A DNA stretch of 64,000 nucleotides, taken from Candidatus Abyssobacteria bacterium SURF_5. GTDB taxonomy: Bacteria; Abyssobacteria; SURF-5. Shown here piece by piece: positions 1-64,000 of the stretch. A model generated the notes under the pieces. That model saw only the letters and a program-made list of their open reading frames with translations. It had not been told where the DNA came from and made no database searches. The translations under genes were made by a program, and so were the position numbers. How positions within the stretch are numbered: the first letter of the stretch is position 1; each line of letters starts with the position of its first letter. The DNA is taken from NCBI GenBank assembly GCA_003598085.1, contig QZKU01000075.1:1-64000 (forward strand), written 5' to 3'.

Positions 1-171
1 CGGACGCAGGCTCGAACACGCGCCCACCGCCACCGCCTCCTGCCCGATATACAAATGCACAAACCCCGGAACGTTCCCATTCGCAAACTGGACCGATACC
101 TCTTCCTCAAATTTCCGAAGCCGTTGCATCGATTCGTACAATTTCAGAAGAGAATCTTTCGCGGCTTTCAT
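1..171 (-). CDS. Thiamine-diphosphate dehydrogenase E1 alpha subunit (N-terminal fragment)
   Basis: Only the first 57 codons are present; the gene continues past the left edge. The start is ATG at 171, with a strong GGAGG ribosome binding site (RBS) 8-12 nt upstream. The visible N-terminus carries the typical E1-alpha pattern: a helical MQRLRKFEEEV segment followed by GFVHLYIGQEAVAVG, as in pyruvate, acetoin and branched-chain 2-oxoacid dehydrogenase E1 alpha subunits. These enzymes decarboxylate a 2-oxoacid (or cleave acetoin) and pass the acyl group to a lipoyl E2. It lies 91 nt after the transketolase C-half on the same strand and is probably co-transcribed. The substrate cannot be told from this fragment. 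Confidence 0.8.
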   Translation of the reverse strand, partial: MKAAKDSLLKLYESMQRLRKFEEEVSVQFANGNVPGFVHLYIGQEAVAVGACSSLRP

Positions 172-262
172 AGATCTGATTCCTCCACCTGATACAGTCA
201 CTCTTCATGATCCAGGAGTACGCCTAAATGCGTTTCTTTCTGAGCCCGGAAGGGAATCGAAT

Positions 263-1243
263 TTAGAAGGCTTTTTGTTCCCGAAGCCGATTGATTGCCG
301 CCGACATGCTGGGCGGATCGAGGTTGTAACGATTGTATAAGAACTCGGGGTAGCCGATTTCCGAATATTCGTCAGGAATCCCCAGCCTCTTGAGTTTTAC
401 AGGGAGTCCTTCCTCCGCAAGAACTTCCGCAACGGCGCTTCCGAGACCGCCGATTATGTTGTGTTCCTCGGCGGTAATGATATAGCGCGTTTCGCGCGCG
501 GCCTTGACAATGGCATCCCGGTCGATCGGTTTTATTGTATGCATATTGACGACGCGGACGCTGAGTCCTTCCTGTTCGAGAGAGCGACTCGTTTCAATTG
601 CCGCCAAAACGGCCATACCGCACGAAATGACGGTAACGTCAGATCCATCCCGCATAAGCACCGACTTGCCGACTTGAAAATCATACCGGTCATTCTCATA
701 GGCCGCCGGCTCCAGACCCCGCCCAATGCGCATGTAAACCGGTCCGGGCCATTCGAGACTGGCCGAGACGGCGCGAGCCGTCTCGATTGCATCGGCCGGG
801 ACGATTACGGTCATATTCGCAAATGAACGCATGATTGCGATGTCCTCTGTCGCGAAATGTGTTGGTCCGCCCGTGCCCATGCTCAGTCCGGAATGAGTCG
901 CCACAATCTTTACCGGCAGGTAATTATACGCGATATCCGTCCTCACCTGTTCGCAGGCGCGCATTGACGCGAAGGCTGCAAAGGTGCTCACAAACGGGAT
1001 TTTCCCGGCCCGGGCAAGTCCGGCTGCAACGCCGAACAAGTTCTGTTCGGCAATGCCGACGTTGAACGACCGCTCCGGGAAGGCACGGAAGAATTCCCCG
1101 GTCTTGTTGGAACGCATGAGGTCGGCGGTCAGCACAACGATATTCTTGTTCCGGTGGCCCATTTCTACCAGCATTTTGCCGTAGACTTCGGCCTGGGTGA
1201 GCATATCGATTGTTTCAATATTATACGTAAAACCTTCGGCCAT
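263..1243 (-). CDS. Transketolase, C-terminal subunit
   Basis: A 326-residue protein equal to the pyrimidine-binding and C-terminal domains of transketolase. Visible landmarks are the LTADLMRSNKTGEFF segment, the GIAEQNLFGVAAGLA motif (the glutamate that activates thiamine diphosphate), THSGLSMGTGGPTHFATED in the cofactor-binding region, and the C-terminal domain ending in EEHNIIGGLGSAVAEVL. The N-half is encoded 29 nt upstream; such split transketolases work as an N/C heteromer that transfers two-carbon ketol units in the non-oxidative pentose phosphate pathway. The ATG has a GGAGGG RBS. Full length for a C subunit. The neighbouring E1-alpha gene leaves open that the pair serves another ThDP reaction. 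Confidence 0.92.
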   Translation of the reverse strand: MAEGFTYNIETIDMLTQAEVYGKMLVEMGHRNKNIVVLTADLMRSNKTGEFFRAFPERSFNVGIAEQNLFGVAAGLARAGKIPFVSTFAAFASMRACEQVRTDIAYNYLPVKIVATHSGLSMGTGGPTHFATEDIAIMRSFANMTVIVPADAIETARAVSASLEWPGPVYMRIGRGLEPAAYENDRYDFQVGKSVLMRDGSDVTVISCGMAVLAAIETSRSLEQEGLSVRVVNMHTIKPIDRDAIVKAARETRYIITAEEHNIIGGLGSAVAEVLAEEGLPVKLKRLGIPDEYSEIGYPEFLYNRYNLDPPSMSAAINRLREQKAF

Positions 1244-1272
1244 TTCCTATTTCCCTCCGGATAGCGAGCGGG

Positions 1273-2142
1273 CTATGCCTCCGCAACGCTCGCATCGATT
1301 TCCTTAATGGCTTGCGCTTCCAGATCGCTATCGATGGCGCCATAGTGCCATTTTGCATTGTTCACCATGAATGAGACACCGTGCCCCTTCTCGGTATTGG
1401 CAATAATGGCCGTCGGAGTTTCGCTTGAGGGCGGCGGGAGCTCGTTGAAAATGTTCAGCAGTTGCGCCATGTCGTGTCCGCCCACCTCGAGCACGTTCCA
1501 TTGAAAGGCGCGCAATTTTTCGGCCAGCGGCTCGAGCGCCATGACCTCCTCGGTCCGCCCATCGAGTGAAAAACCGTTTCGATCAATGACGGCAATCAGG
1601 TTTCCGAGCTTATAATGACTGCCGCTCATGAAAGCTTCCCACACGCTACCCTCCTGTAACTCGCCATCGCCGAGAAGGCAGAAGACGCGCCAATCGGCCC
1701 GATCCAGGCGGGCGCCAAGCGCCATGCCGACGGCCACCGAGAGGCCATGCCCGAGAGAGCCCGTCGAATGCTCGATGCCCGGGGTGGAATGCGCATTGGT
1801 GTGCATGCCGAAGGGGCTGTCCAGCTTGTTAAAGGTCTCCAGTTTATCTTCGGGAAAGTAACCGACTTGGGCGAGAATGGCATCGAGTGCGATGGCGCCG
1901 TGCCCTTTGCTCAGAATGAAGCGGTCGCGGTGGGGCCAAGCCGGATTTGCGGGATCGATATTCATGACATGGTGATAGAGTGCAACGGTAACATCGATCA
2001 TGGACAGGCCTCCGCCCAAATGTCCACCCATCGCTATCCGTGCAAGTTCTAGTACTTTTTTTTGCGCATCCGCCACTTTCCTTTTCAAGAACTTCTCGAG
2101 TTCTTTTCGGTCGGTCAGATGTTTCGTGGTGGTCTGTGCCAA
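1273..2142 (-). CDS. Transketolase, N-terminal subunit
   Basis: The ThDP diphosphate-binding half of a split transketolase. It shows GGHLGGGLSMIDVTVALYHH, RDRFILSKGHGAIALDA, the SLGHGLSVAVGMALGARL motif and GDGELQEGSVWEA, the family's Mg/ThDP-binding GDG motif. I place the start at TTG 2142: GGAGGA lies exactly 6 nt upstream, giving a 289-residue protein beginning MAQTTTKHL, which suits the family. A longer frame to 2220 exists, but its extra N-terminus is hydrophobic and unrelated to transketolase, and it would place this RBS inside the gene. It acts with the downstream C subunit, 29 nt away. Confidence 0.9.
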   Translation of the reverse strand: MAQTTTKHLTDRKELEKFLKRKVADAQKKVLELARIAMGGHLGGGLSMIDVTVALYHHVMNIDPANPAWPHRDRFILSKGHGAIALDAILAQVGYFPEDKLETFNKLDSPFGMHTNAHSTPGIEHSTGSLGHGLSVAVGMALGARLDRADWRVFCLLGDGELQEGSVWEAFMSGSHYKLGNLIAVIDRNGFSLDGRTEEVMALEPLAEKLRAFQWNVLEVGGHDMAQLLNIFNELPPPSSETPTAIIANTEKGHGVSFMVNNAKWHYGAIDSDLEAQAIKEIDASVAEA

Positions 2143-2283
2143 AGAGATTCCTCCCATGAATAATGTCGTTGCTACCAGGTTGACGATTCCAACACACCAT
2201 TGGCGCACTAGAACCGACACATTCTATACCGGATGTTTTCCCTTAGGCAAGCATTATCTTTTCATTTCGAACGCTCCGCTCTC

Positions 2284-3384
2284 TTAGACGGAGGTACAAG
2301 CCAATCCAAAGGCTTCTGCGACACCACAGTGGGTAACCTGCCCGTATGCAACGTTCACGCCCTTCTTAAGAACGTGATTTTCATCCACCGCGCGCTCCCA
2401 GCCCTTGTTAGCGATCTCCAGGCCGTAGAGCAATGTCGCGTTCGTCAACGCATAGGTCGAAGTCCTCGGAACTGCGCCCGGCATATTTGCGACACAATAG
2501 TGAACGACACCTTCTTCTATATAAGTCGGGTTTCTATGCGTAGTGGGATGCGAGCTCTCACAGCAACCGCCCTGGTCAATTGCGATGTCGACCAATGCCG
2601 AGCCTTTCCTCATGTGCTTGAGCATTTCACGAGTAATTAATTTGGGCGCGCGCCAACCGGGAATCAGGACAGCTCCGATAACAAGGTCCGCATTAACGAC
2701 TTCCTCCTCGAGATTGGCCGGATTCGACATCAACGTTGAAACATGCCCCTGCGTGACGTCATGAATGTATCTCAAGCGCGCCGGATTGATATCCAGGATA
2801 CTCACTCGCGCTCCAATTCCGACCGCGACAAAACAGGCGTTCGTGCCGGCTATGCCGGCGCCCGCAACAACGACCTTCGCGGGCGGAACTCCCGAAACGC
2901 CCGGAAGCAAAATGCCGCTGCCTCCGTTTTTTGCCTCAAGGCAATATGCTCCCATCTGGATGGAGAGTCTTCCGGCCACCTCACTCATTGGCGTGAGCAG
3001 TGGAAGCGACCCGTCATCGAGCTGGATCGTCTCGTAGGCTATGGCCACGACTTTCTTCTCCATCAAATTTTCCGTGAGGGCTCGGTCGGCCGCCAGATGA
3101 AGATATGTAAATAAGATTTGCCCTTCCCGCATCAAAGAGAATTCCGGGCCGAGCGGCTCTTTGACCTTGATAATCATATCCGCCCGTTCCCACACATCCT
3201 TGGCATCGTCACACATGCGGGCGCCGGCCTTCATGTAAGCCTGATCCGCAATAGCGCTTCCTAGCCCCGCGTCTCTTTCAATCAACACCTGATGTCCATT
3301 GCCCACAAACGCAGAAACGCCCGATGGGGTAATTGCCACTCGATTTTCGTCGGTCTTGATTTCCTTCGGAACTCCAATAATCAT
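2284..3384 (-). CDS. ald: Alanine dehydrogenase
   Basis: A 366-residue NAD-dependent alanine dehydrogenase, which interconverts L-alanine with pyruvate and ammonia in the cytosol. The N-terminus [17 protein letters not shown] is the family signature; the substrate-binding segment includes [12 protein letters not shown] and [10 protein letters not shown]. The Rossmann motif is [19 protein letters not shown] with the acidic residue at LDIN, and [18 protein letters not shown] is the conserved catalytic loop. Length is normal (about 370). The RBS is GGGGAGGAAGCA. It starts 17 nt after the TetR gene and is probably in its operon, so pyruvate, ammonia or redox balance may be what the regulator controls. 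Confidence 0.96.
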
Positions 3385-3401
3385 TGCTTCCTCCCCTTGC
3401 T

Positions 3402-4082
3402 TTACCGGCTGGAGTGGTTCCCTCTTGTGTCGCCGGGCGCATTAATGCCCGTTCCGAGAACGTTAAGGATCTGATTCACATGCTGCTTGATATTGTCGCC
3501 ATTCTGTGAGAGTTCCTGGCGCGTAAATACGCGAAAGCGTTCTCCCTGATAGGAACACGCCAAACTCGAGAAAAAAGTGGAATAGATACAATCCAAAACG
3601 TAGGCGGCATAACGAAGGGGGAGATCCTTTCGAATGCGCCCCTCACGGATGCCGTTTTTCAGAATCGCAGTAAAAAATCGGGCCGATCGCTTCTCCAAAA
3701 GCTGCGCCAAATCGACAAGCGACCGCTCATCGCCTGACGTACTCAAATCAAAATACATCTTGAACATGCCCCGATACTGCGGGAATATCTTGAGGCTTTC
3801 GTCAAAAAGTTTCTCTATTTTTACAAGCGGGTCCAACGCCATACCTTCGATGGAATCGAACAGCTTTTCCTGGATCCTGACGGCTTCTCTAAAAGTCGAG
3901 TAATAGAGGTCGAGTTTGTCTGCGAAGTAAAGATAGATCGACCCCTTTCCGATGCCGGCCCGCTGTGCGATAACATTGACGTTGGCTTTGTGATAGCCGC
4001 AACGGGCGAATTCGGCGGCGGCATTTCGAAAAATGCGGTCGCGTTTTTTCGCATCAATTTTTTGAAGTGCATCCTTGGCCAT
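3402..4082 (-). CDS. TetR/AcrR family transcriptional regulator
   Basis: A 226-residue regulator. Residues 1-60 are a TetR DNA-binding domain (RDRIFRNAAAEFARCGYHKANVNVIAQRAGIGKGSIYLYFADKLDLYYSTF), with recognition helix around GKGSIYLYF. The C-terminal helical ligand domain resembles the fatty-acid/quinone-type TetR regulators only loosely, so the ligand is unknown. I chose ATG 4082 rather than a frame to 4139, because the longer frame would run into the operator and has no family similarity. It is the first gene of the operon running to alanine dehydrogenase and transketolase, preceded by a sigma-70 promoter and palindrome that suggest autorepression. Confidence 0.9.
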   Translation of the reverse strand: MAKDALQKIDAKKRDRIFRNAAAEFARCGYHKANVNVIAQRAGIGKGSIYLYFADKLDLYYSTFREAVRIQEKLFDSIEGMALDPLVKIEKLFDESLKIFPQYRGMFKMYFDLSTSGDERSLVDLAQLLEKRSARFFTAILKNGIREGRIRKDLPLRYAAYVLDCIYSTFFSSLACSYQGERFRVFTRQELSQNGDNIKQHVNQILNVLGTGINAPGDTRGNHSSR

Positions 4083-4108
4083 GGGAATTTCATTCTCCGG
4101 GGTGAATG

Positions 4109-4126
4109 ACTGGGCGGTCACCCAGT
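4109..4126. promoter_or_regulatory. Palindromic operator, probably bound by the TetR protein
   Basis: Perfect inverted repeat ACTGGG-(6 nt)-CCCAGT, imperfectly extended by TGA on each outer side (TGACTGGG...CCCAGTGA). It sits directly downstream of the -10 element and about 27 nt before the TetR start codon, the usual place for a TetR-family autoregulatory operator. Binding by this regulator is inferred from position and symmetry only. Confidence 0.6.
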
Positions 4127-4129
4127 GAC

Positions 4130-4158
4130 TATATATCACACCTTCGGCATCATGTCAA
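4130..4158 (-). promoter_or_regulatory. Sigma-70 promoter of the TetR-ald-transketolase operon
   Basis: Read on the minus strand: a perfect -35 TTGACA (4158-4153), a 17-nt spacer, and TATATA (4135-4130) as -10. An overlapping TATAGT with a 19-nt spacer is an alternative -10. Transcription would start close to 4123, inside the palindrome at 4109-4126, so bound repressor should block initiation. Confidence 0.7.
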
Positions 4159-4256
4159 GCAGTTTCTGCCGGTAATCGTCCTCTCGATTTCCATTGCTTG
4201 CGCAGCAACCCGGGAAGCCGCAAACTAAGGAAGAACCGCTGAAGGGAAGAGAATCC

Positions 4257-4664
4257 ATGGGAAAATTGAACGCACAAATCAAGGAATTCCTGAGCCAGGA
4301 GCGATTGGCCTATGTGGCAACAAGCAACAATGAAGGATTCCCGAATGTTGTGCCAAAAGGATCGCTTGGCGTGCTCAACGATGACCAACTGGTGTTTGCG
4401 GACCTCTATTCGCAAAAGACGAAACGAAACCTCCTGCAGAATCCTCGCGTAGCCATTGCGGTGGTTAATCCGCCGGCATATGAAGGATACCAATTCAAGG
4501 GGGTCGCCCAGATAGTGGATTCCGGGCCCGTGTTTGAGAAGGCACTCGAACTTGTCGATTCGGTCCGAATGGATCGAACAAAGGTAAAATATGCCGTCGT
4601 CATCACTATCGAGGAGGTGTATGATCTTTCACCCGGTCCGGAATCCGGGAAGAGGATAGCGTGA
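4257..4664 (+). CDS. Pyridoxamine 5'-phosphate oxidase-like flavin-binding protein
   Basis: A 135-residue split-barrel protein of the PPOX/PNPOx-like superfamily, which binds FMN, F420 or haem. The sequence begins with the usual FLSQERLAYVATSNNEGFPNVV strand pattern and continues with VFADLYSQKTKRNLLQNPRVAIAVV, typical of single-domain PPOX proteins. The start ATG 4257 follows a purine-rich RBS (AAGGGAAGAGA); an upstream in-frame ATG at 4194 would add an unlikely basic leader. It is transcribed divergently from the TetR gene. The exact reaction cannot be assigned; a general flavin reductase or binding role is the family expectation. Confidence 0.8.
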   Translation: MGKLNAQIKEFLSQERLAYVATSNNEGFPNVVPKGSLGVLNDDQLVFADLYSQKTKRNLLQNPRVAIAVVNPPAYEGYQFKGVAQIVDSGPVFEKALELVDSVRMDRTKVKYAVVITIEEVYDLSPGPESGKRIA

Positions 4665-4840
4665 GTTTAATCTTTCGCCGACGAGGCAGATTCTCCTGCC
4701 GCTGCAAGCGGTTGATCACTCACGGGCCGACGGAGTGAGGCCGCCGTTTCGGACGCTCAATTTCCCGATATGCGGTAACAACAGAGGTTGTGCCCGTGGA
4801 TTTATTTCATGCCCGGCTGAGATTTGAGGGCTTTTCAGAA

Positions 4841-5284
4841 TCAGGCGGCATATTTTTGTAACAGGCGCTCAAGGGCCTGTTCCGGCAGTGCTCCTTCAAC
4901 CTTCTCAACGAGCTGTCCTGCCTGAAAGACAATCAGAGTGGGAGTAGCCTTGATCTGATATCTATTCGCATATTGCGGATTTTGACCAACGTCGATCTTG
5001 GCGACCTTGACTTTTCCCTTATAGCGTAAAGCCATGGCGTCCAATGATGGTTCGAGCGACCTGCAGGCGCCACACCAAGTGGCGAAGAAATCCACTAATA
5101 CCGGAATTCGTGCGATAAGCACTTCATGATCGAAAGTCGCGTCCGTGACTGGAATCGGCTGGTCGGATGTTGCGCCGGAGAAGTCTAACGTGGTCTTGCA
5201 TTTTCCGCAAACGGCTTTCTTCCCTTTTCTGTCACTGGCTCGATTTATCGAGCCGCAGGAAGAGCACTTAATGTACTGTGTCAC
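4841..5284 (-). CDS. Thioredoxin with N-terminal zinc ribbon (Trx2/TrxC-like)
   Basis: A 147-residue cytosolic disulfide reductase. Residues 7-29 contain two CxxC pairs (CSSC and CGKC), the zinc-binding ribbon that marks thioredoxin 2. The thioredoxin fold follows, with active site WCGAC near residue 70 and the cis-proline loop KATPTL near 113. The usual WCGPC proline is alanine here, which should shift the redox potential. The start is GTG 5284, 3-8 nt after GGAG elements; the preceding small gene ends 6 nt upstream, so the two are translated together. Length is normal for TrxC. Confidence 0.93.
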   Translation of the reverse strand: MTQYIKCSSCGSINRASDRKGKKAVCGKCKTTLDFSGATSDQPIPVTDATFDHEVLIARIPVLVDFFATWCGACRSLEPSLDAMALRYKGKVKVAKIDVGQNPQYANRYQIKATPTLIVFQAGQLVEKVEGALPEQALERLLQKYAA

Positions 5285-5290
5285 GCGCTC

Positions 5291-5488
5291 CTACTCCTCA
5301 TATGTCACGACTCGAATGATCCCGATTGTGGCGCCCGATGTATCTGTCGTGGTTGCGTCCGATACGGAAATAACCTTTCGCACCTTGTTTTTCGCAATGA
5401 ATTCGTTGACTTGCGCATCCAGATCAGTCAATTCCTGCGTGATATGAAATATCTTGAATTGTGAGCCGAAGGTTTTGACCTTGATCAT
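5291..5488 (-). CDS. Small Cse60-like protein of unknown function
   Basis: A 65-residue protein starting at ATG 5488, with GGAG 9 nt upstream; a GTG start at 5503 is possible. The pattern MIKVKTFGSQ, then a helix rich in acidic residues (LDAQVNEFIAKNK), then two beta strands ending in VVTYEE, resembles the small proteins annotated as sporulation protein Cse60 in Firmicutes. Those are also found outside spore formers, with no firm function. It lies 6 nt upstream of the zinc-ribbon thioredoxin on the same strand, so the two are expected to be co-expressed. The family link is a memory-based resemblance. Confidence 0.65.
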   Translation of the reverse strand: MIKVKTFGSQFKIFHITQELTDLDAQVNEFIAKNKVRKVISVSDATTTDTSGATIGIIRVVTYEE

Positions 5489-5609
5489 CTTCACGATCTC
5501 CACTACGTCGTCGAGTGTATGTCTAAGTCATTTGACGAGCGCATTCCGGCAACGAGGAAAACAACTCACCCCCCTTTTCCCATCCTTTCAAGGCCAATAC
5601 TCTAGAATC

Positions 5610-6140
5610 TTATCGTTCCACCGCGCCAAGGATTCTGCTAAGGTCTTTTTGCTCTTTCTCTTCTGTCGGGTGTATTTCCTGGAAATCTCCGCGCAGGGCC
5701 TTCAGAGCATAGCGTTCCGCATCGATCTCGGCCGGAGTGCGAAAGCCGAGCATGCGCAGCAGGGTCATGGGCGCCGTCCATCCCTTTAGCGACTGCTGCA
5801 AGAGGCAACCGGCGGCCAGCACGGGCAAGATATACCACTTACGGCCAAAAACAACGCCAAACGCGAGTCCTGCAAGAGTGAATCCCGCTGCATTCACGCC
5901 GAAAGCGCGTTCGATGTCCCACTCTTCATCGAGTTCATCCAGTCGGTCATCGATTGCGTCTTTCCCTGCTTGAGAATAATAAAGCACTCTCATCTCGATG
6001 TCCCGCCGGATTTCTTCGCTAATCCTTTCCGCCGTCGCACTTCCGATTACTTCTTCCGAGCTTACGCTCGAAGTGCTGCTTGATTCTTGATCCATTTCAT
6101 TTTCAGCTTCATGTGACATTCCACCGGTTTCTTCCAGCAT
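5610..6140 (-). CDS. Predicted membrane protein with DUF2892-like segment
   Basis: A 176-residue protein. The first 35 residues are Ser/Glu-rich and probably disordered. Residues 75-125 hold two hydrophobic stretches (AAGFTLAGLAFGVVFG and YILPVLAAGCLLQQSL) followed by GWTAP, the pattern of DUF2892/YgaP-type small membrane domains where ...GWCP is common. The C-terminus is charged and cytosolic. ATG 6140 is preceded by a strong GGGGAGGA RBS 6 nt away; a longer frame to 6158 would skip it. It lies 107 nt upstream of the small protein/thioredoxin pair on the same strand. Function unknown. Confidence 0.7.
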   Translation of the reverse strand: MLEETGGMSHEAENEMDQESSSTSSVSSEEVIGSATAERISEEIRRDIEMRVLYYSQAGKDAIDDRLDELDEEWDIERAFGVNAAGFTLAGLAFGVVFGRKWYILPVLAAGCLLQQSLKGWTAPMTLLRMLGFRTPAEIDAERYALKALRGDFQEIHPTEEKEQKDLSRILGAVER

Positions 6141-6494
6141 AGGAAATCCTCCCCTCAAAGCCGAGCGTGCGCAAGTTGTTCTTTAGCAAATCTATCATCC
6201 TTTTCGGATTCCGTCTATATCCAAATGATTTTTCAGAAAGGAGACGGTCATCCGTACGCTACCTGAGTGCCAGCACTCGCAGAATCAACAAGTGCGTTGC
6301 GGAAATGATCCGCTCGCGCCCAGCTTCAAGACGGTTAACAGGTAAGATGTTTTTTAATAGCAACAATGTTCATTCCTCCAAACATATTTTTTTCATTTAA
6401 CTCAAATAGAAGACAACGTAAACACCCGGTTTGCGGAAGAGGGGAAGTAACTCGACCACGGACGCGCGCTTGAAGTTCCGCTGTGCAGGGCCGC

Positions 6495-6507
6495 CAGACC
6501 GCGTCTG
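6495..6507. promoter_or_regulatory. Palindrome, candidate activator site upstream of the EPS promoter
   Basis: CAGAC-CGC-GTCTG is a perfect 5-bp inverted repeat with a 3-nt spacer, about 180 nt upstream of the predicted sigma-54 transcription start. This is the normal distance for an enhancer bound by an NtrC-type activator. No protein assignment can be made from one copy. Confidence 0.35.
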
Positions 6508-6550
6508 ATCCAACGGCTTCGCCACACTCAGTTTCCATTTTCTGCGAATG

Positions 6551-6560
6551 AGAGATCTCT
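6551..6560. promoter_or_regulatory. Second palindrome upstream of the EPS promoter
   Basis: AGAGATCTCT is a perfect 10-bp palindrome about 125 nt upstream of the predicted start. Its half AGAGAT recurs in the inverted repeat at 6662-6701. It could be an operator or part of the enhancer; a 10-bp palindrome can also occur by chance. Confidence 0.3.
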
Positions 6561-6655
6561 TGCCTTAACGTCTACTGTAAGTCGATTGGTTCTCTCCTGT
6601 CTATTTCTTAAAAAGATACTGCTCGCGATACGCATTCTGTTCAATCATTAGGAAA

Positions 6656-6670
6656 TGGCACAGAGATTGC
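6656..6670 (+). promoter_or_regulatory. Sigma-54 promoter of the EPS operon
   Basis: TGGCAC-AGAGA-TTGC matches the RpoN consensus TGGCAC(G)-N4-TTGC, with exactly 10 nt between the GG of the -24 box and the GC of the -12 box. Transcription should start near 6681, about 66 nt before the export lipoprotein. Sigma-54 promoters need an AAA+ activator; one with the matching architecture is encoded at 37250-38659 in the same locus. Confidence 0.8.
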
Positions 6671-6701
6671 CTCAGTTAGGTTCGAAACAATCGCAATCTC
6701 T
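6662..6701. repeat. 9-bp inverted repeat overlapping the sigma-54 -12 element
   Basis: AGAGATTGC at 6662-6670 is exactly repeated in inverse as GCAATCTCT at 6693-6701, with a 22-nt spacer that includes the predicted transcription start. The left arm covers the spacer and -12 element. It could be a repressor site, or chance. Because the start lies between the arms, only the right arm would be transcribed, so an RNA hairpin is unlikely. Confidence 0.5.
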
Positions 6702-6746
6702 CTTGATTGTGGGAAAAAACAAACATCTTCTTTGGAGGGCATAAGG

Positions 6747-7451
6747 ATGAGGAAAAAATACCTTGTGTTGTTGTTGGTCTGCCTTGTCCCCGTATCGTGT
6801 CAGTCGGCCCCACCAGGGGCGACTGTCGGAGAGTTTCCGGTCGCACCGATGGCGGTATACCATCTGGAGGCTCCCGACATGATTGAAATAGCCGTCCTAC
6901 CCCAGGAAGAATTAAATCGTATTGTAATCATCCGTCCTGACGGCAAAATCTCGCTCCCGCTTATTGGCGACGTTCATGTTGAGGGACTCACTCCGATGGA
7001 GCTCTCCGAGAGGCTGACCACCGACTTCTCAAAATACGTGAGGAACCCGGTAGTATCTGTGATCGTCACCGGATTCAACAGCAAGAAAATTTACGTCATC
7101 GGCGAGGTCTTCCGCCAGGGAGCATATCCGTATACGGGCGAGACGACCGTATTCGAGGCGGTCGAGGAAGCTGGCAGCTTTACGAGACGGGCCTCACTTG
7201 GGCGAGTCATCCTGGTGCGGGGGGACCTGCAAAATCCGCTTGTGATCGACGTTAACATGAGCGATGTGGTTCGCAAAGGAATTCAGGTGAAGGATCTCCA
7301 CGTGCAGCCGGGGGACATCGTTTACGTGCCTCCGAACGGATTTGCGAAAACAGGTTACGCAATCGAACAGGTGCTCTTCCCCTTCACCCCGATACTCGGG
7401 GTTGGCAGGGATATCGGCTATTTTCGCGAGCTTCAGGAAATCGGAGACTAA
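6747..7451 (+). CDS. Polysaccharide export outer-membrane lipoprotein (Wza-like)
   Basis: A 234-residue lipoprotein. A short basic N-terminus and hydrophobic core lead to the lipobox VPVSC (Cys near residue 19). Then follows the Poly_export domain, starting YHLEAPDMIEIAVLPQEELN and RPDGKISLPLIGDVHVEGLTP, then a SLBB domain beginning KKIYVIGEVFRQGAYPYTG. These proteins oligomerise into the periplasmic/outer-membrane channel that exports EPS. The start is ATG 6747, with GGAGG 9 nt upstream; five upstream in-frame codons lack an RBS. It is shorter than E. coli Wza (379), as is usual for XrtA-type loci. First gene of the operon from the sigma-54 promoter. Confidence 0.93.
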   Translation: MRKKYLVLLLVCLVPVSCQSAPPGATVGEFPVAPMAVYHLEAPDMIEIAVLPQEELNRIVIIRPDGKISLPLIGDVHVEGLTPMELSERLTTDFSKYVRNPVVSVIVTGFNSKKIYVIGEVFRQGAYPYTGETTVFEAVEEAGSFTRRASLGRVILVRGDLQNPLVIDVNMSDVVRKGIQVKDLHVQPGDIVYVPPNGFAKTGYAIEQVLFPFTPILGVGRDIGYFRELQEIGD

Positions 7452-7487
7452 TACAGTAACTGCAGTCAAAACAGAGGTAGCGACATC

Positions 7488-9062
7488 ATGCAAGCTTCAA
7501 ACAAGGTGGATGTCCAGCAGTATCTTGATATGGTCACCAAGTACAAATGGCATGGGGTGATTCCAGCATCGATTCTAATGCTCATTCTGGCGATCGCGAC
7601 GTCGTTTCTGCCAAAGGTTTACAAGAGTTCATGCCTGGTCGAGGTCGATCGCGGGGCCATTGCGAATCCTCTAAAAACAGAACGCGACCGCCCGCGAAAC
7701 CTTTCGGAATACTTGACATTCTTCTCGGAGAACGCCATCAAGTGGTCAATTCTCTCACAGGTGGTCGACAAGGTGGGAGTGAACACGATCCTGGAGAACA
7801 GTGATAAATACAATCTGAGGACGATCAGCAAGCTAATCGGCCTGGTCGGCCCGGTCCGAGAATCGGGCAAGTCCGTCGATCAAGAATATCTACGGAAAGA
7901 AGCGGTAATCAATCTTCTCAAAAAGGAGATAACGTTCACCCAGAAACCTCCCAAGTTTCTGCTGCTCGAATACAGCGGGACTGATGCCAACATCAACGCG
8001 AAGGTTCTGAACACTCTCGTAGCTATGCTGATCGAGGAGAGAACAAAAGCAGGCCTTGCACAGGCCGGCCAGACCTATGATTTTATTCGAGCCGAAATGG
8101 AAAGCTACAGGCGGAAACTTGAATCAGCCGAGGTCAATCTCCGCGAATTCAAGGAGCAACATGTTACCGAACTCCCGTCAAACATGAACATAAACATTAC
8201 CCAATTAATGAACGACAAGTCCGAACTGATGGCGGCCGAAGCTGAAATCAAGGAACTGACCAGCCGGGTACAGTACATCGATGAGCAATTGAAAAAACAG
8301 AAGGAATTGATCGTATCCGAGGTGACTCTCGAAGCGAATCCGATGCTCGCCATGCTTAACCAGCGGATCATCGATGCGGAGATTGAACTGACGAACCTGA
8401 TAACCAATTATACGGAACTCCATCCGAGGGTAATCGAAACCAAATCCCGTCTTGCGAATTTGAAGAAGCAGCGCGAGGGGGTAACCGAATCGACATTAAA
8501 TTCTGAGACGACCATTCTAAATCCGGTCTACCAGCAGTTGACCCAGGACAAGCAAAACGCTCTCCTACGAAAGGAGTTGCTGACTAGCCGGGCCGGCCAC
8601 CTCAGGCAGAACATCGACGAAAACACGGCTCGTGTACGAAGCATGCCGTCGCAGGAGCAGCAATTACTCACGCTGACCCGCAATTATGAAGTTACGGCCA
8701 ATATTTACAACATGTTCCTCCAGAAACTCGAAGAGGCGCGGTTGAATGAAAAGCTGATAGCGGCCGCGACCGATGAGGACTCGTTCCGGGTAATTGAATA
8801 TGCGCGCGCCTCCCTAAGGCCGATCGCGCCGGTCAGGTTGAAGCTCTTCCTCATCATCCTGCTGATCGGCACGGGCACCGGCGCCGGAATAGTTGCTCTT
8901 TTCAATTATTTTGACGACTCCCTCAAAAGCATCGAAGAAGCGAAGGAGTTCCTGGGTAAGCCATTTCTGGGAACCGTTCCATCTCTTTCTGAAAAGAATA
9001 ACAACGGCAGCATCTACACCTACTTGGTAACAAAAGGTCGACATGTATCTCGAATACTATAA
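7488..9062 (+). CDS. Chain-length determinant / polysaccharide co-polymerase (Wzz/GumC-like)
   Basis: A 524-residue inner-membrane protein. TM1 lies at about residues 24-41 (VIPASILMLILAIATSFLP); a long periplasmic coiled-coil region covers about 170-420; the C-terminal TM2 is near 450-470 (LKLFLIILLIGTGTGAGIV), followed by a cytosolic tail with YFDDSLKSIEEAKEFLG. No kinase domain is fused: the kinase is the separate gene at 11325. Such proteins set polysaccharide chain length and contact the cognate BY-kinase. It overlaps the next gene by 20 nt. The layout matches the chain-length protein of XrtA-associated EPS loci. Confidence 0.92.
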   Translation: MQASNKVDVQQYLDMVTKYKWHGVIPASILMLILAIATSFLPKVYKSSCLVEVDRGAIANPLKTERDRPRNLSEYLTFFSENAIKWSILSQVVDKVGVNTILENSDKYNLRTISKLIGLVGPVRESGKSVDQEYLRKEAVINLLKKEITFTQKPPKFLLLEYSGTDANINAKVLNTLVAMLIEERTKAGLAQAGQTYDFIRAEMESYRRKLESAEVNLREFKEQHVTELPSNMNINITQLMNDKSELMAAEAEIKELTSRVQYIDEQLKKQKELIVSEVTLEANPMLAMLNQRIIDAEIELTNLITNYTELHPRVIETKSRLANLKKQREGVTESTLNSETTILNPVYQQLTQDKQNALLRKELLTSRAGHLRQNIDENTARVRSMPSQEQQLLTLTRNYEVTANIYNMFLQKLEEARLNEKLIAAATDEDSFRVIEYARASLRPIAPVRLKLFLIILLIGTGTGAGIVALFNYFDDSLKSIEEAKEFLGKPFLGTVPSLSEKNNNGSIYTYLVTKGRHVSRIL

Positions 9063-11301
9063 ACTGAAGGAAAGGCCATTCAGTTTGACACCCGATCCGG
9101 CTTTCCTGTTCTATAGTAATTCACACAAGCGCGCAATTGCCTTTCTTCGGTACGGCCTGCAGGAGTCAAAGGGGTTCCTTCAGTTGACAGGGCCGGTAGG
9201 ATCGGGCAAAACAACCCTCCTTCGAGCGGTACTGGCCAAATTGGATGACAAGACCCGGACTGCCTACATTATCAACCCATGTGCTCCTTTCCCCGAACTG
9301 CTCAAGGCAATCATGAAGGACCTTGAAATTCCAAACATCCCGCCTACCGTTTCAAAAATGGAACTTCTTGATTTCTTTCATGACTATCTGCTCATTCAGC
9401 TCAAGCGCACCTGCCGCGTCATCATCATCTTTGACGAGGCTCAGAACCTCAGCCTCAAGAATCTCGAAGAGATACGGATGCTTTCCAACTTTGAAACCTC
9501 AAAAGAAAAGCTTCTGCAGATAGTTTTTGTTGGCCAGCCGGAGTTCTCTCAGACGCTCGACCTGCCGGAATTGCGACAGTTACGACAACGTATCCAGGTG
9601 CGTTACCACTTGTCACCGCTCCGGCAGAAGGAAGTGAAAGAATACATTCACCATCGCCTGCAAAAAGCCGGCTCGAACGGCAACATCCACTTCACTGAAG
9701 AGGCTTGTGCCGAAATCTTCTCTTTTTCCGGAGGGATTCCTCGTATTATCAATGCCCTCTGCGACGTGACCCTGCTCATAGGATACGTCGCCGAACAGAG
9801 TACGTTCGATAAAGATGCCGTGCACGAGGCCATAAATGAGCTGGAAGGGAAGTTCGACGAATCTTCAGAACAGGAGGACATAGATACTCCAGCCGAGGGC
9901 CCCGAAGATCTCCCGGCGGTGGAGAGCCAACCACCTGCCCCCGAGGCGACCCCTGCAGAGGCTGCCGAGGAAACCGCCGCCTGCATTCAACAATTGAAAC
10001 AATACGAAGTCAAGGTGGAAAAACGCCCCCCCATAGTCGAGGATTCCTCAGACTCGAACAATGGCGATGGTTCCTCTGAATTGTCTCAAACGGTGATCGG
10101 AGGCACCCGACGAGGATCCTCAGCGGCGCCGATGCGAACGCAAGGCTCCCTACACGCGGCCGCCGAGTCTGCTCCCTCGCCCATCCCCTTGCCCTCCGCA
10201 AGGCGGGCCCAGTACGTCCCGTTGCGATCGTTTCTCCGGCGTCACGGCCAAAGAGATTTTCGAACGGCCGGCATAGGCGTTATTCAACTGGGAGGAACAG
10301 AGAGACCTCGCGGAACTTTGAAACAATTTATCTGCAAATACATAATGGGGAAAAACGGCGCCGGTCCGGCGGCCCTCAGCAAACTCAGGAGTGAGGCGGA
10401 ACCTGAGCCGGACGCTGCACCGTCCGCGCAAACATTCCAGCCGCAGATCGAGGCCGCGCCCGATAACGGCGTCAGTCTGGCGCAACAAATGACCGATCCG
10501 TCCGAGCAGGCTCACGCAGCGACTGCGCAACCGGGAACAACATCGATTTTCGTCCTGTACAAGAATGGAACAGTTTCGAAAGGAACGGCATTGGAACTAT
10601 CCCTGGAGGCAGAGGGTTTTGAATTCTCATCGCTCGACTGCGCGTCATCCGAGAATCTACAGTATGTCTCCTACGAAGAGGTTACTGCGGTCCGGGTTCT
10701 CAACAGTCCTGACGAGTCGCGAAAGAAGTGGCCGACGCCCTTTGAGGGAGAGGGACACCGAGCGGTAATTGCTCTCAGAAACGGGATTGTTCTTGAAGGA
10801 ACAGTGGGGGCCATTGCGGAATTCGCCGAGCCGCGCTTCCTTCTTTATTCAACGCGAAAGAAGCGGCCCGTATGGACGCTGATAGAAAAGGCGGGAACCA
10901 TAGGTATCCTGTGCGGGGATTATCGAAGCGGAATGTACAATGAGCCATTCGAGTATTTGGCTTATCAAGGGCTAGCTGACTGTCGTGATTATCTTGCGCC
11001 GTCCCCGGAGGAATCCGGAGCCGATGAAAGGTTCTGCGCGAATGACTTTCTTACGGCTTTGCGAAAGTATCAAGTCGCCGCCCGGATGCGACCGTCTTCA
11101 CGACGACTTCTCATGAAGATCTCTCTTGCAAACCTCAATCTGGGTATTCAACTCGTGCGCGAACACAAGTACGGCCGGGCCTTGCATATCTTGAGAAAAG
11201 TGGCGGCGGATGATCATCTCCGAACGAGAGCGCAGAGTCTTGCTGCAACTATTGCCATTCTGTGCAAGCCGCCATTGCTGATGAAAAAGAAAGAGTTCTA
11301 A
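9043..11301 (+). CDS. ExeA-like AAA ATPase with long C-terminal extension (XrtA-EPS type)
   Basis: A 752-residue protein. Residues 1-270 are an ExeA/GspA-type AAA ATPase: MYLEYYKLKERPFSLTPDP start, Walker A GPVGSGKTT (50-58), Walker B VIIIFDEAQN (about 127-136), then arginine-rich sensor segments. The same ATPase is a fixed part of XrtA/PEP-CTERM EPS loci, where it is usually 270-350 residues. Here residues 275-490 are low-complexity Pro/Ala/Glu-rich linker. Residues 500-620 hold two related beta modules (YKNGTVSKGTALELS and LRNGIVLEGTVGAIA), and the last 90 residues look like TPR helices. The extension suggests a scaffold function. Overlaps the Wzz gene by 20 nt. Confidence 0.85.
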   Translation: MYLEYYKLKERPFSLTPDPAFLFYSNSHKRAIAFLRYGLQESKGFLQLTGPVGSGKTTLLRAVLAKLDDKTRTAYIINPCAPFPELLKAIMKDLEIPNIPPTVSKMELLDFFHDYLLIQLKRTCRVIIIFDEAQNLSLKNLEEIRMLSNFETSKEKLLQIVFVGQPEFSQTLDLPELRQLRQRIQVRYHLSPLRQKEVKEYIHHRLQKAGSNGNIHFTEEACAEIFSFSGGIPRIINALCDVTLLIGYVAEQSTFDKDAVHEAINELEGKFDESSEQEDIDTPAEGPEDLPAVESQPPAPEATPAEAAEETAACIQQLKQYEVKVEKRPPIVEDSSDSNNGDGSSELSQTVIGGTRRGSSAAPMRTQGSLHAAAESAPSPIPLPSARRAQYVPLRSFLRRHGQRDFRTAGIGVIQLGGTERPRGTLKQFICKYIMGKNGAGPAALSKLRSEAEPEPDAAPSAQTFQPQIEAAPDNGVSLAQQMTDPSEQAHAATAQPGTTSIFVLYKNGTVSKGTALELSLEAEGFEFSSLDCASSENLQYVSYEEVTAVRVLNSPDESRKKWPTPFEGEGHRAVIALRNGIVLEGTVGAIAEFAEPRFLLYSTRKKRPVWTLIEKAGTIGILCGDYRSGMYNEPFEYLAYQGLADCRDYLAPSPEESGADERFCANDFLTALRKYQVAARMRPSSRRLLMKISLANLNLGIQLVREHKYGRALHILRKVAADDHLRTRAQSLAATIAILCKPPLLMKKKEF

Positions 11302-11324
11302 CCGATTGCTCGAAAGGGGCCGAT

Positions 11325-12131
11325 ATGTCAAAAATTGAGCGAGCATTAAGAAAAGCCGAAGAAGACAAACGGAAAATTCCACCCAGCGATCCCCCACGAG
11401 ATGAGGGGCCCGATCCAACAGTTCCGCATGTCACGCAGACGGTCAGGGAATTTCAGCCTTCACACACGGAACTTTCAGAATCCTTTCGAAAGATCGCTGC
11501 GAGGCTGAAATCATGCTGTGAAGTGATGGGGACGAACGACATTCTCTTCACGAGCGCAATAAGCCAGGAAGGCAAAACGACAGCGGCGGCAAATTGCGCA
11601 ATAGCCCTGGCACAGGATTTCAATCTCTCCGTTTGCCTTGTGGATTGCGACCTGCGCAACCCACAGCTTTCGGGATTCTTCACTTCGCCCCAGGGACCGT
11701 CGATTACCGACGTCTTGCGAGGGACCGCGGAAATCCCTTCGGTCATCCAGTCAACCACTACGGCAAACCTGTCGATCGTCCGATCAACAAAGGCAGGCCG
11801 CTCGTCTCTTCCGTTATTAAGCAGCGGCAGGCTTGCAAACCTTGTTTTCGAGCTGCGCTCGCGATTTGATTTCGTCGTATTCGACTCTCCGCCGATTCTG
11901 CCGATCGCCGACGCGGTAGTGCTTTCCAAGAGCGTTTCGGGCGCTGTTCTTGTTATCGAACCAGGCAGAACCCGGAAGAAACACATCGAACAAATTCTCG
12001 AACAGATCGACCCCGTTCGGGTCATCGGATTCATCATGAACTACAAGAGATATCGTATTCCACAACCATACAACTACCGGAAATACTACGATTACGGTTC
12101 ATGCGCACCTTTGGCGCTTGAAGGGAAATAG
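11325..12131 (+). CDS. BY-type tyrosine autokinase of the EPS locus
   Basis: A 268-residue cytosolic bacterial tyrosine kinase. It begins MSKIERALRKAEEDKRK, the usual start in XrtA-associated kinases. Walker A lies in SAISQEGKTT (77-86), Walker A' in VDCDLRNPQ, and Walker B in FVVFDSPPIL. The C-terminus carries the tyrosine cluster (YKRYRIPQPYNYRKYYDYG, eight Tyr in 19 residues) that is autophosphorylated and cycles the polysaccharide machine. ATG 11325 is chosen over an upstream in-frame ATG at 11262 because of family similarity and the AAGGGG RBS. Its membrane activator is expected to be the Wzz-like protein; the LMW phosphatase at 24274 is a likely antagonist. Confidence 0.93.
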   Translation: MSKIERALRKAEEDKRKIPPSDPPRDEGPDPTVPHVTQTVREFQPSHTELSESFRKIAARLKSCCEVMGTNDILFTSAISQEGKTTAAANCAIALAQDFNLSVCLVDCDLRNPQLSGFFTSPQGPSITDVLRGTAEIPSVIQSTTTANLSIVRSTKAGRSSLPLLSSGRLANLVFELRSRFDFVVFDSPPILPIADAVVLSKSVSGAVLVIEPGRTRKKHIEQILEQIDPVRVIGFIMNYKRYRIPQPYNYRKYYDYGSCAPLALEGK

Positions 12132-12155
12132 GCAAAAAGGAAAAAGGGGAAGACT

Positions 12156-12380
12156 ATGGTTGAGAACGGCGACGAAATCCTGACCGGACAAGAGGCAAGA
12201 CAATTTTTGAAAATTAGCCGTTCGACTCTTTGGAAGCTCACTCGAGAGTCCAAAATTCCGGCGTATCGCGTCGGCAACGGAAAGACCTCGAACCTGCGCT
12301 ATAAGAAATCCGAGCTTATGGCGTGGTTGAATTCCAACCGAGTCAGCGAGAGGATACTCGAATCGCGTGGAATTCAGTAG
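12156..12380 (+). CDS. Small helix-turn-helix (excisionase/MerR-like) protein
   Basis: A 74-residue protein with a winged-helix pattern of the HTH_17/excisionase family: EILTGQEARQFLKISRSTLWKLTRESKIPAYRVGNG, then a basic wing (LRYKKSELMAWL). Such domains bind DNA in excisionases and in small regulators. It sits in the middle of the EPS operon, 24 nt after the kinase, with a GGGGAAGA RBS, so it is translated with it. No integrase or phage gene is nearby, which argues for a regulatory rather than recombination role. Target unknown. Confidence 0.8.
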   Translation: MVENGDEILTGQEARQFLKISRSTLWKLTRESKIPAYRVGNGKTSNLRYKKSELMAWLNSNRVSERILESRGIQ

Positions 12381-12483
12381 TACCTGAACCCTGCTCCTTA
12401 CACTTTTCCGGTTCCGGGGGGTACCGTGTGCTCCGGCTGAACGCCATTTTCCCGAGGATGTGTAAGGTAAAGAAAGGTTTTTC

Positions 12484-13656
12484 ATGTATGTAGAACACAT
12501 TTCCGACTTTTCACAGTTCGAGTCGCTTCGCGAGGAGTGGAATTCCTTTGTTGACCGGTGCGATGAAAGTCATATCAGCCACACACATGAATGGCTGGTT
12601 TGCTGGTGGAAGGCATTTCGGGAAAACGCACAACTGTGGATTTTGCTGTTCAGGAAGAGGGGGCGGCTTGCGGGAATTTTGCCGCTGATGCTCAGGCGGA
12701 AGCAATTCCGGGGGTTTCCCGTGAGGGTGCTCAGTTTCCCATTGAACGGTCACACACCAGAAGGCGGTCTGCTCTTCGAGAAATCTCAAACGGAAGGGCT
12801 CGAACACTTCCTGCGATATCTCCATGACGGGCGCAACCGGTGGGATATCCTGCGACTCGAGAAAGTCTATCAAAAATGTCTGTGCGATACTGATTTCCCT
12901 CTTCTCCTGGACAAGAATAACCTTCGACATGTGCACGTGGACACTTTTCAGTCGCCATACGTGGAGACCACCGCCGACTGGGATGAGTATTATGCCAGTC
13001 GGTCAAAGAAATTTCGAAAGGTGATGAGGAATAAGCTGAATCGAATGAATCAGGACGGCCTGCTTAGCATGGAGCGGTTGACTGGAGCGGACATCACTCC
13101 CGAAGCGTTGGAGGAAATCTTTGATGTCTCGAGGAGGAGTTGGAAAGCACAACTGAAACGATCCATTCCCGATGACGTCCATGTTGAAAACTTCTATCGC
13201 GAGATCACGGCCGCACTGGCCCCGCTGGAGAAAGTGGACGTGTGGCTGATGAGAAGAAACGGAAAGGTTGTAGCCTTTGAATACCATCTCAAGCACAAAG
13301 GAATCATTTATCCTATTCGCGCAGATTTCGATGACTTCTACCATGTTCTTTCTCCCGGATCGCTGCTCGAATTCCTTATCATGAAAAGGCTTTTCGATGA
13401 TCCTCTTATCAGAGGCTGCAACTCGTGCGGGCGCACCTATGATTATCTGATGCATTGGGCGACGGACATAATCGAGCACAGGGAGATTCTCATCTTCAAT
13501 TCCAGGAGTTATTCACGACAGCTCTTCTTTCTGGAATCCAAGATAGTGCCAATAGCAAAAAAGGCCAAAACCTGGGCATTTGATAGGGAGCAAAACAATG
13601 AAAAAGTCACTGTCCAGAGAGATGCTCGAAAGATTCACTCCATCCATAGCAGGTGA
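12484..13656 (+). CDS. FemAB/BioF2-like GNAT acyltransferase
   Basis: A 390-residue protein with the Acetyltransf_6/BioF2-like pattern: an N-terminal YVEHISDFSQFESLREEWNSFVDRC region, SHTHEWLVCWWKAF, and a C-terminal GNAT-like half with VWLMRRNGKVVAFEYHLKHKG and LSPGSLLEFLIMKRLF. This family transfers acyl or aminoacyl groups and is frequent in EPS and PEP-CTERM loci, where it is thought to modify sugars or peptide linkers. It begins 104 nt after the HTH gene with an AAAGG RBS, and its end overlaps the radical SAM gene by 59 nt. Donor and acceptor are unknown. Confidence 0.8.
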   Translation: MYVEHISDFSQFESLREEWNSFVDRCDESHISHTHEWLVCWWKAFRENAQLWILLFRKRGRLAGILPLMLRRKQFRGFPVRVLSFPLNGHTPEGGLLFEKSQTEGLEHFLRYLHDGRNRWDILRLEKVYQKCLCDTDFPLLLDKNNLRHVHVDTFQSPYVETTADWDEYYASRSKKFRKVMRNKLNRMNQDGLLSMERLTGADITPEALEEIFDVSRRSWKAQLKRSIPDDVHVENFYREITAALAPLEKVDVWLMRRNGKVVAFEYHLKHKGIIYPIRADFDDFYHVLSPGSLLEFLIMKRLFDDPLIRGCNSCGRTYDYLMHWATDIIEHREILIFNSRSYSRQLFFLESKIVPIAKKAKTWAFDREQNNEKVTVQRDARKIHSIHSR

Positions 13657-14779
13657 AGTGGCAAATGCCGTTCGGCGTGAAGTGAGCTATTCTCGCGGAG
13701 AACCCAAGCTGGCGGTACTGTTTTTGACATACCGCTGCACTTCCCGCTGCCGCACGTGCAAGATGTGGCTGCTTCAATGGGAGGCCAAGCGCGAGCTGAC
13801 GCCGGCCGAGTGGGTACGGGCGGCTGATACACTGACCGATGCGGGTGTCACAGTTTTCGAACTGTTCGGCGGCGATGTTTTCTTAAGGAAAGATGCATTG
13901 TTTCCTCTTATCTGGCGCCTGAAGAAAAAAAATGCAACAGTCCATATTCCGACGAATTCCCGGCTCCTCGATGAGGAGACGGCCGAGATGCTGATTGACG
14001 CGGGTGTCGATTACTTGTACCTGTCGACCGATGGGATCCGGGAAACCCACGATAGTATCCGCGGAATCGGCAATGCTTTTGCATCAGTGCAAAGGGCAAT
14101 TAAGGCGCTCGTAAAAAGTCGAAGAAACCGGTCGTGGCCGCGACTGATTTGTAACACGACCGTTTCCAAATACAATGTCGATTCCCTCGAGAAAATCGCT
14201 CAGTTCGCATCGACTTCGGGCTTTGACGAAGTCGATTTTGAATATGTTGGCGAGATGACGAAGGAGGATGTCGCCTCCTCAATGGTAGATGGCTTCAGTC
14301 CAACACCCTATTTTCTCAGAGACGGAGAATCGGTGCTCATATCTCCCGCACAGGCAGTCATTCTTAAAAAGAAGCTACGCGCGATTCACCGCAAACATAC
14401 GTCTACCGGTTTCACCGTCAGCAGCGTCAATATTGACTGTCTCTCCGAAGACGACCTTATTACCGGGTCGGTCCCAAGACATAAATGCTACACCGAGCGA
14501 TGTGAAGTTGTTGTCGATCCCGGCGGAAACGTGGTTGCCTGTCCCTTCTTCCATACATATAAGCTCGGGAACCTCTTTGAGGAGGATTTCAAAAAGATCT
14601 GGTGGAGCAAGAAGCACGAGAGCTTTCATCGGCACTTGCGTGAGAAAGGACTTCCCATGTGCCGGCACTGCATTCCGAGCGTCCAGCGCAGTCATTCCTT
14701 CTCCGACAGGTTGGAAAGAATCTACACGGTTCGCTTGCGGGCGGCACAACGAAAACTACTTGCGATTTCAGACCTATGA
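13598..14779 (+). CDS. Radical SAM enzyme with SPASM/twitch-like C-terminus
   Basis: A 393-residue radical SAM protein. The [4Fe-4S] motif is CTSRCRTC (Cys 47, 51, 54), followed by the GGE-equivalent FGGDVF and a TIM-barrel. The C-terminal region has CYTERCEVVVDPGGNVVACPFF...LGNLFEEDFKKIW...CRHC, the Cys pattern of SPASM/twitch auxiliary-cluster domains. These enzymes modify peptides, sugars or amino-sugars. ATG 13598 has an AGGGAG RBS, and the gene overlaps the preceding acyltransferase by 59 nt. Its stop overlaps the next start (ATGA), so tight translational coupling is likely. Substrate unknown; a sugar or aminoacyl group of the EPS is inferred from context. Confidence 0.88.
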   Translation: MKKSLSREMLERFTPSIAGEVANAVRREVSYSRGEPKLAVLFLTYRCTSRCRTCKMWLLQWEAKRELTPAEWVRAADTLTDAGVTVFELFGGDVFLRKDALFPLIWRLKKKNATVHIPTNSRLLDEETAEMLIDAGVDYLYLSTDGIRETHDSIRGIGNAFASVQRAIKALVKSRRNRSWPRLICNTTVSKYNVDSLEKIAQFASTSGFDEVDFEYVGEMTKEDVASSMVDGFSPTPYFLRDGESVLISPAQAVILKKKLRAIHRKHTSTGFTVSSVNIDCLSEDDLITGSVPRHKCYTERCEVVVDPGGNVVACPFFHTYKLGNLFEEDFKKIWWSKKHESFHRHLREKGLPMCRHCIPSVQRSHSFSDRLERIYTVRLRAAQRKLLAISDL

Positions 14780-15558
14780 GTCTTTCAGGAAGAGCAAAAT
14801 ACTACTACCTCAGATTGCGGGAAGAGTACAGCGAGAATGGCCTGTTGGATACCGGCACATTCGTCTGCTCAAGCGCGATCCGGAAAGCTTTCCTCACTAA
14901 CAGCTCCACCTGGTACCGGTTGGAGTTGCGGAATTGCTTGCCACTGATAAAGCCGCGTGTTGCAGCGCAATTCGATTTCATGGATCTCGAGCAGGCCACA
15001 GAATATTTCCGAAACAGGCATGTGTCCTTTCCGTGGATGTTCAGCGAATCCGAACTGGAAGTTGCGGCCTTCAATGGGCATAAGTTTCCTTGCTTTCTTG
15101 TCGACGGCGCCATCACGGCATATTTGAAAGTCGGCATCTCCAACGTCTACGTGTTTGATTATAAACAGGCCGTTCATCTGGCGCCCGCCACCGCCATATT
15201 CTACGACGGGTTCGTTGAGCCTTCGTATCGGTGCAAAGGCCTCGGAGCCGCCATCCTTTCGGCAACCGCAGCTTTCCTTAAGGAAGCTGGTTTCCACACT
15301 GTTTGGGCGCAGATTCCCGCATGGAACGTCGCCTCTATAAGAATGACACTCAACGCCGGTTTTGAACCCGTTGGCGAAGCACGGTATTTTCGGGTGCTCG
15401 GAAGGGAATTCCTGTTCAACCGCCCAAAGAGTCTCCCGCTTCGACTGGGATCCTTCAATAGTGGCGGTTATCGGATGAGCCTGGAGGAATCGACGAGCCA
15501 GCAACAAAGCGTCAAGGCCGGCAGACCGTTGACAAAAAGGAACGATCGGAACCCATGA
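14776..15558 (+). CDS. GNAT N-acetyltransferase
   Basis: A 260-residue protein with an N-terminal extension of about 120 residues and a C-terminal GNAT domain. The acetyl-CoA site is visible as FVEPSYRCKGLGAAILSATAAFL (R/Q-x-x-G-x-G/A) followed by AQIPAWNVASIRMTLNAGFEPVGEARYF, the classic end of a GNAT fold. ATG 14776 overlaps the TGA of the radical SAM gene; a longer in-frame start at 14659 would lie deep inside that gene and is rejected. It likely acetylates an amino-sugar or amino acid produced in this gene group. The stop overlaps the next start by 4 nt. Confidence 0.85.
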   Translation: MSLSGRAKYYYLRLREEYSENGLLDTGTFVCSSAIRKAFLTNSSTWYRLELRNCLPLIKPRVAAQFDFMDLEQATEYFRNRHVSFPWMFSESELEVAAFNGHKFPCFLVDGAITAYLKVGISNVYVFDYKQAVHLAPATAIFYDGFVEPSYRCKGLGAAILSATAAFLKEAGFHTVWAQIPAWNVASIRMTLNAGFEPVGEARYFRVLGREFLFNRPKSLPLRLGSFNSGGYRMSLEESTSQQQSVKAGRPLTKRNDRNP

Positions 15559-17621
15559 ATGCTCAAAATAAATGGAAAAAGTTTGGAGCCGAAGCCGCTT
15601 GCAGGACCGGTATCTTCGAAATCGGCCGGTTCTTCCGCAGGAACACGATTCCGATACTCTGCTACCACCGTTTCGCGCAGTCCCGGAAATATGGCGCCCT
15701 GCCGGCAGCCCTCTTTGAGAGCCACTTGAAATACATCAGGTCGCGCTTCACACCTATCTCATTCCGGCAACTCGACGCGATCCTGCAAGGCATTATCTCA
15801 GTCAATAACCCCATAATACTCACTGTAGACGATGGCTATCGCGACTTTTTCGAGGTGGCCCTGCCGTTGCTGAAGAAATATGGATGCACTGCAACTTTTT
15901 TTGTCACAACTCGCTTTGTGGATGGAGAGATATGGCTGTGGCCGGACATCATAAACTACGCCGTTCAGCATACCGAGCGGGAATCCCTTTTTCTGCCGGT
16001 CACCGGAGAATCCATCCGGCTCACAACCATGGAGGACAAGGCGGCTGCGCGCAGTCGTCTTCACAGGACTTATAAGGAACTGTCGACCGAACTACGGAAG
16101 CGCTTTCTTGAAGATGTTTCCACCGGCCTGAACATAAGCATTCCTGAATTACCCAGTTTCGACTATCAAGCGGCTTCATGGGAGCAGATACGAGAGGCGG
16201 CCAGAGAAGGTCTCGAGGTCGGCTCCCACACAATGAATCATGAAATCCTGGCCCACATCGATCCGAAACAGGCGGAGGCAGAAGTCGAGCAGTCGAAAAG
16301 GCGAATCGAAACCGAGTTGAACGAGGACGTAATCGCTTTTTCCTATCCAAATGGGATGCAAGGGGATTTCAGGCAGTGCGATAAGGAAGCGTTGCGAAAG
16401 AACGGCTATCGCTTCGCCGTCACCTGTAACTTCGGTTTCAATAATCTCGATTCCGATCCGCATGAGCTTGATCGAATTGTTGCAAGTGCCGATATCGTTT
16501 CCTTCACTAAGGAAGTGTCAGGCTTTGAGAACCTCCTCCATCCTGGATCAAACGGCAGGACTTACACCGCTTCCGCTCCTCCCGCCACTTCGACCGTGGT
16601 TTCATCGCTCTGTGATGACGAACAAAAGGAGGAATGGGACCTCTTCGTGGATCAGTCCGAGAGCGGAAGCGTTTTCCACCGGTATGCATGGAAGCACGTC
16701 TTCGAAAAATCCTATGCGAACACGTGCCTCTACTTGATTGCCAGGGCTGAAAGAGCGGTCGTGGGGGTACTTCCCCTGATTTCAAAGAAAAGCCTTCTTT
16801 TCGGAAATTTCTTTGTCTCACTTCCCTATTTCGACCATGCGGGTATCTGTGCCGACGGCCAAGAGGCGCGCAAATCCTTGTTGTTATGTGCGATCGAGTT
16901 CGGCCGGCGCGCAAACGCCCGCTATATCGAGTTCCGCTACGCCCGGGAAGAAATGCTCCTGCCCTCTAAACAATCAAAAGCTTCTTTGGTGCTTCAGTTG
17001 CCGGACGACCCGGACCGGCTGTGGCACACGCTGAAGGCAAAGGTTCGCAATCAGATAAGGAAGGCTGGGAAGGCGGGCCTGTCGGTGGTATCCGGAGAAC
17101 AGGATCTCATCGATGACTTCTTTTCTGTCTATGCACGGAACATGCGTGATCTCGGTTCTCCCTCACATTGCAGGTCCTTCTTTCAGAACATCTGTGAATA
17201 TTTTCCGGAAGCGGTACGCGTCTTCTGTGTCCGCCTTAACCACAAGCCCGTTGCGGCGGGCTTTACTATCGCCTCGGGAGACGTCCTCTGCATTCCCTGG
17301 GCATCGTCATTACGCCAGTACAACGCGATGTGTCCGAACATGCTGCTTTATTGGGCCGTCTTATCATATGCCTGTGAGAGAGGCTTTGCCTCGTTCAATT
17401 TCGGTCGATCCACTCCCGGCGACGGCACATATCAGTTCAAGATGCAGTGGGGAGCAATTCCTGTGCAACTCTATTGGCAGTACTGGCTGGCGCCGGGCGA
17501 GACACTGCCGAATTTGAGCATGACCAACTCGAAATACAGTCTTCCGGTCCGAGTGTGGAAAAACCTCCCGCTCACCGTAACCGAAAAACTCGGCCCACGG
17601 ATAATACAAAAACTTGCATAG
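15555..17621 (+). CDS. Polysaccharide deacetylase fused to a FemAB-like acyltransferase (XrtA type)
   Basis: A 688-residue two-domain protein. Residues 1-330 are a NodB-type deacetylase: ILCYHRF, metal motif TVDDGYRDF (about 94-102), SHTMNHE and FSYPNGM. Residues 350-688 are a FemAB/GNAT-type acyltransferase (WDLFVDQSESGSVFHRYAW, RYIEFRYARE, KVRNQIRKAGKAGL, FNFGRSTPGDGTYQFKMQWG), closely resembling the FemAB protein that accompanies XrtA loci. In known loci the deacetylase and the FemAB protein are separate genes; here one chain carries both. No signal peptide is seen, so action is probably cytosolic. It may deacetylate an amino-sugar and then acylate the free amine. ATGA overlap with the GNAT gene. 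Confidence 0.87.
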   Translation: MNAQNKWKKFGAEAACRTGIFEIGRFFRRNTIPILCYHRFAQSRKYGALPAALFESHLKYIRSRFTPISFRQLDAILQGIISVNNPIILTVDDGYRDFFEVALPLLKKYGCTATFFVTTRFVDGEIWLWPDIINYAVQHTERESLFLPVTGESIRLTTMEDKAAARSRLHRTYKELSTELRKRFLEDVSTGLNISIPELPSFDYQAASWEQIREAAREGLEVGSHTMNHEILAHIDPKQAEAEVEQSKRRIETELNEDVIAFSYPNGMQGDFRQCDKEALRKNGYRFAVTCNFGFNNLDSDPHELDRIVASADIVSFTKEVSGFENLLHPGSNGRTYTASAPPATSTVVSSLCDDEQKEEWDLFVDQSESGSVFHRYAWKHVFEKSYANTCLYLIARAERAVVGVLPLISKKSLLFGNFFVSLPYFDHAGICADGQEARKSLLLCAIEFGRRANARYIEFRYAREEMLLPSKQSKASLVLQLPDDPDRLWHTLKAKVRNQIRKAGKAGLSVVSGEQDLIDDFFSVYARNMRDLGSPSHCRSFFQNICEYFPEAVRVFCVRLNHKPVAAGFTIASGDVLCIPWASSLRQYNAMCPNMLLYWAVLSYACERGFASFNFGRSTPGDGTYQFKMQWGAIPVQLYWQYWLAPGETLPNLSMTNSKYSLPVRVWKNLPLTVTEKLGPRIIQKLA

Positions 17622-17732
17622 CCGAGATTTCTGTATCGCGAGGAAGGAGGAGACCGCCGATCGAGCAGCCATTCAAAATTCGATTCTCTTTGTTTTAGCC
17701 GGATCTATAGGCGGTCGGGAAAAAGAGGGACC

Positions 17733-18974
17733 ATGAAAATCAGGCGGATTTTACCACCTTCGGGTGCTGAAGTAACTTTACGCGCCCTGATCAGCGCCAC
17801 GAGAGGCCTGACTTGGCCCTCGAACGTGCTGGTGAAATTGGAAAATTCGCTGAAGGACATCTTTCAGGCCAAATACGCATTTTTGCTTTGCTCCGGCCGG
17901 GCGGCTCTGACGGTTATACTCCGGGCGCTGTCGGATATTACCGGCAGAGACGAAGTTATCGTCCCTTCTTATACCTGCTTCTCGGTACCGGCATCAGTCG
18001 TGAGGGCCGGTTTGAAGGTTGTCGTGTGTGATGTCGGAAAAGATAGTGCGGACTATGACACGAGAAAGCTTCAGCCCCTCGTGAACGAGAAAACCCTCTG
18101 CATCATCGCCAATCATCTTTTCGGTATTCCGTCGGATGTCGACGCGCTAATGGCTGTCGCGCGCACTCATGGTTCATTCGTGCTGGAGGACTGCGCGCAA
18201 GCCATGGGCGCCACTATGAGAGGTAAGCCGGTAGGTTGCCTGGGCGACGTCGCCTTTTTCAGCGCCGGGCGCGGCAAGAACGTGTACCTGGTTTCCGCGG
18301 GCTTAATCATCACTGCTGACGAACGCATAGCGTGGGCGCTGGCCCGAAGGATATCGCGCCTGCCGGCCGCTCGATTGAATGAAAATATCAAGGCAGCTAT
18401 GACAGCTTTCTTTATCTATCTGTTTTCGCGCCCGTTCCTCTACTGGCTGCCTTACAGTCTCCCTTTCCTGAAAATCGGCACGACTCTTTATTCCACGGAT
18501 TTTCCCATTGCGCGCCTGCCCGCCTTTAACGCGGGATTCGCAGAAAGATTGCCGGCCGTACTTAGAGACTTAACGGAATCCCGAAGAAAAATTGGCGGCA
18601 GGTATCGCAGGAAACTTATGGCGTGCGGTTTCCATGCTCTGGACGAACCGATTGGCGCCTCCGCCGCCTATCCCCGATTCCCCGTCCTTGCCCATGATGG
18701 CATTGAACGGGAAACCATCTACAGACGTTTGACTCGCATGGGGATGGGAGCGACCATGGGCTATCCTGCGGCCATTCCGCACATCCCACAGCTTCAGATG
18801 TCGGAAAGCTGCAAGAGGGATTGTCCCAATGGAGAGGCCCTTGCGAAACTTCTGATAACGCTGCCGACGCACCGTGCTGTTTCCTGCAGCGATATGCGGA
18901 TTATCCTGGAAGTATTCGAGGAACATGCCACGCCGAGTGCAAAAGAACTTTCACCCTTGACGAATGCGGTATGA
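17733..18974 (+). CDS. DegT/DnrJ/EryC1/StrS family sugar aminotransferase
   Basis: A 413-residue PLP enzyme that makes amino-sugar nucleotides from keto-sugars. Visible motifs are CSGRAALTVILRAL near 53, VIVPSYTCFSVPASVVRAG, IIANHLFGIPSDVDAL, VLEDCAQAMGA (PLP-binding Asp) and the lysine loop FFSAGRGKNVYLVSAG with Schiff-base Lys near 182. The AAAAAGAGGG RBS precedes ATG. Residues around 220-250 are hydrophobic (FFIYLFSRPFLYWLPY), which is unusual for this family. It could instead be a vitamin-B6-dependent dehydratase, but the Lys is kept, so transamination is more likely. Confidence 0.9.
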   Translation: MKIRRILPPSGAEVTLRALISATRGLTWPSNVLVKLENSLKDIFQAKYAFLLCSGRAALTVILRALSDITGRDEVIVPSYTCFSVPASVVRAGLKVVVCDVGKDSADYDTRKLQPLVNEKTLCIIANHLFGIPSDVDALMAVARTHGSFVLEDCAQAMGATMRGKPVGCLGDVAFFSAGRGKNVYLVSAGLIITADERIAWALARRISRLPAARLNENIKAAMTAFFIYLFSRPFLYWLPYSLPFLKIGTTLYSTDFPIARLPAFNAGFAERLPAVLRDLTESRRKIGGRYRRKLMACGFHALDEPIGASAAYPRFPVLAHDGIERETIYRRLTRMGMGATMGYPAAIPHIPQLQMSESCKRDCPNGEALAKLLITLPTHRAVSCSDMRIILEVFEEHATPSAKELSPLTNAV

Positions 18975-19122
18975 GGAAATCAGAAGCAACCAATGCGATT
19001 GAATGGCTCCGCCCTCTCCCTGCAGGAGGCGGCGGGTTGCCGTTGTTGCGCGCAGGGAAATCGATTGGCGCCGTCTTTCCTTTGCGGCCACTCAAGGCGT
19101 CAACTGTCGGACGAGGAGGCGT

Positions 19123-20559
19123 ATGACCATAACCCCGGATGCAGATTCAGCGATGCGAGGCATGGACAGGATGGCTCACGGTGTCGTTTCGAGGATCCCA
19201 CCGCTCCTTCTTGCACACCGGCGATTGGACACCTTCTCCTCAAATGTCTTCATTGTGTTCACTGTGAAAGCAATTTCCACCGTTGTTGGAATGGCAACGG
19301 GTATCCTGGTCGCCAGAAGCCTCGGGCCGACAGGAAAAGGTTCCTACGCGTTAATAACGACGCTTCCCGCCCTCGTCTTTTGCCTCGTCCATCTCGGCGT
19401 TGCCGAGGCCAATGTGTATTTCCTGCGAAAGCAAACGCACCAAATGGATCCCGCCGTCATTCGCGGCAACACGATGGCGTTTACGATTTTGATCAGCGGC
19501 TTCACTGTGGCCACTCTCCTCCTGCTGAAACCTTACCTTTGCTCAACGTTCCTCTCGGAGCTTCCGGACATCTACTTCTACATCATACTGCTGCTGGTTC
19601 CTTTTTTTCTGTTTGACACCTTCGGCAGTTCTCTACTGGTGGCATTCGAACAGTTCAAGCTTCTATCAGCGATAAATCTTGCCCTAAGATTCGTTGATAC
19701 TTTTGTTGTCGTCGCAGTTCTCTACATATTCGATCTCGGACTGATGGGAGTGGTACTGGCGTACTTACTTTATTTCGTGCTCAAATCCGCCGCCTTTTTC
19801 CTTGTCGGCTTCTGGAGGCAGCCAATCCGCCGGATCCCCGATTTGAGAAGCATGTACTCCAGTATCAAGTTTGGGTTGAAATCACATGCTCAAAGTCTTA
19901 CCGGAGTCCTTCATTACAAAATAGATATATATATCCTGGCCCTCTTTCTCACCCCAGGCGATATCGGCTATTACAGTATTGCGGTCGCGCTCGTATCATT
20001 GATCTTCTACATTCCCGACGTTGTAGGGCATGTGATGTACCCAAAGGTCGCCTCGCTCAATGAAAAAGATGCCCATCTTTTTACCGCGCAAACCTGTCGC
20101 AACACCCTCTTCGTAACCATACTGCCGGCTGCCGGAATCATCGTGTTCGGAAGATTTCTCATAAGGCTGCTTTACGGCCAAGAATTTCTGCCGGCGACCA
20201 GCGCACTCTACCTGTTGATGCCCGGAACCATCACCATGTGTCTCTATAAGATCCTCACGCGCAATTTTACAAGCAGGAACCGGCAGGAATTGACAGTTTT
20301 CGCCGGATTGTTTGGTTTACTTATCAACGTCGGCCTTAACCTCATGCTCATTCCTCGGATGGGAATTGCGGGCGCCGCTCTTGCCACCAGCATTTCCTAT
20401 TCGTCCACCAGTATTCTTCTCCTTTTCTTTTTCCTGCGCCAATCAGGAATCAGGGCCAAGGACTCTCTGTTCATAAATGGGTCCGACATTTCCGCTATCG
20501 TCCAAACGGGTCAAAGCATTGTTTTCCCACACAAGATAAAGCCGCGTGTACAGGTATGA
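19123..20559 (+). CDS. Polysaccharide flippase (Wzx/MATE-like)
   Basis: A 478-residue integral membrane protein with about 12-14 predicted membrane segments and the oligosaccharide-flippase pattern FIVFTVKAISTVVGMATGILVARSLGPTGKG at the first helices. It carries lipid-linked EPS repeat units across the inner membrane. ATG 19123 follows GAGGAGG; a longer frame from 19003 would add 40 arginine-rich residues and has no RBS, so it is rejected. It is followed by a GT4 gene overlapping at ATGA. It is the only flippase in the window, so the locus appears to work by a Wzx/Wzy-like route. Confidence 0.92.
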   Translation: MTITPDADSAMRGMDRMAHGVVSRIPPLLLAHRRLDTFSSNVFIVFTVKAISTVVGMATGILVARSLGPTGKGSYALITTLPALVFCLVHLGVAEANVYFLRKQTHQMDPAVIRGNTMAFTILISGFTVATLLLLKPYLCSTFLSELPDIYFYIILLLVPFFLFDTFGSSLLVAFEQFKLLSAINLALRFVDTFVVVAVLYIFDLGLMGVVLAYLLYFVLKSAAFFLVGFWRQPIRRIPDLRSMYSSIKFGLKSHAQSLTGVLHYKIDIYILALFLTPGDIGYYSIAVALVSLIFYIPDVVGHVMYPKVASLNEKDAHLFTAQTCRNTLFVTILPAAGIIVFGRFLIRLLYGQEFLPATSALYLLMPGTITMCLYKILTRNFTSRNRQELTVFAGLFGLLINVGLNLMLIPRMGIAGAALATSISYSSTSILLLFFFLRQSGIRAKDSLFINGSDISAIVQTGQSIVFPHKIKPRVQV

Positions 20560-21773
20560 AACGGATTCTTTTTCATGAGAGCAGCTTGAATGGAAAAGTG
20601 GGAGGGTCCCACCATAGCCTGCTGCTCATTATCAAAAATCTGGACCCCACGAAATACGAGAAGATGGTTGTCTTAAATTCCGATGTTGCGCTCCGTCCGG
20701 AATTCGAGAATGTTTGCAAGGTGCTCATCTGGGAGGGACCCAGCGCCTCTTATTTTGCGGGGCTCGGGGCGCGGCAGGGATGGAATACGAAGTTCTGCAA
20801 CTGGCCGACGCCTATCGGGAAACCCGCCAATTTCGTGTACTGCAGCTCACGCATGTTCTATAACGATATCCTTCTTGGGGCGACCGTGATCAGGAAATAT
20901 TATCATCTCCTTAAACGCGAAAAGATCGACTTGCTGCACTTGAATAATTCATTCGATACCTATTGGAGCCTTGCCGCCATGCTGGCTGGAGTACCCTTGG
21001 TGCAGCACGTGAGAGGCGTCAGCGGAAGTCTGTCCTCACCGCTTCGGAACTATCCGGTAAAGGTAATCTGTATCTCCGACTGCATCAAGCAGAATGTTCT
21101 GGCCCGTGGAGTCGACGCCCGAAAGGTAGTTCGCATTTACAACGCCGTCGACTGTCAAACGTTCCGGCCGAATCGGAATTCACACGAACTGCGCGCGGAG
21201 TTCGGGCTCCAGGATTCTGATTATGTAGTATCGCTCTTCGGAAACATCCAGAAATGGAAGGGACAGGAAGTTCTCTTGCGAGCCTGCGCACGGCTGAAGG
21301 AAAGGCACAAGAATCTTAAATGCGTCCTCTTCGGTGAAATTATAGAAGAGGGCTACGCCAAGGAACTCAAGCGACTTGCGGATGTGCTGGAATTGAAAAA
21401 TTCCTTTCACTTCGCTGGATTCAAAAAGGAAAATGCGGACTGGATGAATGCGTCGGACGTGATTGTTCACACATCAATTCTGCCGGAGCCCTTCGGACGC
21501 GTGTTGATCGAGGCGATGAGTCTGGGCAAGCCCGTCATTGGAACAAACCTTGGCGCCGTTCCCGAAATTGTGGAGGACCGAGAATCAGGGCTTTTATTCG
21601 CGGCCGGCAACGACGAGCAACTCGCCGCTCATATAGATTTTTTGCTAAAAAATCCCCATGAGGCCGAGCAGCTTGGGCGTAGCGCCATCCAGAGGGTTAA
21701 ACAGCTGTTTGACGTGCGCCAGCATATAGAAGCCATACAGAATCTCTACAAAAGCATCCTCAATGGTGACTGA
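20556..21773 (+). CDS. Glycosyltransferase family 4
   Basis: A 405-residue GT-B glycosyltransferase. The N-terminal domain contains GGSHHSLLLIIKNL and an HVRGVSG segment; the C-terminal GT1/GT4 domain has RIYNAVDCQTFRP, LFGNIQKWKGQEVLLRA, HFAGFKKE and the nucleotide-sugar motif PEPFGRVLIEAMSLGKPVIGTNLGAVPEIV with the conserved E-x7-E glutamates. A retaining sugar transferase acting on the lipid-linked repeat unit at the inner face of the membrane. Starts by ATGA overlap with the flippase. Sugar specificity cannot be read from sequence. Confidence 0.92.
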   Translation: MKRILFHESSLNGKVGGSHHSLLLIIKNLDPTKYEKMVVLNSDVALRPEFENVCKVLIWEGPSASYFAGLGARQGWNTKFCNWPTPIGKPANFVYCSSRMFYNDILLGATVIRKYYHLLKREKIDLLHLNNSFDTYWSLAAMLAGVPLVQHVRGVSGSLSSPLRNYPVKVICISDCIKQNVLARGVDARKVVRIYNAVDCQTFRPNRNSHELRAEFGLQDSDYVVSLFGNIQKWKGQEVLLRACARLKERHKNLKCVLFGEIIEEGYAKELKRLADVLELKNSFHFAGFKKENADWMNASDVIVHTSILPEPFGRVLIEAMSLGKPVIGTNLGAVPEIVEDRESGLLFAAGNDEQLAAHIDFLLKNPHEAEQLGRSAIQRVKQLFDVRQHIEAIQNLYKSILNGD

Positions 21774-21805
21774 ATTGTCCGATCAGCCAAAGGGATAGGT
21801 GCGGA

Positions 21806-23140
21806 ATGATGAAATCAACCATGGGACGCCGGAAAGAAACCAGCAATATCGGTTTGTTTCTCATAATCCTTTACATGTTTTTTGAGTACGTTCGGCCACA
21901 GAGTTTTATTGCCGGGCTTGCGCCACTGCATATTCCGATGATTGTGCAGTCCATTATCATTCTCTCGCTGTTTTCGTGTGACTTTGAGCGTTTCAAGAAG
22001 AGAGAAACTGTTTACTTTTTTCTGCTGCTCTGCCTGATGGCGGCGCACGTGCCGTTTGCAACCAACAACTATTGGGCGTATCAGATAACCAGAAGCATGA
22101 CTCTGCAATTCGTTGTTTTCTTGGCGATTATCGGCCACCTCCACACGTTCCACAAACTCGGCCTCGTACTGACGCTGTGGATCGCTGTCGCCATCCTTTG
22201 CAGCATTGCGGGGATTGCGCAGGGAGGCCGCATCCCCGAATCAGGTTTTCTCGGCGATGAAAATGATTTTGCGCTCTTCCTGAACATGATGATCCCGCTG
22301 GCTTTTTTCAGCGGTCAGGCCGCTCGCTCGAAGAGGGCGAAACTTTTTTACTATTCGGGCGTGGCAGTGTTGATCCTCGGAACCGTCTCCTCAATGTCCA
22401 GGGGCGGTTTTCTGGGAATGCTCCCGCCTCTTCTGTACTGCTGGTGGAAAACAGACTCGAAACTGAAGACCGGGATAGCGGCCGCACTCGTCGGCTCGCT
22501 CCTGGTTGTTTCCTTTATTCCCGACAAGTATTGGACTGAGATGAGCACCATCCAAGAGGAAGGCTTGAACGTGGGAACAGGTTCGCAGCGGGCGTACTTG
22601 TGGAGACGCGGATTCGAGATGTTTCAGGATCATCCCTTGATCGGCGTCGGCCCCGGAAACTTCAACTGGAACCTGCGCTATTACGAGCCGCCCGATGGCT
22701 TTGCCGGTCGTTCTCATGCCGGACGTCCCTCGCACTCGATCTATTTTACCATGCTGCCGGAACTCGGCATGATGGGAACCTTCTTGATCCTGGGACTGAC
22801 GTGGGTCAGTCAAATGGAATCACGCCGACTGAATAAGACAATCAGAAAGCGCCTTCCGCCAGACAAGAAAGACGAAGAGACCGGCAGACTGGAGGCTTTC
22901 GGATTCGGTTTCACGGGAGCTGTCCTTGCCTATCTCGTCTCCGGAGCATTCCTCTCGGTTCTCTACTACGGGCACTTCTGGTTGATCATTGGTTTCACCG
23001 TGGCAACCAATAGGCTTCTGAAGGAGCGCCTGCATCAGTTGGCGGACGAAACAGAAAGCCCCAAGCGAGCATATCATGAGAGTAGCGATAACAGATGGCA
23101 ATACGCGCGCCGCATTGGCAATCACCCGTTCGCTCGGTAA
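21806..23140 (+). CDS. O-antigen ligase/polymerase-like membrane protein (XrtA-associated type)
   Basis: A 444-residue membrane protein with about 10-12 hydrophobic segments and the Wzy_C/O-ligase pattern, including the conserved periplasmic stretch RAYLWRRGFEMFQDHPLIGVGPGNFNW and an HSIYFTMLPEL segment. The beginning FLIILYMFFEYVRPQSF resembles the putative O-glycosylation ligase that accompanies exosortase A loci. It would polymerise or ligate repeat units in the periplasm. ATG 21806 is preceded by an AGG-containing leader. Its last 65 nt overlap the following ATP-grasp gene. Confidence 0.88.
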   Translation: MMKSTMGRRKETSNIGLFLIILYMFFEYVRPQSFIAGLAPLHIPMIVQSIIILSLFSCDFERFKKRETVYFFLLLCLMAAHVPFATNNYWAYQITRSMTLQFVVFLAIIGHLHTFHKLGLVLTLWIAVAILCSIAGIAQGGRIPESGFLGDENDFALFLNMMIPLAFFSGQAARSKRAKLFYYSGVAVLILGTVSSMSRGGFLGMLPPLLYCWWKTDSKLKTGIAAALVGSLLVVSFIPDKYWTEMSTIQEEGLNVGTGSQRAYLWRRGFEMFQDHPLIGVGPGNFNWNLRYYEPPDGFAGRSHAGRPSHSIYFTMLPELGMMGTFLILGLTWVSQMESRRLNKTIRKRLPPDKKDEETGRLEAFGFGFTGAVLAYLVSGAFLSVLYYGHFWLIIGFTVATNRLLKERLHQLADETESPKRAYHESSDNRWQYARRIGNHPFAR

Positions 23141-24332
23141 AAGCGGACATTGGATTGCCGTTGGCGCCGAAACGCGGACGAGTCTTGCGGGCGCCTCGAA
23201 ATATTGCGCCGAATCCTTTACCTATGATTCCCCCTTCCGGAGCATCAAGGCGGCGGCGCAACAATTGTCGCGTGAAGTGATGCGGCGCAATATAGCCTGT
23301 CTCATTCCGGCAGCTGATGTTTCCCTCATTCCAATATTGACGCATCAGGAAACGCTCTTCAACGGCGTCTCCATACCGTATCCACCGCTGCAGATCGCCC
23401 TGCAGGCGTCCGACAAACGATTCCTCTTCCCATTGGCCCAGAAGTGTGGTGTCCCGATCCCGAGGACGATTTACTGTGATCAGCCTGTACGGCCGGGAGA
23501 CATCTATTCGCAAATCTCCAGCTTTCCGGTTATCGTCAAGTCGGCCCGTTCTCTCTTTGTCGAAGCTGACCGGCTCGTGCATGGGGGCGTTTCCTGTGTC
23601 TCCAGCCGGGAAGAACTCCGGCGGCTGCTTGCCGCAAAGGACTACCTCCATCGACACTCATTTCTCGTCCAGGAAAGGATCTTCGGAACCGGAATGGGAT
23701 ATTTTGTTCTGCTTCATCAGGGAAAACCGCTGGCTGAATTCAGTCACCGGCGCATACGCGAAAAACCGCCGGCCGGCGGCGTAAGCGTCTATAGTGAGAG
23801 CACTCCTCTTCGTTCCGACATCAGAGAATTTTCGCTCAAACTCCTCAATTCCCTGGCTTGGTCGGGCATCGCCATGGTCGAATTCAAACTGGACCGCCGC
23901 ACGAATCTCCCGATGCTCATGGAAATTAATGGCAGATTCTGGGGGTCCCTGCAGCTTGCGATTGACGCGGGCATTGATTTTCCGACCCTGCTGGTGAATT
24001 CCATTTCGAATGGCGCCGAACAGCGGCCGCAAGTTTTCTACAAGCCGTATATACGTTGGAGGTGGCTGTTGGGCGACCTCGACAACATGCTGCTGCGCTG
24101 TCTCAAACCGGATAAGTCACTCTCGCTGCCGCCACTGTTTCCCTCGCGGCCACGAACAGTAATGCAGTTCTTATCGGCATTCGGCAGGCGCCATACCGGC
24201 TACGATACTCTTGACAGGTCTGACATGCGCCCGTTCCTCTTCGAGTTGCGGTCATATCTGAACCAGTTGTCTCATGATCGAACAAACGATAATGCAAGTC
24301 CTTTGGGCATCGAAACTACTCAGCAATCTTGA
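23076..24332 (+). CDS. ATP-grasp carboxylate-amine ligase
   Basis: A 418-residue ATP-grasp protein. The N-terminal pre-ATP-grasp domain starts MRVAITDGNTRAALAITRSLGKSG. The ATP-binding part has FPVIVKSARS, LVQERIFGTG and the metal-binding segment AMVEFKLD...MLMEINGRFWGSLQLAIDAG, with the Glu/Asn pair typical of the family. ATP-grasp enzymes join a carboxylate to an amine or thiol. In EPS loci they can add amino acids to uronic acids. It overlaps the ligase gene by 65 nt and the phosphatase gene by 59 nt. Substrates are unknown. Confidence 0.88.
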   Translation: MRVAITDGNTRAALAITRSLGKSGHWIAVGAETRTSLAGASKYCAESFTYDSPFRSIKAAAQQLSREVMRRNIACLIPAADVSLIPILTHQETLFNGVSIPYPPLQIALQASDKRFLFPLAQKCGVPIPRTIYCDQPVRPGDIYSQISSFPVIVKSARSLFVEADRLVHGGVSCVSSREELRRLLAAKDYLHRHSFLVQERIFGTGMGYFVLLHQGKPLAEFSHRRIREKPPAGGVSVYSESTPLRSDIREFSLKLLNSLAWSGIAMVEFKLDRRTNLPMLMEINGRFWGSLQLAIDAGIDFPTLLVNSISNGAEQRPQVFYKPYIRWRWLLGDLDNMLLRCLKPDKSLSLPPLFPSRPRTVMQFLSAFGRRHTGYDTLDRSDMRPFLFELRSYLNQLSHDRTNDNASPLGIETTQQS

Positions 24333-24915
24333 AAAGGTTCGAGGATGGAAGCATTGGAACGCCATCCTGGACCGGACCTATGCCTTTTACTACCGCGCGC
24401 GAAGGCAGACGCCAAGTGCCGTCGTCCGCAAAAAACTCGCTCCTGCTTCCGGCATTATCATCATTATATGCAGGGGCAACGTGTGCAGGAGCGCGTTTCT
24501 CGCGAACTATCTGAGGACGATTGTCTATCCGCAGGATCGTTTCACATTCCTATCGGCTGGTCTTCGCACCCGCGACGGAAGCCTGGCTCCACCCGATGCT
24601 CTTCTTTGCGCGGCGGACTACGGAATTGATCTGACGTCTCACAGGGGAAAAGCAATTACAGTGATGGACGTTCAAGAAGCTGCCTTGGTAGTCGGCATGG
24701 AGCCGATTCATCACATCGAGTTTTTCCTGAGATATTTTAAATGGAGGAGAAAGTTTCTGCTGCTCCGGGCTCTGGAGGACCGCCCTCTTTCCGTCACGGT
24801 CCCAGACCCCTTCGAAAAAGGTCCGGAAACATTTCAAGATTGTTTCCGCATCCTGGTGGAGAATGGAAACGCGCTGATGATCGCGCTCCAGGCATTTGGA
24901 GAACGGCACGTATGA
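24274..24915 (+). CDS. Low-molecular-weight protein-tyrosine phosphatase
   Basis: A 213-residue phosphatase. The P-loop CX5R(S) is CRGNVCRS (Cys 66, Arg 72), and the catalytic aspartate loop VPDPF is present near 179. About 55 extra N-terminal residues precede the domain, so the protein is longer than the usual 150-160. In EPS systems these enzymes (Wzb-type) dephosphorylate the BY-kinase; the partner here would be the kinase at 11325. It overlaps the ATP-grasp gene by 59 nt and the following GT4 gene by 4 nt (ATGA). Confidence 0.9.
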   Translation: MIEQTIMQVLWASKLLSNLEKVRGWKHWNAILDRTYAFYYRARRQTPSAVVRKKLAPASGIIIIICRGNVCRSAFLANYLRTIVYPQDRFTFLSAGLRTRDGSLAPPDALLCAADYGIDLTSHRGKAITVMDVQEAALVVGMEPIHHIEFFLRYFKWRRKFLLLRALEDRPLSVTVPDPFEKGPETFQDCFRILVENGNALMIALQAFGERHV

Positions 24916-26027
24916 TCCGGATCGCTCATCTCTTCGACACTTCCGGCCCCGGCGGGGCCGAAACCGTCCTCGTAAGCCTCGTGCGCGGACTCGATCCAAA
25001 ACGGTTCGATTCCGTTGCATGCATTCGTGAGAACAGTTGGATGCACAGGCAGCTCGAGCAAAAGTGTGTTCTCTCTTTTCTCACGGTCCCGCGCACCTAC
25101 GATGTGCGTTTTGTCGCCGGTCTCAGAAAACTCATCAAACAACTGCACATCGACCTCGTGCATTCCCACGAGTTTTTCATGAACTTCTACGGTACTGCGG
25201 CCGCCGCAGCGGCTGGGATCCCGAGCATTGCCACCGTCCACGGACAAACCCCCTATGCGGCCGAAAAGCTGCGCCGCCGGCTGGCGTGCCGGCTCGTCGC
25301 ATCCCGCGGATGCATGGTGGCCGTCTCGAACCAGGTCGCCGCAAGATTTCACAACGAGGTCGGAATATCACGGGATCGAATTCGCACAATCTACAACGGA
25401 ATAGATATCGACGTCTATGGCGACAATGAAAGGCTCGACGACCTGCGGCATGAATTAAATCTCCCCGCGGGAACCCCCCTGGTCGGCATGGTGGGAAATC
25501 TCTACCCGGTCAAGGGTTATCCTTTTTTTCTCGAAGCAATGAGCCTTGTGAAGCAGAAATTCCCCTTGGCGAACTTTATCATCTGCGGTCGCGGGAAGCT
25601 TCAGGCGGAACTTGAAATGCAGGCGCGCCATCTTAACCTTTCGGGCTCGCTGAAGTTTCTCGGGTTCCGCCCGGACGTGCCCCGCCTGCTTCGGCTGATG
25701 GACGTGTTCGTGCTCTCCTCGCTTTCGGAGGGTCTTTCGCTGTCCATCCTGGAAGCGATGGCGGCCGCCAGGCCGGTCGTGGTAACCGATGTGGGCGGGA
25801 ATCACGAGATAGTCGTCGAGGGAGAGACGGGGTTTCTCGTTCAGCCGCGTAATGCAAAGGCCTTAGCTGAAAAAGTGTGCTACCTGCTGGGCAATGATAG
25901 CGTCGCCCGGAGGATGGGCGAAAACGGCAGAACCCGCGCCGCAGCGGTTTTCAGTCGCGAGATAATGCTTCGCAATTACGAACACCTGTACGAAGCCTTG
26001 GTTCATAACGGTCGGGTAAAACAATGA
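24912..26027 (+). CDS. Glycosyltransferase family 4
   Basis: A 371-residue GT-B enzyme: MIRIAHLFDTSGPGGAETVL start with the donor-side GG motif, RTIYNGIDIDVYG, LVGMVGNLYPVKGYPFFLEA, FLGFRPDVPRLL and the EGLSLSILEAMAAARPVV nucleotide-sugar motif. ATG 24912 overlaps the phosphatase stop; an in-frame frame from 24741 lies inside the phosphatase and is rejected. It is one of six glycosyltransferases in the locus and acts at the inner leaflet on the lipid-linked repeat. Sugar unknown. The end overlaps the next gene (ATGA). Confidence 0.93.
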   Translation: MIRIAHLFDTSGPGGAETVLVSLVRGLDPKRFDSVACIRENSWMHRQLEQKCVLSFLTVPRTYDVRFVAGLRKLIKQLHIDLVHSHEFFMNFYGTAAAAAAGIPSIATVHGQTPYAAEKLRRRLACRLVASRGCMVAVSNQVAARFHNEVGISRDRIRTIYNGIDIDVYGDNERLDDLRHELNLPAGTPLVGMVGNLYPVKGYPFFLEAMSLVKQKFPLANFIICGRGKLQAELEMQARHLNLSGSLKFLGFRPDVPRLLRLMDVFVLSSLSEGLSLSILEAMAAARPVVVTDVGGNHEIVVEGETGFLVQPRNAKALAEKVCYLLGNDSVARRMGENGRTRAAAVFSREIMLRNYEHLYEALVHNGRVKQ

Positions 26028-27157
26028 TCGATGAAATCTTTTTCATCTCATTCTTTCTGCTACTCTATCCGGTGTTCCTTTATCCCGTGTGCATGCTCCT
26101 CCTCTACAATCTGCGGCGGCGTCCCATTATCCGGAACCCTTTCCCGGGGAAAGTCACGGTTATCATTACGGCTCATAACGAAGAAAGCAAAATTCGAGAC
26201 AAACTCGAGAATACGCTGAATCAGGATTTTCCGCACGAGCGGTTGCAGATCCTCGTGGCCTCCGATTTCTCGACGGATGCCACCGATTCAATTGTTGGCG
26301 CTTATGCCGAGCGTGGAGTCACCCTCATCCGGCCCGACCGCCGCGGCGGAAAAGAATATGCGCAGAAATACGCGGTGGGCAAAGCTACAGGAGATGTAAT
26401 CGTCTTTTCGGATGTCGGCACGGAGTTAGAGATCGGCGGAATCAGCCGCATCACATCGAACTTCGCAGACCCTACAGTCGGCTGTGTCAGTAGCCGGGAT
26501 GTATTTCTGGCTCCCGGCCGCGCGGTCTCCGGCGAAGGAATCTATGTCCGGTATGAAATGCTTCTGCGGAAATTGGAAACCGGCGCACACTCAGTCGTGG
26601 GTCTCAGCGGCTCATTTTTTGCCGCGCGCACGAACATTTGCGCGGGAATCCGGACAGATACGCAGAGTGACTTTCAAACTCTCCTGAACGCGGTCCGGCT
26701 GGGCTACCGCGGGGTGGCCGACCCGCAAGCCATCGGATACTATCGTGAGCTTGCGGCGCCGCATAATGAGTTGCGCCGAAAAATACGAACTGTCCTTCGC
26801 GGAATAACCACCTTGATGACAAACGCGGACTTGTTGAACCCGTTGCAGTTCGGTCTCTTTTCATTCCAACTCATCAGCCATAAGCTGCTGAGATGGCTGG
26901 TTCCTTTGTTTCTGTTCCTCATGCTTATTACCAGCGCCGCCGGGGCATTCGATAGCGCCCTCTTTCGGCTGGCGTTCCTCGCACAGTGCGTTGCATACGC
27001 CCTCGCACTTGCGGCCTTCTTGAACAGGAGAATCTCCCGGATCGGCCCGATGGCGCTTTTCCGGTACGGGCTGATCAGCAATATCGGAATCATCGTTGCC
27101 TGGCTCAAGTTTCTCCGAGGCGAAAGAATCGTCTACTGGGAGCCTTCAAAGAGATAG
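26024..27157 (+). CDS. Membrane-anchored glycosyltransferase family 2
   Basis: A 377-residue GT2 enzyme. An N-terminal hydrophobic segment (residues 5-25) precedes the GT-A domain with VTVIITAHNEESKIRDKLENTL, ILVASDFSTDATDSI and the DxD-like FSDVGTEL. Three hydrophobic segments close the C-terminus (LFLFLMLITSAAGAFDS and later). This is the topology of processive or polyprenyl-linked GT2 enzymes such as cellulose- or hyaluronan-synthase relatives, but it lacks an obvious QxxRW. QRW-like residues near 260 are NELRRKIRTVLRG. A role adding a residue to the EPS unit is inferred. Confidence 0.88.
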   Translation: MIDEIFFISFFLLLYPVFLYPVCMLLLYNLRRRPIIRNPFPGKVTVIITAHNEESKIRDKLENTLNQDFPHERLQILVASDFSTDATDSIVGAYAERGVTLIRPDRRGGKEYAQKYAVGKATGDVIVFSDVGTELEIGGISRITSNFADPTVGCVSSRDVFLAPGRAVSGEGIYVRYEMLLRKLETGAHSVVGLSGSFFAARTNICAGIRTDTQSDFQTLLNAVRLGYRGVADPQAIGYYRELAAPHNELRRKIRTVLRGITTLMTNADLLNPLQFGLFSFQLISHKLLRWLVPLFLFLMLITSAAGAFDSALFRLAFLAQCVAYALALAAFLNRRISRIGPMALFRYGLISNIGIIVAWLKFLRGERIVYWEPSKR

Positions 27158-27228
27158 CGACAAAAAACCATTTGTTGCTCCCTCTCAATGTCCGGAAAAG
27201 ACGCTTAACCGTCAAGTGGGGCTATCTT

Positions 27229-28443
27229 ATGGATGAACCAATCTCTTTCTCTGGGGCAGCAGACGGGTTTGCGGATTCCACGCGCCAGGAATCCTCTGCA
27301 TCGCACCGACAGCCTTCAGGGCACGTCTGCCACATTATCTCGGGCGATCTGTGGGCCGGAGCTGCCTGCCAGGCATACCATCTCCTGTCTGATCTCATCA
27401 AGACCGAGACCATGTTGTTTTCTGCGATCACATTCAATCCCGGAAAGCTGACGAACCAGCTGACATCCATTGGGATGCCGGTGCTCTGCCTCCCCGAGGA
27501 TAGACTTTCCTCCCTCGAAATTCTTTCCGAAATTCATCGCTATGTTGACAATCACGGGATCGACATCATTCATTGTCACGGCCATAAGGAACAGATTTTC
27601 GGCTGCATCGCCAGCCTGCTGTTGCGCAAGAGGGTGAAGGTGGTCAGGACGCTGCACGGCATGCCGGAACCGTACTCCGGATTGGCCGGTGTTCGGGCGA
27701 AGTGCTATCAAATACTGCAAAATTGCTGCTCGCTCTTTCTGACCGAAAAAATAGTCGTCGTCTCCAACGATATGAAAGATCGCCTTAAGCAGAGGAAATG
27801 GGCGAGAAAACTGATCTGCATCCATAACGGAATTGACCCGGAGAAAGTGAAACCGACGGTTTCACGCGAGCAAATGAAGAATCTGCTTGGCATTGTGGGA
27901 GATGATTATGTAATTGGAGTTGCCTGCAGGCTCGTACCAATCAAGAGACTTGATATCCTCCTTCAGACGATGCGATTTCTTCAGCAAAAGCATAAAGAAG
28001 TCCTGCTGCTGATTGCGGGCGACGGTCCATTGCTGAGTCAACTGAAGAGACAGGCGCAGCTTCTTGGAATCGAGAAGCGAGTTCGATTCCTCGGCTTCCG
28101 TACGGATATCTATGACGTAATGTCTACCTTCGATGTCTTTGTGATGACGTCGGATCATGAGGGTGTTCCGATGGGGTTACTCGAAGCAGTGGCATTGGGA
28201 ATTCGCGTGGTGGCGCCTGCGGTGGGAGGCATTCCCGAAGTTGTGAACGACCACACAGCTGTCCTGCTTGAAAACCTCAATTGCGAAACCCTGGCGGATT
28301 GCCTGCACTCTGAAATTCTGAAGCATCGTGCCGGCGAAAAAGGCCATCTCACGCAAAAGCATCTTCCTCCCTCTTCCGGCGAAACATCCTTGAAAATGGT
28401 ACAACTGTATGAAAATATCGGAATCTCCCGCAAGAGAAAATAA
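27229..28443 (+). CDS. Glycosyltransferase family 4
   Basis: A 404-residue GT-B enzyme. Motifs include CHIISGDLWAGAACQAYHLL, HCHGHKEQIFG, LHGMPEPYSG, CIHNGIDPEKV, IGVACRLVPIKRLDILLQTM, VRFLGFRTD and DHEGVPMGLLEAVALGIRVVAP. The start ATG 27229 has only a modest GGGG RBS; a much longer frame exists upstream but overlaps the GT2 gene and has no family similarity. A 71-nt gap separates it from the GT2. The last 35 nt overlap the following gene. Sugar specificity unknown. Confidence 0.9.
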   Translation: MDEPISFSGAADGFADSTRQESSASHRQPSGHVCHIISGDLWAGAACQAYHLLSDLIKTETMLFSAITFNPGKLTNQLTSIGMPVLCLPEDRLSSLEILSEIHRYVDNHGIDIIHCHGHKEQIFGCIASLLLRKRVKVVRTLHGMPEPYSGLAGVRAKCYQILQNCCSLFLTEKIVVVSNDMKDRLKQRKWARKLICIHNGIDPEKVKPTVSREQMKNLLGIVGDDYVIGVACRLVPIKRLDILLQTMRFLQQKHKEVLLLIAGDGPLLSQLKRQAQLLGIEKRVRFLGFRTDIYDVMSTFDVFVMTSDHEGVPMGLLEAVALGIRVVAPAVGGIPEVVNDHTAVLLENLNCETLADCLHSEILKHRAGEKGHLTQKHLPPSSGETSLKMVQLYENIGISRKRK

Positions 28444-29560
28444 GGCACTCCGGGTCGTTGGACTTATTCAGGGCCGCGAGGAAGACCCGCTGAGTCGAGC
28501 CGGCGTTAACTTCCGCTTCTACAAGGAATTCAGGCGTCGAGCCACCGTTGTCAAAGTCATCGACGTTGAACCCGCCGGATTGCGGCGCATATCGCTGGCG
28601 CTCCGCTCCTTTCACCCCGACCGCAAGCGCTGGGCGCGCCGATTCTATGAGAACCCGGTCATTTTCATGGCTCGAACGCGGCTTGCGGAAGAACAATTGC
28701 ACGAACTGGACAACTCATACGATGTGATCCTGCAGGATGGCGCCATGTGGATGCCCGGCCGCCGAAATGATCATAAACCGTTGCTCACATATCATGACAG
28801 CAATGTCATCCTTGGCAGTAGCGGCGGTCCCTATGCCCAGGGCTCGCATTATCGGGGAGAGACGCTCCGGCGGGCGATAGCTCTCGAGAAGGAGGTATAC
28901 AATCGCGCTTCGCGGGTGGTCACCTTCTCCGAGTGGGTGCGAAACTCGATGGTCCGCGATTTTCAAGTGCCGGAAGGTAAGACCAAAGTGGCCAAGCCCG
29001 GTGTCAATTTTGATATCCCCACCGACTTCCAGAAGCGGTATGATGAACGAACCATCCTCTTTGTCGGTCGGAACTTCGAACGAAAAGGTGGGCCGGTTCT
29101 CCTTCGGGCTTTTCGGCGCGTGCGAGAGATGCTGAAGAGGGCAAAACTGATCATCCTCGGCTGCTCACCACCCGTCTCACAGGATGGTGTCATCGTCAAA
29201 GGCCTGATCCCGCGGGAGCGCGAGGATGAAATTGAGGAGCTCTATCAGTCGGCATCGGTTTTCGCGCTGCCTTCCAGGTTTGAGCCGTTTGGACTCGTCT
29301 TTCTTGAGGCAATGGCATATAGGCTGCCGTGCGTGGGGACAAACATCTGTGCGATGCCGGAAATCATCGGCGACGGAGAGTGCGGATTTCTGGTCCGACC
29401 CGACGATCACAAAGGTCTTGCGGAAAAGCTGATTATCCTGCTGGAAAATCCGAAGTTGATGCGGCAAATGGGCGAGAGAGGATACAGCAAAGTCACAACC
29501 GACTATACCTGGGAACAGTTCGCACGCTCTATTCATCGGTACTGTAAGGAAATTGTCTAA
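28409..29560 (+). CDS. Glycosyltransferase family 4
   Basis: A 383-residue GT-B enzyme with ALRVVGLIQG at the first beta strand, a Rossmann-like core ILFVGRNFERKGGPVLLRAFRRV and the nucleotide-sugar motif RFEPFGLVFLEAMAYRLPCVGTNICAMPEIIGDG. The first beta strand is preceded by 12 extra residues. It starts 35 nt inside the preceding GT4 in another frame, with translational coupling. Probably a retaining transferase of the EPS repeat; donor unknown. Confidence 0.9.
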   Translation: MKISESPARENKALRVVGLIQGREEDPLSRAGVNFRFYKEFRRRATVVKVIDVEPAGLRRISLALRSFHPDRKRWARRFYENPVIFMARTRLAEEQLHELDNSYDVILQDGAMWMPGRRNDHKPLLTYHDSNVILGSSGGPYAQGSHYRGETLRRAIALEKEVYNRASRVVTFSEWVRNSMVRDFQVPEGKTKVAKPGVNFDIPTDFQKRYDERTILFVGRNFERKGGPVLLRAFRRVREMLKRAKLIILGCSPPVSQDGVIVKGLIPREREDEIEELYQSASVFALPSRFEPFGLVFLEAMAYRLPCVGTNICAMPEIIGDGECGFLVRPDDHKGLAEKLIILLENPKLMRQMGERGYSKVTTDYTWEQFARSIHRYCKEIV

Positions 29561-29595
29561 TAAACCGAGCTTACGCGAAGAAAAAGGATCGAGAT

Positions 29596-30615
29596 ATGCT
29601 GCCGGAGAGGAGGAATACAGTGGGCAGATTCACCTGTAAAGTTCTGAGTTACCATCGCGTTTTGCCGGCGGACCTTCTCTCGGGACAACTAACGCAGCGT
29701 TCGCTGCTGGTGCCGGCGGAGTCGTTCCGGCGCCATATGATGTACATACGGAAGAACTACCGTGTTGTGACTGCGGATGAACTGGCTCGCGCGCTCCATT
29801 CCGGCAAGGGGTTCAGTCAGCCTTCGTGTGCGGTCACATTTGATGACGGCTGGCGTGACAACTATTTGTATGCCTTTCCCATTCTCAAAGAATTCGCCAT
29901 TCCCGCCACTCTTTTTGTGGCCGTGAATCATATAGAAACGGGGCAGGATTTCTGGCCGGAACGCTTGGCGCGACTTCTTTCTTCCATTGAATCATCCAAT
30001 CCGAACCTGGATCTCCTAAAGGAAATGCTACCGATCAAGGCGAACGCCCATTCAACTCCGGCCGAATTCGCGAATCTCGCAACCATCTCCCTGAAAGACA
30101 AGCCGCTCGCTCGTATTGAGCAAATACTGGCACAACTTGAAGCGATGCCGGGACTGAGGCGCAACCACATCAGAACGGAACGCCCCATCTCCTATTGGCA
30201 TGAACTCGAAGAAATGATCGAGTCGGGCCTTGTCACAGTGGGGTCGCACACGCTGTCGCATGTGATATTGCCCCGCGAGGACGACAAGGTGCGCACGGAA
30301 GAGGTTGTTCGATCGAGGGAAATTATCGAGGAAAAGCTTCGCCGGCCCGTCCTCCATTTTGCATATCCGAACGGTGAATTTGACGACGCAACAGAATCCC
30401 TCGTCAAGGATTCAGGTTACCGTTCCGCCTTCACCTGCCTTAATGGGGTCAACGGTGCGACCACTTCTCCCTATCGCATCAGGCGCATCCACATCTTTGA
30501 TCCGCAGGATACCGGCCAAAACGGTTTCTCGGAGATTCAATTCTCAATAAGGATTTCCAATTGTTATCAATATATAAAGAGATGCCGGAATCTTCTCACC
30601 AGGCGAAGGTATTAA
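29596..30615 (+). CDS. Polysaccharide deacetylase (NodB domain)
   Basis: A 339-residue deacetylase: LSYHRVLP, metal motif TFDDGWRDN, GSHTLSHVIL and HFAYPNGEFDD are all intact, so it should be active. It removes acetyl groups from N-acetyl-hexosamines of the polysaccharide. Start: ATG 29596 has AAGGA 7 nt upstream, but a GTG at 29620 with GGAGG 6 nt upstream is an equally good start, shortening the protein by eight residues. No signal peptide is obvious with either start. It is followed after 3 nt by a GT2 gene. Confidence 0.9.
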   Translation: MLPERRNTVGRFTCKVLSYHRVLPADLLSGQLTQRSLLVPAESFRRHMMYIRKNYRVVTADELARALHSGKGFSQPSCAVTFDDGWRDNYLYAFPILKEFAIPATLFVAVNHIETGQDFWPERLARLLSSIESSNPNLDLLKEMLPIKANAHSTPAEFANLATISLKDKPLARIEQILAQLEAMPGLRRNHIRTERPISYWHELEEMIESGLVTVGSHTLSHVILPREDDKVRTEEVVRSREIIEEKLRRPVLHFAYPNGEFDDATESLVKDSGYRSAFTCLNGVNGATTSPYRIRRIHIFDPQDTGQNGFSEIQFSIRISNCYQYIKRCRNLLTRRRY

Positions 30616-30618
30616 ATA

Positions 30619-31668
30619 ATGTTCGAACAATCCGCACAAATGAAAAGCAATTACGGAGGAACGCAAGAGGACCTTCCCGTTGTATCGATCATTGTTCCCG
30701 CATATAATTCCCGGGCCACGATCGGGCCCTGCCTGCAATCGATTCGCGCCCTCGAATATCCGGCAGAAAAAATCGAGCTTATCGTGATCGATAATGGCTC
30801 AAAGGACGAAACGAGAGACATAGCTGCCAAGGCGGGCGCAACAGTAATCGTTCGCTCCGACATTTTCGTCTCCGAGATGCGAAATGTGGCGGCCAAGCAG
30901 GCGCGCGGAGAAGTTTTTGCCTTCGTCGATTCCGATTGCGTCATCGCTGCCGACTGGCTCATTAACGCGCTTCGCCATCTCAAGAACGAGGCGGTCGGCG
31001 CAGCCGGGTGCGGATATGCGCTCGGCGCCTCTCCTTGCTGGATCGAACGGCATTGGTTTTATCTGCATTTGGACTCAGGCGCTCGCGCCGTCACATTCCT
31101 GCCGGCGGGAAACATGGCGGTGCGGCAATCAGTGTTTCAAAAAGTGGGCGGCTTCGATCCCCACCTTGAGACGGGCGAGGACAGCGACCTCTGCCTACGG
31201 CTTCGCAAAGAGGGATTTCAGATCATTTCGGATGGCGCAATCAGAAACGTCCATCTTGGAAATCCGAAGTCCCTGCGGAAATTCCTCCGCAAGGAAATCT
31301 GGTACGGGAAAGGCCTGGCCGCTTGTATGAATTCGCACGATTGGAAGGATCGCACCTTTGTGCTGACCAACCTGTTTCTGGTTTCCCTCTTTGGGATGGC
31401 GGCAGGAATAATCCTCTCTCTGCTCGCCGGAAATCCAATTCTTCTGATTTGCGGACTCAGCGGAGCAATAATGGTAGTTCTTGTTTCGACCGCTTACCGT
31501 ACTATCCAAAGACGGTCGTTAACCAGCTTCTTTCATCTTGCAGTCCTGCATGCCGTCTACTATCTCGGCCGATCCATCTCGCTGTCCGAAATCTATTGCC
31601 GTCACATTGCAGCAGTGTTTCGGGTCTTCGGGAGAAGACGAAGCGCTAAATCAGAAATACTGAAATGA
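30619..31668 (+). CDS. Glycosyltransferase family 2 with C-terminal membrane segments
   Basis: A 349-residue GT2. The GT-A domain starts PVVSIIVPAYNSRATIGPCLQSI, with LIVIDNGSKDETRDIA and DxD-type VDSDCVI near residue 100, then FDPHLETGEDSDLCLRL (the ED motif of family 2). C-terminal hydrophobic segments at about 255-290 and 310-335 anchor it to the inner membrane. It lies 3 nt after the deacetylase. Expected to extend the EPS repeat on the lipid carrier; sugar unknown. Confidence 0.92.
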   Translation: MFEQSAQMKSNYGGTQEDLPVVSIIVPAYNSRATIGPCLQSIRALEYPAEKIELIVIDNGSKDETRDIAAKAGATVIVRSDIFVSEMRNVAAKQARGEVFAFVDSDCVIAADWLINALRHLKNEAVGAAGCGYALGASPCWIERHWFYLHLDSGARAVTFLPAGNMAVRQSVFQKVGGFDPHLETGEDSDLCLRLRKEGFQIISDGAIRNVHLGNPKSLRKFLRKEIWYGKGLAACMNSHDWKDRTFVLTNLFLVSLFGMAAGIILSLLAGNPILLICGLSGAIMVVLVSTAYRTIQRRSLTSFFHLAVLHAVYYLGRSISLSEIYCRHIAAVFRVFGRRRSAKSEILK

Positions 31669-31762
31669 GGAAAGTCTTTTTTCGAAAAGGGGGTAGCATC
31701 TCCAGCTTCTCGCTGAAGATGAACATCCGAGACATCTGGTAAAAGCAAGGAGGACAGGAGAC

Positions 31763-33097
31763 ATGCACCCGACTATCGCGCGCCATGCCATCTATCTGCC
31801 CGTCCGCAAGGCTCTCGGGGGGAATCTTGAGACAGCCATTGAACGCCAGACGGCTCTCGAGCGTCTGCCCCACGATCGATTGAGAGCATATCAGGAGAAA
31901 GCCCTGAAAAGACTCATCGATCATGCCATAAAAAACATACCCTTTTATCGGGACTTGGGGATGAGGCGCCTTGATGTGAAAGGAGGGAGCCCGCTGGAAA
32001 TCATCCAGCACTTTCCGATCACCTCCAAAGTCCGCCTCCGAAGCGATCTTCGATCGTTTATCGCCGATGGCCACAAAGTATCGTGGCGCTCCACAAGCGG
32101 TTCGACGGGCTTTCCTTTTCGCTTTTGCAAAGATCGCCTGGCGCTGCTGCATATGGACGCCGCAATGCATGCCGCATATAGCTGGCATGACATACAAATC
32201 GGTGACAGACAGGCGCGTATTTGGGGCAGGCGGCTGAACCGAAAGCAGAAATTCCTTCAAGACATCAAGGATCTGCTGCTCAACCGCCGGCGATTATCGG
32301 CCTTTGAAATTACATCTGAGTCTTCCCGTTTCTTCTTTGCTGTGCTCGACAAATTGCGACCGGCGTTTCTTTACTGTTATCCGAATGCGGCCGTGCTTTT
32401 CGCCCGCCACCTTCGACAGATGCGACTCAATGCACGCTCGCTTTCTCTAAAAGCCATTATTTGCACAAGTGAACCACTACTTGAACTTCATCGCAATATT
32501 CTCACGGATGTATTTGCCTGTTCCATAATCAATGAATACGGGAACAGTGAAAACGGGATTCTTGGAATCGAGTGCGAGCGCGGGAACATGCATGTTCTTT
32601 CCGGCAATGTGATCCTCGAGGTTCGTCATAAAGATAAACCGGCTCCTCCGGGCATAGAGGGACAGATCGTCGTTACGGAACTACATAGCCGCTCCATTCC
32701 TTTCATCCGATACCAGACCGAGGACTTTGGCAGTCTGACAACTGAGCCATGTCCCTGTGGACGGACATTTCCTGTTATAAAGCTTTCCCCTACCCGGGGG
32801 TCCAGCGTCATTGCCTGCCCGGACGGACGCAAAGTTCATGATGCTCTTCTCGCCTATATTTTTCATGAAGGTGTGCTTCAGTTTCGGGTGGTGCAGGAGG
32901 CCCTCACCAGTCTTAGCGTTGAAGTGGTGCCCGATCACAATTATTCAAAGGGTCTGGAAGAAAACTACCGAAACAAGCTGCTCGAATACTGCGGCGCCGG
33001 TATGAACATCACCTTTAAGAAACGGGAAGCAATCCAACCGGAACAAAGCGGCAAGGTTTCTTATTTTGTTTCCCGGCTGCGGGAGACACGGAATTGA
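31763..33097 (+). CDS. CapK/PaaK-like adenylate-forming ligase, copy 1
   Basis: A 444-residue protein of the phenylacetate-CoA ligase/coenzyme F390 synthetase superfamily, in the CapK group found in capsule loci. The ATP-binding motif is STSGSTGFPFRF near residue 111; later motifs include EYGNSENGI (A5-like), RYQTEDFG and a C-terminal domain. It begins MHPTIARHAIYLPVRKALGG and has a strong GGAGGACAGGAGAC RBS. A tandem paralogue follows 31 nt downstream. CapK proteins may activate an acyl or amino-acid group for transfer to the polysaccharide; the true substrate is not established. Confidence 0.87.
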   Translation: MHPTIARHAIYLPVRKALGGNLETAIERQTALERLPHDRLRAYQEKALKRLIDHAIKNIPFYRDLGMRRLDVKGGSPLEIIQHFPITSKVRLRSDLRSFIADGHKVSWRSTSGSTGFPFRFCKDRLALLHMDAAMHAAYSWHDIQIGDRQARIWGRRLNRKQKFLQDIKDLLLNRRRLSAFEITSESSRFFFAVLDKLRPAFLYCYPNAAVLFARHLRQMRLNARSLSLKAIICTSEPLLELHRNILTDVFACSIINEYGNSENGILGIECERGNMHVLSGNVILEVRHKDKPAPPGIEGQIVVTELHSRSIPFIRYQTEDFGSLTTEPCPCGRTFPVIKLSPTRGSSVIACPDGRKVHDALLAYIFHEGVLQFRVVQEALTSLSVEVVPDHNYSKGLEENYRNKLLEYCGAGMNITFKKREAIQPEQSGKVSYFVSRLRETRN

Positions 33098-33128
33098 AAA
33101 GTCTCACTAAGAGTATTAAGGAGCCCAT

Positions 33129-34460
33129 ATGAATCCCGTGATCGCAAGACATGCCATATATTTGCCCATTCAAAGGGCGCTTGGCGGGGACTTGAAAGTT
33201 GCGCTACGCTTTCATGCCGACATCGAACGCCAACCCGAGTCTGAATTGGAAAAGTATCAGGAAGGGGCCTTGAAGGAGCTTCTCGATCATGTATTCTCAA
33301 ATGTTCCCTTCTATCGGGAAATCGTCCGCAAACAACCCGATCTCCGCACAAAAGATCCGTTTGATATCCTCGCGCGCCTTCCCATCGTCTCGAAGGCGGA
33401 CATACGAGAGGACATCAGTCTCTTTCGAGATAGCAAATACACTCCCTTCTGGCGCAGCACAAGCGGGTCGACCGGTCTCCCCTTTCGCTTCTGCAAGGAT
33501 CGTCCCTCCCTGCTCCAGATGGATGCCGCAATGCATGCAGTATATTCCTGGTACGGCATCGAAATCGGAGACAGACAGGCGAGAATCTGGGGCCGCGCCC
33601 TTCGCCCCCGCCAGCGAATGGCGCAAGGGGTAAAAGACCTTTTGCTCAATCGTCGGCGACTTTCGGCCTTCGGAATCACCCGCGAGACCTCACGCACATT
33701 TTTCTCCGCACTGGAACGGTTTCGGCCGGCCTTCATCTACTGCTATCCCAATGCCGCAGTCCTGTTCGCCCGATATCTCAACGATATGAGCCTGAACGGC
33801 AGAGCCCTCTCCCTAAAAGCCATCATCTGCACGAGTGAACCCCTGCTCGAAAACCACCGCTCATTCCTCACCGACGCATTCGGCTGCCCGGTCATCAGCG
33901 AGTACGGGAACAGTGAAAATGGCATTTTGGCATTCGAGTGCGAGAGAGGACAGATGCACGCGCTTTGCGGAAATGTGATCCTCGAGTTCCTCAACAACGG
34001 CAAACCTGCCTCCCCCGGCTGTCTCGCGGAAATAGCCGTCACGGAACTGCATAGTCGATCCATTCCCTTTATCCGGTATCGGACCGGTGATCTTGGCGCA
34101 CCGCGCGCCGAAAGGTGCACGTGTGGCAGGCCGCTTCCGCTTGTCCAACTCTCGTGCGGACGCGACCATAGCTTCATTCTGCGGCCCGACGGTACCCGGG
34201 TACATGCAGCGCTGCTTGCCTACATCCTGAAACAGGGAATCCTTCAGTTCCGCGTCATCCAACTCAACTTGCGCGAACTTATCGTCGAATTCGTCCCGGA
34301 CCACACGTATACGGACGGACTCGAGCGCATTTTCCGCAAGCGCCTCCACAAGTATTTCGGCAAGGAGTTTTTCATTCGGTTCCGAAAAGTTGCACACATT
34401 CCCCCTGAGAAGAACGGAAAGGTTTTGTACTTTGTCTCGCAAATAGGTACACAGCTCTAG
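33129..34460 (+). CDS. CapK/PaaK-like adenylate-forming ligase, copy 2
   Basis: A 443-residue tandem paralogue of the preceding gene; by eye well over half of the residues are identical, including STSGSTGLPFRFCKDR, FIYCYPNAAVLFARYL, ICTSEPLLE and EYGNSENGI. The RBS is AAGGAG 5 nt before ATG. Both copies keep all visible adenylation motifs, so the second is not decaying. The pair may activate two related acyl groups, or the duplication may be recent. It ends the long co-directional run; no gene follows for 369 nt. Confidence 0.87.
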   Translation: MNPVIARHAIYLPIQRALGGDLKVALRFHADIERQPESELEKYQEGALKELLDHVFSNVPFYREIVRKQPDLRTKDPFDILARLPIVSKADIREDISLFRDSKYTPFWRSTSGSTGLPFRFCKDRPSLLQMDAAMHAVYSWYGIEIGDRQARIWGRALRPRQRMAQGVKDLLLNRRRLSAFGITRETSRTFFSALERFRPAFIYCYPNAAVLFARYLNDMSLNGRALSLKAIICTSEPLLENHRSFLTDAFGCPVISEYGNSENGILAFECERGQMHALCGNVILEFLNNGKPASPGCLAEIAVTELHSRSIPFIRYRTGDLGAPRAERCTCGRPLPLVQLSCGRDHSFILRPDGTRVHAALLAYILKQGILQFRVIQLNLRELIVEFVPDHTYTDGLERIFRKRLHKYFGKEFFIRFRKVAHIPPEKNGKVLYFVSQIGTQL

Positions 34461-34829
34461 TTGTCCTATTTCTTTTTTGAAGCGGCCTTACGCATTATCC
34501 GTCCGCTTTCCTCGCGCGTGACCGCAATGCTCAATTAGTACTATTGAAGCTAATGTGAACAATTTTAGGATTCGCTGATCACTTTTTTACATGCAGTTCA
34601 CCGACTGGTAATTGAGGAGAAGATTGGCGGCAAACGCTTATATTACTTGAGGGATAACTCGATTATAGCCCGTCGCTTTAGGGGCCGGCACTGTTAATCC
34701 GCCTATTAAGAAGCAACTTATGCTAGGACTATGCTCGCTGCTTGCATTTTATCGAAACCATATGATAGACTCATTGCCGTCCCCACCTTGAATTTCCATT
34801 GGAGAAGGCTAAACCGAGAGGGAAGCATT
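34461..34829. other. 369-nt gap between the CapK pair and a secreted protein gene
   Basis: No credible gene or strong terminator is seen. I looked for a sigma-54 site by the GG-N10-GC rule and found only mis-spaced near-matches (for example GG-N9-GC around 34730). A weak sigma-70 candidate is TTGCAT-18 nt-TAGACT near 34743-34772. The gap probably marks a transcription unit boundary. Confidence 0.4.
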
Positions 34830-36044
34830 ATGGGGAGCAACATGTGCGAACGAGTGCTAAAGGTGTTTGCTGGGGCGGCGGGTGTGATTGCGATCGCGCT
34901 CACGTGCACCAGCGGAATCGCAGAAGGAGGAATTCTTTTTTCCAGTAGTTGGAACACCGCGACAGGCTCTTCGTCAACCGCAATCAATGATGGCGGCAAA
35001 TGGACTTCCGGTTACAACACGCCACCCCTGCAAAATCCATACGTATCATCGGGTGGACCGGACGGCCAGAATTTCCTTAACATGGTTACGGTGGGCGGCG
35101 GCGGCTGGGGCAATCCGTACTACATGAACTGGTTTATCAATGGTTCAGATATTTTCCACGACCCGAACGACCTGTACGTCCGAGTATACTTCCGCGTTCA
35201 CCAGAGTTGGGTAGACAATCTGCATAACAGCAATCACTGGTTTCAGGGGGTTGACAATTCCGATAACAGGGACACCAAGCATTATCTGCGTTTCGAAGGG
35301 AGACCGGGTGAATTGCCTGGCGTCGGTTCCAGGTGGGTCATCGGAGTCGGCATAAATGCAGTCGACCAGGTTTATAAAGCCAATATCACGATGGAAGCCG
35401 AACGGTGGTATTGCTACGAGATCAATGTGCATAGAATCGACTCCAGCCGGGAACGTTGGTACATGCGGCTCGACGGCGTCGACATCACCGACAAATTTCT
35501 GTGCACGGGCGGCTCTAATTACGGAAAATGGCTGGGCGACTTGTACGACCAGGGCTTCAGCTGGACCAACGAGTATCACGGAAATCTCTGGATGTGCACG
35601 TATGATGAGAGTACCCTCAACGACGGGTGGGATGTGGCGCTCATCGAAGTCAGGGATGACCGCTGGCCCGGTCCCATCGGCGGTTCTTCGGAGGATAGCA
35701 CCCCGCCTACTGGAACGATACAGATAAGCGGACCGAACGGGATGACGGAGCGCACGGGAACTGCGTCAGTAACTCTCGCCCTGAGCGCCTCAGACAGCGA
35801 CAGCGGAATGGGCGCCGGCGCTGAGATGCAGTTCAGCAACAATGGAACGCTCTGGAGTTTGGCTGAGCCCTACAAGACAACGAAGGCATGGGATCTTACT
35901 GATATTCCGGCCGGCACCGAACAAGTCAGAACGGTCTACGTGAAATTCAAGGACGTCGCCGGCAATTGGTCGGCGCCGATAACCGACACAATCATCCTGG
36001 ACAAGCAGCCGCCGAATCCTCCGGCCAGCATAGCGATAGAATAG
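34830..36044 (+). CDS. Secreted beta-rich protein, possible polysaccharide lyase, with Ig-like C-terminus
   Basis: A 404-residue exported protein. A signal peptide (residues 1-29, hydrophobic AGAAGVIAIALTCTS, cleavage near IAEGG) leads to an aromatic-rich domain of about 230 residues, resembling concanavalin-like/polysaccharide-lyase beta-jelly-roll proteins (YVRVYFRVHQSW, HYLRFEGRPGELPG, ERWYCYEINVHR, RWYMRLDGVDITDKF). A linker (GGSSEDSTPPTGTIQISG) and an Ig-like domain with VYVKFKDVAGNWSAP complete it. No PEP-CTERM tail is present. It could trim or bind the EPS. ATG 34830 has a GAGGGAAG RBS; a longer frame upstream to 34731 is not supported. Confidence 0.7.
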   Translation: MGSNMCERVLKVFAGAAGVIAIALTCTSGIAEGGILFSSSWNTATGSSSTAINDGGKWTSGYNTPPLQNPYVSSGGPDGQNFLNMVTVGGGGWGNPYYMNWFINGSDIFHDPNDLYVRVYFRVHQSWVDNLHNSNHWFQGVDNSDNRDTKHYLRFEGRPGELPGVGSRWVIGVGINAVDQVYKANITMEAERWYCYEINVHRIDSSRERWYMRLDGVDITDKFLCTGGSNYGKWLGDLYDQGFSWTNEYHGNLWMCTYDESTLNDGWDVALIEVRDDRWPGPIGGSSEDSTPPTGTIQISGPNGMTERTGTASVTLALSASDSDSGMGAGAEMQFSNNGTLWSLAEPYKTTKAWDLTDIPAGTEQVRTVYVKFKDVAGNWSAPITDTIILDKQPPNPPASIAIE

Positions 36045-36375
36045 ACTCAGGATACCTTTCTGGCACCGAGGGTGCAGCTCTTGCTGCACCCTCTTCTTAT
36101 CCGCTCCTTGCGCCACATTTGAATCTGAAAATGTCTATTGTCGGAGATAATTTTCCGGTGCCCGTACTTGATCAAAAGCAGGTCGACCGCAACCGAATGC
36201 TTTGCCATTCTGCGAAACCCATCCCGCGCGTATCGAAGGAGCGGGAATCCGTCTTCGATTTGCCCCTAACGATAGCTTTGCTCGGCTTGGACTGCGGGGT
36301 CTCCACCTTCAGAGTCTCCATTGCCATTTTCCTTTCAGGTGTGCCGATGTTAGAGTAATGTGTACTGGTCGCCCT
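36045..36375. other. 331-nt gap after the secreted protein gene
   Basis: It contains the terminator at 36068-36093. A 75-codon open frame (36131-36358) lacks an RBS and has no recognisable family, and I do not call it. Nothing else is seen. Confidence 0.4.
36068..36093 (+). terminator. Rho-independent terminator after the secreted protein gene
   Basis: GAGGGTGCAGC-TCTT-GCTGCACCCTC is a perfect 11-bp stem with a 4-nt loop, followed by TTCTTAT. It lies 24 nt after the stop codon at 36044. The T-tract is short but the stem is strong. Confidence 0.8.
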
Positions 36376-37203
36376 ATGAGAAACGCACTGACAATCGACG
36401 TTGAAGATTACTTTCAGGTGGAGAGCTTCAAATCCCTGGTCAAGTTCGAATCCTGGGAGCAATTTGCTCTGCGCGTGGAGGCGAATGTCGACCGCCTGTT
36501 GGCAATTCTTGAGGAAGAGCAAATAAGATGCACTTTTTTCGTCCTCGGATGGATTGCTGACCGTGCTCCTCAAGTCGTCCGCCGCATTCACGGACAAGGA
36601 CATGAGGTCGCCAGTCACGGCTATGCGCATCAGATGGTAACCGGACAGACGCCGGGCGAATTCCGTGACGACATCCATAAGGCGAAATCAATTCTTGAAG
36701 ATATTACCGGCGAGGGGATATTAGGGTACCGGGCGCCAACCTTCTCTGTAACCCGCAATACTTTCTGGGCCCTTGATGCGCTGGTGGAGGAAGGTTTTCT
36801 TTATGATTCGAGTGTCTTCCCCGTTCGCCACGACCGCTACGGCATTCCGGATTGGACACAATACATCACGCGCGTCCAGCTTCGCAATGGAGCCTCCATA
36901 CTGGAGGTCCCACCGTTGACCGCAAAGGTGCTGGGAACCAACATCCCCCTGGGCGGCGGCGGTTATTTCCGCCTCGCTCCATTATGGCTGTCCCGCTGGG
37001 CAATCCTGCGCTTCAATTCGGTCGGTCATCCGGCAGTGATCTACCTGCATCCCTGGGAAATCGACGCAAGTCAGCCACGCTTCCCCCTCCCCCCCCTGCA
37101 GAGGTTTCGGCACTACGTCAACATTGAGACGACCGAAAGGAAGCTTCGCCGCCTCTTGGCAGGCGCCCGGTTTACTTCAGTGAGAAACGTGCTTTCGCTC
37201 TAA
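36376..37203 (+). CDS. XrtA-type polysaccharide deacetylase with DUF3473-like C-terminus
   Basis: A 275-residue deacetylase that begins MRNALTIDVEDYFQVESF, the start typical of exosortase-A-associated deacetylases, with metal motif DVEDYF, CTFFVLGWIA, VASHGYAHQMV and GYRAPTFSVT. The C-terminus FRHYVNIETTERKLRRLL matches the DUF3473 extension of the family. ATG 36376 is chosen by that similarity; an alternative ATG at 36358 adds six residues, and both have weak RBS. It is the third deacetylase activity of the locus, and the one most diagnostic for an XrtA-like EPS system. Confidence 0.92.
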   Translation: MRNALTIDVEDYFQVESFKSLVKFESWEQFALRVEANVDRLLAILEEEQIRCTFFVLGWIADRAPQVVRRIHGQGHEVASHGYAHQMVTGQTPGEFRDDIHKAKSILEDITGEGILGYRAPTFSVTRNTFWALDALVEEGFLYDSSVFPVRHDRYGIPDWTQYITRVQLRNGASILEVPPLTAKVLGTNIPLGGGGYFRLAPLWLSRWAILRFNSVGHPAVIYLHPWEIDASQPRFPLPPLQRFRHYVNIETTERKLRRLLAGARFTSVRNVLSL

Positions 37204-37249
37204 GGACAGAAGCGCCTGCTGTGGATACTTTTCAGAGGGGGTGAGAGTG

Positions 37250-38659
37250 CTACACCTTGAAGGTCAACTCGAGCAAGCCGTATTTCTTCATCTTCTGATA
37301 TAAGGTCGTCCGGTTGATTTCCAGAAACTCGGCTGTTTTATTGCGATTCCCCTTAAAATGCTGCAGTGATTTTGCGATGGCGCGTTTCTCCGCGTCCTCG
37401 ACCGCAAGATGGAGCGGCACCATCCTGTTGGCTGAATCCATCCGGCTGGTGGTGCGAATCTGATCGGGCAGAAATTCCGGCGTGATCTGATCGCCCGCAC
37501 ATAGTATTACCGCCCGTTCAATCGTGTTTTCCAGTTCTCTCACGTTTCCGGGCCAAGAATGAGAAAGCAGCCGTTTCATCACCTCGGGCGTAATTCCCTT
37601 GATGTGTCGCGAATTCAGACGATTGTACTTGTCGAGAAAATATTCGACGAGCGCCGGCACATCTCCGAGACGTTCCGACAGCGGTGGCAGGATAATTTTG
37701 ACTACGTTCAACCGGTAGAACAAGTCTTCGCGGAATTCTCCTTTCGCCACACACTGATCCAAATCCCGGTTTGCGGCCGCGATAACACGAACGTTGCTTT
37801 GGATCGTTTCGGCGCTGCCGACTTTTTCGAATTTCTTATCCTGCAGGAATCGCAACAATTTCACCTGCAATCCCAGAGTAAGCGTGTCGATCTCGTCGAG
37901 GAAAATAGTGCCTTCCCCGGCTTTCTCGATCTTCCCAATCTTATCGGCGACCGCACTTGTGAAAGCCCCCTTCACGTGGCCGAACAACTCGCTTTCCAGC
38001 AGATTCTCCGACAATGCTCCACAGCTCACTTCAACAAGAGGCTGATTCTTTCGCCGGGAATGATAATGAATAGCCCTCGCGATACTGGACTTGCCGGTGC
38101 CGCTGGCGCCCGCAATCAGGATAGTTGCCTCGGTATCGGCGACAATGGAGATAAGCTGGAAGATTTTCTGCATCTGGTGGTCGTTGCCTACCAGGTTCCT
38201 GAACCCGAATTTTTCGCTCAGTTGCTTCTTCAGTTCCAGGTTTTCGAGCCTCAGGCTCTTCTGTTCCAGCGCTCGATCAATACACAGTTTCACTTCTTCG
38301 TCGTTGAGGGGCTTCGTCACGTACTCGAAGGCGCCCAATTTTATCCCGTTCACCGCGCCTTGTATTGAGCCGTACGCGGTGATCAAGATGACCGCAGTTT
38401 CTCCATAATGTTCCTTGACGCTTTTCAGCAAGTCATAACCATTCAGACCCGGCATGTTAATGTCGGCGAAAATCAGGTCGCACGACTGCTTCTCCAGGAA
38501 GTTGAGCGCCGTCTCCCCGTCCTCGAATGCCTGAACGGCGAATCCTTCGCGAACAAGGAGTTCCCTTAAAGAATACCGGATGAGCGGGTCATCGTCGACA
38601 ATAAAAATCTGCGCGTTCTTCCTCTTGAGCCGCATGTATGCTGATAGCTCCGCCCTCAA
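37250..38659 (-). CDS. Sigma-54-dependent response regulator (NtrC family, PrsR-like)
   Basis: A 469-residue activator: receiver domain (1-130, phospho-Asp 66 in FADINMPGLNGYDLL, Lys in VTKPLN), AAA+ domain with Walker A GASGTGKS (184-191), the sigma-54 contact loop GAFTSA (231-236) and Walker B GTIFLDEID, then a Fis-type HTH (NKTAEFLEINRTTLYQKM). The GAFTGA glycine at position 5 is serine. The start is TTG 38659, overlapping the kinase stop; an alternative ATG at 38635 is possible. Its layout and place in the locus match PrsR, the regulator of exosortase-A systems. The likely target is the promoter at 6656. Confidence 0.92.
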   Translation of the reverse strand: MRAELSAYMRLKRKNAQIFIVDDDPLIRYSLRELLVREGFAVQAFEDGETALNFLEKQSCDLIFADINMPGLNGYDLLKSVKEHYGETAVILITAYGSIQGAVNGIKLGAFEYVTKPLNDEEVKLCIDRALEQKSLRLENLELKKQLSEKFGFRNLVGNDHQMQKIFQLISIVADTEATILIAGASGTGKSSIARAIHYHSRRKNQPLVEVSCGALSENLLESELFGHVKGAFTSAVADKIGKIEKAGEGTIFLDEIDTLTLGLQVKLLRFLQDKKFEKVGSAETIQSNVRVIAAANRDLDQCVAKGEFREDLFYRLNVVKIILPPLSERLGDVPALVEYFLDKYNRLNSRHIKGITPEVMKRLLSHSWPGNVRELENTIERAVILCAGDQITPEFLPDQIRTTSRMDSANRMVPLHLAVEDAEKRAIAKSLQHFKGNRNKTAEFLEINRTTLYQKMKKYGLLELTFKV

Positions 38660-40263
38660 GTGACAAGCTGGCTCTCTGGAAATGTTAAGTAAAAGGTCGT
38701 CCCCGCATCTTCCCTGGATTCCGCCCGTATGGTCCCGCCATGCCTTTCAACCGCCTTCTTCACTATCGTCAAGCCCAGGCCGGTTCCCCTCCCATATTCC
38801 TTCGTGGTCCAAAACGCATCGAAGATTCGAGCTTGCTGCGCCTCAGGAATCCCGCAGCCGTTATCCGCGATGGAAATCCGCAGTTGGTGTGAGCGAACGC
38901 TCGTCTTGATAGTGATTATTCCGTTATCCGAACTGATCGCGTCGACAGCATTCGCGAGTAAATTGACAAAGATCTGGTGAAAATGGTTTGCGTCCACCAA
39001 CGGATTGCGCGGACTCAGTTTCAGGTCAACTTTTATGTTCTTTTCGCTGTTCCGACAGCGAACGAGCGCCAAGACGTTTTTTATCACGGAATTCAATGAT
39101 GACGGTTCTTCATGCTTCGCCGACAATCCCAAGAACGACTTCATCAAGGCGCTCATTCGCTGGAGCCCCTTGAGTGCCTGATCAAGGTATTCATCGGCAG
39201 GAATACCTTCACTTACATTTGAGCGCGCCATCTTCACCAGTCGAAAGACCCCGTCAAGCGGATTATTGACCTCATGGACGATTATCGAAGTAAGGCTGCC
39301 AATAAGTGACAACCTTTCTGATTCAATCAGCTTCTGCTGAACCTCGTAATTGCTGGTGTTATCGCTCAGGACAGCCAGCCCCGTTTCGCCACTGCCGCCG
39401 CGCAGTGCATCGAGCGCCGAAAACTTCACCTTCAGCACGCGACGAGAGCCTACCGCCCTGACATTAATCAAGCTGAATGGGAGTTTTCGGTCGCGCAAAT
39501 CGGTGAGTTTTCTTGAGAGAAGATCCGGCGAAATCTCAAGCGGAAGTTTGCGCAGGTCGAAACCCACATTTACGAGCCGGCCCGCATTTCCGAACAGCGA
39601 GTGCAATTCCTCTTCCTTGTTACAGAAGGTGATACGGAAGGAAGCGTCGAAAAGAAGCACGCACCCTGGAAAACACGACAACAGGCGGCACATCGGATCC
39701 TGCTCCTTTTCTTTCACCTTCTTCCGACCTTCGATCGCGTACAGACTGCTTCTCAAGAGCTCCGATTTACCGCGTTTGAATGCCCGCTCAAATCTGTCCC
39801 CATAGTGAGTGGATATTGCCTTGCACCTCTCGATTTCCCGGTTTCCGAACTTCCGGCCGCCTTTGGGCCCCGTCACGTTCACCACCGCAAAGACCGTTGC
39901 CTCCTTCACGATTGGAAAAGAAAGAAACTGCTTTACCATGCCTTCCTCTTGCCGAGGTGTCAGGCAGCTTCTCGCGAGCATATCGTTCAGAATGAGCGGC
40001 TGTCTCTTTTTGGCTACCAGCCCGGTGATCCCGTTCCCGATCGCGACGCTGTCCCCGCAATGATGATTCGCGCGCGGCCCAGCCGCGGAGACCAGCCGCA
40101 GAGCTGCTTCCTGCGGCTTCATGAGGAATACCGATCCCGATTCCACCTCAAACTCGCCCATGCAGTGCAGCATTACTTCCTCAGCGATCTTCTCCATCGG
40201 ATAGACATGCCTTGCATGACTTTGTCGCGGAATGACGTCTGTAACATCGGGTTTCAAATACAC
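38656..40263 (-). CDS. Histidine kinase with GAF and PAS domains, partner of the response regulator
   Basis: A 535-residue kinase: GAF domain (about 25-160), PAS-like domain (about 190-310), HisKA with phospho-His 330 in SIIVHEVNNPLDGV, and HATPase_c with NLLANAVDAIS, DNGCGIPEA and GRGTGLGLTIVKKAV. No transmembrane segment is visible, so it is cytosolic, unlike the membrane-bound PrsK kinases of many XrtA loci. Its stop overlaps the response regulator start, so the two are co-translated. The GAF and PAS domains should sense a small molecule or redox state. Confidence 0.9.
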   Translation of the reverse strand: MYLKPDVTDVIPRQSHARHVYPMEKIAEEVMLHCMGEFEVESGSVFLMKPQEAALRLVSAAGPRANHHCGDSVAIGNGITGLVAKKRQPLILNDMLARSCLTPRQEEGMVKQFLSFPIVKEATVFAVVNVTGPKGGRKFGNREIERCKAISTHYGDRFERAFKRGKSELLRSSLYAIEGRKKVKEKEQDPMCRLLSCFPGCVLLFDASFRITFCNKEEELHSLFGNAGRLVNVGFDLRKLPLEISPDLLSRKLTDLRDRKLPFSLINVRAVGSRRVLKVKFSALDALRGGSGETGLAVLSDNTSNYEVQQKLIESERLSLIGSLTSIIVHEVNNPLDGVFRLVKMARSNVSEGIPADEYLDQALKGLQRMSALMKSFLGLSAKHEEPSSLNSVIKNVLALVRCRNSEKNIKVDLKLSPRNPLVDANHFHQIFVNLLANAVDAISSDNGIITIKTSVRSHQLRISIADNGCGIPEAQQARIFDAFWTTKEYGRGTGLGLTIVKKAVERHGGTIRAESREDAGTTFYLTFPESQLVT

Positions 40264-40654
40264 TACTCCCTTCTGCTTTTCTCAATGTCGATATGACGGA
40301 TGAGGAGCTAAATCTGATCCGGCGGGAAGAGCAGCGTCTTTTATGGCGCGACCAGCCTGCTCTGCGAACATGCTGCTCGATTGTTTGCAAATTTACCGGC
40401 CGTTGGGATTGTGAGATCCGGACCAGCCTCTAACTCTGACGAGAGGGTGATTACCCCCCTTAAATCCTGTGTCAATTATGTTCATAGCATTCCTTCTGAG
40501 CAAGAGCAGAGAACCTAGGAAAAAGATATTTTTTCTTGTTGTGACAGGTCAACATAACCGCTCGATTTGTTTATTTTTACGAACTTGTCCGTAAGGGTAA
40601 TAAGCATGGAGAAAAATATTTGTCTTGCACATTGTGGCTCGCCGCAACGAGTTA
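40264..40654. other. 391-nt gap between the kinase gene and the PilZ gene
   Basis: The region has divergent transcription on its flanks. It contains the doubtful small frame at 40293-40433. From about 40500 it is AT-rich, as expected for promoters of the PilZ/sugar-transferase pair. I found no well-spaced sigma-54 site on either strand. Confidence 0.4.
40293..40433 (+). CDS. Possible small cysteine-rich protein (46 residues)
   Basis: An open frame starting at ATG 40293, divergent from the kinase gene. The product has an acidic/basic helix (TDEELNLIRREEQRLL) and four cysteines (TCCSIVCKFTGRWDCEI). Codon use is plausible, but there is no RBS and no recognised family. It is too short for normal gene finders. 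I give it low confidence and list it because the region 40264-40654 holds no other gene. Confidence 0.22.
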   Translation: MTDEELNLIRREEQRLLWRDQPALRTCCSIVCKFTGRWDCEIRTSL

Positions 40655-41113
40655 ATGATACCGCCGCTCACGCCTCACGGTGACGGCTCGGAAATTGCAA
40701 TTCCGGCCATCATGGTGAAGGTTGAAAGAGCACGCAATTTCGACACTGTCGCGGGACCGGGCCAAAACGTGAGGAACAAAGACAGGCGAGGAAACGATCG
40801 AATAAAAGTGCATCTGTTTGCGGTGATGCGGAAGATCATGAAGTGTAAGAGGCTCTCGCAACCGCATGTGGGTTTCACTCGAGATATCTCCGCCAAGGGT
40901 GCATATATCTACACAAGAATGAAGGTCAGGAAGGGCGACCAACTTTTTCTATCAGTCCACATCGTTTCCGACGGGCCTCCTGGAGGCGCCCCACCGAAAC
41001 TGGAGGGCACGGGATATATCCTGAGGATCGATCGAGTACACAAGGAACTCCCGCTTGCCCGACTCTATGGGGTCGCTTTGCAGTTTAGTCACGAATTCGC
41101 TGTAAATTTTTAA
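40655..41113 (+). CDS. PilZ domain protein (c-di-GMP receptor candidate)
   Basis: A 152-residue protein. After about 40 residues of basic leader comes RGNDR (the RxxxR part of the c-di-GMP site) and then TRDISAKGAYIYT, which fits the (D/N)xSxxG motif, so the ligand-binding residues are kept. The rest is a beta-barrel ending LYGVALQFSHEF. The start is uncertain: ATG 40655 is preferred over TTG 40625, but neither has a good RBS. It precedes the priming sugar transferase by 22 nt, so EPS initiation may be tied to c-di-GMP. Confidence 0.82.
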   Translation: MIPPLTPHGDGSEIAIPAIMVKVERARNFDTVAGPGQNVRNKDRRGNDRIKVHLFAVMRKIMKCKRLSQPHVGFTRDISAKGAYIYTRMKVRKGDQLFLSVHIVSDGPPGGAPPKLEGTGYILRIDRVHKELPLARLYGVALQFSHEFAVNF

Positions 41114-41135
41114 TCAAGATGAGGAATAACTGAAC

Positions 41136-42089
41136 ATGCAATCCCTGAAAATAATCGCAAACGGAATGAGATTTCTCGCCTTCTGGGCGATCCCTGGATT
41201 CTATCTCCTCGGTGCAAGCGCCGTCGTGAGCGGGCAATGGGAAAACTCTCTCGGGCTCCTCCTGGCGGCAACGGCGCTTCTTATCGTTTACGTGATCTGG
41301 CTCCTCCGGCTCAAAGGAGAACGATATATCAAAGTCAAAGCCTTCTGGGAGCGCCCCCTCGCTCTGCTCATGCTCCTGTTCTCTTTCCCCTTGCTTCTAC
41401 TTACAGGACTGCTCATCAAATTGGAGTCGCCGGGACCGGCCCTCTATTTTCAGGAACGCATCGGGATGAACAGCAGGAGGAGAGAACGACGGTGCTGCTC
41501 CGCCTCCGGCAATCCGCCTCCCCTTCGTTCGGAACGCAGGCACGTCGACCGTCGCGGGCGCGATTTTGGCGGGCGCCCTTTCATCATCTGCAAGCTGCGC
41601 TCGATGACGGCCGACGCCGAATGCTGCATTGGCGCCGCGTGGTCCTCCGGTGACAATGACCCGAGGGTCACGAAGATAGGGTACTACATTCGCAAGACTC
41701 ATCTGGACGAACTGCCCCAACTATGTAATGTGCTGCGTGGCGACATGAGTCTCATCGGTCCGAGACCGGAAAGACCGGACTTCATAACTCAGCTTAGTAC
41801 GGTCGTAGACGGTTACCGTGATCGACTCGTAGTTCCTCCTGGAATTACCGGCCTTTCGCAAGTGCGCAAGGAACAGGACCAGTCGGTCGACGACGTCGTC
41901 GAAAAGCTGCGAAATGACCGCGAGTACATCGACAATGTCTGTTTTTCGCTCGACGTGAAGATCGCGCTCAACACCGTATTGCTGATGGGGAACCTCTTCT
42001 GGAGCGCCGTCAGGCGCAGAACCATCGAGAAGATTGAGCCGAAAACTCCCGATATTATCTTTGCAGATAATCCCCGCTCAGACCGGTAG
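41136..42089 (+). CDS. Priming sugar transferase (bacterial sugar transferase family)
   Basis: A 317-residue phosphoglycosyl transferase. Two hydrophobic segments open the protein (about 8-60), followed by a re-entrant/TM helix (PLALLMLLFSFPLLLLTGL) and the catalytic block: SPGPALYFQERIGMN, ICKLRSM, DPRVTKIGYYIRKTHLDELPQLCNVLRGDMSLIGPRPERP and GITGLSQV. It moves a sugar-1-phosphate to undecaprenyl phosphate and starts repeat-unit synthesis. A basic insert of about 25 residues with two cysteines interrupts the catalytic domain. Last gene of the locus. Confidence 0.92.
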   Translation: MQSLKIIANGMRFLAFWAIPGFYLLGASAVVSGQWENSLGLLLAATALLIVYVIWLLRLKGERYIKVKAFWERPLALLMLLFSFPLLLLTGLLIKLESPGPALYFQERIGMNSRRRERRCCSASGNPPPLRSERRHVDRRGRDFGGRPFIICKLRSMTADAECCIGAAWSSGDNDPRVTKIGYYIRKTHLDELPQLCNVLRGDMSLIGPRPERPDFITQLSTVVDGYRDRLVVPPGITGLSQVRKEQDQSVDDVVEKLRNDREYIDNVCFSLDVKIALNTVLLMGNLFWSAVRRRTIEKIEPKTPDIIFADNPRSDR

Positions 42090-42155
42090 AGCGTTATCGA
42101 CGGCACTCCCCCCGCGCTATCCTGCTTTACCGACAAAGGAAAAATTTATTTTGAA

Positions 42156-42184
42156 TTGACAAGCGTCGGTTCATCTGATATAAT
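42156..42184 (+). promoter_or_regulatory. Perfect-consensus sigma-70 promoter
   Basis: TTGACA (42156-42161), a 17-nt spacer and TATAAT (42179-42184): both hexamers are full consensus. Transcription would start near 42191, leaving about 378 nt of leader before the secreted protein's start codon. A strong constitutive promoter is expected unless the leader attenuates it. Confidence 0.85.
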
Positions 42185-42255
42185 TTCGCCACTTCCGACA
42201 CCCATACCTCATATATCCCTGATGTCCCCCCAATTTACCTCTTAAAGGAGATGTT

Positions 42256-42369
42256 ACGGCTGAAGCGCGGCAGGCAAGGGCGCGGCCGATTCAGTCGCTG
42301 TCGATGATCGAGGCACTTCGTGCGACAATCGACGACCTGGTGCGGCATACCATCAAGATGCATGTATAG
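42256..42369 (+). CDS. Possible leader peptide or small-ORF remnant
   Basis: AAGGAG (42245-42250) sits 5 nt before ACG, and an open frame of 38 codons runs to TAG 42369. The deduced peptide is basic at the front (AEARQARARPIQSLS) and ends MIEALRATIDDLVRHTIKMHV. If translation begins at the in-frame ATG 42304 the peptide is 21 residues. ACG is a very rare start; an ATG-to-ACG mutation or sequence error would explain it. Function unknown. Confidence 0.25.
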   Translation, partial: TAEARQARARPIQSLSMIEALRATIDDLVRHTIKMHV

Positions 42370-42568
42370 GCGGCCGGCGCCGATTAGATTATCAGAAGGA
42401 CGATCATCCTGCCCTGTTTCAATTTTTTCTAAGGAGGGCTATTTGGAACACATATCTGTGCGCAACTTCTAATTTTCGGCGCCGTGTCTCGTGCTGGGCG
42501 CAGATGAAGAGACAAGGCTCCGTATTGGTAAGTTGTTTTTGGGCAAAAACGGATATAGGGAGAAGGTT

Positions 42569-44755
42569 ATGCATAGTTTCAAAGGCTACAGTTGTATTGT
42601 CGGAGTAGCATTCGCGTCCCTGCTCGTATTCTCTGCAGCATCACAAGCCGCCACTTACATCAACCAGCCCCTCGTTCAATTATCATGGAGTCCCAGTCCA
42701 GAACCCGATACGCAGGGGTATGAGGTACATCGGGCAACCGCGCCGGATGGCGCCTACGTGAAAATCTCCCCGAGTCTCATTCTCACCACTGCATGGTCTG
42801 ATACTACTGTAACGACGGGGAACACGTACTACTACAAATTGAAAACTATGGATACGTGCGGAAACCTCAGCATTCTCTCGCCTTCATCGGATGGAGCGGT
42901 CATTGATACACTAAGCCCTTCGGTTTCCGCAACTCCTGCGGGCGGCACGTACTCCTCCAGCGTCACGGTAACTCTTAGCGCCAGCGAGCCCTCCGCTATT
43001 TTCTATACGGCCGACGGAAGCACGCCGACTCAGCAGTCCAGCGTTTACACGAGCCCCATCTTGTTGTCCAAGACAACGTCCCTGAAATATTTTGCCATTG
43101 ATCGCGCACGTAACGAAAGCGCCGTTAAAACAAGTCAATATATAATCGGCGGCTCTTCCGATGATTACGACGGCGACGGCTATTCGAACACTCTCGAGCA
43201 GCAGATGGGCACCGACCCGAACGATCCCGACAGCAAGCCCGCGGCGGCATCGATCGAGATCGCTCCGCTCGAAGCCCCCTTGGGAATCGAGGGAACGGCG
43301 CAGCTCACCGTCTCGGGCACGTTTATTCCTTTGCAGGGCGACCCGATTCAATATGATCTCTCGTCGCTGGTGGATTATCATACGGATTCTTCACCTGTAA
43401 CCGTGTCGAACTCCGGTCTGGTGACGGGTAAATCAGAGGGAACTGCACAACTGTGGGCAGAGCAAACCGCTGGAAGTTCCAGCGTGCTCAGCAATCAGGT
43501 GCAAGTAACTGTCGACGGCACTCCCCCGTCGGTCAATCTCCTGGAGAGCCGCCCCTATGACAAACAGGGAACGGCTCAGGATACCGGCCCAACGCCGCGA
43601 GTTCCCGTCGACACAGGGATAGTAATCCGCGTATATGATACGCAACTCGGCGACAACGTCGGCATCGACGAAGGAACCATCTCCTTGCTGGTGAATCAGA
43701 CAGAAGTTCCTGCAAAGGTGAGGGAAATGATAGAGGGTGATTTGCATGAACTCGATATTGCGTTCCAGAATCCGACCGCGTTTGGATTTGACCAGGTCGT
43801 CACCGTGAAGCTCAGCCTCGCCGATATGGCGGGAAATCAATTGGTGTTTACGGAAGTTTTCCAGACCGAGACACAGATGGAGCACCAGTTGGCTCTCCTG
43901 AACTCTCCCGTTCAATCGGGAGTTGCACTCGGCGACGGGACCTCGGAAATCTCCGTGCTTCCCGAGCCAGACTCCATTGATGATGAAATGCTCGAAGGCG
44001 CCAGGGTCATCTTTCATGATTACGAGCCGGTAACCCCCCGCGTGGGACCTGTCCATGAAATTCCCGCGCTGGACCTGGCGACACCGATAGGCATCCCTCT
44101 CAACCTCGAACCGGCCACAGTTTTCGATGGGCCGATCACCGTCGTGCTACCCGTTCCGGATGCGCAAGTGCAGGATACCAATCAGGACGGCATTCCAGAT
44201 ATGGGTCTCGAAGCGTATGACATCTATCAGTTCACGCCCAATCCGAACGTGCTCTGGCGTCACAGTGCCGATGCGCCCGGTTGGGCAGTCGAAGAATCAA
44301 GAGTCGATCACTATGATACCTTGCCGCCGTCAATCGAAATCCAGATCAACGAGCCGAGCCCTCTTCAGATCGGCACCGCAATGCCGCATGTGGTTCCGGC
44401 GCCGGATATCAAGGCCAATGCACGAGATCGATTCCTCGTTACGACACAAGCGACTGTCGTGACCGTCACGCTGGATCTTGACGCCGGGGCGATTGATAGG
44501 AGCGTCGACTGGTGGATTCTGGCAGACACTCCGAAAGGATGGTATTACCTCGATCTTGGCAAGAAATTGTGGAAGAAAGGCTTGTTGCCCAGTGCTCAGG
44601 CCGCACCCATTGACATGACGTCGGAAATAATCTACTCGGGCATCCCTCCCTTTGGAGGAGGAACTTACAGACTCTATTTCTCCCTGGATAATAATGCGGA
44701 TGGGCGATACGATGGAACCTGGAATGACTCGGTTCCGGTTCTGGTGTATCGGTAG
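42569..44755 (+). CDS. Large secreted multi-domain protein with FN3, CHB_HEX and Ca-binding segments
   Basis: A 728-residue exported protein. Signal peptide: residues 1-27, ending SAASQA. Then a fibronectin-III-like domain (VQLSWSPSPEPDTQGYEVHRA), a chitobiase/beta-hexosaminidase C-terminal-type domain (PAGGTYSSSVTVTLSAS, FYTADGSTPT), a thrombospondin-3/EF-like calcium loop (DDYDGDGYSNTLEQQMGTD), a Big_2-like domain and long beta-rich regions. No PEP-CTERM or other sorting tail is seen. It starts at ATG 42569. Likely an adhesive or matrix protein of the EPS; there is no catalytic motif I can name. Confidence 0.75.
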   Translation: MHSFKGYSCIVGVAFASLLVFSAASQAATYINQPLVQLSWSPSPEPDTQGYEVHRATAPDGAYVKISPSLILTTAWSDTTVTTGNTYYYKLKTMDTCGNLSILSPSSDGAVIDTLSPSVSATPAGGTYSSSVTVTLSASEPSAIFYTADGSTPTQQSSVYTSPILLSKTTSLKYFAIDRARNESAVKTSQYIIGGSSDDYDGDGYSNTLEQQMGTDPNDPDSKPAAASIEIAPLEAPLGIEGTAQLTVSGTFIPLQGDPIQYDLSSLVDYHTDSSPVTVSNSGLVTGKSEGTAQLWAEQTAGSSSVLSNQVQVTVDGTPPSVNLLESRPYDKQGTAQDTGPTPRVPVDTGIVIRVYDTQLGDNVGIDEGTISLLVNQTEVPAKVREMIEGDLHELDIAFQNPTAFGFDQVVTVKLSLADMAGNQLVFTEVFQTETQMEHQLALLNSPVQSGVALGDGTSEISVLPEPDSIDDEMLEGARVIFHDYEPVTPRVGPVHEIPALDLATPIGIPLNLEPATVFDGPITVVLPVPDAQVQDTNQDGIPDMGLEAYDIYQFTPNPNVLWRHSADAPGWAVEESRVDHYDTLPPSIEIQINEPSPLQIGTAMPHVVPAPDIKANARDRFLVTTQATVVTVTLDLDAGAIDRSVDWWILADTPKGWYYLDLGKKLWKKGLLPSAQAAPIDMTSEIIYSGIPPFGGGTYRLYFSLDNNADGRYDGTWNDSVPVLVYR

Positions 44756-44776
44756 GACCCCTTCCACTACTAAAGG

Positions 44777-44813
44777 AAAAAACCGCCGGTCGCATAGCGG
44801 CCGGCGGTTTTTT
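44777..44813 (+). terminator. Strong bidirectional terminator
   Basis: AAAAAACCGCCGG (44777-44789) pairs with CCGGCGGTTTTTT (44801-44813) around an 11-nt loop. The A-tract on one side and T-tract on the other make it effective for both the plus-strand secreted gene and the converging minus-strand thiolase gene that ends at 44827. Confidence 0.93.
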
Positions 44814-44826
44814 TCCTGTTACTCTT

Positions 44827-46008
44827 CTAATCTTCCTTTCCGAAAATGGCCACGGTGCAGGTGAAAGAACCCGGCCTGCCGCCAAGGTTGTGCGTCAACC
44901 CCAGCCTGGGGTTCTTGCGCTGGCGCGCTCCCGCCTTCCCCTGGAGCTGTTTATATACCTCATAAATCATTCGGATCCCGCTCGCTCCGATCGGATGCCC
45001 GAAACATTTCAGGCCACCATCAATGTTAATGGCCAGCTCGCCGTCCTTATCAAAGGTTCCAGCCTCATGATATTCAGGGCCCTTCCCCCTCGGAGCAAAG
45101 CCAAGGTCCTCCGTGATGACCAACTCCGTGATGGTGAAGCAGTCGTGCACCATCGCCATGTCGATCTCTTCGAGCGGCACCTTGACGTCGGCCTCGCGAT
45201 ATGCCATTTGCGACGCCCGCACATTTTCCTCGAAATGAACGAAATCATAATCGTCCTGAAGCATCCCTTGCTGGCCGCCGACAGCCATCCCGATGCCTTT
45301 GACAAGCACGTAATCGTCCCTGAACTTTCTCGCCAGCTCCGGGGTGGTGAGAATAGCGGCCGCCGAGCCGTCACTCACTCCGCAGCAATCGAACAAGCCA
45401 AGCGGCCAGGCCACCATGGGCGCCTTCAATGCCTGTTCGAGTGAGATCTCTTTTTGGAAATGCGCCTTCGGGTTTAAAGCTCCGTTCTTGTGGTTCTTTA
45501 CCGCGATCCGCGCGAGCGTCTTCTTGAGCTCGTCCATTGGCACGTTGTAATGGTGCGCGTAGCGCGTCGCCGCAAGTGCGAACTGTACCGGGGGCGGTGT
45601 ATTGACATCGACCATGCTGCTGCCGGGAGCGCCGAAACCTCCGAGTCCCGTCCAGCCGGTATCCTTCAGCTTTTCCACACCGATCGCAAGCACGATGTCG
45701 TGTATGCCGGCAGCAACCGCATAGCAGGCGTTCCGGAACGCATCAGTCGCCGTGCAGCACGCATTTTCAACGCGGGTGATCGGCACATAATCCAGTTTCA
45801 AGGCTGCCGCGGCCGGCTGGCCGGTCATGCCGGATTGCACCGTCCCCAGCCATGCCGCTTCGATGTCCTTCGGATCTATTCCCGCATCTTCATAGGCCTC
45901 ATATGCCGCCTCGACCATGAGGTCACTGGCGTCGCTCTCCCAGCGTTCGCCGAACTTGGAGCAGCCCATTCCAATTATTGCGACCTTGTCTTTTATTGAT
46001 GCACTCAT
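44827..46008 (-). CDS. SCP2-type thiolase / acetyl-CoA acetyltransferase, copy 1
   Basis: A 393-residue thiolase of the lipid-transfer/SCP2-like group. It starts MSASIKDKVAIIGMGCSKFGERW. The nucleophilic Cys is in ENACCTATDA (Cys 84 or 85), where the usual pattern is NxCxSG. The catalytic His is in KCFGHPIGASG, and MVHDCFTITELV is the family segment. The ATG has a GAGGTGA RBS. It lies 9 nt after the HMG-synthase-like/DUF35 gene and is co-transcribed. A thiolysis or Claisen condensation of a 3-oxoacyl-CoA is expected; the natural substrate is unknown. The first-copy Cys context is less canonical than in the second copy. Confidence 0.88.
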   Translation of the reverse strand: MSASIKDKVAIIGMGCSKFGERWESDASDLMVEAAYEAYEDAGIDPKDIEAAWLGTVQSGMTGQPAAAALKLDYVPITRVENACCTATDAFRNACYAVAAGIHDIVLAIGVEKLKDTGWTGLGGFGAPGSSMVDVNTPPPVQFALAATRYAHHYNVPMDELKKTLARIAVKNHKNGALNPKAHFQKEISLEQALKAPMVAWPLGLFDCCGVSDGSAAAILTTPELARKFRDDYVLVKGIGMAVGGQQGMLQDDYDFVHFEENVRASQMAYREADVKVPLEEIDMAMVHDCFTITELVITEDLGFAPRGKGPEYHEAGTFDKDGELAINIDGGLKCFGHPIGASGIRMIYEVYKQLQGKAGARQRKNPRLGLTHNLGGRPGSFTCTVAIFGKED

Positions 46009-46017
46009 TTTCTCACC

Positions 46018-47445
46018 TCATTCCTTGATCCGGGCAGGAATGCATTTCCAGAAATAGTTGGGAACGCCCCCGACGGTAGCGACCCTGCGAAACGACATTT
46101 CAAGCGGCATATCCACTGCGATCTCTTCGATTTCGCGATCGGTCATCGTGCACAGCATCCGACCGCCGCCCTCGAAGTTGACGATACAAACAGCGAGCGG
46201 GATATCCATCGTGCCCGCGATATAATCCAGCGAGTACGTGAATAATTTCCCTTTCTTATCAGAGAAGCGCACCTTGTCGAAATCATCCTTCGTGCGGCAT
46301 CTCGTGCACACCCGCTGAGGCGGGTACTGCACCGTACCACAACTCCTGCATTTCACCCCATGCAGTCTCAGAATTCGATCACGCTCCCTCCATAGTGCGG
46401 AGGACGACGGCGGCGATGCCGCGGGACGACGTGATGCGGCCTCGGCCGAAAGGATTCCCCTCCATTGCGCGTATGAGGCATAATCAGGCACATTCTTCTT
46501 CGACTGCAGGGCTCGCCTGAATCCTCCCCTCTTCTTCATCGTATCGATTCGATCGGTAACCCGAAGAAGGAAAATATCAATCCCGTTTCCGTAACTGATC
46601 AGCAGAATCCTTTCTCCCGGCTCCGCCTCCTCGAGCGCGCCTGCCAGCATCAACAGCGGATGCGCACAACCGGTCAGCCCGACAGCCCCGAACAGGCCGT
46701 CCTGCAGTCTCGACGGCTCAATTTTCAGCAGCTTCGCGATCTGCAAATGCCACCGGTAGTCGGGCGCGTATGAAACGATTTTGGCAAAATCCGCAGGCGC
46801 GCATTTGTACTTTTTCATGCATTCGGAAACAGCCTGGCGAAAGGCGCTCACAAATCCTTGCTCGATAACAAATCGATCCTCCCAGGATTTCACATACTCA
46901 TCTTTGTCTGTTCTCCAGACATCGCTGATCTCGTGATACATCGTATAATAGCCCTGGATTTCGGCGACCACGTTCTCAGATCCCACCACCACGGCGGCTG
47001 CGGCGTCTCCGAAGAGCATCTCAAACTGCGAGCGCGGAGGCGGCATTCGCGTGTCGGCGGCAGCAACAAGAACACGGCCTGCGCTTCCCGACTGTACGGC
47101 ATCCGCAGCGGCGCGCAGCGCCTGCGTTCCGGCCCGCAACGAATCCGAGAAATCGCTCGTTCGTATATCGGTGCGAAGGTCTGCGGCGGCCGCCATCGTC
47201 ACCGAAGCCCCTCTCTCGAGGAAAGGAGCGGTCGTTGATGCGAAAAATGCACCGTCAATTGATTCGCGATCTACTCCATTCAGGCAATCAAGTGACGCGG
47301 CAACTGCCATGGTGAGGCTATCTTCATCGAAATTTGCAACCGCTTTCTCACCCGGCGCACCCGGGAATCCCCATTCCCGGGAGATAATCTCCCGCGCCAG
47401 CCGCCACGTTGGAATGTAAGTGCCGCATGCGACTATTCCAACCAT
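46018..47445 (-). CDS. HMG-CoA-synthase-like protein fused to DUF35 zinc-ribbon/OB domain, copy 1
   Basis: A 475-residue protein. Residues 1-320 follow the archaeal HMG-CoA synthase/KAS-III fold (GIVACGTYIPTWRL, LLISYGNGIDIFLL). Residues 360-475 are a DUF35 domain: zinc ribbon CRSC-x11-CTRC and an OB-fold (AVCIVNFEGGGRMLCTM). At the position of the catalytic Cys (family pattern ACKAGT) it has SLRAGT, with Leu 103. ATG 47445 has AAGGAG 9 nt upstream; TTG 47451 is less likely. Archaea encode thiolase, HMG synthase and DUF35 as three proteins that form a substrate-channelling complex; here the last two are fused beside the thiolase. Enzymatic activity is doubtful. Confidence 0.8.
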   Translation of the reverse strand: MVGIVACGTYIPTWRLAREIISREWGFPGAPGEKAVANFDEDSLTMAVAASLDCLNGVDRESIDGAFFASTTAPFLERGASVTMAAAADLRTDIRTSDFSDSLRAGTQALRAAADAVQSGSAGRVLVAAADTRMPPPRSQFEMLFGDAAAAVVVGSENVVAEIQGYYTMYHEISDVWRTDKDEYVKSWEDRFVIEQGFVSAFRQAVSECMKKYKCAPADFAKIVSYAPDYRWHLQIAKLLKIEPSRLQDGLFGAVGLTGCAHPLLMLAGALEEAEPGERILLISYGNGIDIFLLRVTDRIDTMKKRGGFRRALQSKKNVPDYASYAQWRGILSAEAASRRPAASPPSSSALWRERDRILRLHGVKCRSCGTVQYPPQRVCTRCRTKDDFDKVRFSDKKGKLFTYSLDYIAGTMDIPLAVCIVNFEGGGRMLCTMTDREIEEIAVDMPLEMSFRRVATVGGVPNYFWKCIPARIKE

Positions 47446-47637
47446 ATGCAATCACTCCTTTCAAATGTCCTTGAGATAAGGAGCACTCACCACAAGAACT
47501 GCATTCTTCCCGCGGGGCCAAATATATGCAATCGCCGGTCAAATGTCAACAACGGCGCAACGCCCTCCCCGCCTGCCAACACTGTTCTGAGCCAACATCC
47601 CCGAGCTTGAGGTGCGCGCCCGGCATACGAAAACTTC

Positions 47638-48410
47638 TCAGCGGGTGTCTGGGGGCTGTCCCTCATAGCGAATCGTCGCCAGGCACAGCGCCTGGTTTCG
47701 ATCCTCGATGTGCAAGGCCTGCTCGAGGCCCGCCGCATCCAGGTTGCAGTTGATTGCCTCCTTCGTCAGCCGCAGACCCAGCGGATTCTTGCGACACATT
47801 TTATCTGCCAGGTCGCGGGCTTCATCAAGGAGTGTCTCGCGCCGGACAATTCGGCTGACCATCCCCAGTTTGAGTGCGGTCTCAGCGTCCATGAAATCGC
47901 CGGCAGCATGAACTCATATGCCCGCCCTGCCCCGATCATTCGGGGCAGAAAATAGCTGGAGCCGCAATCCGCGCCGCCCAGCCCAATGTTAATGTAGGCA
48001 GCCCCGAACCGGACGTCGCGGGAAACGATCCGCACGCAGCATCCGAGTGCGAAACTCAATCCTCCGCCCACGGCGGCGCCGTGGATCGCGCCGATTATCG
48101 GTTGAGGCGCCTGCCGCATCTTTAGCAGCAATCGCGAGATGCGCGCCTGCAGTCGATATATGATTTTGAGGTCGGCGCTCAACAGCTGTCCGGCCGTCTC
48201 TTTCAAGTCAAGCCCGGAGCAGAATCCCCTGTCTCCCGCGCCACACATGATGATCACGCGTGTTGCGTCGTCATGCCGCCGCGCGTTCCAGAATTCTTCA
48301 AGCTCTATGATCATGGTTTCGTCGATGGCATTGACCCGGTCTGGCCGGTTGAGAGTCAATAATCCGACAAGGTCAGAGACTTCATAGCGGATCGACTTGT
48401 ATTGAGTCAT
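47638..48410 (-). pseudogene. Enoyl-CoA hydratase/isomerase family protein, frameshifted
   Basis: Starting at ATG 48410 the sequence reads as a crotonase: MTQYKSIRYEVSDLVGLLTLNRPDRVNAID, then CGAGDRGFCSGLDLKE and IGAIHGAAVGGGLSFALGCCVRI, the CoA-binding and oxyanion-hole segments. After the RAYEFML block (near 47911) the family continues in another frame, with FMDAETALKLGMVSRIV and the C-terminal helices to 47638. One missing base between about 47897 and 47911 explains it. Joined, the protein is about 257 residues, the normal size. It may be a real pseudogene or a sequence or assembly error; the rest of both halves is well conserved. Confidence 0.85.
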
Positions 48411-48610
48411 ACGGTTACCTCCAAAACAATTAGTGGGGCTTCAAAGACTCATGGCCTCTCAATACCGGATGGCGTGGGGAATCCATAATATCATAAATCG
48501 GGTGATTTGGATGCTGCGCGGACCGGGCGATGGAGGTTTAAGTCGATGCTGAAAGCAACTGCAATGCGCAAATCGGCCAATAAAGGTGGGGCAGCGCTGA
48601 AGGAGATCCT

Positions 48611-48937
48611 CTAATGAAATTCGACGTGCTGGACGACGTCGTTTTTTTTGATCTGTTCAGTCAATATGCGCTTTGTTTCTTCGCTACGGATGGATTCGAC
48701 TTCGGAGACTTCAAGATTATCCCTATTGCGGCGGGTCTTCCAGCCGAGAATATAGCCGGGGACAATTGCATAGCGACAGCCGGTGATTCCGCAGCATGAG
48801 GTATCCACCACTCCCATGCCGACCACATAAAGAACCTCACGTCCATTGAATGGAAGACGCACTTCCTTCTCGAGGACGTAATGCCCTCCGATAGAGCGAA
48901 CCTCTTCGTCCAGTGGAATGTGGGTATACTCTCGCAT
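48611..48937 (-). CDS. Small conserved-looking protein with a CCG motif, unknown function
   Basis: A 108-residue protein read from ATG 48937, with AGGGGAA 2-8 nt upstream; a GTG at 48970 would add 11 residues. It shows EVLYVVGMGVVDTSCCGITGCRYAIVPGYI, a cysteine-rich beta region, and a charged C-terminal helix (EESIRSEE-type, EQIKKND). No family can be named. It lies between the frameshifted enoyl-CoA hydratase and the second thiolase on the same strand, with gaps of about 120-200 nt, so it may belong to the operon. The three Cys could bind a metal. Confidence 0.6.
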   Translation of the reverse strand: MREYTHIPLDEEVRSIGGHYVLEKEVRLPFNGREVLYVVGMGVVDTSCCGITGCRYAIVPGYILGWKTRRNRDNLEVSEVESIRSEETKRILTEQIKKNDVVQHVEFH

Positions 48938-49054
48938 ATTCCCCTGTGGCTGAAAACTCTGGAATATCACTCCTGTTCCAGAATAAGGATCAATTTTGCA
49001 GAGAAGAAGTGAAAGCGGCGACTCTTGCTGCAGCCGCCGCCCTCAACCGAAAAA

Positions 49055-50266
49055 TTACACGCCGTATTTGCCGACAATTGCTATGCTGCACACGTTCATG
49101 AACGGGAAGCCGCCCAGATTGTGTGTCAGCCCGATCTTCGGGTCCTTGAGCTGGCGCTTATCGGCTCTGCCATGAAGCTGCAGATACATTTCATACACCA
49201 TTCGCAAGCCTGATGCCCCGATCGGATGACCGAAGCACTTCAGCCCGCCGTCAACCTGGCAGGGAACTCCACCGCCGTCGAGATTATAGAAGCCATCCAT
49301 CACGTCCTTCAGCGCGCCTCCCTTGGGCGAAATATGGAGGTCTTCCATCGTGACAAACTCGGTGATGGAGAAGCAATCATGCACTTCCATCATCGAGATT
49401 TCCTTGCGCGGATCCTTGATTCCGGCTTCCTCATACGCCTTCCGGCTTGCCTTTTCGGTTGTAACGAAGTGGTCGCCGTCCCATTCGTTGAAACCGAGTT
49501 CCTCGCCGCTGCTCAAAGCGAGTTGAAGCGCCTTCACGGTGATAAAATCCTTCTTGCCGAGATCCTTCGCGATCTTTGGAGTCGTCACGATGGCGCAGGC
49601 CGAGCCATCGCTTACACCGCAGCAATCGAACAGGCCGAGCGGATGCGCGATAATGGGCGCTCCCAGGATCTGCTCGACCGTCACCGGTTTTCGCAGATGC
49701 GCTTTGGGGTTAAGAGCGCCATTCGCATGACTCTTTGCAGACACGTGCGCGAGAGCAAGCTTCAGCTCATCGTCCGGAATCTTGTATTTCGCGGCGTACG
49801 CGCTCGCAAGCTGCGCGAATGAGCCGGGTGCGGTAATCTGAGGAAACCAGAGCCACGTCAAACTTCCTGAACTCGAGCCGCCGCCGGGCAACCCGCCGTA
49901 GCCGGTATCCTTCAGCTTTTCGACTCCCATGGCCAGACAGATGTCATACGCGCCGGATGCAACCGCATAAACGGCTCCCCTCAGTGATTCCGTCCCGCTC
50001 GCACAGAAGTTTTCAACGCGGGTGCATGGGATCTTATCCAGCCGCAGCGCCATCGAAAGCGGCAGGGCGCTTTTGCCGACATTCACTTCGTCCATACACG
50101 TGCCAAGCCACGCGGCCTGGATGTCCTTCTTCTCGATTCCCGCGTCCTCCACGCACTCGGTGAACGCTTCGACCATCAGCTCTTCCGCGCCTACGTCCCA
50201 CCGTTCGCCGAACCTCGTGCAGCCCATGCCGATTATTGCGACCTTATCTTTTATTCCGGTTGCCAT
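49055..50266 (-). CDS. SCP2-type thiolase / acetyl-CoA acetyltransferase, copy 2
   Basis: A 403-residue paralogue of the thiolase at 44827, sharing the start GIKDKVAIIGMGCTRFGERW and most motifs. The nucleophile is in ENFCASGTES (Cys 88, canonical); the catalytic His is in KCFGHPIGASG; the C-terminal NLGGFPFMNVCSIAIVG contains the second catalytic Cys. The RBS AGGAGG precedes ATG by 7 nt. It follows the second HMG-synthase-like/DUF35 gene by 13 nt. Expected to cleave or form a 3-oxoacyl-CoA. The two thiolase copies differ in size and active-site context, suggesting different substrates. Confidence 0.9.
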   Translation of the reverse strand: MATGIKDKVAIIGMGCTRFGERWDVGAEELMVEAFTECVEDAGIEKKDIQAAWLGTCMDEVNVGKSALPLSMALRLDKIPCTRVENFCASGTESLRGAVYAVASGAYDICLAMGVEKLKDTGYGGLPGGGSSSGSLTWLWFPQITAPGSFAQLASAYAAKYKIPDDELKLALAHVSAKSHANGALNPKAHLRKPVTVEQILGAPIIAHPLGLFDCCGVSDGSACAIVTTPKIAKDLGKKDFITVKALQLALSSGEELGFNEWDGDHFVTTEKASRKAYEEAGIKDPRKEISMMEVHDCFSITEFVTMEDLHISPKGGALKDVMDGFYNLDGGGVPCQVDGGLKCFGHPIGASGLRMVYEMYLQLHGRADKRQLKDPKIGLTHNLGGFPFMNVCSIAIVGKYGV

Positions 50267-50279
50267 TGCAGTTTCCTCC

Positions 50280-51734
50280 TTATGCTTCCGCTTGCGGAAG
50301 AGCCTTCCAGAAGTAGCCGTGGAAGCCGCGTTCCTTGTCGTGATACCGTTTGCGGAAAGCCATTTTGACCGTTTTTCCGACCTTCAGGTCGCCAAGTTCG
50401 CAATCGCTGAAGTCGGCAAGAATTCTTCCGCCTCCTTCGAACTGGACCATTCCGTAGCAATTCGGCGGCTCGACGGAAACAGATAACATGTCGCCGGTGA
50501 ACGTCTTGATGTGAGCCGGCGTGTCCGCAAATTCGACCGACTCTTGAGATTTGACCGAACCGCAGTCGGGATTGACGCAGATATCGTTGCTCGGGATCTG
50601 GCGCGTGCCGCATTTGCGGCATTCGCCGCCGACAAAACCAAGGAGGAACTTGCGTTTTCTGTAGAGAACGGTGAGAGCCGTCTGAGTGGGCGCTTCCGCC
50701 CGAATCCCCATTTCCGTCTGCATCAGGTCGCGGAACCGGAGGAACTTCTGGTAAACATCCACTTCTTTCCGGTTCGCGAGAGAACCCTTTATGCCCTGGC
50801 GCGGTGGCAGAGACTTGATTTTATCCGTCACCTGGAACAGCAGCGCATCCGACCCCTGCCCGAAGCTCGCCACGAGAATCTTGTCGCCCGGCTGGGCCTC
50901 CTCGAGCGCGGAGATGAACATCACGAGCGCGTGGGCCGCTCCGGTCTCGCCGCATACTTCGTGCATATTATCCACCAACTGCTCGCGCTTGAACCCCATG
51001 CCCTTGGCGATACCCTGGTGCTCCCGTTTAAAGAAGCACGGGAATACCAGCTTCGAGATATCCGCCGGAGACATGTTGCACTTCTTAAGCAGCCCGGTGA
51101 CTACTTCGGGAATGATCTTTGAATAGCCCTCATCACGAACCCACCGCTCTTCCCAGTTGTAATCGTATTTATTCATCGACCCGCGATAATGATCAACAAA
51201 ATCGTAAGATACCGAATAGCTCCCGAGGCATTCGGCAATGACATTCTCCGTCCCCAGCAGAAGAGAGGCCGCACCATCACCGTACCACATCTCATGAAAA
51301 TAGGCCGACTTGGTTATGCGCATATCGGCAGCCGTTAGGAGAACCGATTTCTTTTCGCCGCCTTTTAATGCCTCAAGGGCAGTCACCATCGCCGTCGTCG
51401 CTGTCTTTTGGGAAGCGGTGAAGTCGGCGGTCAGAACATTGTCCTTGAGATTCAAGGCCGTTGCTACAATTCCCGAATTCTGCCGATCAGCAAAGGGGGC
51501 CGTGGTGGAGGCCATGTACAGCGCATCAACTTTGCTCTTATCCATCCCCACCAGGCAATCACGGGCGGCGGCGACCGACATAGTCAATGAGTCTTCATCC
51601 CAATTGCACATCGAACGCTCGCCCTGGGCCACCATCATGATGGCGGGGGCGAACCATCCCATGGCCTGAAAGACTGCCATCCGCTGCAGTCTCAAACGAG
51701 GGATGTATCCTCCGTATGCAGTGATACCGATCAT
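50280..51734 (-). CDS. HMG-CoA-synthase-like protein fused to DUF35 zinc-ribbon/OB domain, copy 2
   Basis: A 484-residue paralogue of the protein at 46018. Start ATG 51734 has a GGAGGAGAGC RBS 4 nt upstream; a longer frame to 51845 lacks similarity. The synthase-like part (ITAYGGYIPRLRLQ, STTAPF, ADFTASQKTATTAM) has Gln 109 where catalytic Cys is expected. The DUF35 part carries zinc ligands CRKC and CVNPDC and an OB-fold (GMVQFEGGGRILADF). Its neighbour is a thiolase 13 nt downstream. Both copies lack the Cys, so it is a property of this subgroup rather than a chance mutation. Confidence 0.82.
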   Translation of the reverse strand: MIGITAYGGYIPRLRLQRMAVFQAMGWFAPAIMMVAQGERSMCNWDEDSLTMSVAAARDCLVGMDKSKVDALYMASTTAPFADRQNSGIVATALNLKDNVLTADFTASQKTATTAMVTALEALKGGEKKSVLLTAADMRITKSAYFHEMWYGDGAASLLLGTENVIAECLGSYSVSYDFVDHYRGSMNKYDYNWEERWVRDEGYSKIIPEVVTGLLKKCNMSPADISKLVFPCFFKREHQGIAKGMGFKREQLVDNMHEVCGETGAAHALVMFISALEEAQPGDKILVASFGQGSDALLFQVTDKIKSLPPRQGIKGSLANRKEVDVYQKFLRFRDLMQTEMGIRAEAPTQTALTVLYRKRKFLLGFVGGECRKCGTRQIPSNDICVNPDCGSVKSQESVEFADTPAHIKTFTGDMLSVSVEPPNCYGMVQFEGGGRILADFSDCELGDLKVGKTVKMAFRKRYHDKERGFHGYFWKALPQAEA

Positions 51735-52083
51735 TTTTGCTCTCCTCCGTTTCTCGTAAATTGTTGCCCGACCCGAGCTGAATGAAGGCCGCCACCAGTA
51801 GAGCCAGTGCTTGTATTTTTCCGACCTCGCTTGGGGCAGAGGCACGGCTCCTGCAGACGACGGGGACGCTCCTTCCCTGTTTCAGCAAGACATCCGAGTT
51901 TATGCGCTAGATACTATATTCCAGAAGGCGCGGCAGGTCAAGAGAAAAGTGAACAAGTCTCAGAGACTGGTCACAATTCCTCATGTTTTCGTCGGAAGAA
52001 CTCTCGAAAAGGCATAGTTTAAGCAGATTCTGGAGCAACGTTCGACGCAGATCCGCCGCGGCAACGGCTCGCCAAGACAGGGT
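51735..52083. other. 349-nt gap between DUF35 operon and DUF362 gene
   Basis: It holds the promoter of the copy-2 operon (51913-51941), which leaves about 170 nt of untranslated leader. No gene or terminator hairpin is seen in the rest. Confidence 0.5.
51913..51941 (-). promoter_or_regulatory. Sigma-70 promoter of the copy-2 thiolase/DUF35 operon
   Basis: On the minus strand TTGACC (51941-51936), a 17-nt spacer and TATAGT (51918-51913); each hexamer matches 5 of 6 consensus bases. The start would be near 51906, giving about a 170-nt leader before ATG 51734. Confidence 0.65.
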
Positions 52084-53403
52084 TTAACGCGGGATTTTGT
52101 AGCGGAGACCGTGGAGGCGGCCCGTCAGAAACTGCCGGTAAATCTCGAGTCGGCTCAGAGGCGACAGATCCAGCACGCTCACGTTCAAATTTTCTGCAAG
52201 AAGCGCAATGATATTGTCACAGCGGCCGCATGTATTGAGCGGCTCCACATGGATGTACTGTTTTCTGACCCGCTCGAGCGCTTCCTTGCAGGCGCATTTT
52301 CCCAACACTATGATCGGCTCGCGCAGTCCATTGAACTGGTCGTCTTCAAGGTTTCGGCCGGTGACAATCGTCAGGGGCAGGCCGTCAAAATCGTGTGGAG
52401 TCTGCCGCTCATTCACAAGCAATTCGGCCACCTGCTCGAGATGGCCCAGGCATCCTTCGTAACAGGCGCCGCCTTTGCCGACCACAATCTTCATGCTGTC
52501 CGGCAGATGCGGGTTATATTCCCAGGGAATCCTTTCTTTGCAGGTGGGCAATTGTCCCTCGATCCGGATGTTCTGCAAATTTCCCTCGCCAAACCCTTGC
52601 GCGGCGGCCAGCGATAGGTGTTTAACCTCGACGGGATCATACCCCAGAATTTTTGCGCAGACGGCATCGACCGCGACGACATCTTCCCCCGCCACAATTA
52701 CATCTTTCTCGTTGAGAAGGTCGGGCAGATACTTTACTGCCGGAATAGGCCCTCTGGCGACCACTTTGAGGGCATCAACAAGAGTGAAATCAGGTCTGAT
52801 AAACGCGAGCAGGTCGACAAGCTTCTGATGCAGCCGATGGTTATGGTGTCGGGCCTTATCCTTATCATACAGCAGGCCCATCTGGTTCTTTATCCCTGCT
52901 GTCATCTGGGTCTGGCAGTGAGCCTTCAACACGGGCATGTTGAGGTAAAGATTCTTGTCGCGGCCAACGATCAGGTTCTCATAAAGAATCTGGGGGAATC
53001 GGGCTTCCGATTCGTTCTTGCCATCCCGCATCATCACCTTGACCGATTTTTCCTCATCCAGATACAGGCAATAAACGCGAAGCTTCTTGGCTAGAGCGTC
53101 CAGCCCGATTGTGGAGAAACAGAGCCGGCTGAAGTTTCCCTGCGAGCAGTTCTCCATCAAGTAAATGCGCTTCTTTGAATCGACCCTCTTTATATATTCG
53201 ACGGCCGCCTCAATGAGATCCAGTGATGTGTGAAGATGCGGATGGAAGTATACCGCATTTACTTTAATGAAGACTTTTTCGCATGACCGCAACAATCCTT
53301 CGATTCGGGGGAATCGCCCAAAGGAATTGGCCACGGCCGCGGCGGGCGCACCGGCTACTCTTTCAACCGTTACAACAACATTTCCCAACGGCTTATTCTC
53401 CAT
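52084..53403 (-). CDS. DUF362 domain protein
   Basis: A 439-residue protein. The central segment NLYLNMPVLKAHCQTQMTAGIKNQMGLL...HHNHRLHQKLVDLLAFIRPDFTLVDAL is the DUF362 signature. The C-terminal part carries four or more cysteines (GKCACKEAL and NTCGRCDN) that might bind an Fe-S cluster. Members of this family occur near anaerobic redox and CoA enzymes, but no biochemical function is established. A sigma-70 promoter is seen at 53470-53498. It is the first gene upstream of the thiolase/DUF35 operons on this strand, yet it has its own promoter and is separated by 349 nt. Confidence 0.85.
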   Translation of the reverse strand: MENKPLGNVVVTVERVAGAPAAAVANSFGRFPRIEGLLRSCEKVFIKVNAVYFHPHLHTSLDLIEAAVEYIKRVDSKKRIYLMENCSQGNFSRLCFSTIGLDALAKKLRVYCLYLDEEKSVKVMMRDGKNESEARFPQILYENLIVGRDKNLYLNMPVLKAHCQTQMTAGIKNQMGLLYDKDKARHHNHRLHQKLVDLLAFIRPDFTLVDALKVVARGPIPAVKYLPDLLNEKDVIVAGEDVVAVDAVCAKILGYDPVEVKHLSLAAAQGFGEGNLQNIRIEGQLPTCKERIPWEYNPHLPDSMKIVVGKGGACYEGCLGHLEQVAELLVNERQTPHDFDGLPLTIVTGRNLEDDQFNGLREPIIVLGKCACKEALERVRKQYIHVEPLNTCGRCDNIIALLAENLNVSVLDLSPLSRLEIYRQFLTGRLHGLRYKIPR

Positions 53404-53469
53404 CCCCGCTCTGGCGGCCCGAAAACCAATGGCGCCGGACAGGGTCGTTCAGTCCTGTTAATGTGAAGC

Positions 53470-53498
53470 ATTTTATCAGCAGCTTCTTGCGATTGCAA
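53470..53498 (-). promoter_or_regulatory. Sigma-70 promoter of the DUF362 gene
   Basis: Minus strand: TTGCAA (53498-53493), 17-nt spacer, TAAAAT (53475-53470; 5 of 6). It is about 67 nt upstream of the start codon at 53403. Confidence 0.6.
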
Positions 53499-53519
53499 GT
53501 CATTATTGTGCGAAAGCGG

Positions 53520-53549
53520 TTGCGTATTTCGGCGGGCAAATGATAGAAT
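53520..53549 (+). promoter_or_regulatory. Possible sigma-70 promoter of the acyl-CoA ligase gene
   Basis: TTGCGT (53520-53525), 18-nt spacer, TAGAAT (53544-53549; 5 of 6). The -35 is poor. It is divergent from the DUF362 promoter and 40 nt before ATG 53589. Confidence 0.4.
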
Positions 53550-53588
53550 GGCGCGTTCATCTCATCGCGGTTTTAGGGGGAGGCGCCA

Positions 53589-55112
53589 ATGAATTTAGCG
53601 GAATTAGCCGAGAACAAGATTCAGGAATTCGGCGAATACGTAAACCTGATTTTTGACGATCGCGAATATACGAATGTTCAGTTGCACGAACAATCAAGAC
53701 GGCTTTCGGCCGGGCTGAGACGCCTGGGCATCAAGCCCGGCGACATGGTGATGGTGCTCATGCCAAACTGCCCGGAGGTGCTCGTATCCTATCCTGCAAT
53801 CTGGCGCGCCGGCGGCATCATCGTTCCCGTGCTATTCCTGCTGGAATCACAAGAGATCGAATATATTGCCCGGGATTGTCAAGCGGTCGCCGTTATCACC
53901 TCTCCGGAATTCCTCTATAAGTTCCAAAATGCTCGGCTCAACGTATCCCCGCTGCGCCATGTGATCTTGACCGGCACTGAAAAGCATCCGGACTCCGTTT
54001 CTTTCAACGATCTCCTTTTGGAAGGAGGAGATGACAGTATTCATCCCGCCGATGATGAAGATCTTGCCGTCTTGCTTTATACTTCGGGAACGACCGGCAC
54101 TCCGAAGGGAGTCATGCTCACGCATAAGAACCTTTACGCGAATGCCCTCAACATAAAGAACACGGCCGGCGACAGCGACCGCGGAGATGTCTCCCTGGCA
54201 GTCCTTCCCCTCTCTCATTCATACGGGCTGGGACTTCTGGTAAGCGGCTATGTCAGCGATCGGACCGGGAAAACCGTGCTTCTGCGATGGTTTAATCTTG
54301 AAGAGGTTTTCCGGTGCATCGACAAATACAAAATAGCAAATATGGCCGGCGTTCCCACGATGTACATTTACATGCTTCATTATCCGGATGCGGATAAGTA
54401 CGAGCTATCCTCAATGAAAAATTGGCTTGTCGGCGCCGCGCCAATGTCACAGGCGACTCTCAAACAGTTCGAAGAGAAGTTCGGCGGCGAGATGTATGTC
54501 GCTTACGGTCTCTCGGAAGCGTCGCCCGGAGTCGCTTCGGAGCGCGATACGTTCCCCCGCAAGCCCGGCTCGGTCGGTAAACCTATGGTGGGCGTCGACG
54601 TTAAAATTGTCGACGAAAATGATAAAGAAGTCCCTGCGCACACTGTCGGCGAGATCCTGTGTCGCGGCGGCAATATTATGAAAGGCTACTACAAAATGCC
54701 GGAGCAAACGGAGGAGGCTCTGCGCGGCGGCTGGTTGCACACCGGCGACATGGGCATGTTCGACGAGGATGGTTATCTTTATATTGTCGAGCGAAAAAAG
54801 GATCTGATCATACGCGGCGGCTTCAATATCTATCCGAAGGACGTCGAGGAAGTGTTATACAAACATCCTGCCGTGGCGGAGGCGGCCGTTGTCGGCAAGA
54901 GCGACGCGTATATGGGAGAGGAGGTACTTGCCTACGTAGTGAAGGCGCCCGGAGCCGAGGCCACCGCTGCCGACCTTATCGTTCATTGCCAGGCAAACCT
55001 GGCGAAGTACAAATGCCCCAGACGAATTGAGTTTCTCGATTCGATGCCGAAGAACCCCATTGGAAAGATACAAAAAAAGGAACTGCGAAAACTGGCGCAA
55101 ACCCTGCAATAG
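53589..55112 (+). CDS. Acyl-CoA ligase (AMP-binding, fatty-acid-CoA ligase type)
   Basis: A 507-residue adenylate-forming enzyme that activates a carboxylic acid to its CoA thioester using ATP. The P-loop LLYTSGTTGTPKGVMLTHKN is near 165-185; YGLSEASPGV, GWLHTGDMGMFDEDGYLYIVERKKDLIIRGGFNIYP and the catalytic lysine GKIQKKELRK are all present. The GGGGGAGG RBS is strong. Length and motifs fit medium/long-chain acyl or aromatic acid ligases. Next to CoA-thioester genes, it could feed the thiolase/DUF35 pathway. Confidence 0.93.
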   Translation: MNLAELAENKIQEFGEYVNLIFDDREYTNVQLHEQSRRLSAGLRRLGIKPGDMVMVLMPNCPEVLVSYPAIWRAGGIIVPVLFLLESQEIEYIARDCQAVAVITSPEFLYKFQNARLNVSPLRHVILTGTEKHPDSVSFNDLLLEGGDDSIHPADDEDLAVLLYTSGTTGTPKGVMLTHKNLYANALNIKNTAGDSDRGDVSLAVLPLSHSYGLGLLVSGYVSDRTGKTVLLRWFNLEEVFRCIDKYKIANMAGVPTMYIYMLHYPDADKYELSSMKNWLVGAAPMSQATLKQFEEKFGGEMYVAYGLSEASPGVASERDTFPRKPGSVGKPMVGVDVKIVDENDKEVPAHTVGEILCRGGNIMKGYYKMPEQTEEALRGGWLHTGDMGMFDEDGYLYIVERKKDLIIRGGFNIYPKDVEEVLYKHPAVAEAAVVGKSDAYMGEEVLAYVVKAPGAEATAADLIVHCQANLAKYKCPRRIEFLDSMPKNPIGKIQKKELRKLAQTLQ

Positions 55113-55141
55113 CACCACAGGAGGATAATACCTTGTTTTAT

Positions 55142-55960
55142 CTAACGGGCAGGTAACTCGTCAGGGAAATACACATCCGGATACGGCTCTTCGGATATCT
55201 GCTCATCCTCGCCCCAATCCTCCCAGCTCTCCGGTTCCCGGAGCTGCCGTTCTTTCTTCGGGAGAGGCGCCATCCTGCGACGCTTTCGCTCGGTCAGAAT
55301 TTTCTCGACTCGCTGTTTTTCAGCCAAAGCGGGTGCTATGTCCAACTGGATCCAATTGTAATGGACCCCTCCCTCATCCTCGGCAAGGTTCTGCCAACCG
55401 GTTGCTATCAACTTCCAGAGGCCGCCGCCGTAATATCTGCGCGGATCCCCTTCAAAGAGATTGGATGATTCCGACTCAGCGCGCACATTAACGTTGCCAA
55501 AAACTACATTAACCTTTCCGCCGGCGAGGAACATGGTCCCATCGGTGAACCTTTCGAAATAGAATAACGACCCGGGCTTCCCGGAGCGCAGATAAAACAA
55601 GACTTCTTTCCCGCCATCAGCCTGAGTAAAAGCTTCAACAAGATGCGGCGTCATTCGATACAGCTCGTCGGCGGTAAAAACATTTCTTGTCTCAGACCAC
55701 CCGAACAGCCCCTTTTCCTGATAGCGAATCGAACCCAGCAGGTACTTCAAGTCATCAGTTCTTACATCGGTCGGGTGATCGTAACCCATGGCCACCGGAA
55801 CATTCTCTCGATCGACCCATTCGCGAAGTGTTATTCCCGTGCGCCGGTCCTCGAAAAGAGGAGTCTTTACCGACCTCCTCTGTGCGCACGAATTCAGCAG
55901 GACCAGGAATGCGATCAGAAATAGACACTCGAAAAGTCCAGCCCGATGGAACGCTCTCAT
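55142..55960 (-). CDS. Predicted lipoprotein of unknown function
   Basis: A 272-residue exported protein. A hydrophobic N-terminus ends in the lipobox LLNSC (Cys about 25), so it should be lipid-anchored. The middle is beta-rich with GKEVLFYLRSGKPGSLFYFERFTDGTMFLAGGKVNVVFGN; the C-terminus is charged and ends in an acidic, Pro-rich tail. No family is recognised. ATG 55960 overlaps the TGA of the DUF1285 gene (4 nt), so the two are co-translated. The gene is third in a minus-strand operon of three. Confidence 0.65.
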   Translation of the reverse strand: MRAFHRAGLFECLFLIAFLVLLNSCAQRRSVKTPLFEDRRTGITLREWVDRENVPVAMGYDHPTDVRTDDLKYLLGSIRYQEKGLFGWSETRNVFTADELYRMTPHLVEAFTQADGGKEVLFYLRSGKPGSLFYFERFTDGTMFLAGGKVNVVFGNVNVRAESESSNLFEGDPRRYYGGGLWKLIATGWQNLAEDEGGVHYNWIQLDIAPALAEKQRVEKILTERKRRRMAPLPKKERQLREPESWEDWGEDEQISEEPYPDVYFPDELPAR

Positions 55961-56487
55961 TTTCTTATTGGAATTTCCAGTTTTCTGCGCTCGCCGCCTG
56001 AGCGTACATAGTAGGTTTCGCTCTGTTCGTCATATTCGATATGGGCCGCAAGCTGGTAATATGCCTGCCGCGAAAACTTGGCCTCCAGGTTCCCGCGCAC
56101 ACTGCAAAAGGGGATGTTATCCCGGGAAAAGGTGAGGGTCTTGATCTTAAGCCTTTCTTTAACGCCGTCGGACAAAAGAAGACCCAGCTTCCCGGAAGCA
56201 TCCTCTTCCAGGCGAACCACCACAAAGGGGACGTCATCGACGACTACCGGCGCTTCATCTCTCCCGAGCCGGACATAGTACGCGCCGCCCTTCGATCGCC
56301 TCAGATTCCTTGAGAAGAGCTGCAGGATATCCTGGCGGACAATCTCGACTCCGCCATGGAACCATCTGCCTTCCGAATCGATTCTCAGTTCATACGGGCT
56401 GCCGGCATCTTCCCGTAGATGGAGCGTACCGATATGTTTGCCAACCTCGACCGCCTTCGAGCGCTTCGCCCTCTCGCTGTCGCTCAT
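55957..56487 (-). CDS. DUF1285 family protein
   Basis: A 176-residue protein with the DUF1285 pattern: RIDSEGRWFHGGVEIVRQDILQLFSRNLRRSKGGAYYVR, PVVVDDVPFVVVRLE, FCSVRGNLEAKFSRQAYYQLA and a beta-rich end. ATG 56487 follows GGAG at 6 nt; a TTG at 56544 would overlap the upstream gene and is less likely. It is the middle gene of a three-gene operon: 16 nt after the upstream unknown gene, and overlapping the lipoprotein start. The function of DUF1285 is not established. Confidence 0.82.
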   Translation of the reverse strand: MSDSERAKRSKAVEVGKHIGTLHLREDAGSPYELRIDSEGRWFHGGVEIVRQDILQLFSRNLRRSKGGAYYVRLGRDEAPVVVDDVPFVVVRLEEDASGKLGLLLSDGVKERLKIKTLTFSRDNIPFCSVRGNLEAKFSRQAYYQLAAHIEYDEQSETYYVRSGGERRKLEIPIRK

Positions 56488-56503
56488 CAGCCGCTCCGGG
56501 AGA

Positions 56504-56992
56504 TCAAAACTCCCTATCCAGGATCTTAAGGATGAATTTCTCAAGTGAGACGGGATAAAACCGGACGTTAGGCGTAAAGATGACGCCGGTATTTATTATC
56601 TCTTTTCGTTCCAATTCGTCATAAACCGCGGCAAGCGCCGATTCCAGGCACGTCTCAAGGTTAGTTATCGTCAATTCTTCGGATTCGATGTTGACTTGAT
56701 TCTTTTTTACATAGGGAAAAGCAAAGATACGGCCGACGATATTTTCGTCAATGCCGTCACAGCCGAATAGATCCCCGTATGTCGGCCCCAGAACTTCCGG
56801 CGATATCACGAATTTCGGAGAAACGGTTATCCTGCCCCGGATTTCAACCACATTGGTCGACTTCTGAAGCGACCGCCCCAGCAGAATATACGGAAGCATG
56901 TGGTATCCGCTCACGTAGCCCGCTGTCGGCTTCTTCAATATTTCCGTTTCCTCAAAAACTTCGCGGAAAAGATGAGAATCTCTATCCAGCAT
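56504..56992 (-). CDS. Unknown protein, first gene of the DUF1285 operon
   Basis: A 162-residue protein of unrecognised family, with mixed alpha/beta composition: VVEIRGRITVSPKFVISPEVLGPTYGDLFG, a possible nucleotide or ligand-binding loop, and ESALAAVYDELERKE. Start ATG 56992 is preceded by GGGAGG 4 nt away. It is followed by the DUF1285 gene after 16 nt and the lipoprotein gene. No motif I know assigns a function; only its place in the operon is informative. Confidence 0.7.
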   Translation of the reverse strand: MLDRDSHLFREVFEETEILKKPTAGYVSGYHMLPYILLGRSLQKSTNVVEIRGRITVSPKFVISPEVLGPTYGDLFGCDGIDENIVGRIFAFPYVKKNQVNIESEELTITNLETCLESALAAVYDELERKEIINTGVIFTPNVRFYPVSLEKFILKILDREF

Positions 56993-57084
56993 ACATCCTC
57001 CCAAATATAACAGTCATATTCTAGCACATGAAGCGAGATTTTAAAATATGGCAGCGTCCCATAGAAAAAACGCGCGCCCGCTAT

Positions 57085-57113
57085 TTGGAAAATGTTTTTG
57101 GCTGTGGTATAAT
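57085..57113 (+). promoter_or_regulatory. Sigma-70 promoter of the penicillin-acylase-family gene
   Basis: TTGGAA (57085-57090), a 17-nt spacer and a perfect TATAAT (57108-57113). The start near 57120 leaves a 110-nt leader before ATG 57231. Confidence 0.65.
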
Positions 57114-57230
57114 CTCGCTTGCCGCGCCGCGAGGCAGACGGCACAAACTATTCTGAATAACGGTTTTTCGCAAATCGGATTCCCCTGTTGGGTGCTTTGG
57201 TGAGGCGTCCTATCGCAGAAGGAGAGAGAC

Positions 57231-59651
57231 ATGTTCTTTCCCAGAGTTCAGAACCTTCTCTATTTATTGATATGCCTTCCTCTGTTGTTGTTGTCCGCTG
57301 CTCCTGCGGCCGCAGACCAGGAGCAGGAGAGCGAATTCCTGCTTTCGGGCGAGGTGCTCATTCATTATGACGTGTTCGGCGTGCCCCACATCACCGCCTC
57401 AAATGACGCCGACCTTCTTTTCGCCCAAGGCTACGTCACTGCGCGTGACCGCCTCTGGCAGATGGAATATAACCGGAGGCTCGTTGCAGGGCGTCTGGCC
57501 GAAATTCTTGGCGAATCCTATGTCGAGCAGGACTATGAGATCAGACGGCTCGGCCTGTATCGCTCCTCCGTCGCCACGTACGAAACGCTCAGTGACGAAA
57601 TGAAAAAGTTGTCGATCGCCTTCGCCGCGGGCGTCAATCACTACGTCAACACCCACCAAGACCATCTCCCCCGCGAGTTCAAGGATCTTGGATACGTACC
57701 CGAGCCCTGGCACCCGATCGATTCGACTGCGATTCCCCGAATGATGTTTTGGCATCTTTCAGGGTCACTCGAAGAAGAGCTGATGCTCGCCAAGTTGGTT
57801 GACGAATTGGGCCCTGATAAAGCCCTCGAATTGGTTTCGTCAAGACCGGCCGACCCCGAGACTCATATCAGATGGCGGCAGGCGGCCGAGATCCTCCCGC
57901 AAGCTTTCGGCGCCCACGGCTTTCCAATTCTGGCGGCGCTGGAAGACTTTTCCCGAGGCCACGGGGCAGCACGCTCGATCGGCAGCAACAACTGGGTCAT
58001 TGACGGCACAAAATCCGCCACCGGCGCTCCGATTTTGGCGAATGATCCGCACCTGGCATTGCTCAATCCGCCGATCTGGCACGAAGCGCACCTGATGGGT
58101 CCCGGAATCAATGTTATCGGCTCCACGTTTCCCGGTGTTCCCGGGATAATCATCGGGCACAACGAGCACATTGCCTGGGGAGTCACCAATGTCGGGTACG
58201 ACGTTTGCGATCTGTATATCGAGAAGCGTGATCCCGAAAACAACAAAAATTATCTGTATAAAGGCGAGTCGAGACCCTTCCGGAAAGTGACCGAAAAGAT
58301 CGCGTACAGGAGCGGCGGCTCGATGAAGAAAGTTGAGCGCGATATACTCTTCACGCTGCATGGTCCCGTTGTTGCGGAAGAAGAGAACCACGTCGTCTCC
58401 ATGCGCTGGACCGGGCACGAGCCCTCCACCGAGTTTAAATATATGTACCTGCTGAACCGGGCTTCGAATGTGGCCGAATTTCGCGATGCCCTCAATTTCT
58501 ACCAGGTAGGCGCACAGAACTTCGTTTACGCCGACATCGACGGCAATATCTTTTATCAACCGACCGGGAAGGTCCCCATTCGCAATGGCGCGCCGTATCT
58601 TCCGCTTGACGGCTCGTCCGGCGAGTGCGAGTGGGAGAGCTATATTCCGTATGATAGCCTGCCAAGCGTCCTCAATCCGGAGGAACATTTTATCGCGACC
58701 GCCAACGCTCGTCCCGTCGATGAAGCGTACCCGTTCTATATCGGGTACTTTTTCGATATCGGATACCGGGTTCGCAGGATAAAGGACCTCCTTTCGGCCA
58801 AGGAAAAGCTGACGTTCGAGGAAGTTCAGGCTATCCAGGGCGATGACTACGTTCTGGCTGCGGAAAGGCTGAAACCGCTGCTGCTCGAGGCCATTGAGGC
58901 CGAGAAGAAATTGCTTCCGGCAAGAACGCTTCAAGCCGCGGCGCTCATCGAACAATGGGATAATTACTCGACCACCGACAGCGCCGCCTGCACTATCTTC
59001 AATAAATGGCTTGAACGAATTGCCTTTAATGCTCTTCATGATGACCTCACCGACGAATCGTTTGAGTACTGGGCCTCCAATCCCGATATCATCGTGGTAC
59101 TCCTGGTGCGAAGCGCATCACCGGATGAACTCAAGTTCGATTGGTTCGATAATGCCAGGACCGAGAGGCGCGAGACCAAAAACCAGATCATAGCGCGCAG
59201 CCTCCAGGAGGTTCTCGATGATTTCTCTTTCAGGTACGGCTTCCAAATGAAGGACTGGGCATGGGGAAAAACCCACACGACCACGCTGACTCATGGGATG
59301 GGCAAGATAAATGCCTCGTACAATAATGGCCCCCATCCCCGACGGGGATGCAACGATACGATCAATAATGCCGGGTTCCCCTTCTTCAACAAGACATTCG
59401 CATCCGGCTCAGGCCCCTCATTGCGAATGGCGGTCGAGTTGCGGCCTGGGGTGGAACGCGCAGAGAACGTAATCCCGGGCGGCCAGTGCGCGAACCCAGC
59501 GAGCCCGCATTACCAGGACCAGCTCGTCAATCTCTGGCTCAGGAACAAGGCGCATCCAATGCTCTTTAGCAGGGAACAGTTACAGAATAATCTGGAAGGA
59601 GTGCTGAAGCTGGTGCCGGCTGAATCGGAAGAAACGCGGTCAGAAAAATAA
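57231..59651 (+). CDS. Penicillin-acylase-family Ntn hydrolase (exported)
   Basis: An 806-residue member of the penicillin amidase/AHL acylase family, which is secreted and self-cleaved. A signal peptide (1-27, LPLLLLSAAPAAA) is followed by the alpha chain and linker. The beta chain would start at Ser 252 in RSIGSNNWVIDGTKSATGAPILANDPHL, where GSNNW is the catalytic nucleophile motif. It also has IPGIIIGHNEHIAWGVTN and FVYADIDGNIFYQPTG, the conserved positions of the family. Length fits. Natural substrates are acyl-amides such as acyl-homoserine lactones or beta-lactams; the actual one is not known. Confidence 0.92.
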   Translation: MFFPRVQNLLYLLICLPLLLLSAAPAAADQEQESEFLLSGEVLIHYDVFGVPHITASNDADLLFAQGYVTARDRLWQMEYNRRLVAGRLAEILGESYVEQDYEIRRLGLYRSSVATYETLSDEMKKLSIAFAAGVNHYVNTHQDHLPREFKDLGYVPEPWHPIDSTAIPRMMFWHLSGSLEEELMLAKLVDELGPDKALELVSSRPADPETHIRWRQAAEILPQAFGAHGFPILAALEDFSRGHGAARSIGSNNWVIDGTKSATGAPILANDPHLALLNPPIWHEAHLMGPGINVIGSTFPGVPGIIIGHNEHIAWGVTNVGYDVCDLYIEKRDPENNKNYLYKGESRPFRKVTEKIAYRSGGSMKKVERDILFTLHGPVVAEEENHVVSMRWTGHEPSTEFKYMYLLNRASNVAEFRDALNFYQVGAQNFVYADIDGNIFYQPTGKVPIRNGAPYLPLDGSSGECEWESYIPYDSLPSVLNPEEHFIATANARPVDEAYPFYIGYFFDIGYRVRRIKDLLSAKEKLTFEEVQAIQGDDYVLAAERLKPLLLEAIEAEKKLLPARTLQAAALIEQWDNYSTTDSAACTIFNKWLERIAFNALHDDLTDESFEYWASNPDIIVVLLVRSASPDELKFDWFDNARTERRETKNQIIARSLQEVLDDFSFRYGFQMKDWAWGKTHTTTLTHGMGKINASYNNGPHPRRGCNDTINNAGFPFFNKTFASGSGPSLRMAVELRPGVERAENVIPGGQCANPASPHYQDQLVNLWLRNKAHPMLFSREQLQNNLEGVLKLVPAESEETRSEK

Positions 59652-59762
59652 AGGACGCGCCGTCAATTGCCGCTGATCGGGAAAACGCGCAGAGCCTTCA
59701 AATGTACTGTCTAAGATAGTCTGTAAGATCGGCTTTCTCAATAAATCCTGTCTTTGAATCAT

Positions 59763-60986
59763 TCATTCTGCCTGCAATTGGGCGCTCTCGTCCTCCAGTT
59801 TCTTCTTTGCTCCCTGTTCGCCGGCATAACAGCGCATCGGGCTGTGGTGGACGACGATCTCCAACGAACATCTATTGCAGTTCCTGCATGTAATAGTGTC
59901 GCCGTCGCCCGCCTGCATTTGATTGACCAGATTCGGCTGGCGTATAAACGGCCGGCACAGCGAAATGAAATCGGCTTGACCGGACTCAAGAACGTGCTCC
60001 ATCATCGCGCGCCGCCGAATGCCGCCCACCGCAATCACCGGCGCCTTGACATGCTTCTTCACTTCCGCCGCCTGCGGCGTAAAATAACCCTCTTCAAAGC
60101 GGGCCCATTTTCTCAGCGACTTCTCCATCAACTTAACGAGCAGGCGCTCGATCGCGTTGCGATTCCTCATGACGAGGTCCATCGGAATTTCGCCCTTGAT
60201 CGTTGACAGACCTCGCTCGGCAATGCCTCCGCTCACTTCAATGGCAGCGATTCCCATCTCGTCCAGTTTCCTGCATACCGACACACATTCGGACAGAGTC
60301 ACTCCCCGTTTGATGTAATCCTCACAATTGATTTTCACCAGGATCGGGTAGTCAGGCCCGACATGCAAGCGAATACTTTTGAATATCTCCACAAGAAATC
60401 GCATTCGATTCTCGAGCGAGCCGCCCCACTGATCCGTCCGGCGATTGGTATGGCCCGAAAGAAACTCATTCACCAGGTATCCATGGGCGGCATGTATCTG
60501 GACTCCGTCAAAACCGGCTTTCTTCATGCGCCGCGCCCCCTTGCCGAAATCGGCTACAGTATCCTCGATCTCCCGATTCATCATTGCGCGCGGCTTGATC
60601 ATGTTCAGATTGTCGCGTACCGCCGACGGCGCTAAAGGCGTTTCCCCAAGAATTTTCGGATCGCATTGGCGGCCGCCGTGGTTGAGCTGGGCAACAATTT
60701 TGACGTCGTATTCGTGCACGGCGTCAACAACCTTCTTTAGATCGTCGATAACCTCGTCCCGGTCAATGACCGGAATGCGTGGAATGGCGCGGCCCTGCAC
60801 ATTCACATAATAATTACCGGGAATGATCAGGCCCACTCCCCCCTTCGCGAGATTACGATAGGCGCGCAGGTAATGCGCGGTCACCCGGCCCTCATTCGAT
60901 GCGAGACACTCAGCCGTTGCCGACCGAACGAACCGATTCTTTACTCTCAGCGGACCGATGGCCCCAGGCGTGAACAAAGTAGACAT
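59763..60986 (-). CDS. NADH:flavin oxidoreductase (Old Yellow Enzyme family)
   Basis: A 407-residue flavoprotein: start LFTPGAIGPLRVKNRFVRSATAECLA; HAAHGYLVNEFLSGHTNRRTDQWGGSLENRMRF is the substrate/FMN loop, with active-site His/His-type residues; AVGGIRRRAMMEHVLESGQADFISLCRPFIRQPNL binds FMN phosphate. The C-terminal RNCNRCSLEIV has Cys residues like the Fe-S site of larger 2,4-dienoyl-CoA reductase relatives, but no second flavin domain is present, so it resembles the single-domain type. It may reduce an enoate in the acyl-CoA pathway; this is inferred from neighbours. Confidence 0.9.
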   Translation of the reverse strand: MSTLFTPGAIGPLRVKNRFVRSATAECLASNEGRVTAHYLRAYRNLAKGGVGLIIPGNYYVNVQGRAIPRIPVIDRDEVIDDLKKVVDAVHEYDVKIVAQLNHGGRQCDPKILGETPLAPSAVRDNLNMIKPRAMMNREIEDTVADFGKGARRMKKAGFDGVQIHAAHGYLVNEFLSGHTNRRTDQWGGSLENRMRFLVEIFKSIRLHVGPDYPILVKINCEDYIKRGVTLSECVSVCRKLDEMGIAAIEVSGGIAERGLSTIKGEIPMDLVMRNRNAIERLLVKLMEKSLRKWARFEEGYFTPQAAEVKKHVKAPVIAVGGIRRRAMMEHVLESGQADFISLCRPFIRQPNLVNQMQAGDGDTITCRNCNRCSLEIVVHHSPMRCYAGEQGAKKKLEDESAQLQAE

Positions 60987-61120
60987 ATGGCATCGCTCCT
61001 TTCCCCCAAGCAGGCGCGCCTTATACTAGCAGACGGGATACGCGACTGGCAAATCGCCGGCGTAATTGTCGGAACTACGGGGGTTCTGCGTCGCTGAGAG
61101 CCTGTATTCAGAACGCAAAA

Positions 61121-61145
61121 AAAGAGGCCGAAATTCTCGGCCTCT
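61121..61145 (-). terminator. Rho-independent terminator of the EF-hand repeat protein gene
   Basis: On the minus strand AGAGGCCGA-GAATT-TCGGCCTCT is a 9-bp stem followed by a run of T (complement of the A7 tract ending at 61123). It lies about 30 nt past the stop codon at 61175. Confidence 0.88.
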
Positions 61146-61174
61146 CTCCTCGCAGTATGCACTTCAGCAGTGAA

Positions 61175-62404
61175 TCAATTATTTCGCGCCTTCTTGCTCT
61201 TCTTCGCTTTCGCCTTCTTCCTGGCGCCGTCATCAGGGTTCTGTTTCGACTTCTTATATTCTTTCTTGGCGGCAGCCGGATTGTCGTCGGCTTTCCTATG
61301 AAGAGCCTTGGTCGTCTCGCCGTGATCTACCGCACCTTTGCGTAAATCCCTTGTCTTTCCCGGATTCTCTTTTCCATCCTTGTAAAGTCTTCGGGTCGCG
61401 CCCCTATGCTCCTCGGCGTCTTTATATCCTTCTCTTACGGCCTTCGGGTTTTTCTCGCCGGCCCGATGCACCTTTTCCGCCGCGTTGGGATGCTCTTGCG
61501 CATCCTGATACACCTTCTTCGTCGCATGTGGATGTTCAGCCAGCGGCTTGCGCTGCCGGTATGCCTCCTGCGCAACCTCCGGATGAGCGTTCAGCCACTC
61601 GCGATTCTGGTACATCTCCTTCGAGAATTCCGGATGCGCGTCCAGATATCGCCTGTTCTTGTAAACTTCCATGGAAACATCGGGGTGCTGCTCCAGCCAC
61701 TTCCGATTCCCATACATCTCTTGCGCGACCTCGGGATGCGCATTCAAATACCAGCGATTTGCATAGGCTTCTTTTGCAACCTCCGGATGGGCTTGCAGCC
61801 ATTTTCGGTCTGAATACATGCGCTGCGCCGCTTCCGGATGCCGGCTCAGCCACTCGCGATTCGAATACAATGATTTCGCGACCTCCGGATGACTCGCCAG
61901 CCATTCGCGGTCGCCGTACATCTGTTCAGCGACCCCGCGGTTCTCATTCAGCCACTCGCTGTTCTTTGCCAGTTCCCCAGCAACTTCAGGATGGCTTTTC
62001 AGCCAGTTCGCGTCCTGAAAATTTGTGTTTGGATAGTCCGCCTTCAAGCTTTCCAGAGCCTGGCGTTCCAGGTTTCGATGGGTCTCCATCTCCCACTGGC
62101 GCTGCATCTTAACTTCGTCATAAGACAGGAGACCGTCGCCGTCCGCGTCAGTCTTTGTGAAACGTCCGGAATCTCGGTAGAATTCGAAATCCCTCTTCGC
62201 GCTCGAAATCTCGGCAGAATCCAAAAAGCCGTCTCCATTCGCGTCAGCTTGATCCCAGCGATCCTGATCGTACTGATCGACATATGATGTCCGCTCCTCT
62301 TCACGGACCGACTGTGCCGCCGCAAAACCGGATGAAACCACTATTACTCCTGCAACAGAGGCACATATCACTACTGTCTTTCCGACGTCCCTCAGTCTCG
62401 ACAT
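61175..62404 (-). CDS. Secreted EF-hand protein with two classes of tandem helical repeat
   Basis: A 409-residue protein read from the third of three consecutive ATGs (62404); GGAGGT lies 8 nt upstream. The signal peptide is residues 1-31 (VVICASVAGVIVVSSGFAAA). Two canonical calcium loops follow: DANGDGFLDSAE (54-65) and DADGDGLLSYDE (86-97). Residues 132-301 are ten in-register 17-residue repeats with consensus REWLxxHPEVAxxxYxN. Residues 303-400 are seven 14-residue repeats lacking the WLx portion (consensus about xxHPxAxxxxYKDx). The end is a Lys/Arg-rich tail. I do not recognise the family. A calcium-controlled, helical rod in the periplasm or matrix is plausible. Confidence 0.82.
   Translation of the reverse strand: MSRLRDVGKTVVICASVAGVIVVSSGFAAAQSVREEERTSYVDQYDQDRWDQADANGDGFLDSAEISSAKRDFEFYRDSGRFTKTDADGDGLLSYDEVKMQRQWEMETHRNLERQALESLKADYPNTNFQDANWLKSHPEVAGELAKNSEWLNENRGVAEQMYGDREWLASHPEVAKSLYSNREWLSRHPEAAQRMYSDRKWLQAHPEVAKEAYANRWYLNAHPEVAQEMYGNRKWLEQHPDVSMEVYKNRRYLDAHPEFSKEMYQNREWLNAHPEVAQEAYRQRKPLAEHPHATKKVYQDAQEHPNAAEKVHRAGEKNPKAVREGYKDAEEHRGATRRLYKDGKENPGKTRDLRKGAVDHGETTKALHRKADDNPAAAKKEYKKSKQNPDDGARKKAKAKKSKKARNN
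61205..61498 (-). repeat. Seven 14-codon tandem repeats, shortened form of the 17-mer
   Basis: Seven 42-nt units follow directly after one extra codon. Each keeps the HP-A-x-x-x-x-Y core but drops the W-L-x part; examples are EKNPKAVREGYKDA and DDNPAAAKKEYKKS. Later units are richer in Lys/Arg and are weaker. Confidence 0.75.
61502..62011 (-). repeat. Ten 17-codon tandem repeats
   Basis: Ten consecutive 51-nt units encode the REWLxxHPEVAxxxYxN consensus with no insertions or deletions. The first is the most divergent (ANWLKSHPEVAGELAKN); later units are closer to each other. A 510-nt tract of this regularity suggests expansion by unequal recombination. Confidence 0.85.
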
Positions 62405-62519
62405 CATCATCCACCTCCATCCAAATTCCTGCCAAAGTGTCATGCTCACGATGTGCTCTTTGGCGTTTTTGACGAAACATCTCCTGAAATATTCATCTGA
62501 GTGAAAAAATAACAGATTG

Positions 62520-62548
62520 ATGCTATCGAAAGCGGTTCGAAAAGTCAA
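62520..62548 (-). promoter_or_regulatory. Sigma-70 promoter of the EF-hand repeat protein gene
   Basis: Minus strand: TTGACT (62548-62543), 17-nt spacer, TAGCAT (62525-62520). It sits between the stop of the glycyl radical enzyme gene and the repeat protein's start, leaving a leader of about 110 nt. Confidence 0.55.
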
Positions 62549-62578
62549 GGAAGAGACCGAACGGCAACCGAATCCGCC

Positions 62579-64000
62579 TCAACAATGTTCGGTTCTTTCG
62601 ATGATATGTTCTTGCACGCGCGGGGATTGCTCGACGAAATAGGCGCTGTAGCCTGCGACCCTGACCACCAGGTCGCGATACTTCTCCGGATGCTCCCGGG
62701 CATCCAGCAGCGTCTGTTTGTTGACCACAGTAAACTGCATCTGGAACCCGCCGAGGGCAAGATAGGTTTTCATGATATCTATGAATTTTCCGATATTCTC
62801 GTCCTTGAAGGTGTCCGGGTTGAATTTCATGTTGAAAATGCTGCCATTTTCCATTAAATGATGGTCAAGCTTCGCTACCGATTTGACCGTGGCTGTCGGG
62901 CCGCGCCGATCACAGCCGCGAGAGGGTGCGACGCCTTCCGTCAGCGATTCAAACGCATAGCGCCCGCTGGGGAGGGCTCCAACGGCGCTTCCCAAAATCA
63001 TCGCCAACTCGATCGACCAGATGCCCGGATTATACACGCTCCCCCAATAATCCCGATGATTTTTCACTTCCTTCAGGAAAACACTGCAGCTTTCACGCGC
63101 GATTTCGTCGACCGAATCGTCATCATTCCCGAATTTGGGCGCCGCATTGAGCAGCATCTGGCGCAGCCTCTCGCCCGACGCGAAGTTATTTTTCAGCGCC
63201 TCGACGAGTTCGGTCATCGTGAGTTTTCGCTCGTCAAACACCAGCTTTTTGACAGCGGCCAGCGAGTCGGCCACGTCGGCGACTCCAATTCCTTCGATGC
63301 CCGCAAAATAATATTTCGAGCCGCCGTCCGTCAGGTCGAGCCCCGACCGCATCCCATCATCGGTGATCGAAGAAAGGAACGGAAGCGGCCGCAAAAGGGA
63401 GTGACCCATTTCAATCGCAGAAATGGATTGATTAAACTGCGTAACGGCGAATCTAACCTGCCTGGCATAAGCGCTCAGCAGTTGATCATATGTTTCGAAG
63501 TCTGCGGCTTTGCCCGTTTGCGGGCCAACCTGGTCGCCGAAAATAGGACAGCGCCCGTTATGAAGCGCCAGCTCCAGGCATTTTGCCAGGTTTACGAACC
63601 CGATGCTGGATGGGCCGATAGACGTGCCCGCGCTGCCCATTTCGATACAGCCGATGTCGGCGTACTCGTGGGCGTCCATTTCCTCAAAGCCAAGCCGCAT
63701 CAGCGCCGGGATCATCACCTCATCATTCATGATGCCTGGCTGGCCTTTTCCGCGCCCGATCAGACGCGCGCAGGCCTCGAGCAGTTCCGGCGGAGAATTC
63801 TTGTGAAGCCGCACGGCCAGGCTGGGGTGACCCAGGCCTGTATTCGCGTGAGCGTGCATGATCAGGTATGTCAGCTCATTGGTCGTGTCGCGTCCATTCA
63901 CGTCCTTGCCGCTCAACGTGATGGTCACGAGATTGCCGCGCCTCGGATAGAAAAGCGACCCCTGCTGCCGTCCGCTGTAGAGCCACGAACTTTGTCCGAT
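62579..64000 (-). CDS. Glycyl radical enzyme (pyruvate formate-lyase family), C-terminal part
   Basis: A 473-residue C-terminal fragment; the gene begins beyond the right edge and reads through it in frame. The active-site thiyl cysteine lies in GCIEMGSAG, and the glycyl radical loop VRVAGYSAYFV is 24 residues from the C-terminus, the usual place. The Glu after the Cys (GCxE) is the base of the eliminase group of glycyl radical enzymes (diol dehydratase, choline lyase type) rather than of pyruvate formate-lyase. It works only without oxygen and needs a radical SAM activase, which is not in the window. Substrate unknown. Confidence 0.93.
   Translation of the reverse strand: MGQSSWLYSGRQQGSLFYPRRGNLVTITLSGKDVNGRDTTNELTYLIMHAHANTGLGHPSLAVRLHKNSPPELLEACARLIGRGKGQPGIMNDEVMIPALMRLGFEEMDAHEYADIGCIEMGSAGTSIGPSSIGFVNLAKCLELALHNGRCPIFGDQVGPQTGKAADFETYDQLLSAYARQVRFAVTQFNQSISAIEMGHSLLRPLPFLSSITDDGMRSGLDLTDGGSKYYFAGIEGIGVADVADSLAAVKKLVFDERKLTMTELVEALKNNFASGERLRQMLLNAAPKFGNDDDSVDEIARESCSVFLKEVKNHRDYWGSVYNPGIWSIELAMILGSAVGALPSGRYAFESLTEGVAPSRGCDRRGPTATVKSVAKLDHHLMENGSIFNMKFNPDTFKDENIGKFIDIMKTYLALGGFQMQFTVVNKQTLLDAREHPEKYRDLVVRVAGYSAYFVEQSPRVQEHIIERTEHC

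Follow-up and report, generated by a model that had tools for sequence, protein, structure and literature searches.

The sigma-54 promoters of PEP-CTERM genes are the closest described counterparts of the locus reported here. In Proteobacteria, these sites lie about 71 nt before the genes, and about 63 nt above the site stands an activator box that ends in TTTACA; motif 1 of the same study is a TTTACA-ending box located 32–92 nt before the sigma-54 motif (PMC1569441). The sole tested PEP-CTERM case is Aquincola tertiaricarbonis, in which the −24/−12 promoter of pepA (TGGCAC/CTGCTT) was mapped by primer extension and RpoN drives pepA but seemingly not the exopolysaccharide (EPS) genes (PMC9850573). 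In Desulfovibrio vulgaris, the NtrC-type regulators DVUA0057 and DVU0110, with sigma-54 promoters, have been assigned to EPS/biofilm operons (PMC3333781, PMC4641369), and a link between sigma-54 promoters and genes for EPS synthesis and transport has been found across phyla (PMC3162934, which does not mention PEP-CTERM). Given these precedents, sigma-54 control of EPS genes is a known theme. Our literature search, which took in subscription papers only to a small extent, found no description of the export-operon sigma-54 promoter considered here.

The locus resembles the PrsK–PrsR system (Haft et al. 2006, PMC1569441) in having a sigma-54 site about 70–80 nt before a start codon, candidate activator boxes upstream, and an NtrC-type regulator and a kinase near EPS genes; two related genomes also share the exosortase, PEP-CTERM genes and PrsT of that system. 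It differs in that the site precedes an EPS export operon rather than, as is mostly the case there, a single PEP-CTERM gene, in the distance of the boxes (about 250–290 bp upstream, compared with about 63 nt), in a regulator that falls outside the PrsR clade and in a genome without an exosortase over cut-off. With A. tertiaricarbonis (PMC9850573) it has in common an exosortase-type EPS setting and a neighbourhood of the same kind, with sugar transferase, kinase and regulator; there the RpoN site is at a PEP-CTERM gene, whereas here it is at the EPS export operon itself. The likeness to D. vulgaris, drawn from published descriptions, consists of NtrC-type regulators and sigma-54 promoters at EPS operons, and the difference is that the predicted targets of DVUA0057 are of the PEP-CTERM type (PMC3333781, PMC4641369). 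New here are two non-coding conserved boxes upstream of the sigma-54 site. The departures from the known systems are the target within an exosortase-type system, a distant probable enhancer, a regulator pair other than PrsK–PrsR and persistence without an exosortase.

Genomes and locus

The window, the whole stretch of DNA analysed, comprises positions 1–64,000 of contig C75 from Candidatus Abyssobacteria SURF_5 (G000), an uncultured deep-subsurface bacterium with a genome of 5.1 Mb in 145 contigs (completeness 98.5%). Only two of the 60 genomes compared, G001 and G002, are same-family relatives. NCBIfam searches of window proteins covered 30 ORFs from a list with a cut-off of at least 120 amino acids; of the genes below that size, the survey took in the HTH_17 gene. 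The features considered are as follows.

6362–6384, + strand: conserved upstream box 1 (AACAATGTTCATTCCTCCAAACA), candidate activator site, conserved in three genomes
6408–6426, + strand: conserved upstream box 2 (AGAAGACAACGTAAACACC), candidate activator site, conserved in three genomes
6656–6670, + strand: predicted sigma-54 (−24/−12) promoter, exact match, conserved in G001 and G002
6747–7451, + strand: polysaccharide export lipoprotein (Poly_export and SLBB), first operon gene
7488–9062, + strand: chain-length determinant (TIGR03007-like)
9043–11301, + strand: XrtA-associated-type ATPase (TIGR03015-like)
11262–12131, + strand: tyrosine autokinase (TIGR03018-like)
12156–12380, + strand: HTH_17 protein of 74 amino acids, conserved after the autokinase in G001 and G002
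12484–34460, + strand: co-directional EPS genes, their intergenic gaps free of + strand terminator-like hairpins
36068–36093, + strand: terminator-like hairpin (11 pairs, 8 of them G–C)
36202–37203, + strand: XrtA-type polysaccharide deacetylase (above the TIGR03006 cut-off), oriented convergently to the regulator in three genomes
37250–38659, − strand: NtrC-family response regulator (REC, sigma-54 AAA+, Fis HTH; GAFTSA loop), candidate activator
38656–40263, − strand: soluble GAF histidine kinase, probable partner
41136–42089, + strand: initiating sugar-phosphate transferase (TIGR03013/TIGR03025-like), member of the conserved regulator block

The export, chain-length, ATPase and autokinase genes occur in identical order in the three genomes. 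XrtA-type locus models were matched over cut-off by the FemAB protein (325.3 bits; cut-off, 260.35) and the polysaccharide deacetylase (375.7; 276.2); they were also the best matches, yet under cut-off, for the export (128; 180), chain-length (224.2; 278.85), ATPase (305.8; 324.5) and autokinase (137; 230.65) proteins. The HTH_17 gene is too short for the ORF list and fills an apparent gap after the autokinase; its product, which we take to be excisionase/BldC-like, is possibly a feedback regulator of the operon. The genes at 12484–34460 encode acetyltransferase-like proteins, a radical SAM protein, a deacetylase–FemAB protein, a flippase, glycosyltransferases, a ligase and AMP-binding enzymes. 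Within this set, a radical SAM/SPASM-like protein is encoded at 13580–14779, and a polysaccharide deacetylase is fused to an XrtA-type FemAB domain at 15555–17621.

A further same-strand ORF follows position 34460 and ends at 36044. The hairpin at 36068–36093 is the only + strand terminator-like hairpin found in the gaps of the gene set, and its strength implies that the operon reaches about 36044 at most. A one-mismatch match at 36061 was rejected as a second sigma-54 promoter as it overlaps this hairpin, which starts at 36068. The original prediction had the promoter driving a giant EPS operon: it does front a large co-directional EPS gene set, but the extent of the transcript is only plausible, capped near 36044, and a single operon of about 28 kb is a plausible reading of the gene arrangement.

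A sigma-54 site before the export operon

The sequence TGGCACAGAGATTGC at 6656–6670 on the + strand has the GG-N10-GC geometry that had been claimed for it, and is the sole match without mismatches in the 64 kb to either TGGCACN5TTGC or TGGCAYN5TTGC. With up to two mismatches allowed, the window shows no excess (52 matches compared with a shuffle mean of 59.2), so the weight lies with the exact match alone. Across the whole genomes, matches to TGGCAYN5TTGC and to the reversed pattern number 63 and 14 in G000, 67 and 12 in G001, and 66 and 15 in G002. The probability of a chance + strand match in the 588-nt intergenic gap is about 8 × 10−4 (hand estimate, based on 7 forward control matches per 5.1 Mb). 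The export lipoprotein gene begins with an ATG at 6747, preceded by an RBS-like GGAGGG at 6734–6739. The site lies 76 nt before this ATG, in agreement with the predicted 77 nt, and the corresponding distances are 73 nt in G002 (hand count) and 90 nt in G001.

Conservation in related genomes had been named beforehand as a check, and perfect sites, TGGCATAGTTGTTGC in G002 and TGGCATGACTATTGC in G001, were found at the equivalent position in both same-family relatives, in which the export lipoprotein orthologues are 76% and 70% identical, respectively. Across 30 loci with export homologues, the perfect site occurs in all three family members and in none of the 27 distant ones, three of which have a site with one mismatch; the genomes that share the export-gene site are only three, all from a single family. 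The sigma factor gene rpoN was found in all three genomes (in G000 at C31:5654–6127, 221.9 bits). Family-wide conservation, the presence of rpoN and the conserved boxes upstream all support the predicted promoter, and on these sequence grounds we consider that 6656–6670 is very probably a real sigma-54 promoter.

Conserved boxes upstream of the site

From the start of one box to that of the other is 46 bp in each of the three genomes, and box 2 lies 248 bp from the promoter in G000 and 248 and 257 bp from it in the two relatives. The best ungapped 64-nt upstream window has 33 columns identical in the three genomes, whereas none of 60 dinucleotide shuffles gave more than 16. Anchored on the sigma-54 site, identity between G000 and G001 is 61% at −300 to −230 and 28% at −225 to −1; the boxes stand out against near-random flanking DNA. 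When 12 sequences were scanned, both boxes scored far above every other place. The exact TTTACA hexamer is absent from the 420 nt above the three export sites. The footprint was rejected as coding DNA (identical columns by phase, 11, 12 and 10; no open frame common to the three genomes) and as known RNA (no Rfam family match at E 0.1).

No boxes were found in the scanned loci near the regulator gene at 37250–38659, or before the sigma-54 sites of neighbouring genes in G001 and G002. The box 1 pattern, with up to two mismatches, is matched 17 times in G000 (reversed pattern, 2 times), 8 times in G001 (4) and 12 times in G002 (2). Fewer than two mismatches occur only at the sites of the locus itself in G001 (zero mismatches) and G002 (one). 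The site in the window itself has two, and weaker box 1 targets may exist elsewhere in G000. We infer that the two boxes are binding sites of an activator; together they form a probable enhancer, and it is quite likely that the export promoter uses them.

The regulator–kinase pair

An NtrC-type activator and a kinase were expected at 37250–40263 on the strand opposite to the promoter, and both are indeed encoded there on the − strand. The kinase had been described as a GAF/PAS protein: Pfam identifies GAF and kinase domains, whereas no PAS model reaches the Pfam threshold; no hydrophobic membrane segment was found in it. The regulator orthologues are 70% (G002) and 66% (G001) identical, with the next full-length matches at 47% or less. 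The order deacetylase, regulator, kinase and sugar transferase is kept in both relatives, and a PilZ-type gene is matched in G001 only.

Membership of the PrsR/PrsK families was not supported. With the PrsR model (TIGR02915; cut-off, 502.6), the regulator reaches 403.7 bits and is outscored by 11 of its G000 paralogues, and no protein of the three genomes exceeds the PrsR cut-off. In a 44-row tree that took in 13 of the 14 over-cut-off PrsR sequences (L092 was left out), the regulator and its two orthologues are separated by a 100/100 branch from these 13 and one sequence below cut-off; score and tree together rule out its identity as PrsR. The kinase reaches 94.7 bits against PrsK (TIGR02916; cut-off, 300), the match being limited to the catalytic core, and has no membrane segment. 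Overall, the PrsR model has 85 matches in G000, 33 of which exceed 250 bits and are read as sigma-54 activators.

At the position of the GAFTGA loop that contacts sigma-54, the regulator has GAFTSA in G000 and G002 and GAFTTA in G001. According to published accounts, S at this position is putatively functional, with T not listed (PMC3162934), and GAFTHA and GAFTDA belong to the variants expected to keep activity (PMC4641369). Regulator and promoter are 30 kb apart on opposite strands, and are on separate contigs in the relatives. As EPS genes surround the pair in each of the three genomes, the regulator is the most likely activator; as boxes are absent near its gene and before neighbouring sigma-54 sites, only context ties it to them. 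We put the chance that it activates the export promoter at about even.

Other elements were noted around the pair. In the window, no sigma-54 match with zero or one mismatch precedes the regulator, the sugar transferase or the secreted-protein ORF at 42491–44755; a 12-of-12 sigma-70-type match (TTGACA-17-TATAAT with TG) lies before this ORF at 42156–42184. An identical sigma-54 site, TGGCATTTGTCTTGC, adjoins the regulator in G001 and G002 (L060:18133 and L062:8991), has no boxes and precedes a gene whose secreted product shows weak Ig-like similarity. On the same contig of G000, 33 kb past the first pair, another NtrC-type regulator is encoded together with a kinase (L049:11254–13373, equivalent to G000:C75:71254–73373).

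Absence of the protein-sorting arm

Both G001 and G002 carry, divergent from the export operon, a PEP-CTERM gene followed by PrsT, and in both an exosortase lies a few kb from the regulator. The PEP-CTERM gene has its own sigma-54 site, TGGCATGTTACTTGC in G002 and CGGCATACTTCTTGC (one mismatch) in G001. The G000 genome yields no PEP-CTERM match at E 1, and neither PrsT nor exosortase has a match over cut-off in it (one 18-bit sub-cut-off exosortase match is at C127:13633). The window positions that match the PEP-CTERM, PrsT and exosortase loci of the relatives are occupied by other genes. Given the completeness of 98.5%, loss is likelier than an assembly gap. Acquisition of the sorting arm by G001 and G002 is a possible alternative history.

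On the − strand at 6258–6272, TGGCACTCAGGTAGC is a sigma-54 match with one mismatch, 100 nt before the divergent ORF at 5610–6158. It lies where the relatives carry the promoter of the PEP-CTERM gene, and is possibly a relic of it. Our reading is that the sigma-54 unit was retained for EPS after the sorting arm was lost. A fuller scenario is speculative and, on balance, doubtful: an ancestral enhancer would have fired both the divergent PEP-CTERM side and the EPS-export side through one box pair, with a non-orthologous regulator pair replacing PrsKR, and the window's genome would then have lost the PEP-CTERM gene, PrsT and exosortase and kept the enhancer as a dedicated EPS switch.

Alternative explanations

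The absence of an excess of degenerate matches in the window is what would be expected if the GG-N10-GC match had arisen by chance and the operon used a housekeeping promoter. We regard this as highly improbable, given that exact sites occur at the equivalent position in three genomes where the rest of the upstream DNA is nearly random, and that the intergenic gap ahead of the export gene shows no + strand sigma-70-type match. It is also conceivable that the sigma-54 promoter uses a different activator site and that the boxes serve, for example, a repressor or the divergent gene. They do lie between divergent genes, the divergent PEP-CTERM gene of G001 and G002 has a sigma-54 site of its own, and the weak − strand site at 6258–6272 leaves room for divergent use. 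However, the PEP-CTERM gene is gone in G000, yet the boxes persist, still 248 bp from the export promoter, and we consider this use of the boxes unlikely.

The strongest competitor accepts both promoter and boxes but assigns them to another NtrC-family protein, leaving the regulator at 37250–38659 to control something else. Candidates are plentiful, with 33 strong activator-type matches in G000; in the scanned loci the boxes occur only at the export promoter and never near the regulator; and the sigma-54 site beside the regulator in the relatives precedes a secreted protein and is without boxes. Against this stands the regulator block, which is kept with EPS genes in three genomes (in a synteny search with this regulator as the sole activator query). 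We give this possibility real weight, somewhat short of even.

Proposed mechanism and implications

Our preferred model, which we hold to be reasonably likely as a whole, is that the EPS export and assembly operon has a genuine sigma-54 promoter, activated from the two boxes, most likely by the regulator at 37250–38659. RNA polymerase with RpoN would wait in a closed state at the −24/−12 element, with a predicted transcription start near 6682. An AAA+ activator bound to the two boxes, about 248–294 bp upstream, would presumably loop over, hydrolyse ATP and open the complex, such that the export lipoprotein, chain-length, ATPase, autokinase and small HTH genes would be transcribed only once the activator is switched on. 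The same transcript probably runs to about 34460, an extent suggested by the gene arrangement. The response regulator at 37250–38659, phosphorylated by the soluble GAF kinase, would be the most likely activator, if its pairing with the boxes is correct.

If the model is true, it provides a concrete enhancer sequence for testing against candidate regulators. EPS export in this deep-subsurface lineage would be an all-or-none, activator-gated decision, in contrast to the tested PEP-CTERM organism, in which RpoN control falls on the sorted protein and seemingly leaves out the polysaccharide. The locus would then represent a regulatory unit that has outlived the exosortase system that accompanies it in its relatives.

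Follow-up and report, generated by a model that had tools for sequence, protein, structure and literature searches.

Organization of the Locus

The window analysed here is a 64,000-nt stretch of contig QZKU01000075.1 from Candidatus Abyssobacteria bacterium SURF_5. As the initial annotation had proposed, it carries two fusions of an HMG-CoA synthase (HMGCS)-like domain with a DUF35 domain, each followed by a thiolase gene (Table 1). Both gene pairs lie on the minus strand, fusion 2 and thiolase 2 at 51734-49055 and fusion 1 and thiolase 1 at 47451-44827. The order of transcription on this strand is DUF362, fusion 2, thiolase 2, a small protein, a frameshifted crotonase, fusion 1, and thiolase 1. 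The distance from the end of a fusion gene to the start of its thiolase gene is 9 or 13 nt. Fusion 1 starts at TTG 47451 or ATG 47445, and fusion 2 probably begins at ATG 51734, as in the initial annotation, rather than at GTG 51845.

Table 1. Genes of the two fusion-thiolase modules and their surroundings, in window coordinates.
Feature	Position	Strand	Basis
Thiolase 1 (SCP2/PRK06157 type)	44827..46008	-	Pfam Thiolase_N/Thiolase_C_1; NCBIfam NF004810, 575 bits (cut-off 403)
Fusion 1, HMGCS-like + zinc ribbon/OB (DUF35)	46018..47451	-	Pfam/NCBIfam domains, alignment, AlphaFold model
Crotonase (enoyl-CoA hydratase family), one-base frameshift	47638..48410	-	Two ORFs, 48410-47766 and 47892-47638
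Small conserved protein, ~110 aa, motif DTSCCG-x2-GC	48611..48943	-	Recurrence among sampled genomes
Thiolase 2 (SCP2/PRK06157 type)	49055..50266	-	NCBIfam NF004810, 686 bits (cut-off 403)
Fusion 2, HMGCS-like + DUF35	50280..51734	-	Pfam/NCBIfam domains, alignment
DUF362 protein, upstream of fusion 2	52084..53403	-	Pfam PF04015
Acyl-CoA ligase (AMP-binding), divergent from operon	53589..55112	+	Profile matches

A crotonase and an acyl-CoA ligase had been assigned to both modules. The window contains one crotonase between the modules, broken by a single-base frameshift near 47890 (a sequencing error or decay), and a single AMP-ligase on the opposite strand beyond the DUF362 gene; neither is present once per module. 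In the sister genome G002, no crotonase ORF was found between the two modules. In the sister genome G001, linkage of a ligase to the module was not seen, and the closest genes in divergent orientation resemble those for succinyl-CoA ligase subunits. These neighbourhoods and the single frameshifted copy rule out the crotonase as a conserved partner of both modules. A DUF362-like gene also lies upstream of fusion 2 in both sister genomes.

The small protein had no match in Pfam or NCBIfam, and a weak model built from two sequences (pLDDT 74) gave no PDB match better than E 0.5. It was detected in 12 of 386 genomes, 11 of which also encode a fusion (Fisher p = 4e-13, with kinship ignored). It lies between the modules in the window and near fusion-thiolase pairs elsewhere, and in several genomes it is on another contig. 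Modules of the fusion-2 type may include it as an additional component.

Domain Architecture and Fold of the Fusion Proteins

Pfam and NCBIfam searches of both fusions showed an archaeal-type HMGCS domain followed by zinc-ribbon/OB domains (ChsH2, formerly DUF35). In fusion 1, the HMGCS-like domain covers residues ~3-334 and the zinc ribbon/OB part residues ~354-473. The Pfam model zf-ChsH2 scored above cut-off in fusion 1, and OB_ChsH2_C was found in both proteins. A Cys4 zinc site is predicted at C368, C371, C382, and C385 of fusion 1 and at C372, C375, C386, and C391 of fusion 2, and the four cysteines are invariant in an alignment of 22 fusions. The single-chain AlphaFold model of fusion 1 (pLDDT 92.3, pTM 0.93) has the archaeal HMGCS fold: its top PDB match was HMGCS chain I of 6ESQ (TM 0.92 on the target, 1.5 A, 28% identity), followed by PhlA of PhlABC and then by the HMGCS-like subunit of MucABC. 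The fusions scored below the cut-offs of the curated HMGCS models, with 167 and 128 bits against 353 for TIGR00748, and 220 and 201 bits against 244 for PRK04262.

Loss of the Catalytic Triad

Alignment with the HMGCS of 6ESQ showed that Glu, Cys, and His of the catalytic triad are replaced by Thr73, Leu105, and Tyr228 in fusion 1 and by Thr77, Gln109, and Pro232 in fusion 2. The nucleophile position had already been read as non-cysteine (SLRAGT in fusion 1, SQKTAT in fusion 2), which the alignment confirmed; the loss is wider than was then noticed, since Glu and His are gone in both proteins too. None of 109 fused homologues, taken from genome search hits and named GTDB contigs, keeps Glu, Cys, or His. 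Glu is replaced by Thr in 103, Cys by Leu in 85, Ile in 9, Val in 5, and Gln in 4, and His by Tyr in 56 and Pro in 30. In total, the old Cys position holds L/I/V/Q/T/M/R/A and the old His position Y/P/S/A/F/D. All three residues were retained in 22 of 22 free-standing HMGCS from other genomes, which served as a positive control. The triad loss is a trait of the whole family and not a local mutation.

Approximately 50 further near-invariant HMGCS positions are altered in the fused family, mostly to variable residues. The fold-core positions D100, E144, G258, G290, and D292 are common to HMGCS and the fused family and keep the whole-family alignment in register, which rules out a catalytic Cys or His at a shifted position. 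With the entire triad lost across the family, condensation by the synthase-like domain is unlikely, as had been suspected. Three residues that differ in HMGCS are fixed in the 109 fused homologues, namely R135 (100%), D149 (99%), and G261 (100%). This fixation indicates that the HMGCS-like domain is selected for something beyond its bulk fold.

Thiolases

The catalytic residues of the thiolases are Cys84, His288/Cys290 (HDCF), and His338 in thiolase 1, and Cys88, His296/Cys298, and His347 in thiolase 2. Cys85, HDCF, and GH (6ESQ numbering) were intact in all 63 thiolases examined, both window proteins included. Both proteins exceed the cut-off of the PRK06157 (NF004810) thiolases; this model spans the thiolase alone, without the fused HMGCS-DUF35 partner. 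The nearest solved structures were 6ESQ and 7YVY, ahead of BbsB. Thiolase 1 scored 206.9 bits against the 6ESQ thiolase, 156.3 against BbsB, and 82.1 against PhlC.

Distribution and Phylogeny of the Fused Family

The full-length fused protein was found in 28 genomes of a broad sample of 386. All three genomes of the window's own family carry it; G002 has both modules and G001 has module 2 only. A scan of named genomes gave at least 471 candidate stretches that encode a confirmed relative. The best 80 of these belong to Dehalococcoidia and other Chloroflexota, Desulfobacterota and other "Deltaproteobacteria", Desulfotomaculum-like Bacillota, a Nitrospinae, and a Blastocatellia. Hundreds of uncharacterised bacterial genomes, most of them environmental, show the same fusion-thiolase pairing, and relatives hold several copies per genome. 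In a translated search, a same-strand thiolase was next downstream in 79 of 80 fusion genes with downstream DNA. The fused thiolase-partner family is well supported as real and widespread. Its members are common, and they are not well described: literature searches found no publication on the fused HMGCS-DUF35 family, which apparently has not been described as a family. Tandem fusion-thiolase pairs, together with additional thiolase and OB-like pieces that stand alone, occur on three Chloroflexota contigs (L110, L103, and L074).

The operon mates in relatives, counted as a plain tally without matched background, included acyl-CoA dehydrogenase (15 of 94), crotonase (12), SDR (7), MaoC (7), and CoA-transferase III (4). 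The clusters of Desulfotruncus arcticus DSM 17038 and Desulfotomaculum copahuensis that contain the pair also encode a ligase, a hydratase of two subunits, an SDR, and an acyl-CoA dehydrogenase. They cover every step of a beta-oxidation round.

A maximum-likelihood tree was calculated without the three triad columns. It divided HMGCS, PhlA, and the fused family into three groups with 99-100% support, and the fused clade and PhlA were on separate branches (100/100 each), so the fusions do not belong to the PhlA clade. The tree also placed within the fused group a long, odd row, L017 (L022:8647-10002). This divergent HMGCS-like relative of 451 aa keeps the Glu, has Cys replaced by Glu and His by Gly, adjoins thiolase-like genes, and sits on a long branch. 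The modules had been called duplicated. They are paralogous, but the duplication is ancient: fusions 1 and 2 are 36-37% identical and thiolases 1 and 2 are 52% identical. The tree rules out a recent tandem duplication, because the two fusions belong to separate subclades, both of which have relatives in other phyla.

Comparison with Known Systems

The archaeal thiolase/HMGCS/DUF35 complex (6ESQ) has the same three domain types and the same thiolase active-site residues as the window modules. Its HMGCS and DUF35 are separate proteins and its triad is intact, whereas in the window the two are fused and the triad is lost. According to PMC12329534, which cites the PNAS paper on this complex, DUF35 links the thiolase and HMGCS about a single CoA site. 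PhlABC (PDB 5M3K, 9SKH), like the window modules, combines an HMGCS-like subunit lacking the catalytic Cys, Glu, and His with DUF35 and a catalytic thiolase subunit. Judged by its residues, each window module has this composition of a dead HMGCS-like part, an intact thiolase, and DUF35. In PhlA, Gly115 and Cys83 have replaced the catalytic Cys and Glu. Within the Phl(A2C2)2B4 complex, PhlC alone contacts the substrate and takes part in acyl transfer, and PhlA and PhlB are considered necessary for the complex to fold properly (PMC6392133). Unlike the window modules, PhlABC is encoded by three separate genes and serves antibiotic biosynthesis, and its thiolase is only distantly related to those of the window. 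The HMGCS-like subunit of MucABC (PDB 9VBO/9VBT, Streptococcus macacae) matches fusion 1 with TM 0.84-0.87 and 21-22% identity, but its chains are separate and it is annotated as an acyltransferase complex, not as a degradative thiolase.

Other systems share fewer parts. The benzoylsuccinyl-CoA thiolase BbsAB (PDB 7PXP) resembles the modules in its thiolase, its zinc-ribbon/OB subunit, and its CoA-dependent cleavage. In the ChsH2-Ltp2 and Shy-Sal aldolases (PDB 6OK1, 9MYR), a DUF35 domain likewise binds a thiolase-fold subunit and is joined to a second enzyme domain, but this is a hydratase and not an HMGCS-like domain as in the window. Sal and Ltp2 are reported to have different catalytic residues and retroaldol chemistry (PMC12329534), whereas the window thiolases keep the thiolase Cys. 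As a kind, the window modules are not new; they are a variant of the thiolase/HMGCS/DUF35 and PhlABC complexes already known.

Proposed Function

We believe that each module is probably a multi-subunit thiolase of acyl-CoA degradation, in which the fusion is a scaffold and a wall of the CoA site and not an HMG-CoA synthase. The observations behind this proposal are the gene pairing, the fold, the family-wide triad loss, the intact thiolase residues, and the beta-oxidation neighbours in relatives. The separate thiolase subunit would carry the whole chemistry, with Cys84 or Cys88 acylated and with HDCF and the GHP histidine as acid/base groups, and it would cleave a 3-oxoacyl-CoA in a CoA-dependent reaction that is in principle reversible. 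The fused partner would be a pseudo-enzyme whose HMGCS-fold domain is no longer catalytic. Its two parts would stand in for the separate HMGCS and DUF35 subunits found in the archaeal acetoacetyl-CoA thiolase/HMGCS complex, hold thiolase dimers in a larger assembly, and wall the CoA/acyl site, which are the roles of PhlA and PhlB in PhlABC. We infer the physical assembly of fusion and thiolase from gene adjacency and the single-chain model, and the reaction direction and the scaffold role are likewise inferred. A scaffold beside the thiolase was among the options first raised, and it is the best reading, with PhlA in PhlABC (PMC6392133) as a direct structural precedent. The presence of two divergent modules suggests two substrate classes. 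As a counterpoint, the window neighbourhood itself makes a poor beta-oxidation cluster, since it offers one frameshifted crotonase and a ligase in divergent orientation.

The modules could instead be biosynthetic C- (or N-) acyltransferases like PhlABC and MucABC, which move an acyl group between small molecules without cleaving a 3-oxoacyl-CoA. The three-domain composition is the same, PhlA and the MucABC subunit rank directly behind 6ESQ in structural similarity, PhlA has the triad loss as well as R135 and G261 in common with the fused family, and the tree is compatible with one loss in a common PhlA/fused ancestor. Against this stand the beta-oxidation enzymes among the operon mates of relatives and the thiolase scores, which are closer to the 6ESQ thiolase and BbsB than to PhlC, and we consider such a role rather unlikely. 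A point against the degradative thiolase that we favour is that its closest precedent in mechanism, PhlABC, is an acyltransferase and needs no added CoA, so that acyl transfer may take the place of thiolysis.

The initial annotation also allowed for a new enzyme. The active site of the HMGCS-like domain would then have been rebuilt, perhaps around R135/D149, and the domain would act before or after the thiolase. The three fixed residues speak for it; however, there is no conserved nucleophile at the old active-site positions, and the occurrence of R135 and G261 in the non-catalytic PhlA suggests a structural role. The option is disfavoured because the former active-site positions vary widely in the fused family, and we regard it as quite improbable. 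It is highly improbable that the rebuilt site (R135, D149, G261) carries out an undescribed CoA-thioester step and passes its product to the thiolase through a CoA site that both use, and that the small CC-motif protein is an extra subunit of the fusion-2 type.

A special link to the BbsAB-type thiolases of anaerobic aromatic degradation was not supported. BbsB and the zinc-ribbon/OB subunit BbsA are homologous to the window proteins, and CoA-transferase III genes are neighbours in some relatives. The scores, however, are far under the curated cut-offs (BbsB 167 and 147 bits against 750, BbsA 31.7 against 250), BbsAB has no HMGCS-like part, and no dearomatising oxo-acyl-CoA hydrolase (TIGR03200), a marker of the benzoyl-CoA pathway, scored above cut-off in the window's genome. 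A BbsAB or benzoyl-CoA pathway role is therefore unsupported, and its probability is remote. The same genome encodes two stand-alone zinc-ribbon/OB-like proteins, G000:C123 (L023:9712-11333) and G000:C41 (L024:12721-13856). As the gene for one of them adjoins a thiolase-like gene, this genome may have a BbsAB-like pair at another site. A true HMG-CoA synthase/thiolase complex that makes mevalonate by means of an unusual catalytic residue, although it would match 6ESQ in architecture and best fold, has a negligible chance of being correct: the triad is lost throughout the family, relatives have several copies per genome, and, since the MEP-route GcpE is present and no genuine HMGCS was found in the window's genome, the modules are not for isoprenoids.

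Significance of the Fused Family

The fold and family of these fusions make them easily labelled as HMG-CoA synthases, and the triad loss means that this label is wrong across the family. This is of consequence when pathways are reconstructed from Chloroflexota and Desulfobacterota genomes. The "dead" HMGCS in a thiolase complex is extended from one well-studied case, PhlA in antibiotic synthesis, to a widespread family in acyl-CoA degradation clusters. This raises the question of why a thiolase retains a catalytically dead synthase partner. Since two carriers, Desulfotruncus arcticus DSM 17038 and Desulfotomaculum copahuensis, have been cultured, the fusion-thiolase pair is directly testable.

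Follow-up and report, generated by a model that had tools for sequence, protein, structure and literature searches.

A rare exported EF-hand protein with a predicted alpha-solenoid of 17-residue repeats, and the linkage of about half of its relatives to ECF sigma/anti-sigma genes

We examined positions 1-64,000 of contig QZKU01000075.1 of Candidatus Abyssobacteria bacterium SURF_5, a 64,000-nucleotide stretch hereafter called the window. Close to its end, the minus strand carries a gene whose product (P0001) comprises, from the N- to the C-terminus, a signal peptide, two EF-hand loops, a helical linker, ten 17-residue repeats, about seven 14-residue repeats and a lysine-rich end (Table 1). An earlier note on this DNA had the reading frame, strand and coordinates right, and its start at 62404 is plausible, being one of three equally possible ATG codons (62410, 62407 and 62404) that follow a GGAGGT at 62418-62413. 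Just past the stop codon, a strong hairpin with a U-run gives the gene its own terminator-like site; a terminator consensus scan did not list this hairpin. The genes around it, coding for an OYE-family reductase, a PvdQ-like acylase and a glycyl-radical enzyme, offered no clue to its role. The glycyl-radical enzyme (62579-64000, minus strand), of the PFL2-3 group and carrying an RVAGYSAYF motif, extends past the window end into L074, and its in-window part reaches the cut-off of none of the NCBIfam models listed. The penicillin-amidase family protein at 57231-59651 (plus strand) matches PvdQ weakly, well under the cut-off. Farther off, at 44827-51845 (minus strand), the translations suggest two tandem pairs of thiolase-like and HMG-CoA-synthase-like/OB-fold proteins.

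Table 1. Features of the repeat gene and of its product, in window coordinates
Feature	Coordinates	Strand	Remarks
CDS, EF-hand/17-mer repeat protein	61175..62410	(-)	411 aa counted from ATG 62410; stop 61175-61177
Sec-type signal peptide, residues 1-33	62312..62410	(-)	h-region TVVICASVAGVIVVSSGF; cleavage between AAA and Q; read by eye
EF-hand loop 1 DANGDGFLDSAE, residues 56-67	62210..62245	(-)	Pfam EF-hand_1/EF-hand_7; motif scan
EF-hand loop 2 DADGDGLLSYDE, residues 88-99	62114..62149	(-)	Pfam EF-hand_1 at gathering score; motif scan
Helical linker LKADYPNTNFQD, residues 104-133	62012..62101	(-)	conserved in relatives; AlphaFold
Ten 17-residue units, residues 134-303	61502..62011	(-)	consensus RExLxxHPEVAKExYxN, W/Y/F at position 3; each unit a pair of short helices
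Seven 14-residue units (last one partial), residues 304-401	61208..61501	(-)	basic, low model confidence
Strongly basic C-terminus GARKKAKAKKSKKARNN, residues 388-411	61178..61249	(-)	sequence
Rho-independent terminator-like hairpin and U-run just past stop	61114..61154	(-)	fold -28.3 kcal/mol, z -5.7

The EF-hands are the sole parts of the protein that Pfam and NCBIfam name with confidence. Both loops are canonical (PF13499/PF00036), with 12 residues that fit D-x-[DN]-x-D-G-x-[LI]-x-x-x-E; EF-hand_1 scores exactly at its Pfam cut-off (25.4 bits against 25.4) and EF-hand_7 slightly short of it (27.2 against 30). Judging from these loops the protein very probably binds Ca2+, in line with the earlier note, and its export, also proposed there, is suggested by a typical Sec signal peptide, to which the N-termini of the relatives are comparable.

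The 17-residue units run in perfect register. Ten of them had been counted before, together with seven 14-residue units; the former count held, and the latter came to six clear units and a partial seventh. Identity at an offset of 17 within the array was 0.44; 5,000 shuffles averaged 0.066 and never exceeded 0.149. From residue 304 on, identity at an offset of 14 was 0.26 (shuffles: mean 0.097, maximum 0.234). Three of the 17-mers are degenerate: unit 1 (AxxxN end), unit 2 (ENRG instead of HPEV) and unit 10 (P instead of W). Tandem Repeats Finder detected no repeat in the DNA of the gene, and identity between units at codon positions 1, 2 and 3 was 0.56, 0.72 and 0.44, third positions being the most divergent, which argues that the repeat is old and maintained at the protein level rather than the product of a recent DNA expansion.

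Position frequencies over 127 units gave R1, E/K2, W/F/Y3, L4, H7, P8, E9, V10, A11, Y15 and N17. Within the arrays of 18 proteins, the H/N-P motifs are nearly always spaced by 17, 14 or 10 residues (or by 20, twice 10), classes that differ by 3 to 4 residues, approximately one helical turn. The shorter spacings lie C-terminal to the 17-residue core in the window protein and in L002, L012, L013, L017, L018 and L076, and two Omnitrophota proteins (L009 and L014) have 17-mers plus a separate 14-mer block. Since several relatives also have spacings of 14 or 10 towards their C-terminus, the earlier view of the 14-mer as a 17-mer without its WLx segment gains support, and the two units do align once W-L-x is taken out. 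The accompanying scenario of internal deletion followed by expansion fared less well: the order of events is not established, and P0002, the nearest relative, keeps a length of 17 residues in its C-terminal units, which have lost the tryptophan alone.

No Pfam, NCBIfam or PHROG family matches the repeat unit, and no TPR, Sel1, HEAT or other Pfam repeat was found for the window protein at E≤1, so that the original statement that this is not TPR, Sel1 or HEAT holds against both the Pfam and the NCBIfam repeat models. A match to LRV_2 was obtained in one of 14 family members (E 2.4e-5). Helical segments give a whole-protein score above threshold for PF16525, the MHB family of haem-binding haemophores (32.1 bits against a Pfam gathering score of 27.4), and 9 of 14 relatives match it at E≤0.01. 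In a re-scan at E≤0.01, however, no stretch passed singly, the best one covering positions 19-62 of the 77 of the profile; the NCBIfam haemophore model reached 22.6 against a cut-off of 32, and the protein has no cysteine outside its signal peptide. Because no single stretch is significant and the scores of the unrelated RecA_C, BRK and APOBEC1 climb likewise in the relatives, the MHB score was attributed to inflation by the repeat; the assignment was rejected, and a haemophore is extremely improbable.

AlphaFold, given the window protein with 13 relatives, returned block-mean pLDDT values of about 90-97 over most of residues 121-250, with two short helices per 17-mer and an uncertain tail, and the array alone was modelled with a mean pLDDT of 89.1 and a pTM of 0.81. 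The array is predicted to form regular stacked alpha-alpha units, ordered and alpha-solenoid-like. The earlier note had set a known family or a disordered fold against its own reading; the family searches returned none, and the models point to order. Foldseek searches of the PDB with both models gave nothing at E<0.1 (best E 0.18) and hence none at E≤0.001, and nothing significant was found among viral models. The top weak resemblances were to designed helical repeats, TPRs and the HEAT-like AlkD2; AlkD2 (4x8q; TM 0.46, E 0.36) and CTPR4 (TM 0.36-0.43, E 0.39) are both non-significant. What the array shares with HEAT-like, TPR and designed alpha-solenoids is the stacking of alpha-alpha units into a solenoid; it matches none of them in sequence or, at a significant level, in fold, and its unit of 17 residues sets it apart. 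Known alpha-alpha solenoids have units of mostly about 34-40 residues. The alpha-solenoid repeat is a known kind of fold, of which the 17-residue units are the variation here. Ordered two-helix units of 17 residues, with their 14- and 10-residue forms, would rank among the smallest natural solenoids and be useful to protein designers.

The search of other genomes for the 17-residue pattern, which had been suggested as a check, was made with a strict DNA pattern for two successive units on the contigs of 84,980 species genomes. It gave 14 stretches, 13 of which were true arrays, a lower bound given the strictness of the pattern; they belong to Hydrogenedentota, Omnitrophota, Goldbacteria, FCPU426, Nitrospirae, Deltaproteobacteria, Myxococcales and Gammaproteobacteria MAGs. 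Profile searches added two more arrays (G221 and G408). One relative, in a Hydrogenedentota genome, has 48% identity, and homologues in other phyla keep the layout of the window protein. A profile search of 386 genomes sampled for relatives found the window, G069 and G904 only, the last of which appears to duplicate the G100 record, given the shared contig number and frame length. Two genomes of the same family, the viral contigs scanned and plasmids searched by tblastn gave no relative, and protein-seeded peptide patterns run on genome contigs proved too specific, with no relative confirmed. Apart from the two same-family genomes, those drawn as relatives share nothing closer than the domain. 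The family is rare and patchy in distribution. Matches in G053 and G064 were rejected as simple tandem-repeat frames and one EF-hand-only protein, and L021 was rejected as a chance match inside a 55-codon frame. In a tree of the EF-plus-repeat region, the Omnitrophota stand apart from the rest and the window protein is placed without support.

Absence from the two same-family genomes, rarity among the 386 sampled genomes and the degeneracy of units 1, 2 and 10 and of the tail would fit a lineage-specific gene without strong function, acquired sideways and now decaying. The third-position bias between units argues against such decay, as do the intact EF loops and the conserved linker, a 17-mer register with the same start, residue 134, in the window protein and in P0002, and the gene's own terminator; we regard this explanation as very unlikely.

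By motif scan, the EF-hand loops are absent from four relatives (L012, L013, L017 and L018), which suggests that the family does not depend on Ca2+ and that the array can act without it. Two Omnitrophota proteins, L059 and L042, resemble the family in being exported, in having an EF-hand loop and in their helical units started by H-P, here as 10-residue HPxxA repeats; they differ in a spacing of 10 or 20 instead of 17, and have no Pfam family of their own. L042 has in addition a RED-type tail, as found in relatives of the window protein.

The new observation concerns gene neighbourhoods: 8 of the 16 array genomes (G099, G100, G102, G104, G109, G110, G221 and G408) have one or more of three kinds of gene within a few kb of the array gene, coding for an ECF sigma factor, a zf-HC2 anti-sigma factor or a DUF3106 protein, and not every genome has all three there. 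The unlinked half includes the window genome, and three of its arrays are near contig ends. The linked genomes are not all independent, four being Omnitrophota. By our estimate, chance linkage is unlikely even with four independent lineages, as a span of 12 kb is <1% of each such genome. DUF3106 occurs in 8 of 14 array genomes, in 7 of them on the contig of the array and within a few kb, with a second locus in G109 only. Its gene is placed between the anti-sigma and array genes, or near the array, in L009, L010, L014, L019, L020 and L075, and in G221 this place is occupied by an LTXXQ-like protein (E 0.0018, under the cut-off). Between DUF3106 and the array, two Goldbacteria-group genomes encode an exported protein of 264-266 residues without a Pfam match (L075:6894-7691 and L020:2791-3582). 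Our literature search found no paper naming DUF3106 or the repeat peptides.

For the window gene itself, a scan of the surrounding 74 kb (window plus a 10-kb flank) detected neither an ECF sigma nor a zf-HC2 gene, and no DUF3106 was detected in the genome. The ECF-type promoter motif GGAAC-N18-TC had 13 matches in the window against 10.4 expected, none of them upstream of the repeat gene.

These neighbourhoods bear on two other functions. The earlier note had suggested that the protein binds anionic EPS; as a matrix or surface-polymer binder, it would use its basic tail and Ca2+-binding head to bridge to anionic exopolysaccharide, the array serving as a spacer. The signs of export, the EF-hand pair and a net charge of +15 over the last 108 residues, which bears out the note's description of a strongly basic end, are consistent with this, and most relatives share basic C-terminal ends. 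Against it, none of the examined neighbours of the window gene is a polysaccharide gene, no carbohydrate-binding family matches above the cut-off, the relatives adjoin stress-regulator genes, about half of them at ECF sigma/anti-sigma loci, and the RED-type tails of several relatives have a near-zero net charge per residue. The EPS proposal draws on the basic charge and is otherwise unsupported, and a role as matrix or surface-polymer binder appears unlikely.

Spy and CpxP are small helical periplasmic proteins under envelope-stress control. A chaperone or stress buffer of this type, whose amphipathic helices would hold unfolded envelope proteins in a regulon with DUF3106 and LTXXQ-like proteins, is suggested by several relatives in which a gene for DUF3106 or an LTXXQ-like protein directly precedes the array. 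The LTXXQ match, however, belongs to that neighbour and not to the array protein, which has no Spy match and is modelled as a regular solenoid and not as a Spy-like cradle, so that we consider this function quite unlikely.

The explanation that we tentatively prefer, while holding it at slightly below even chances, is a periplasmic alpha-solenoid scaffold that binds Ca2+ and has relatives in envelope-stress modules. The protein would be exported by Sec to the periplasm or cell surface, where its N-terminal EF-hand pair would bind Ca2+ and serve as a Ca2+ switch. A long helix would join this pair to a solenoid of in-register 17-mers, each predicted with high model confidence as a pair of short helices opened by an H-P cap, and the rod would terminate in shorter basic units. 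The solenoid may hold a partner, either an envelope protein or a polymer, with Ca2+ at the EF-hand pair tuning the binding and the basic tail fixing the protein to an acidic envelope surface. As about half of the known relatives lie in an ECF sigma/zf-HC2/DUF3106 cluster, the ancestral role was probably that of a periplasmic component of the envelope-stress response. This stress role is drawn from the relatives and may not extend to the window genome, which either lacks the module or has it away from the gene; as no such cluster adjoins the gene and a terminator of its own follows it, the window protein may work alone.

A periplasmic EF-hand protein genetically tied to an ECF sigma factor has a precedent in Caulobacter CaBP, which acts in a loop with SigV and responds to Ca2+ and pH (PMC13171946). 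Compared by description, CaBP differs from the array family in its 133 aa and three EF-hands, and no helical array is reported for it (PMC13171946). For EfhP (PA4107) of Pseudomonas aeruginosa, also compared by description, the portions of the published accounts considered here describe no repeat array (PMC4053335, PMC9132961). A broader proposal, which we regard as possible but doubtful, is a new modular class of exported helical repeats quantised at 10, 14 and 17 residues, acting as Ca2+-tuned periplasmic sensors or scaffolds for ECF sigma/anti-sigma stress systems in little-studied phyla. The linkage in the relatives connects unnamed groups of helical proteins to envelope stress and makes a testable prediction.

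Omnitrophota also encode proteins with RED-type tails and no 17-mer array that adjoin ECF sigma/zf-HC2 genes at six further loci (L097, L098, L099, L102, L103 and L104), detected by the scan that gave none for the window and its flank. Their tails (RREDVRDRRED) are heptad-like, and these proteins, apparently unnamed in Pfam, perhaps form a wider family of their own.
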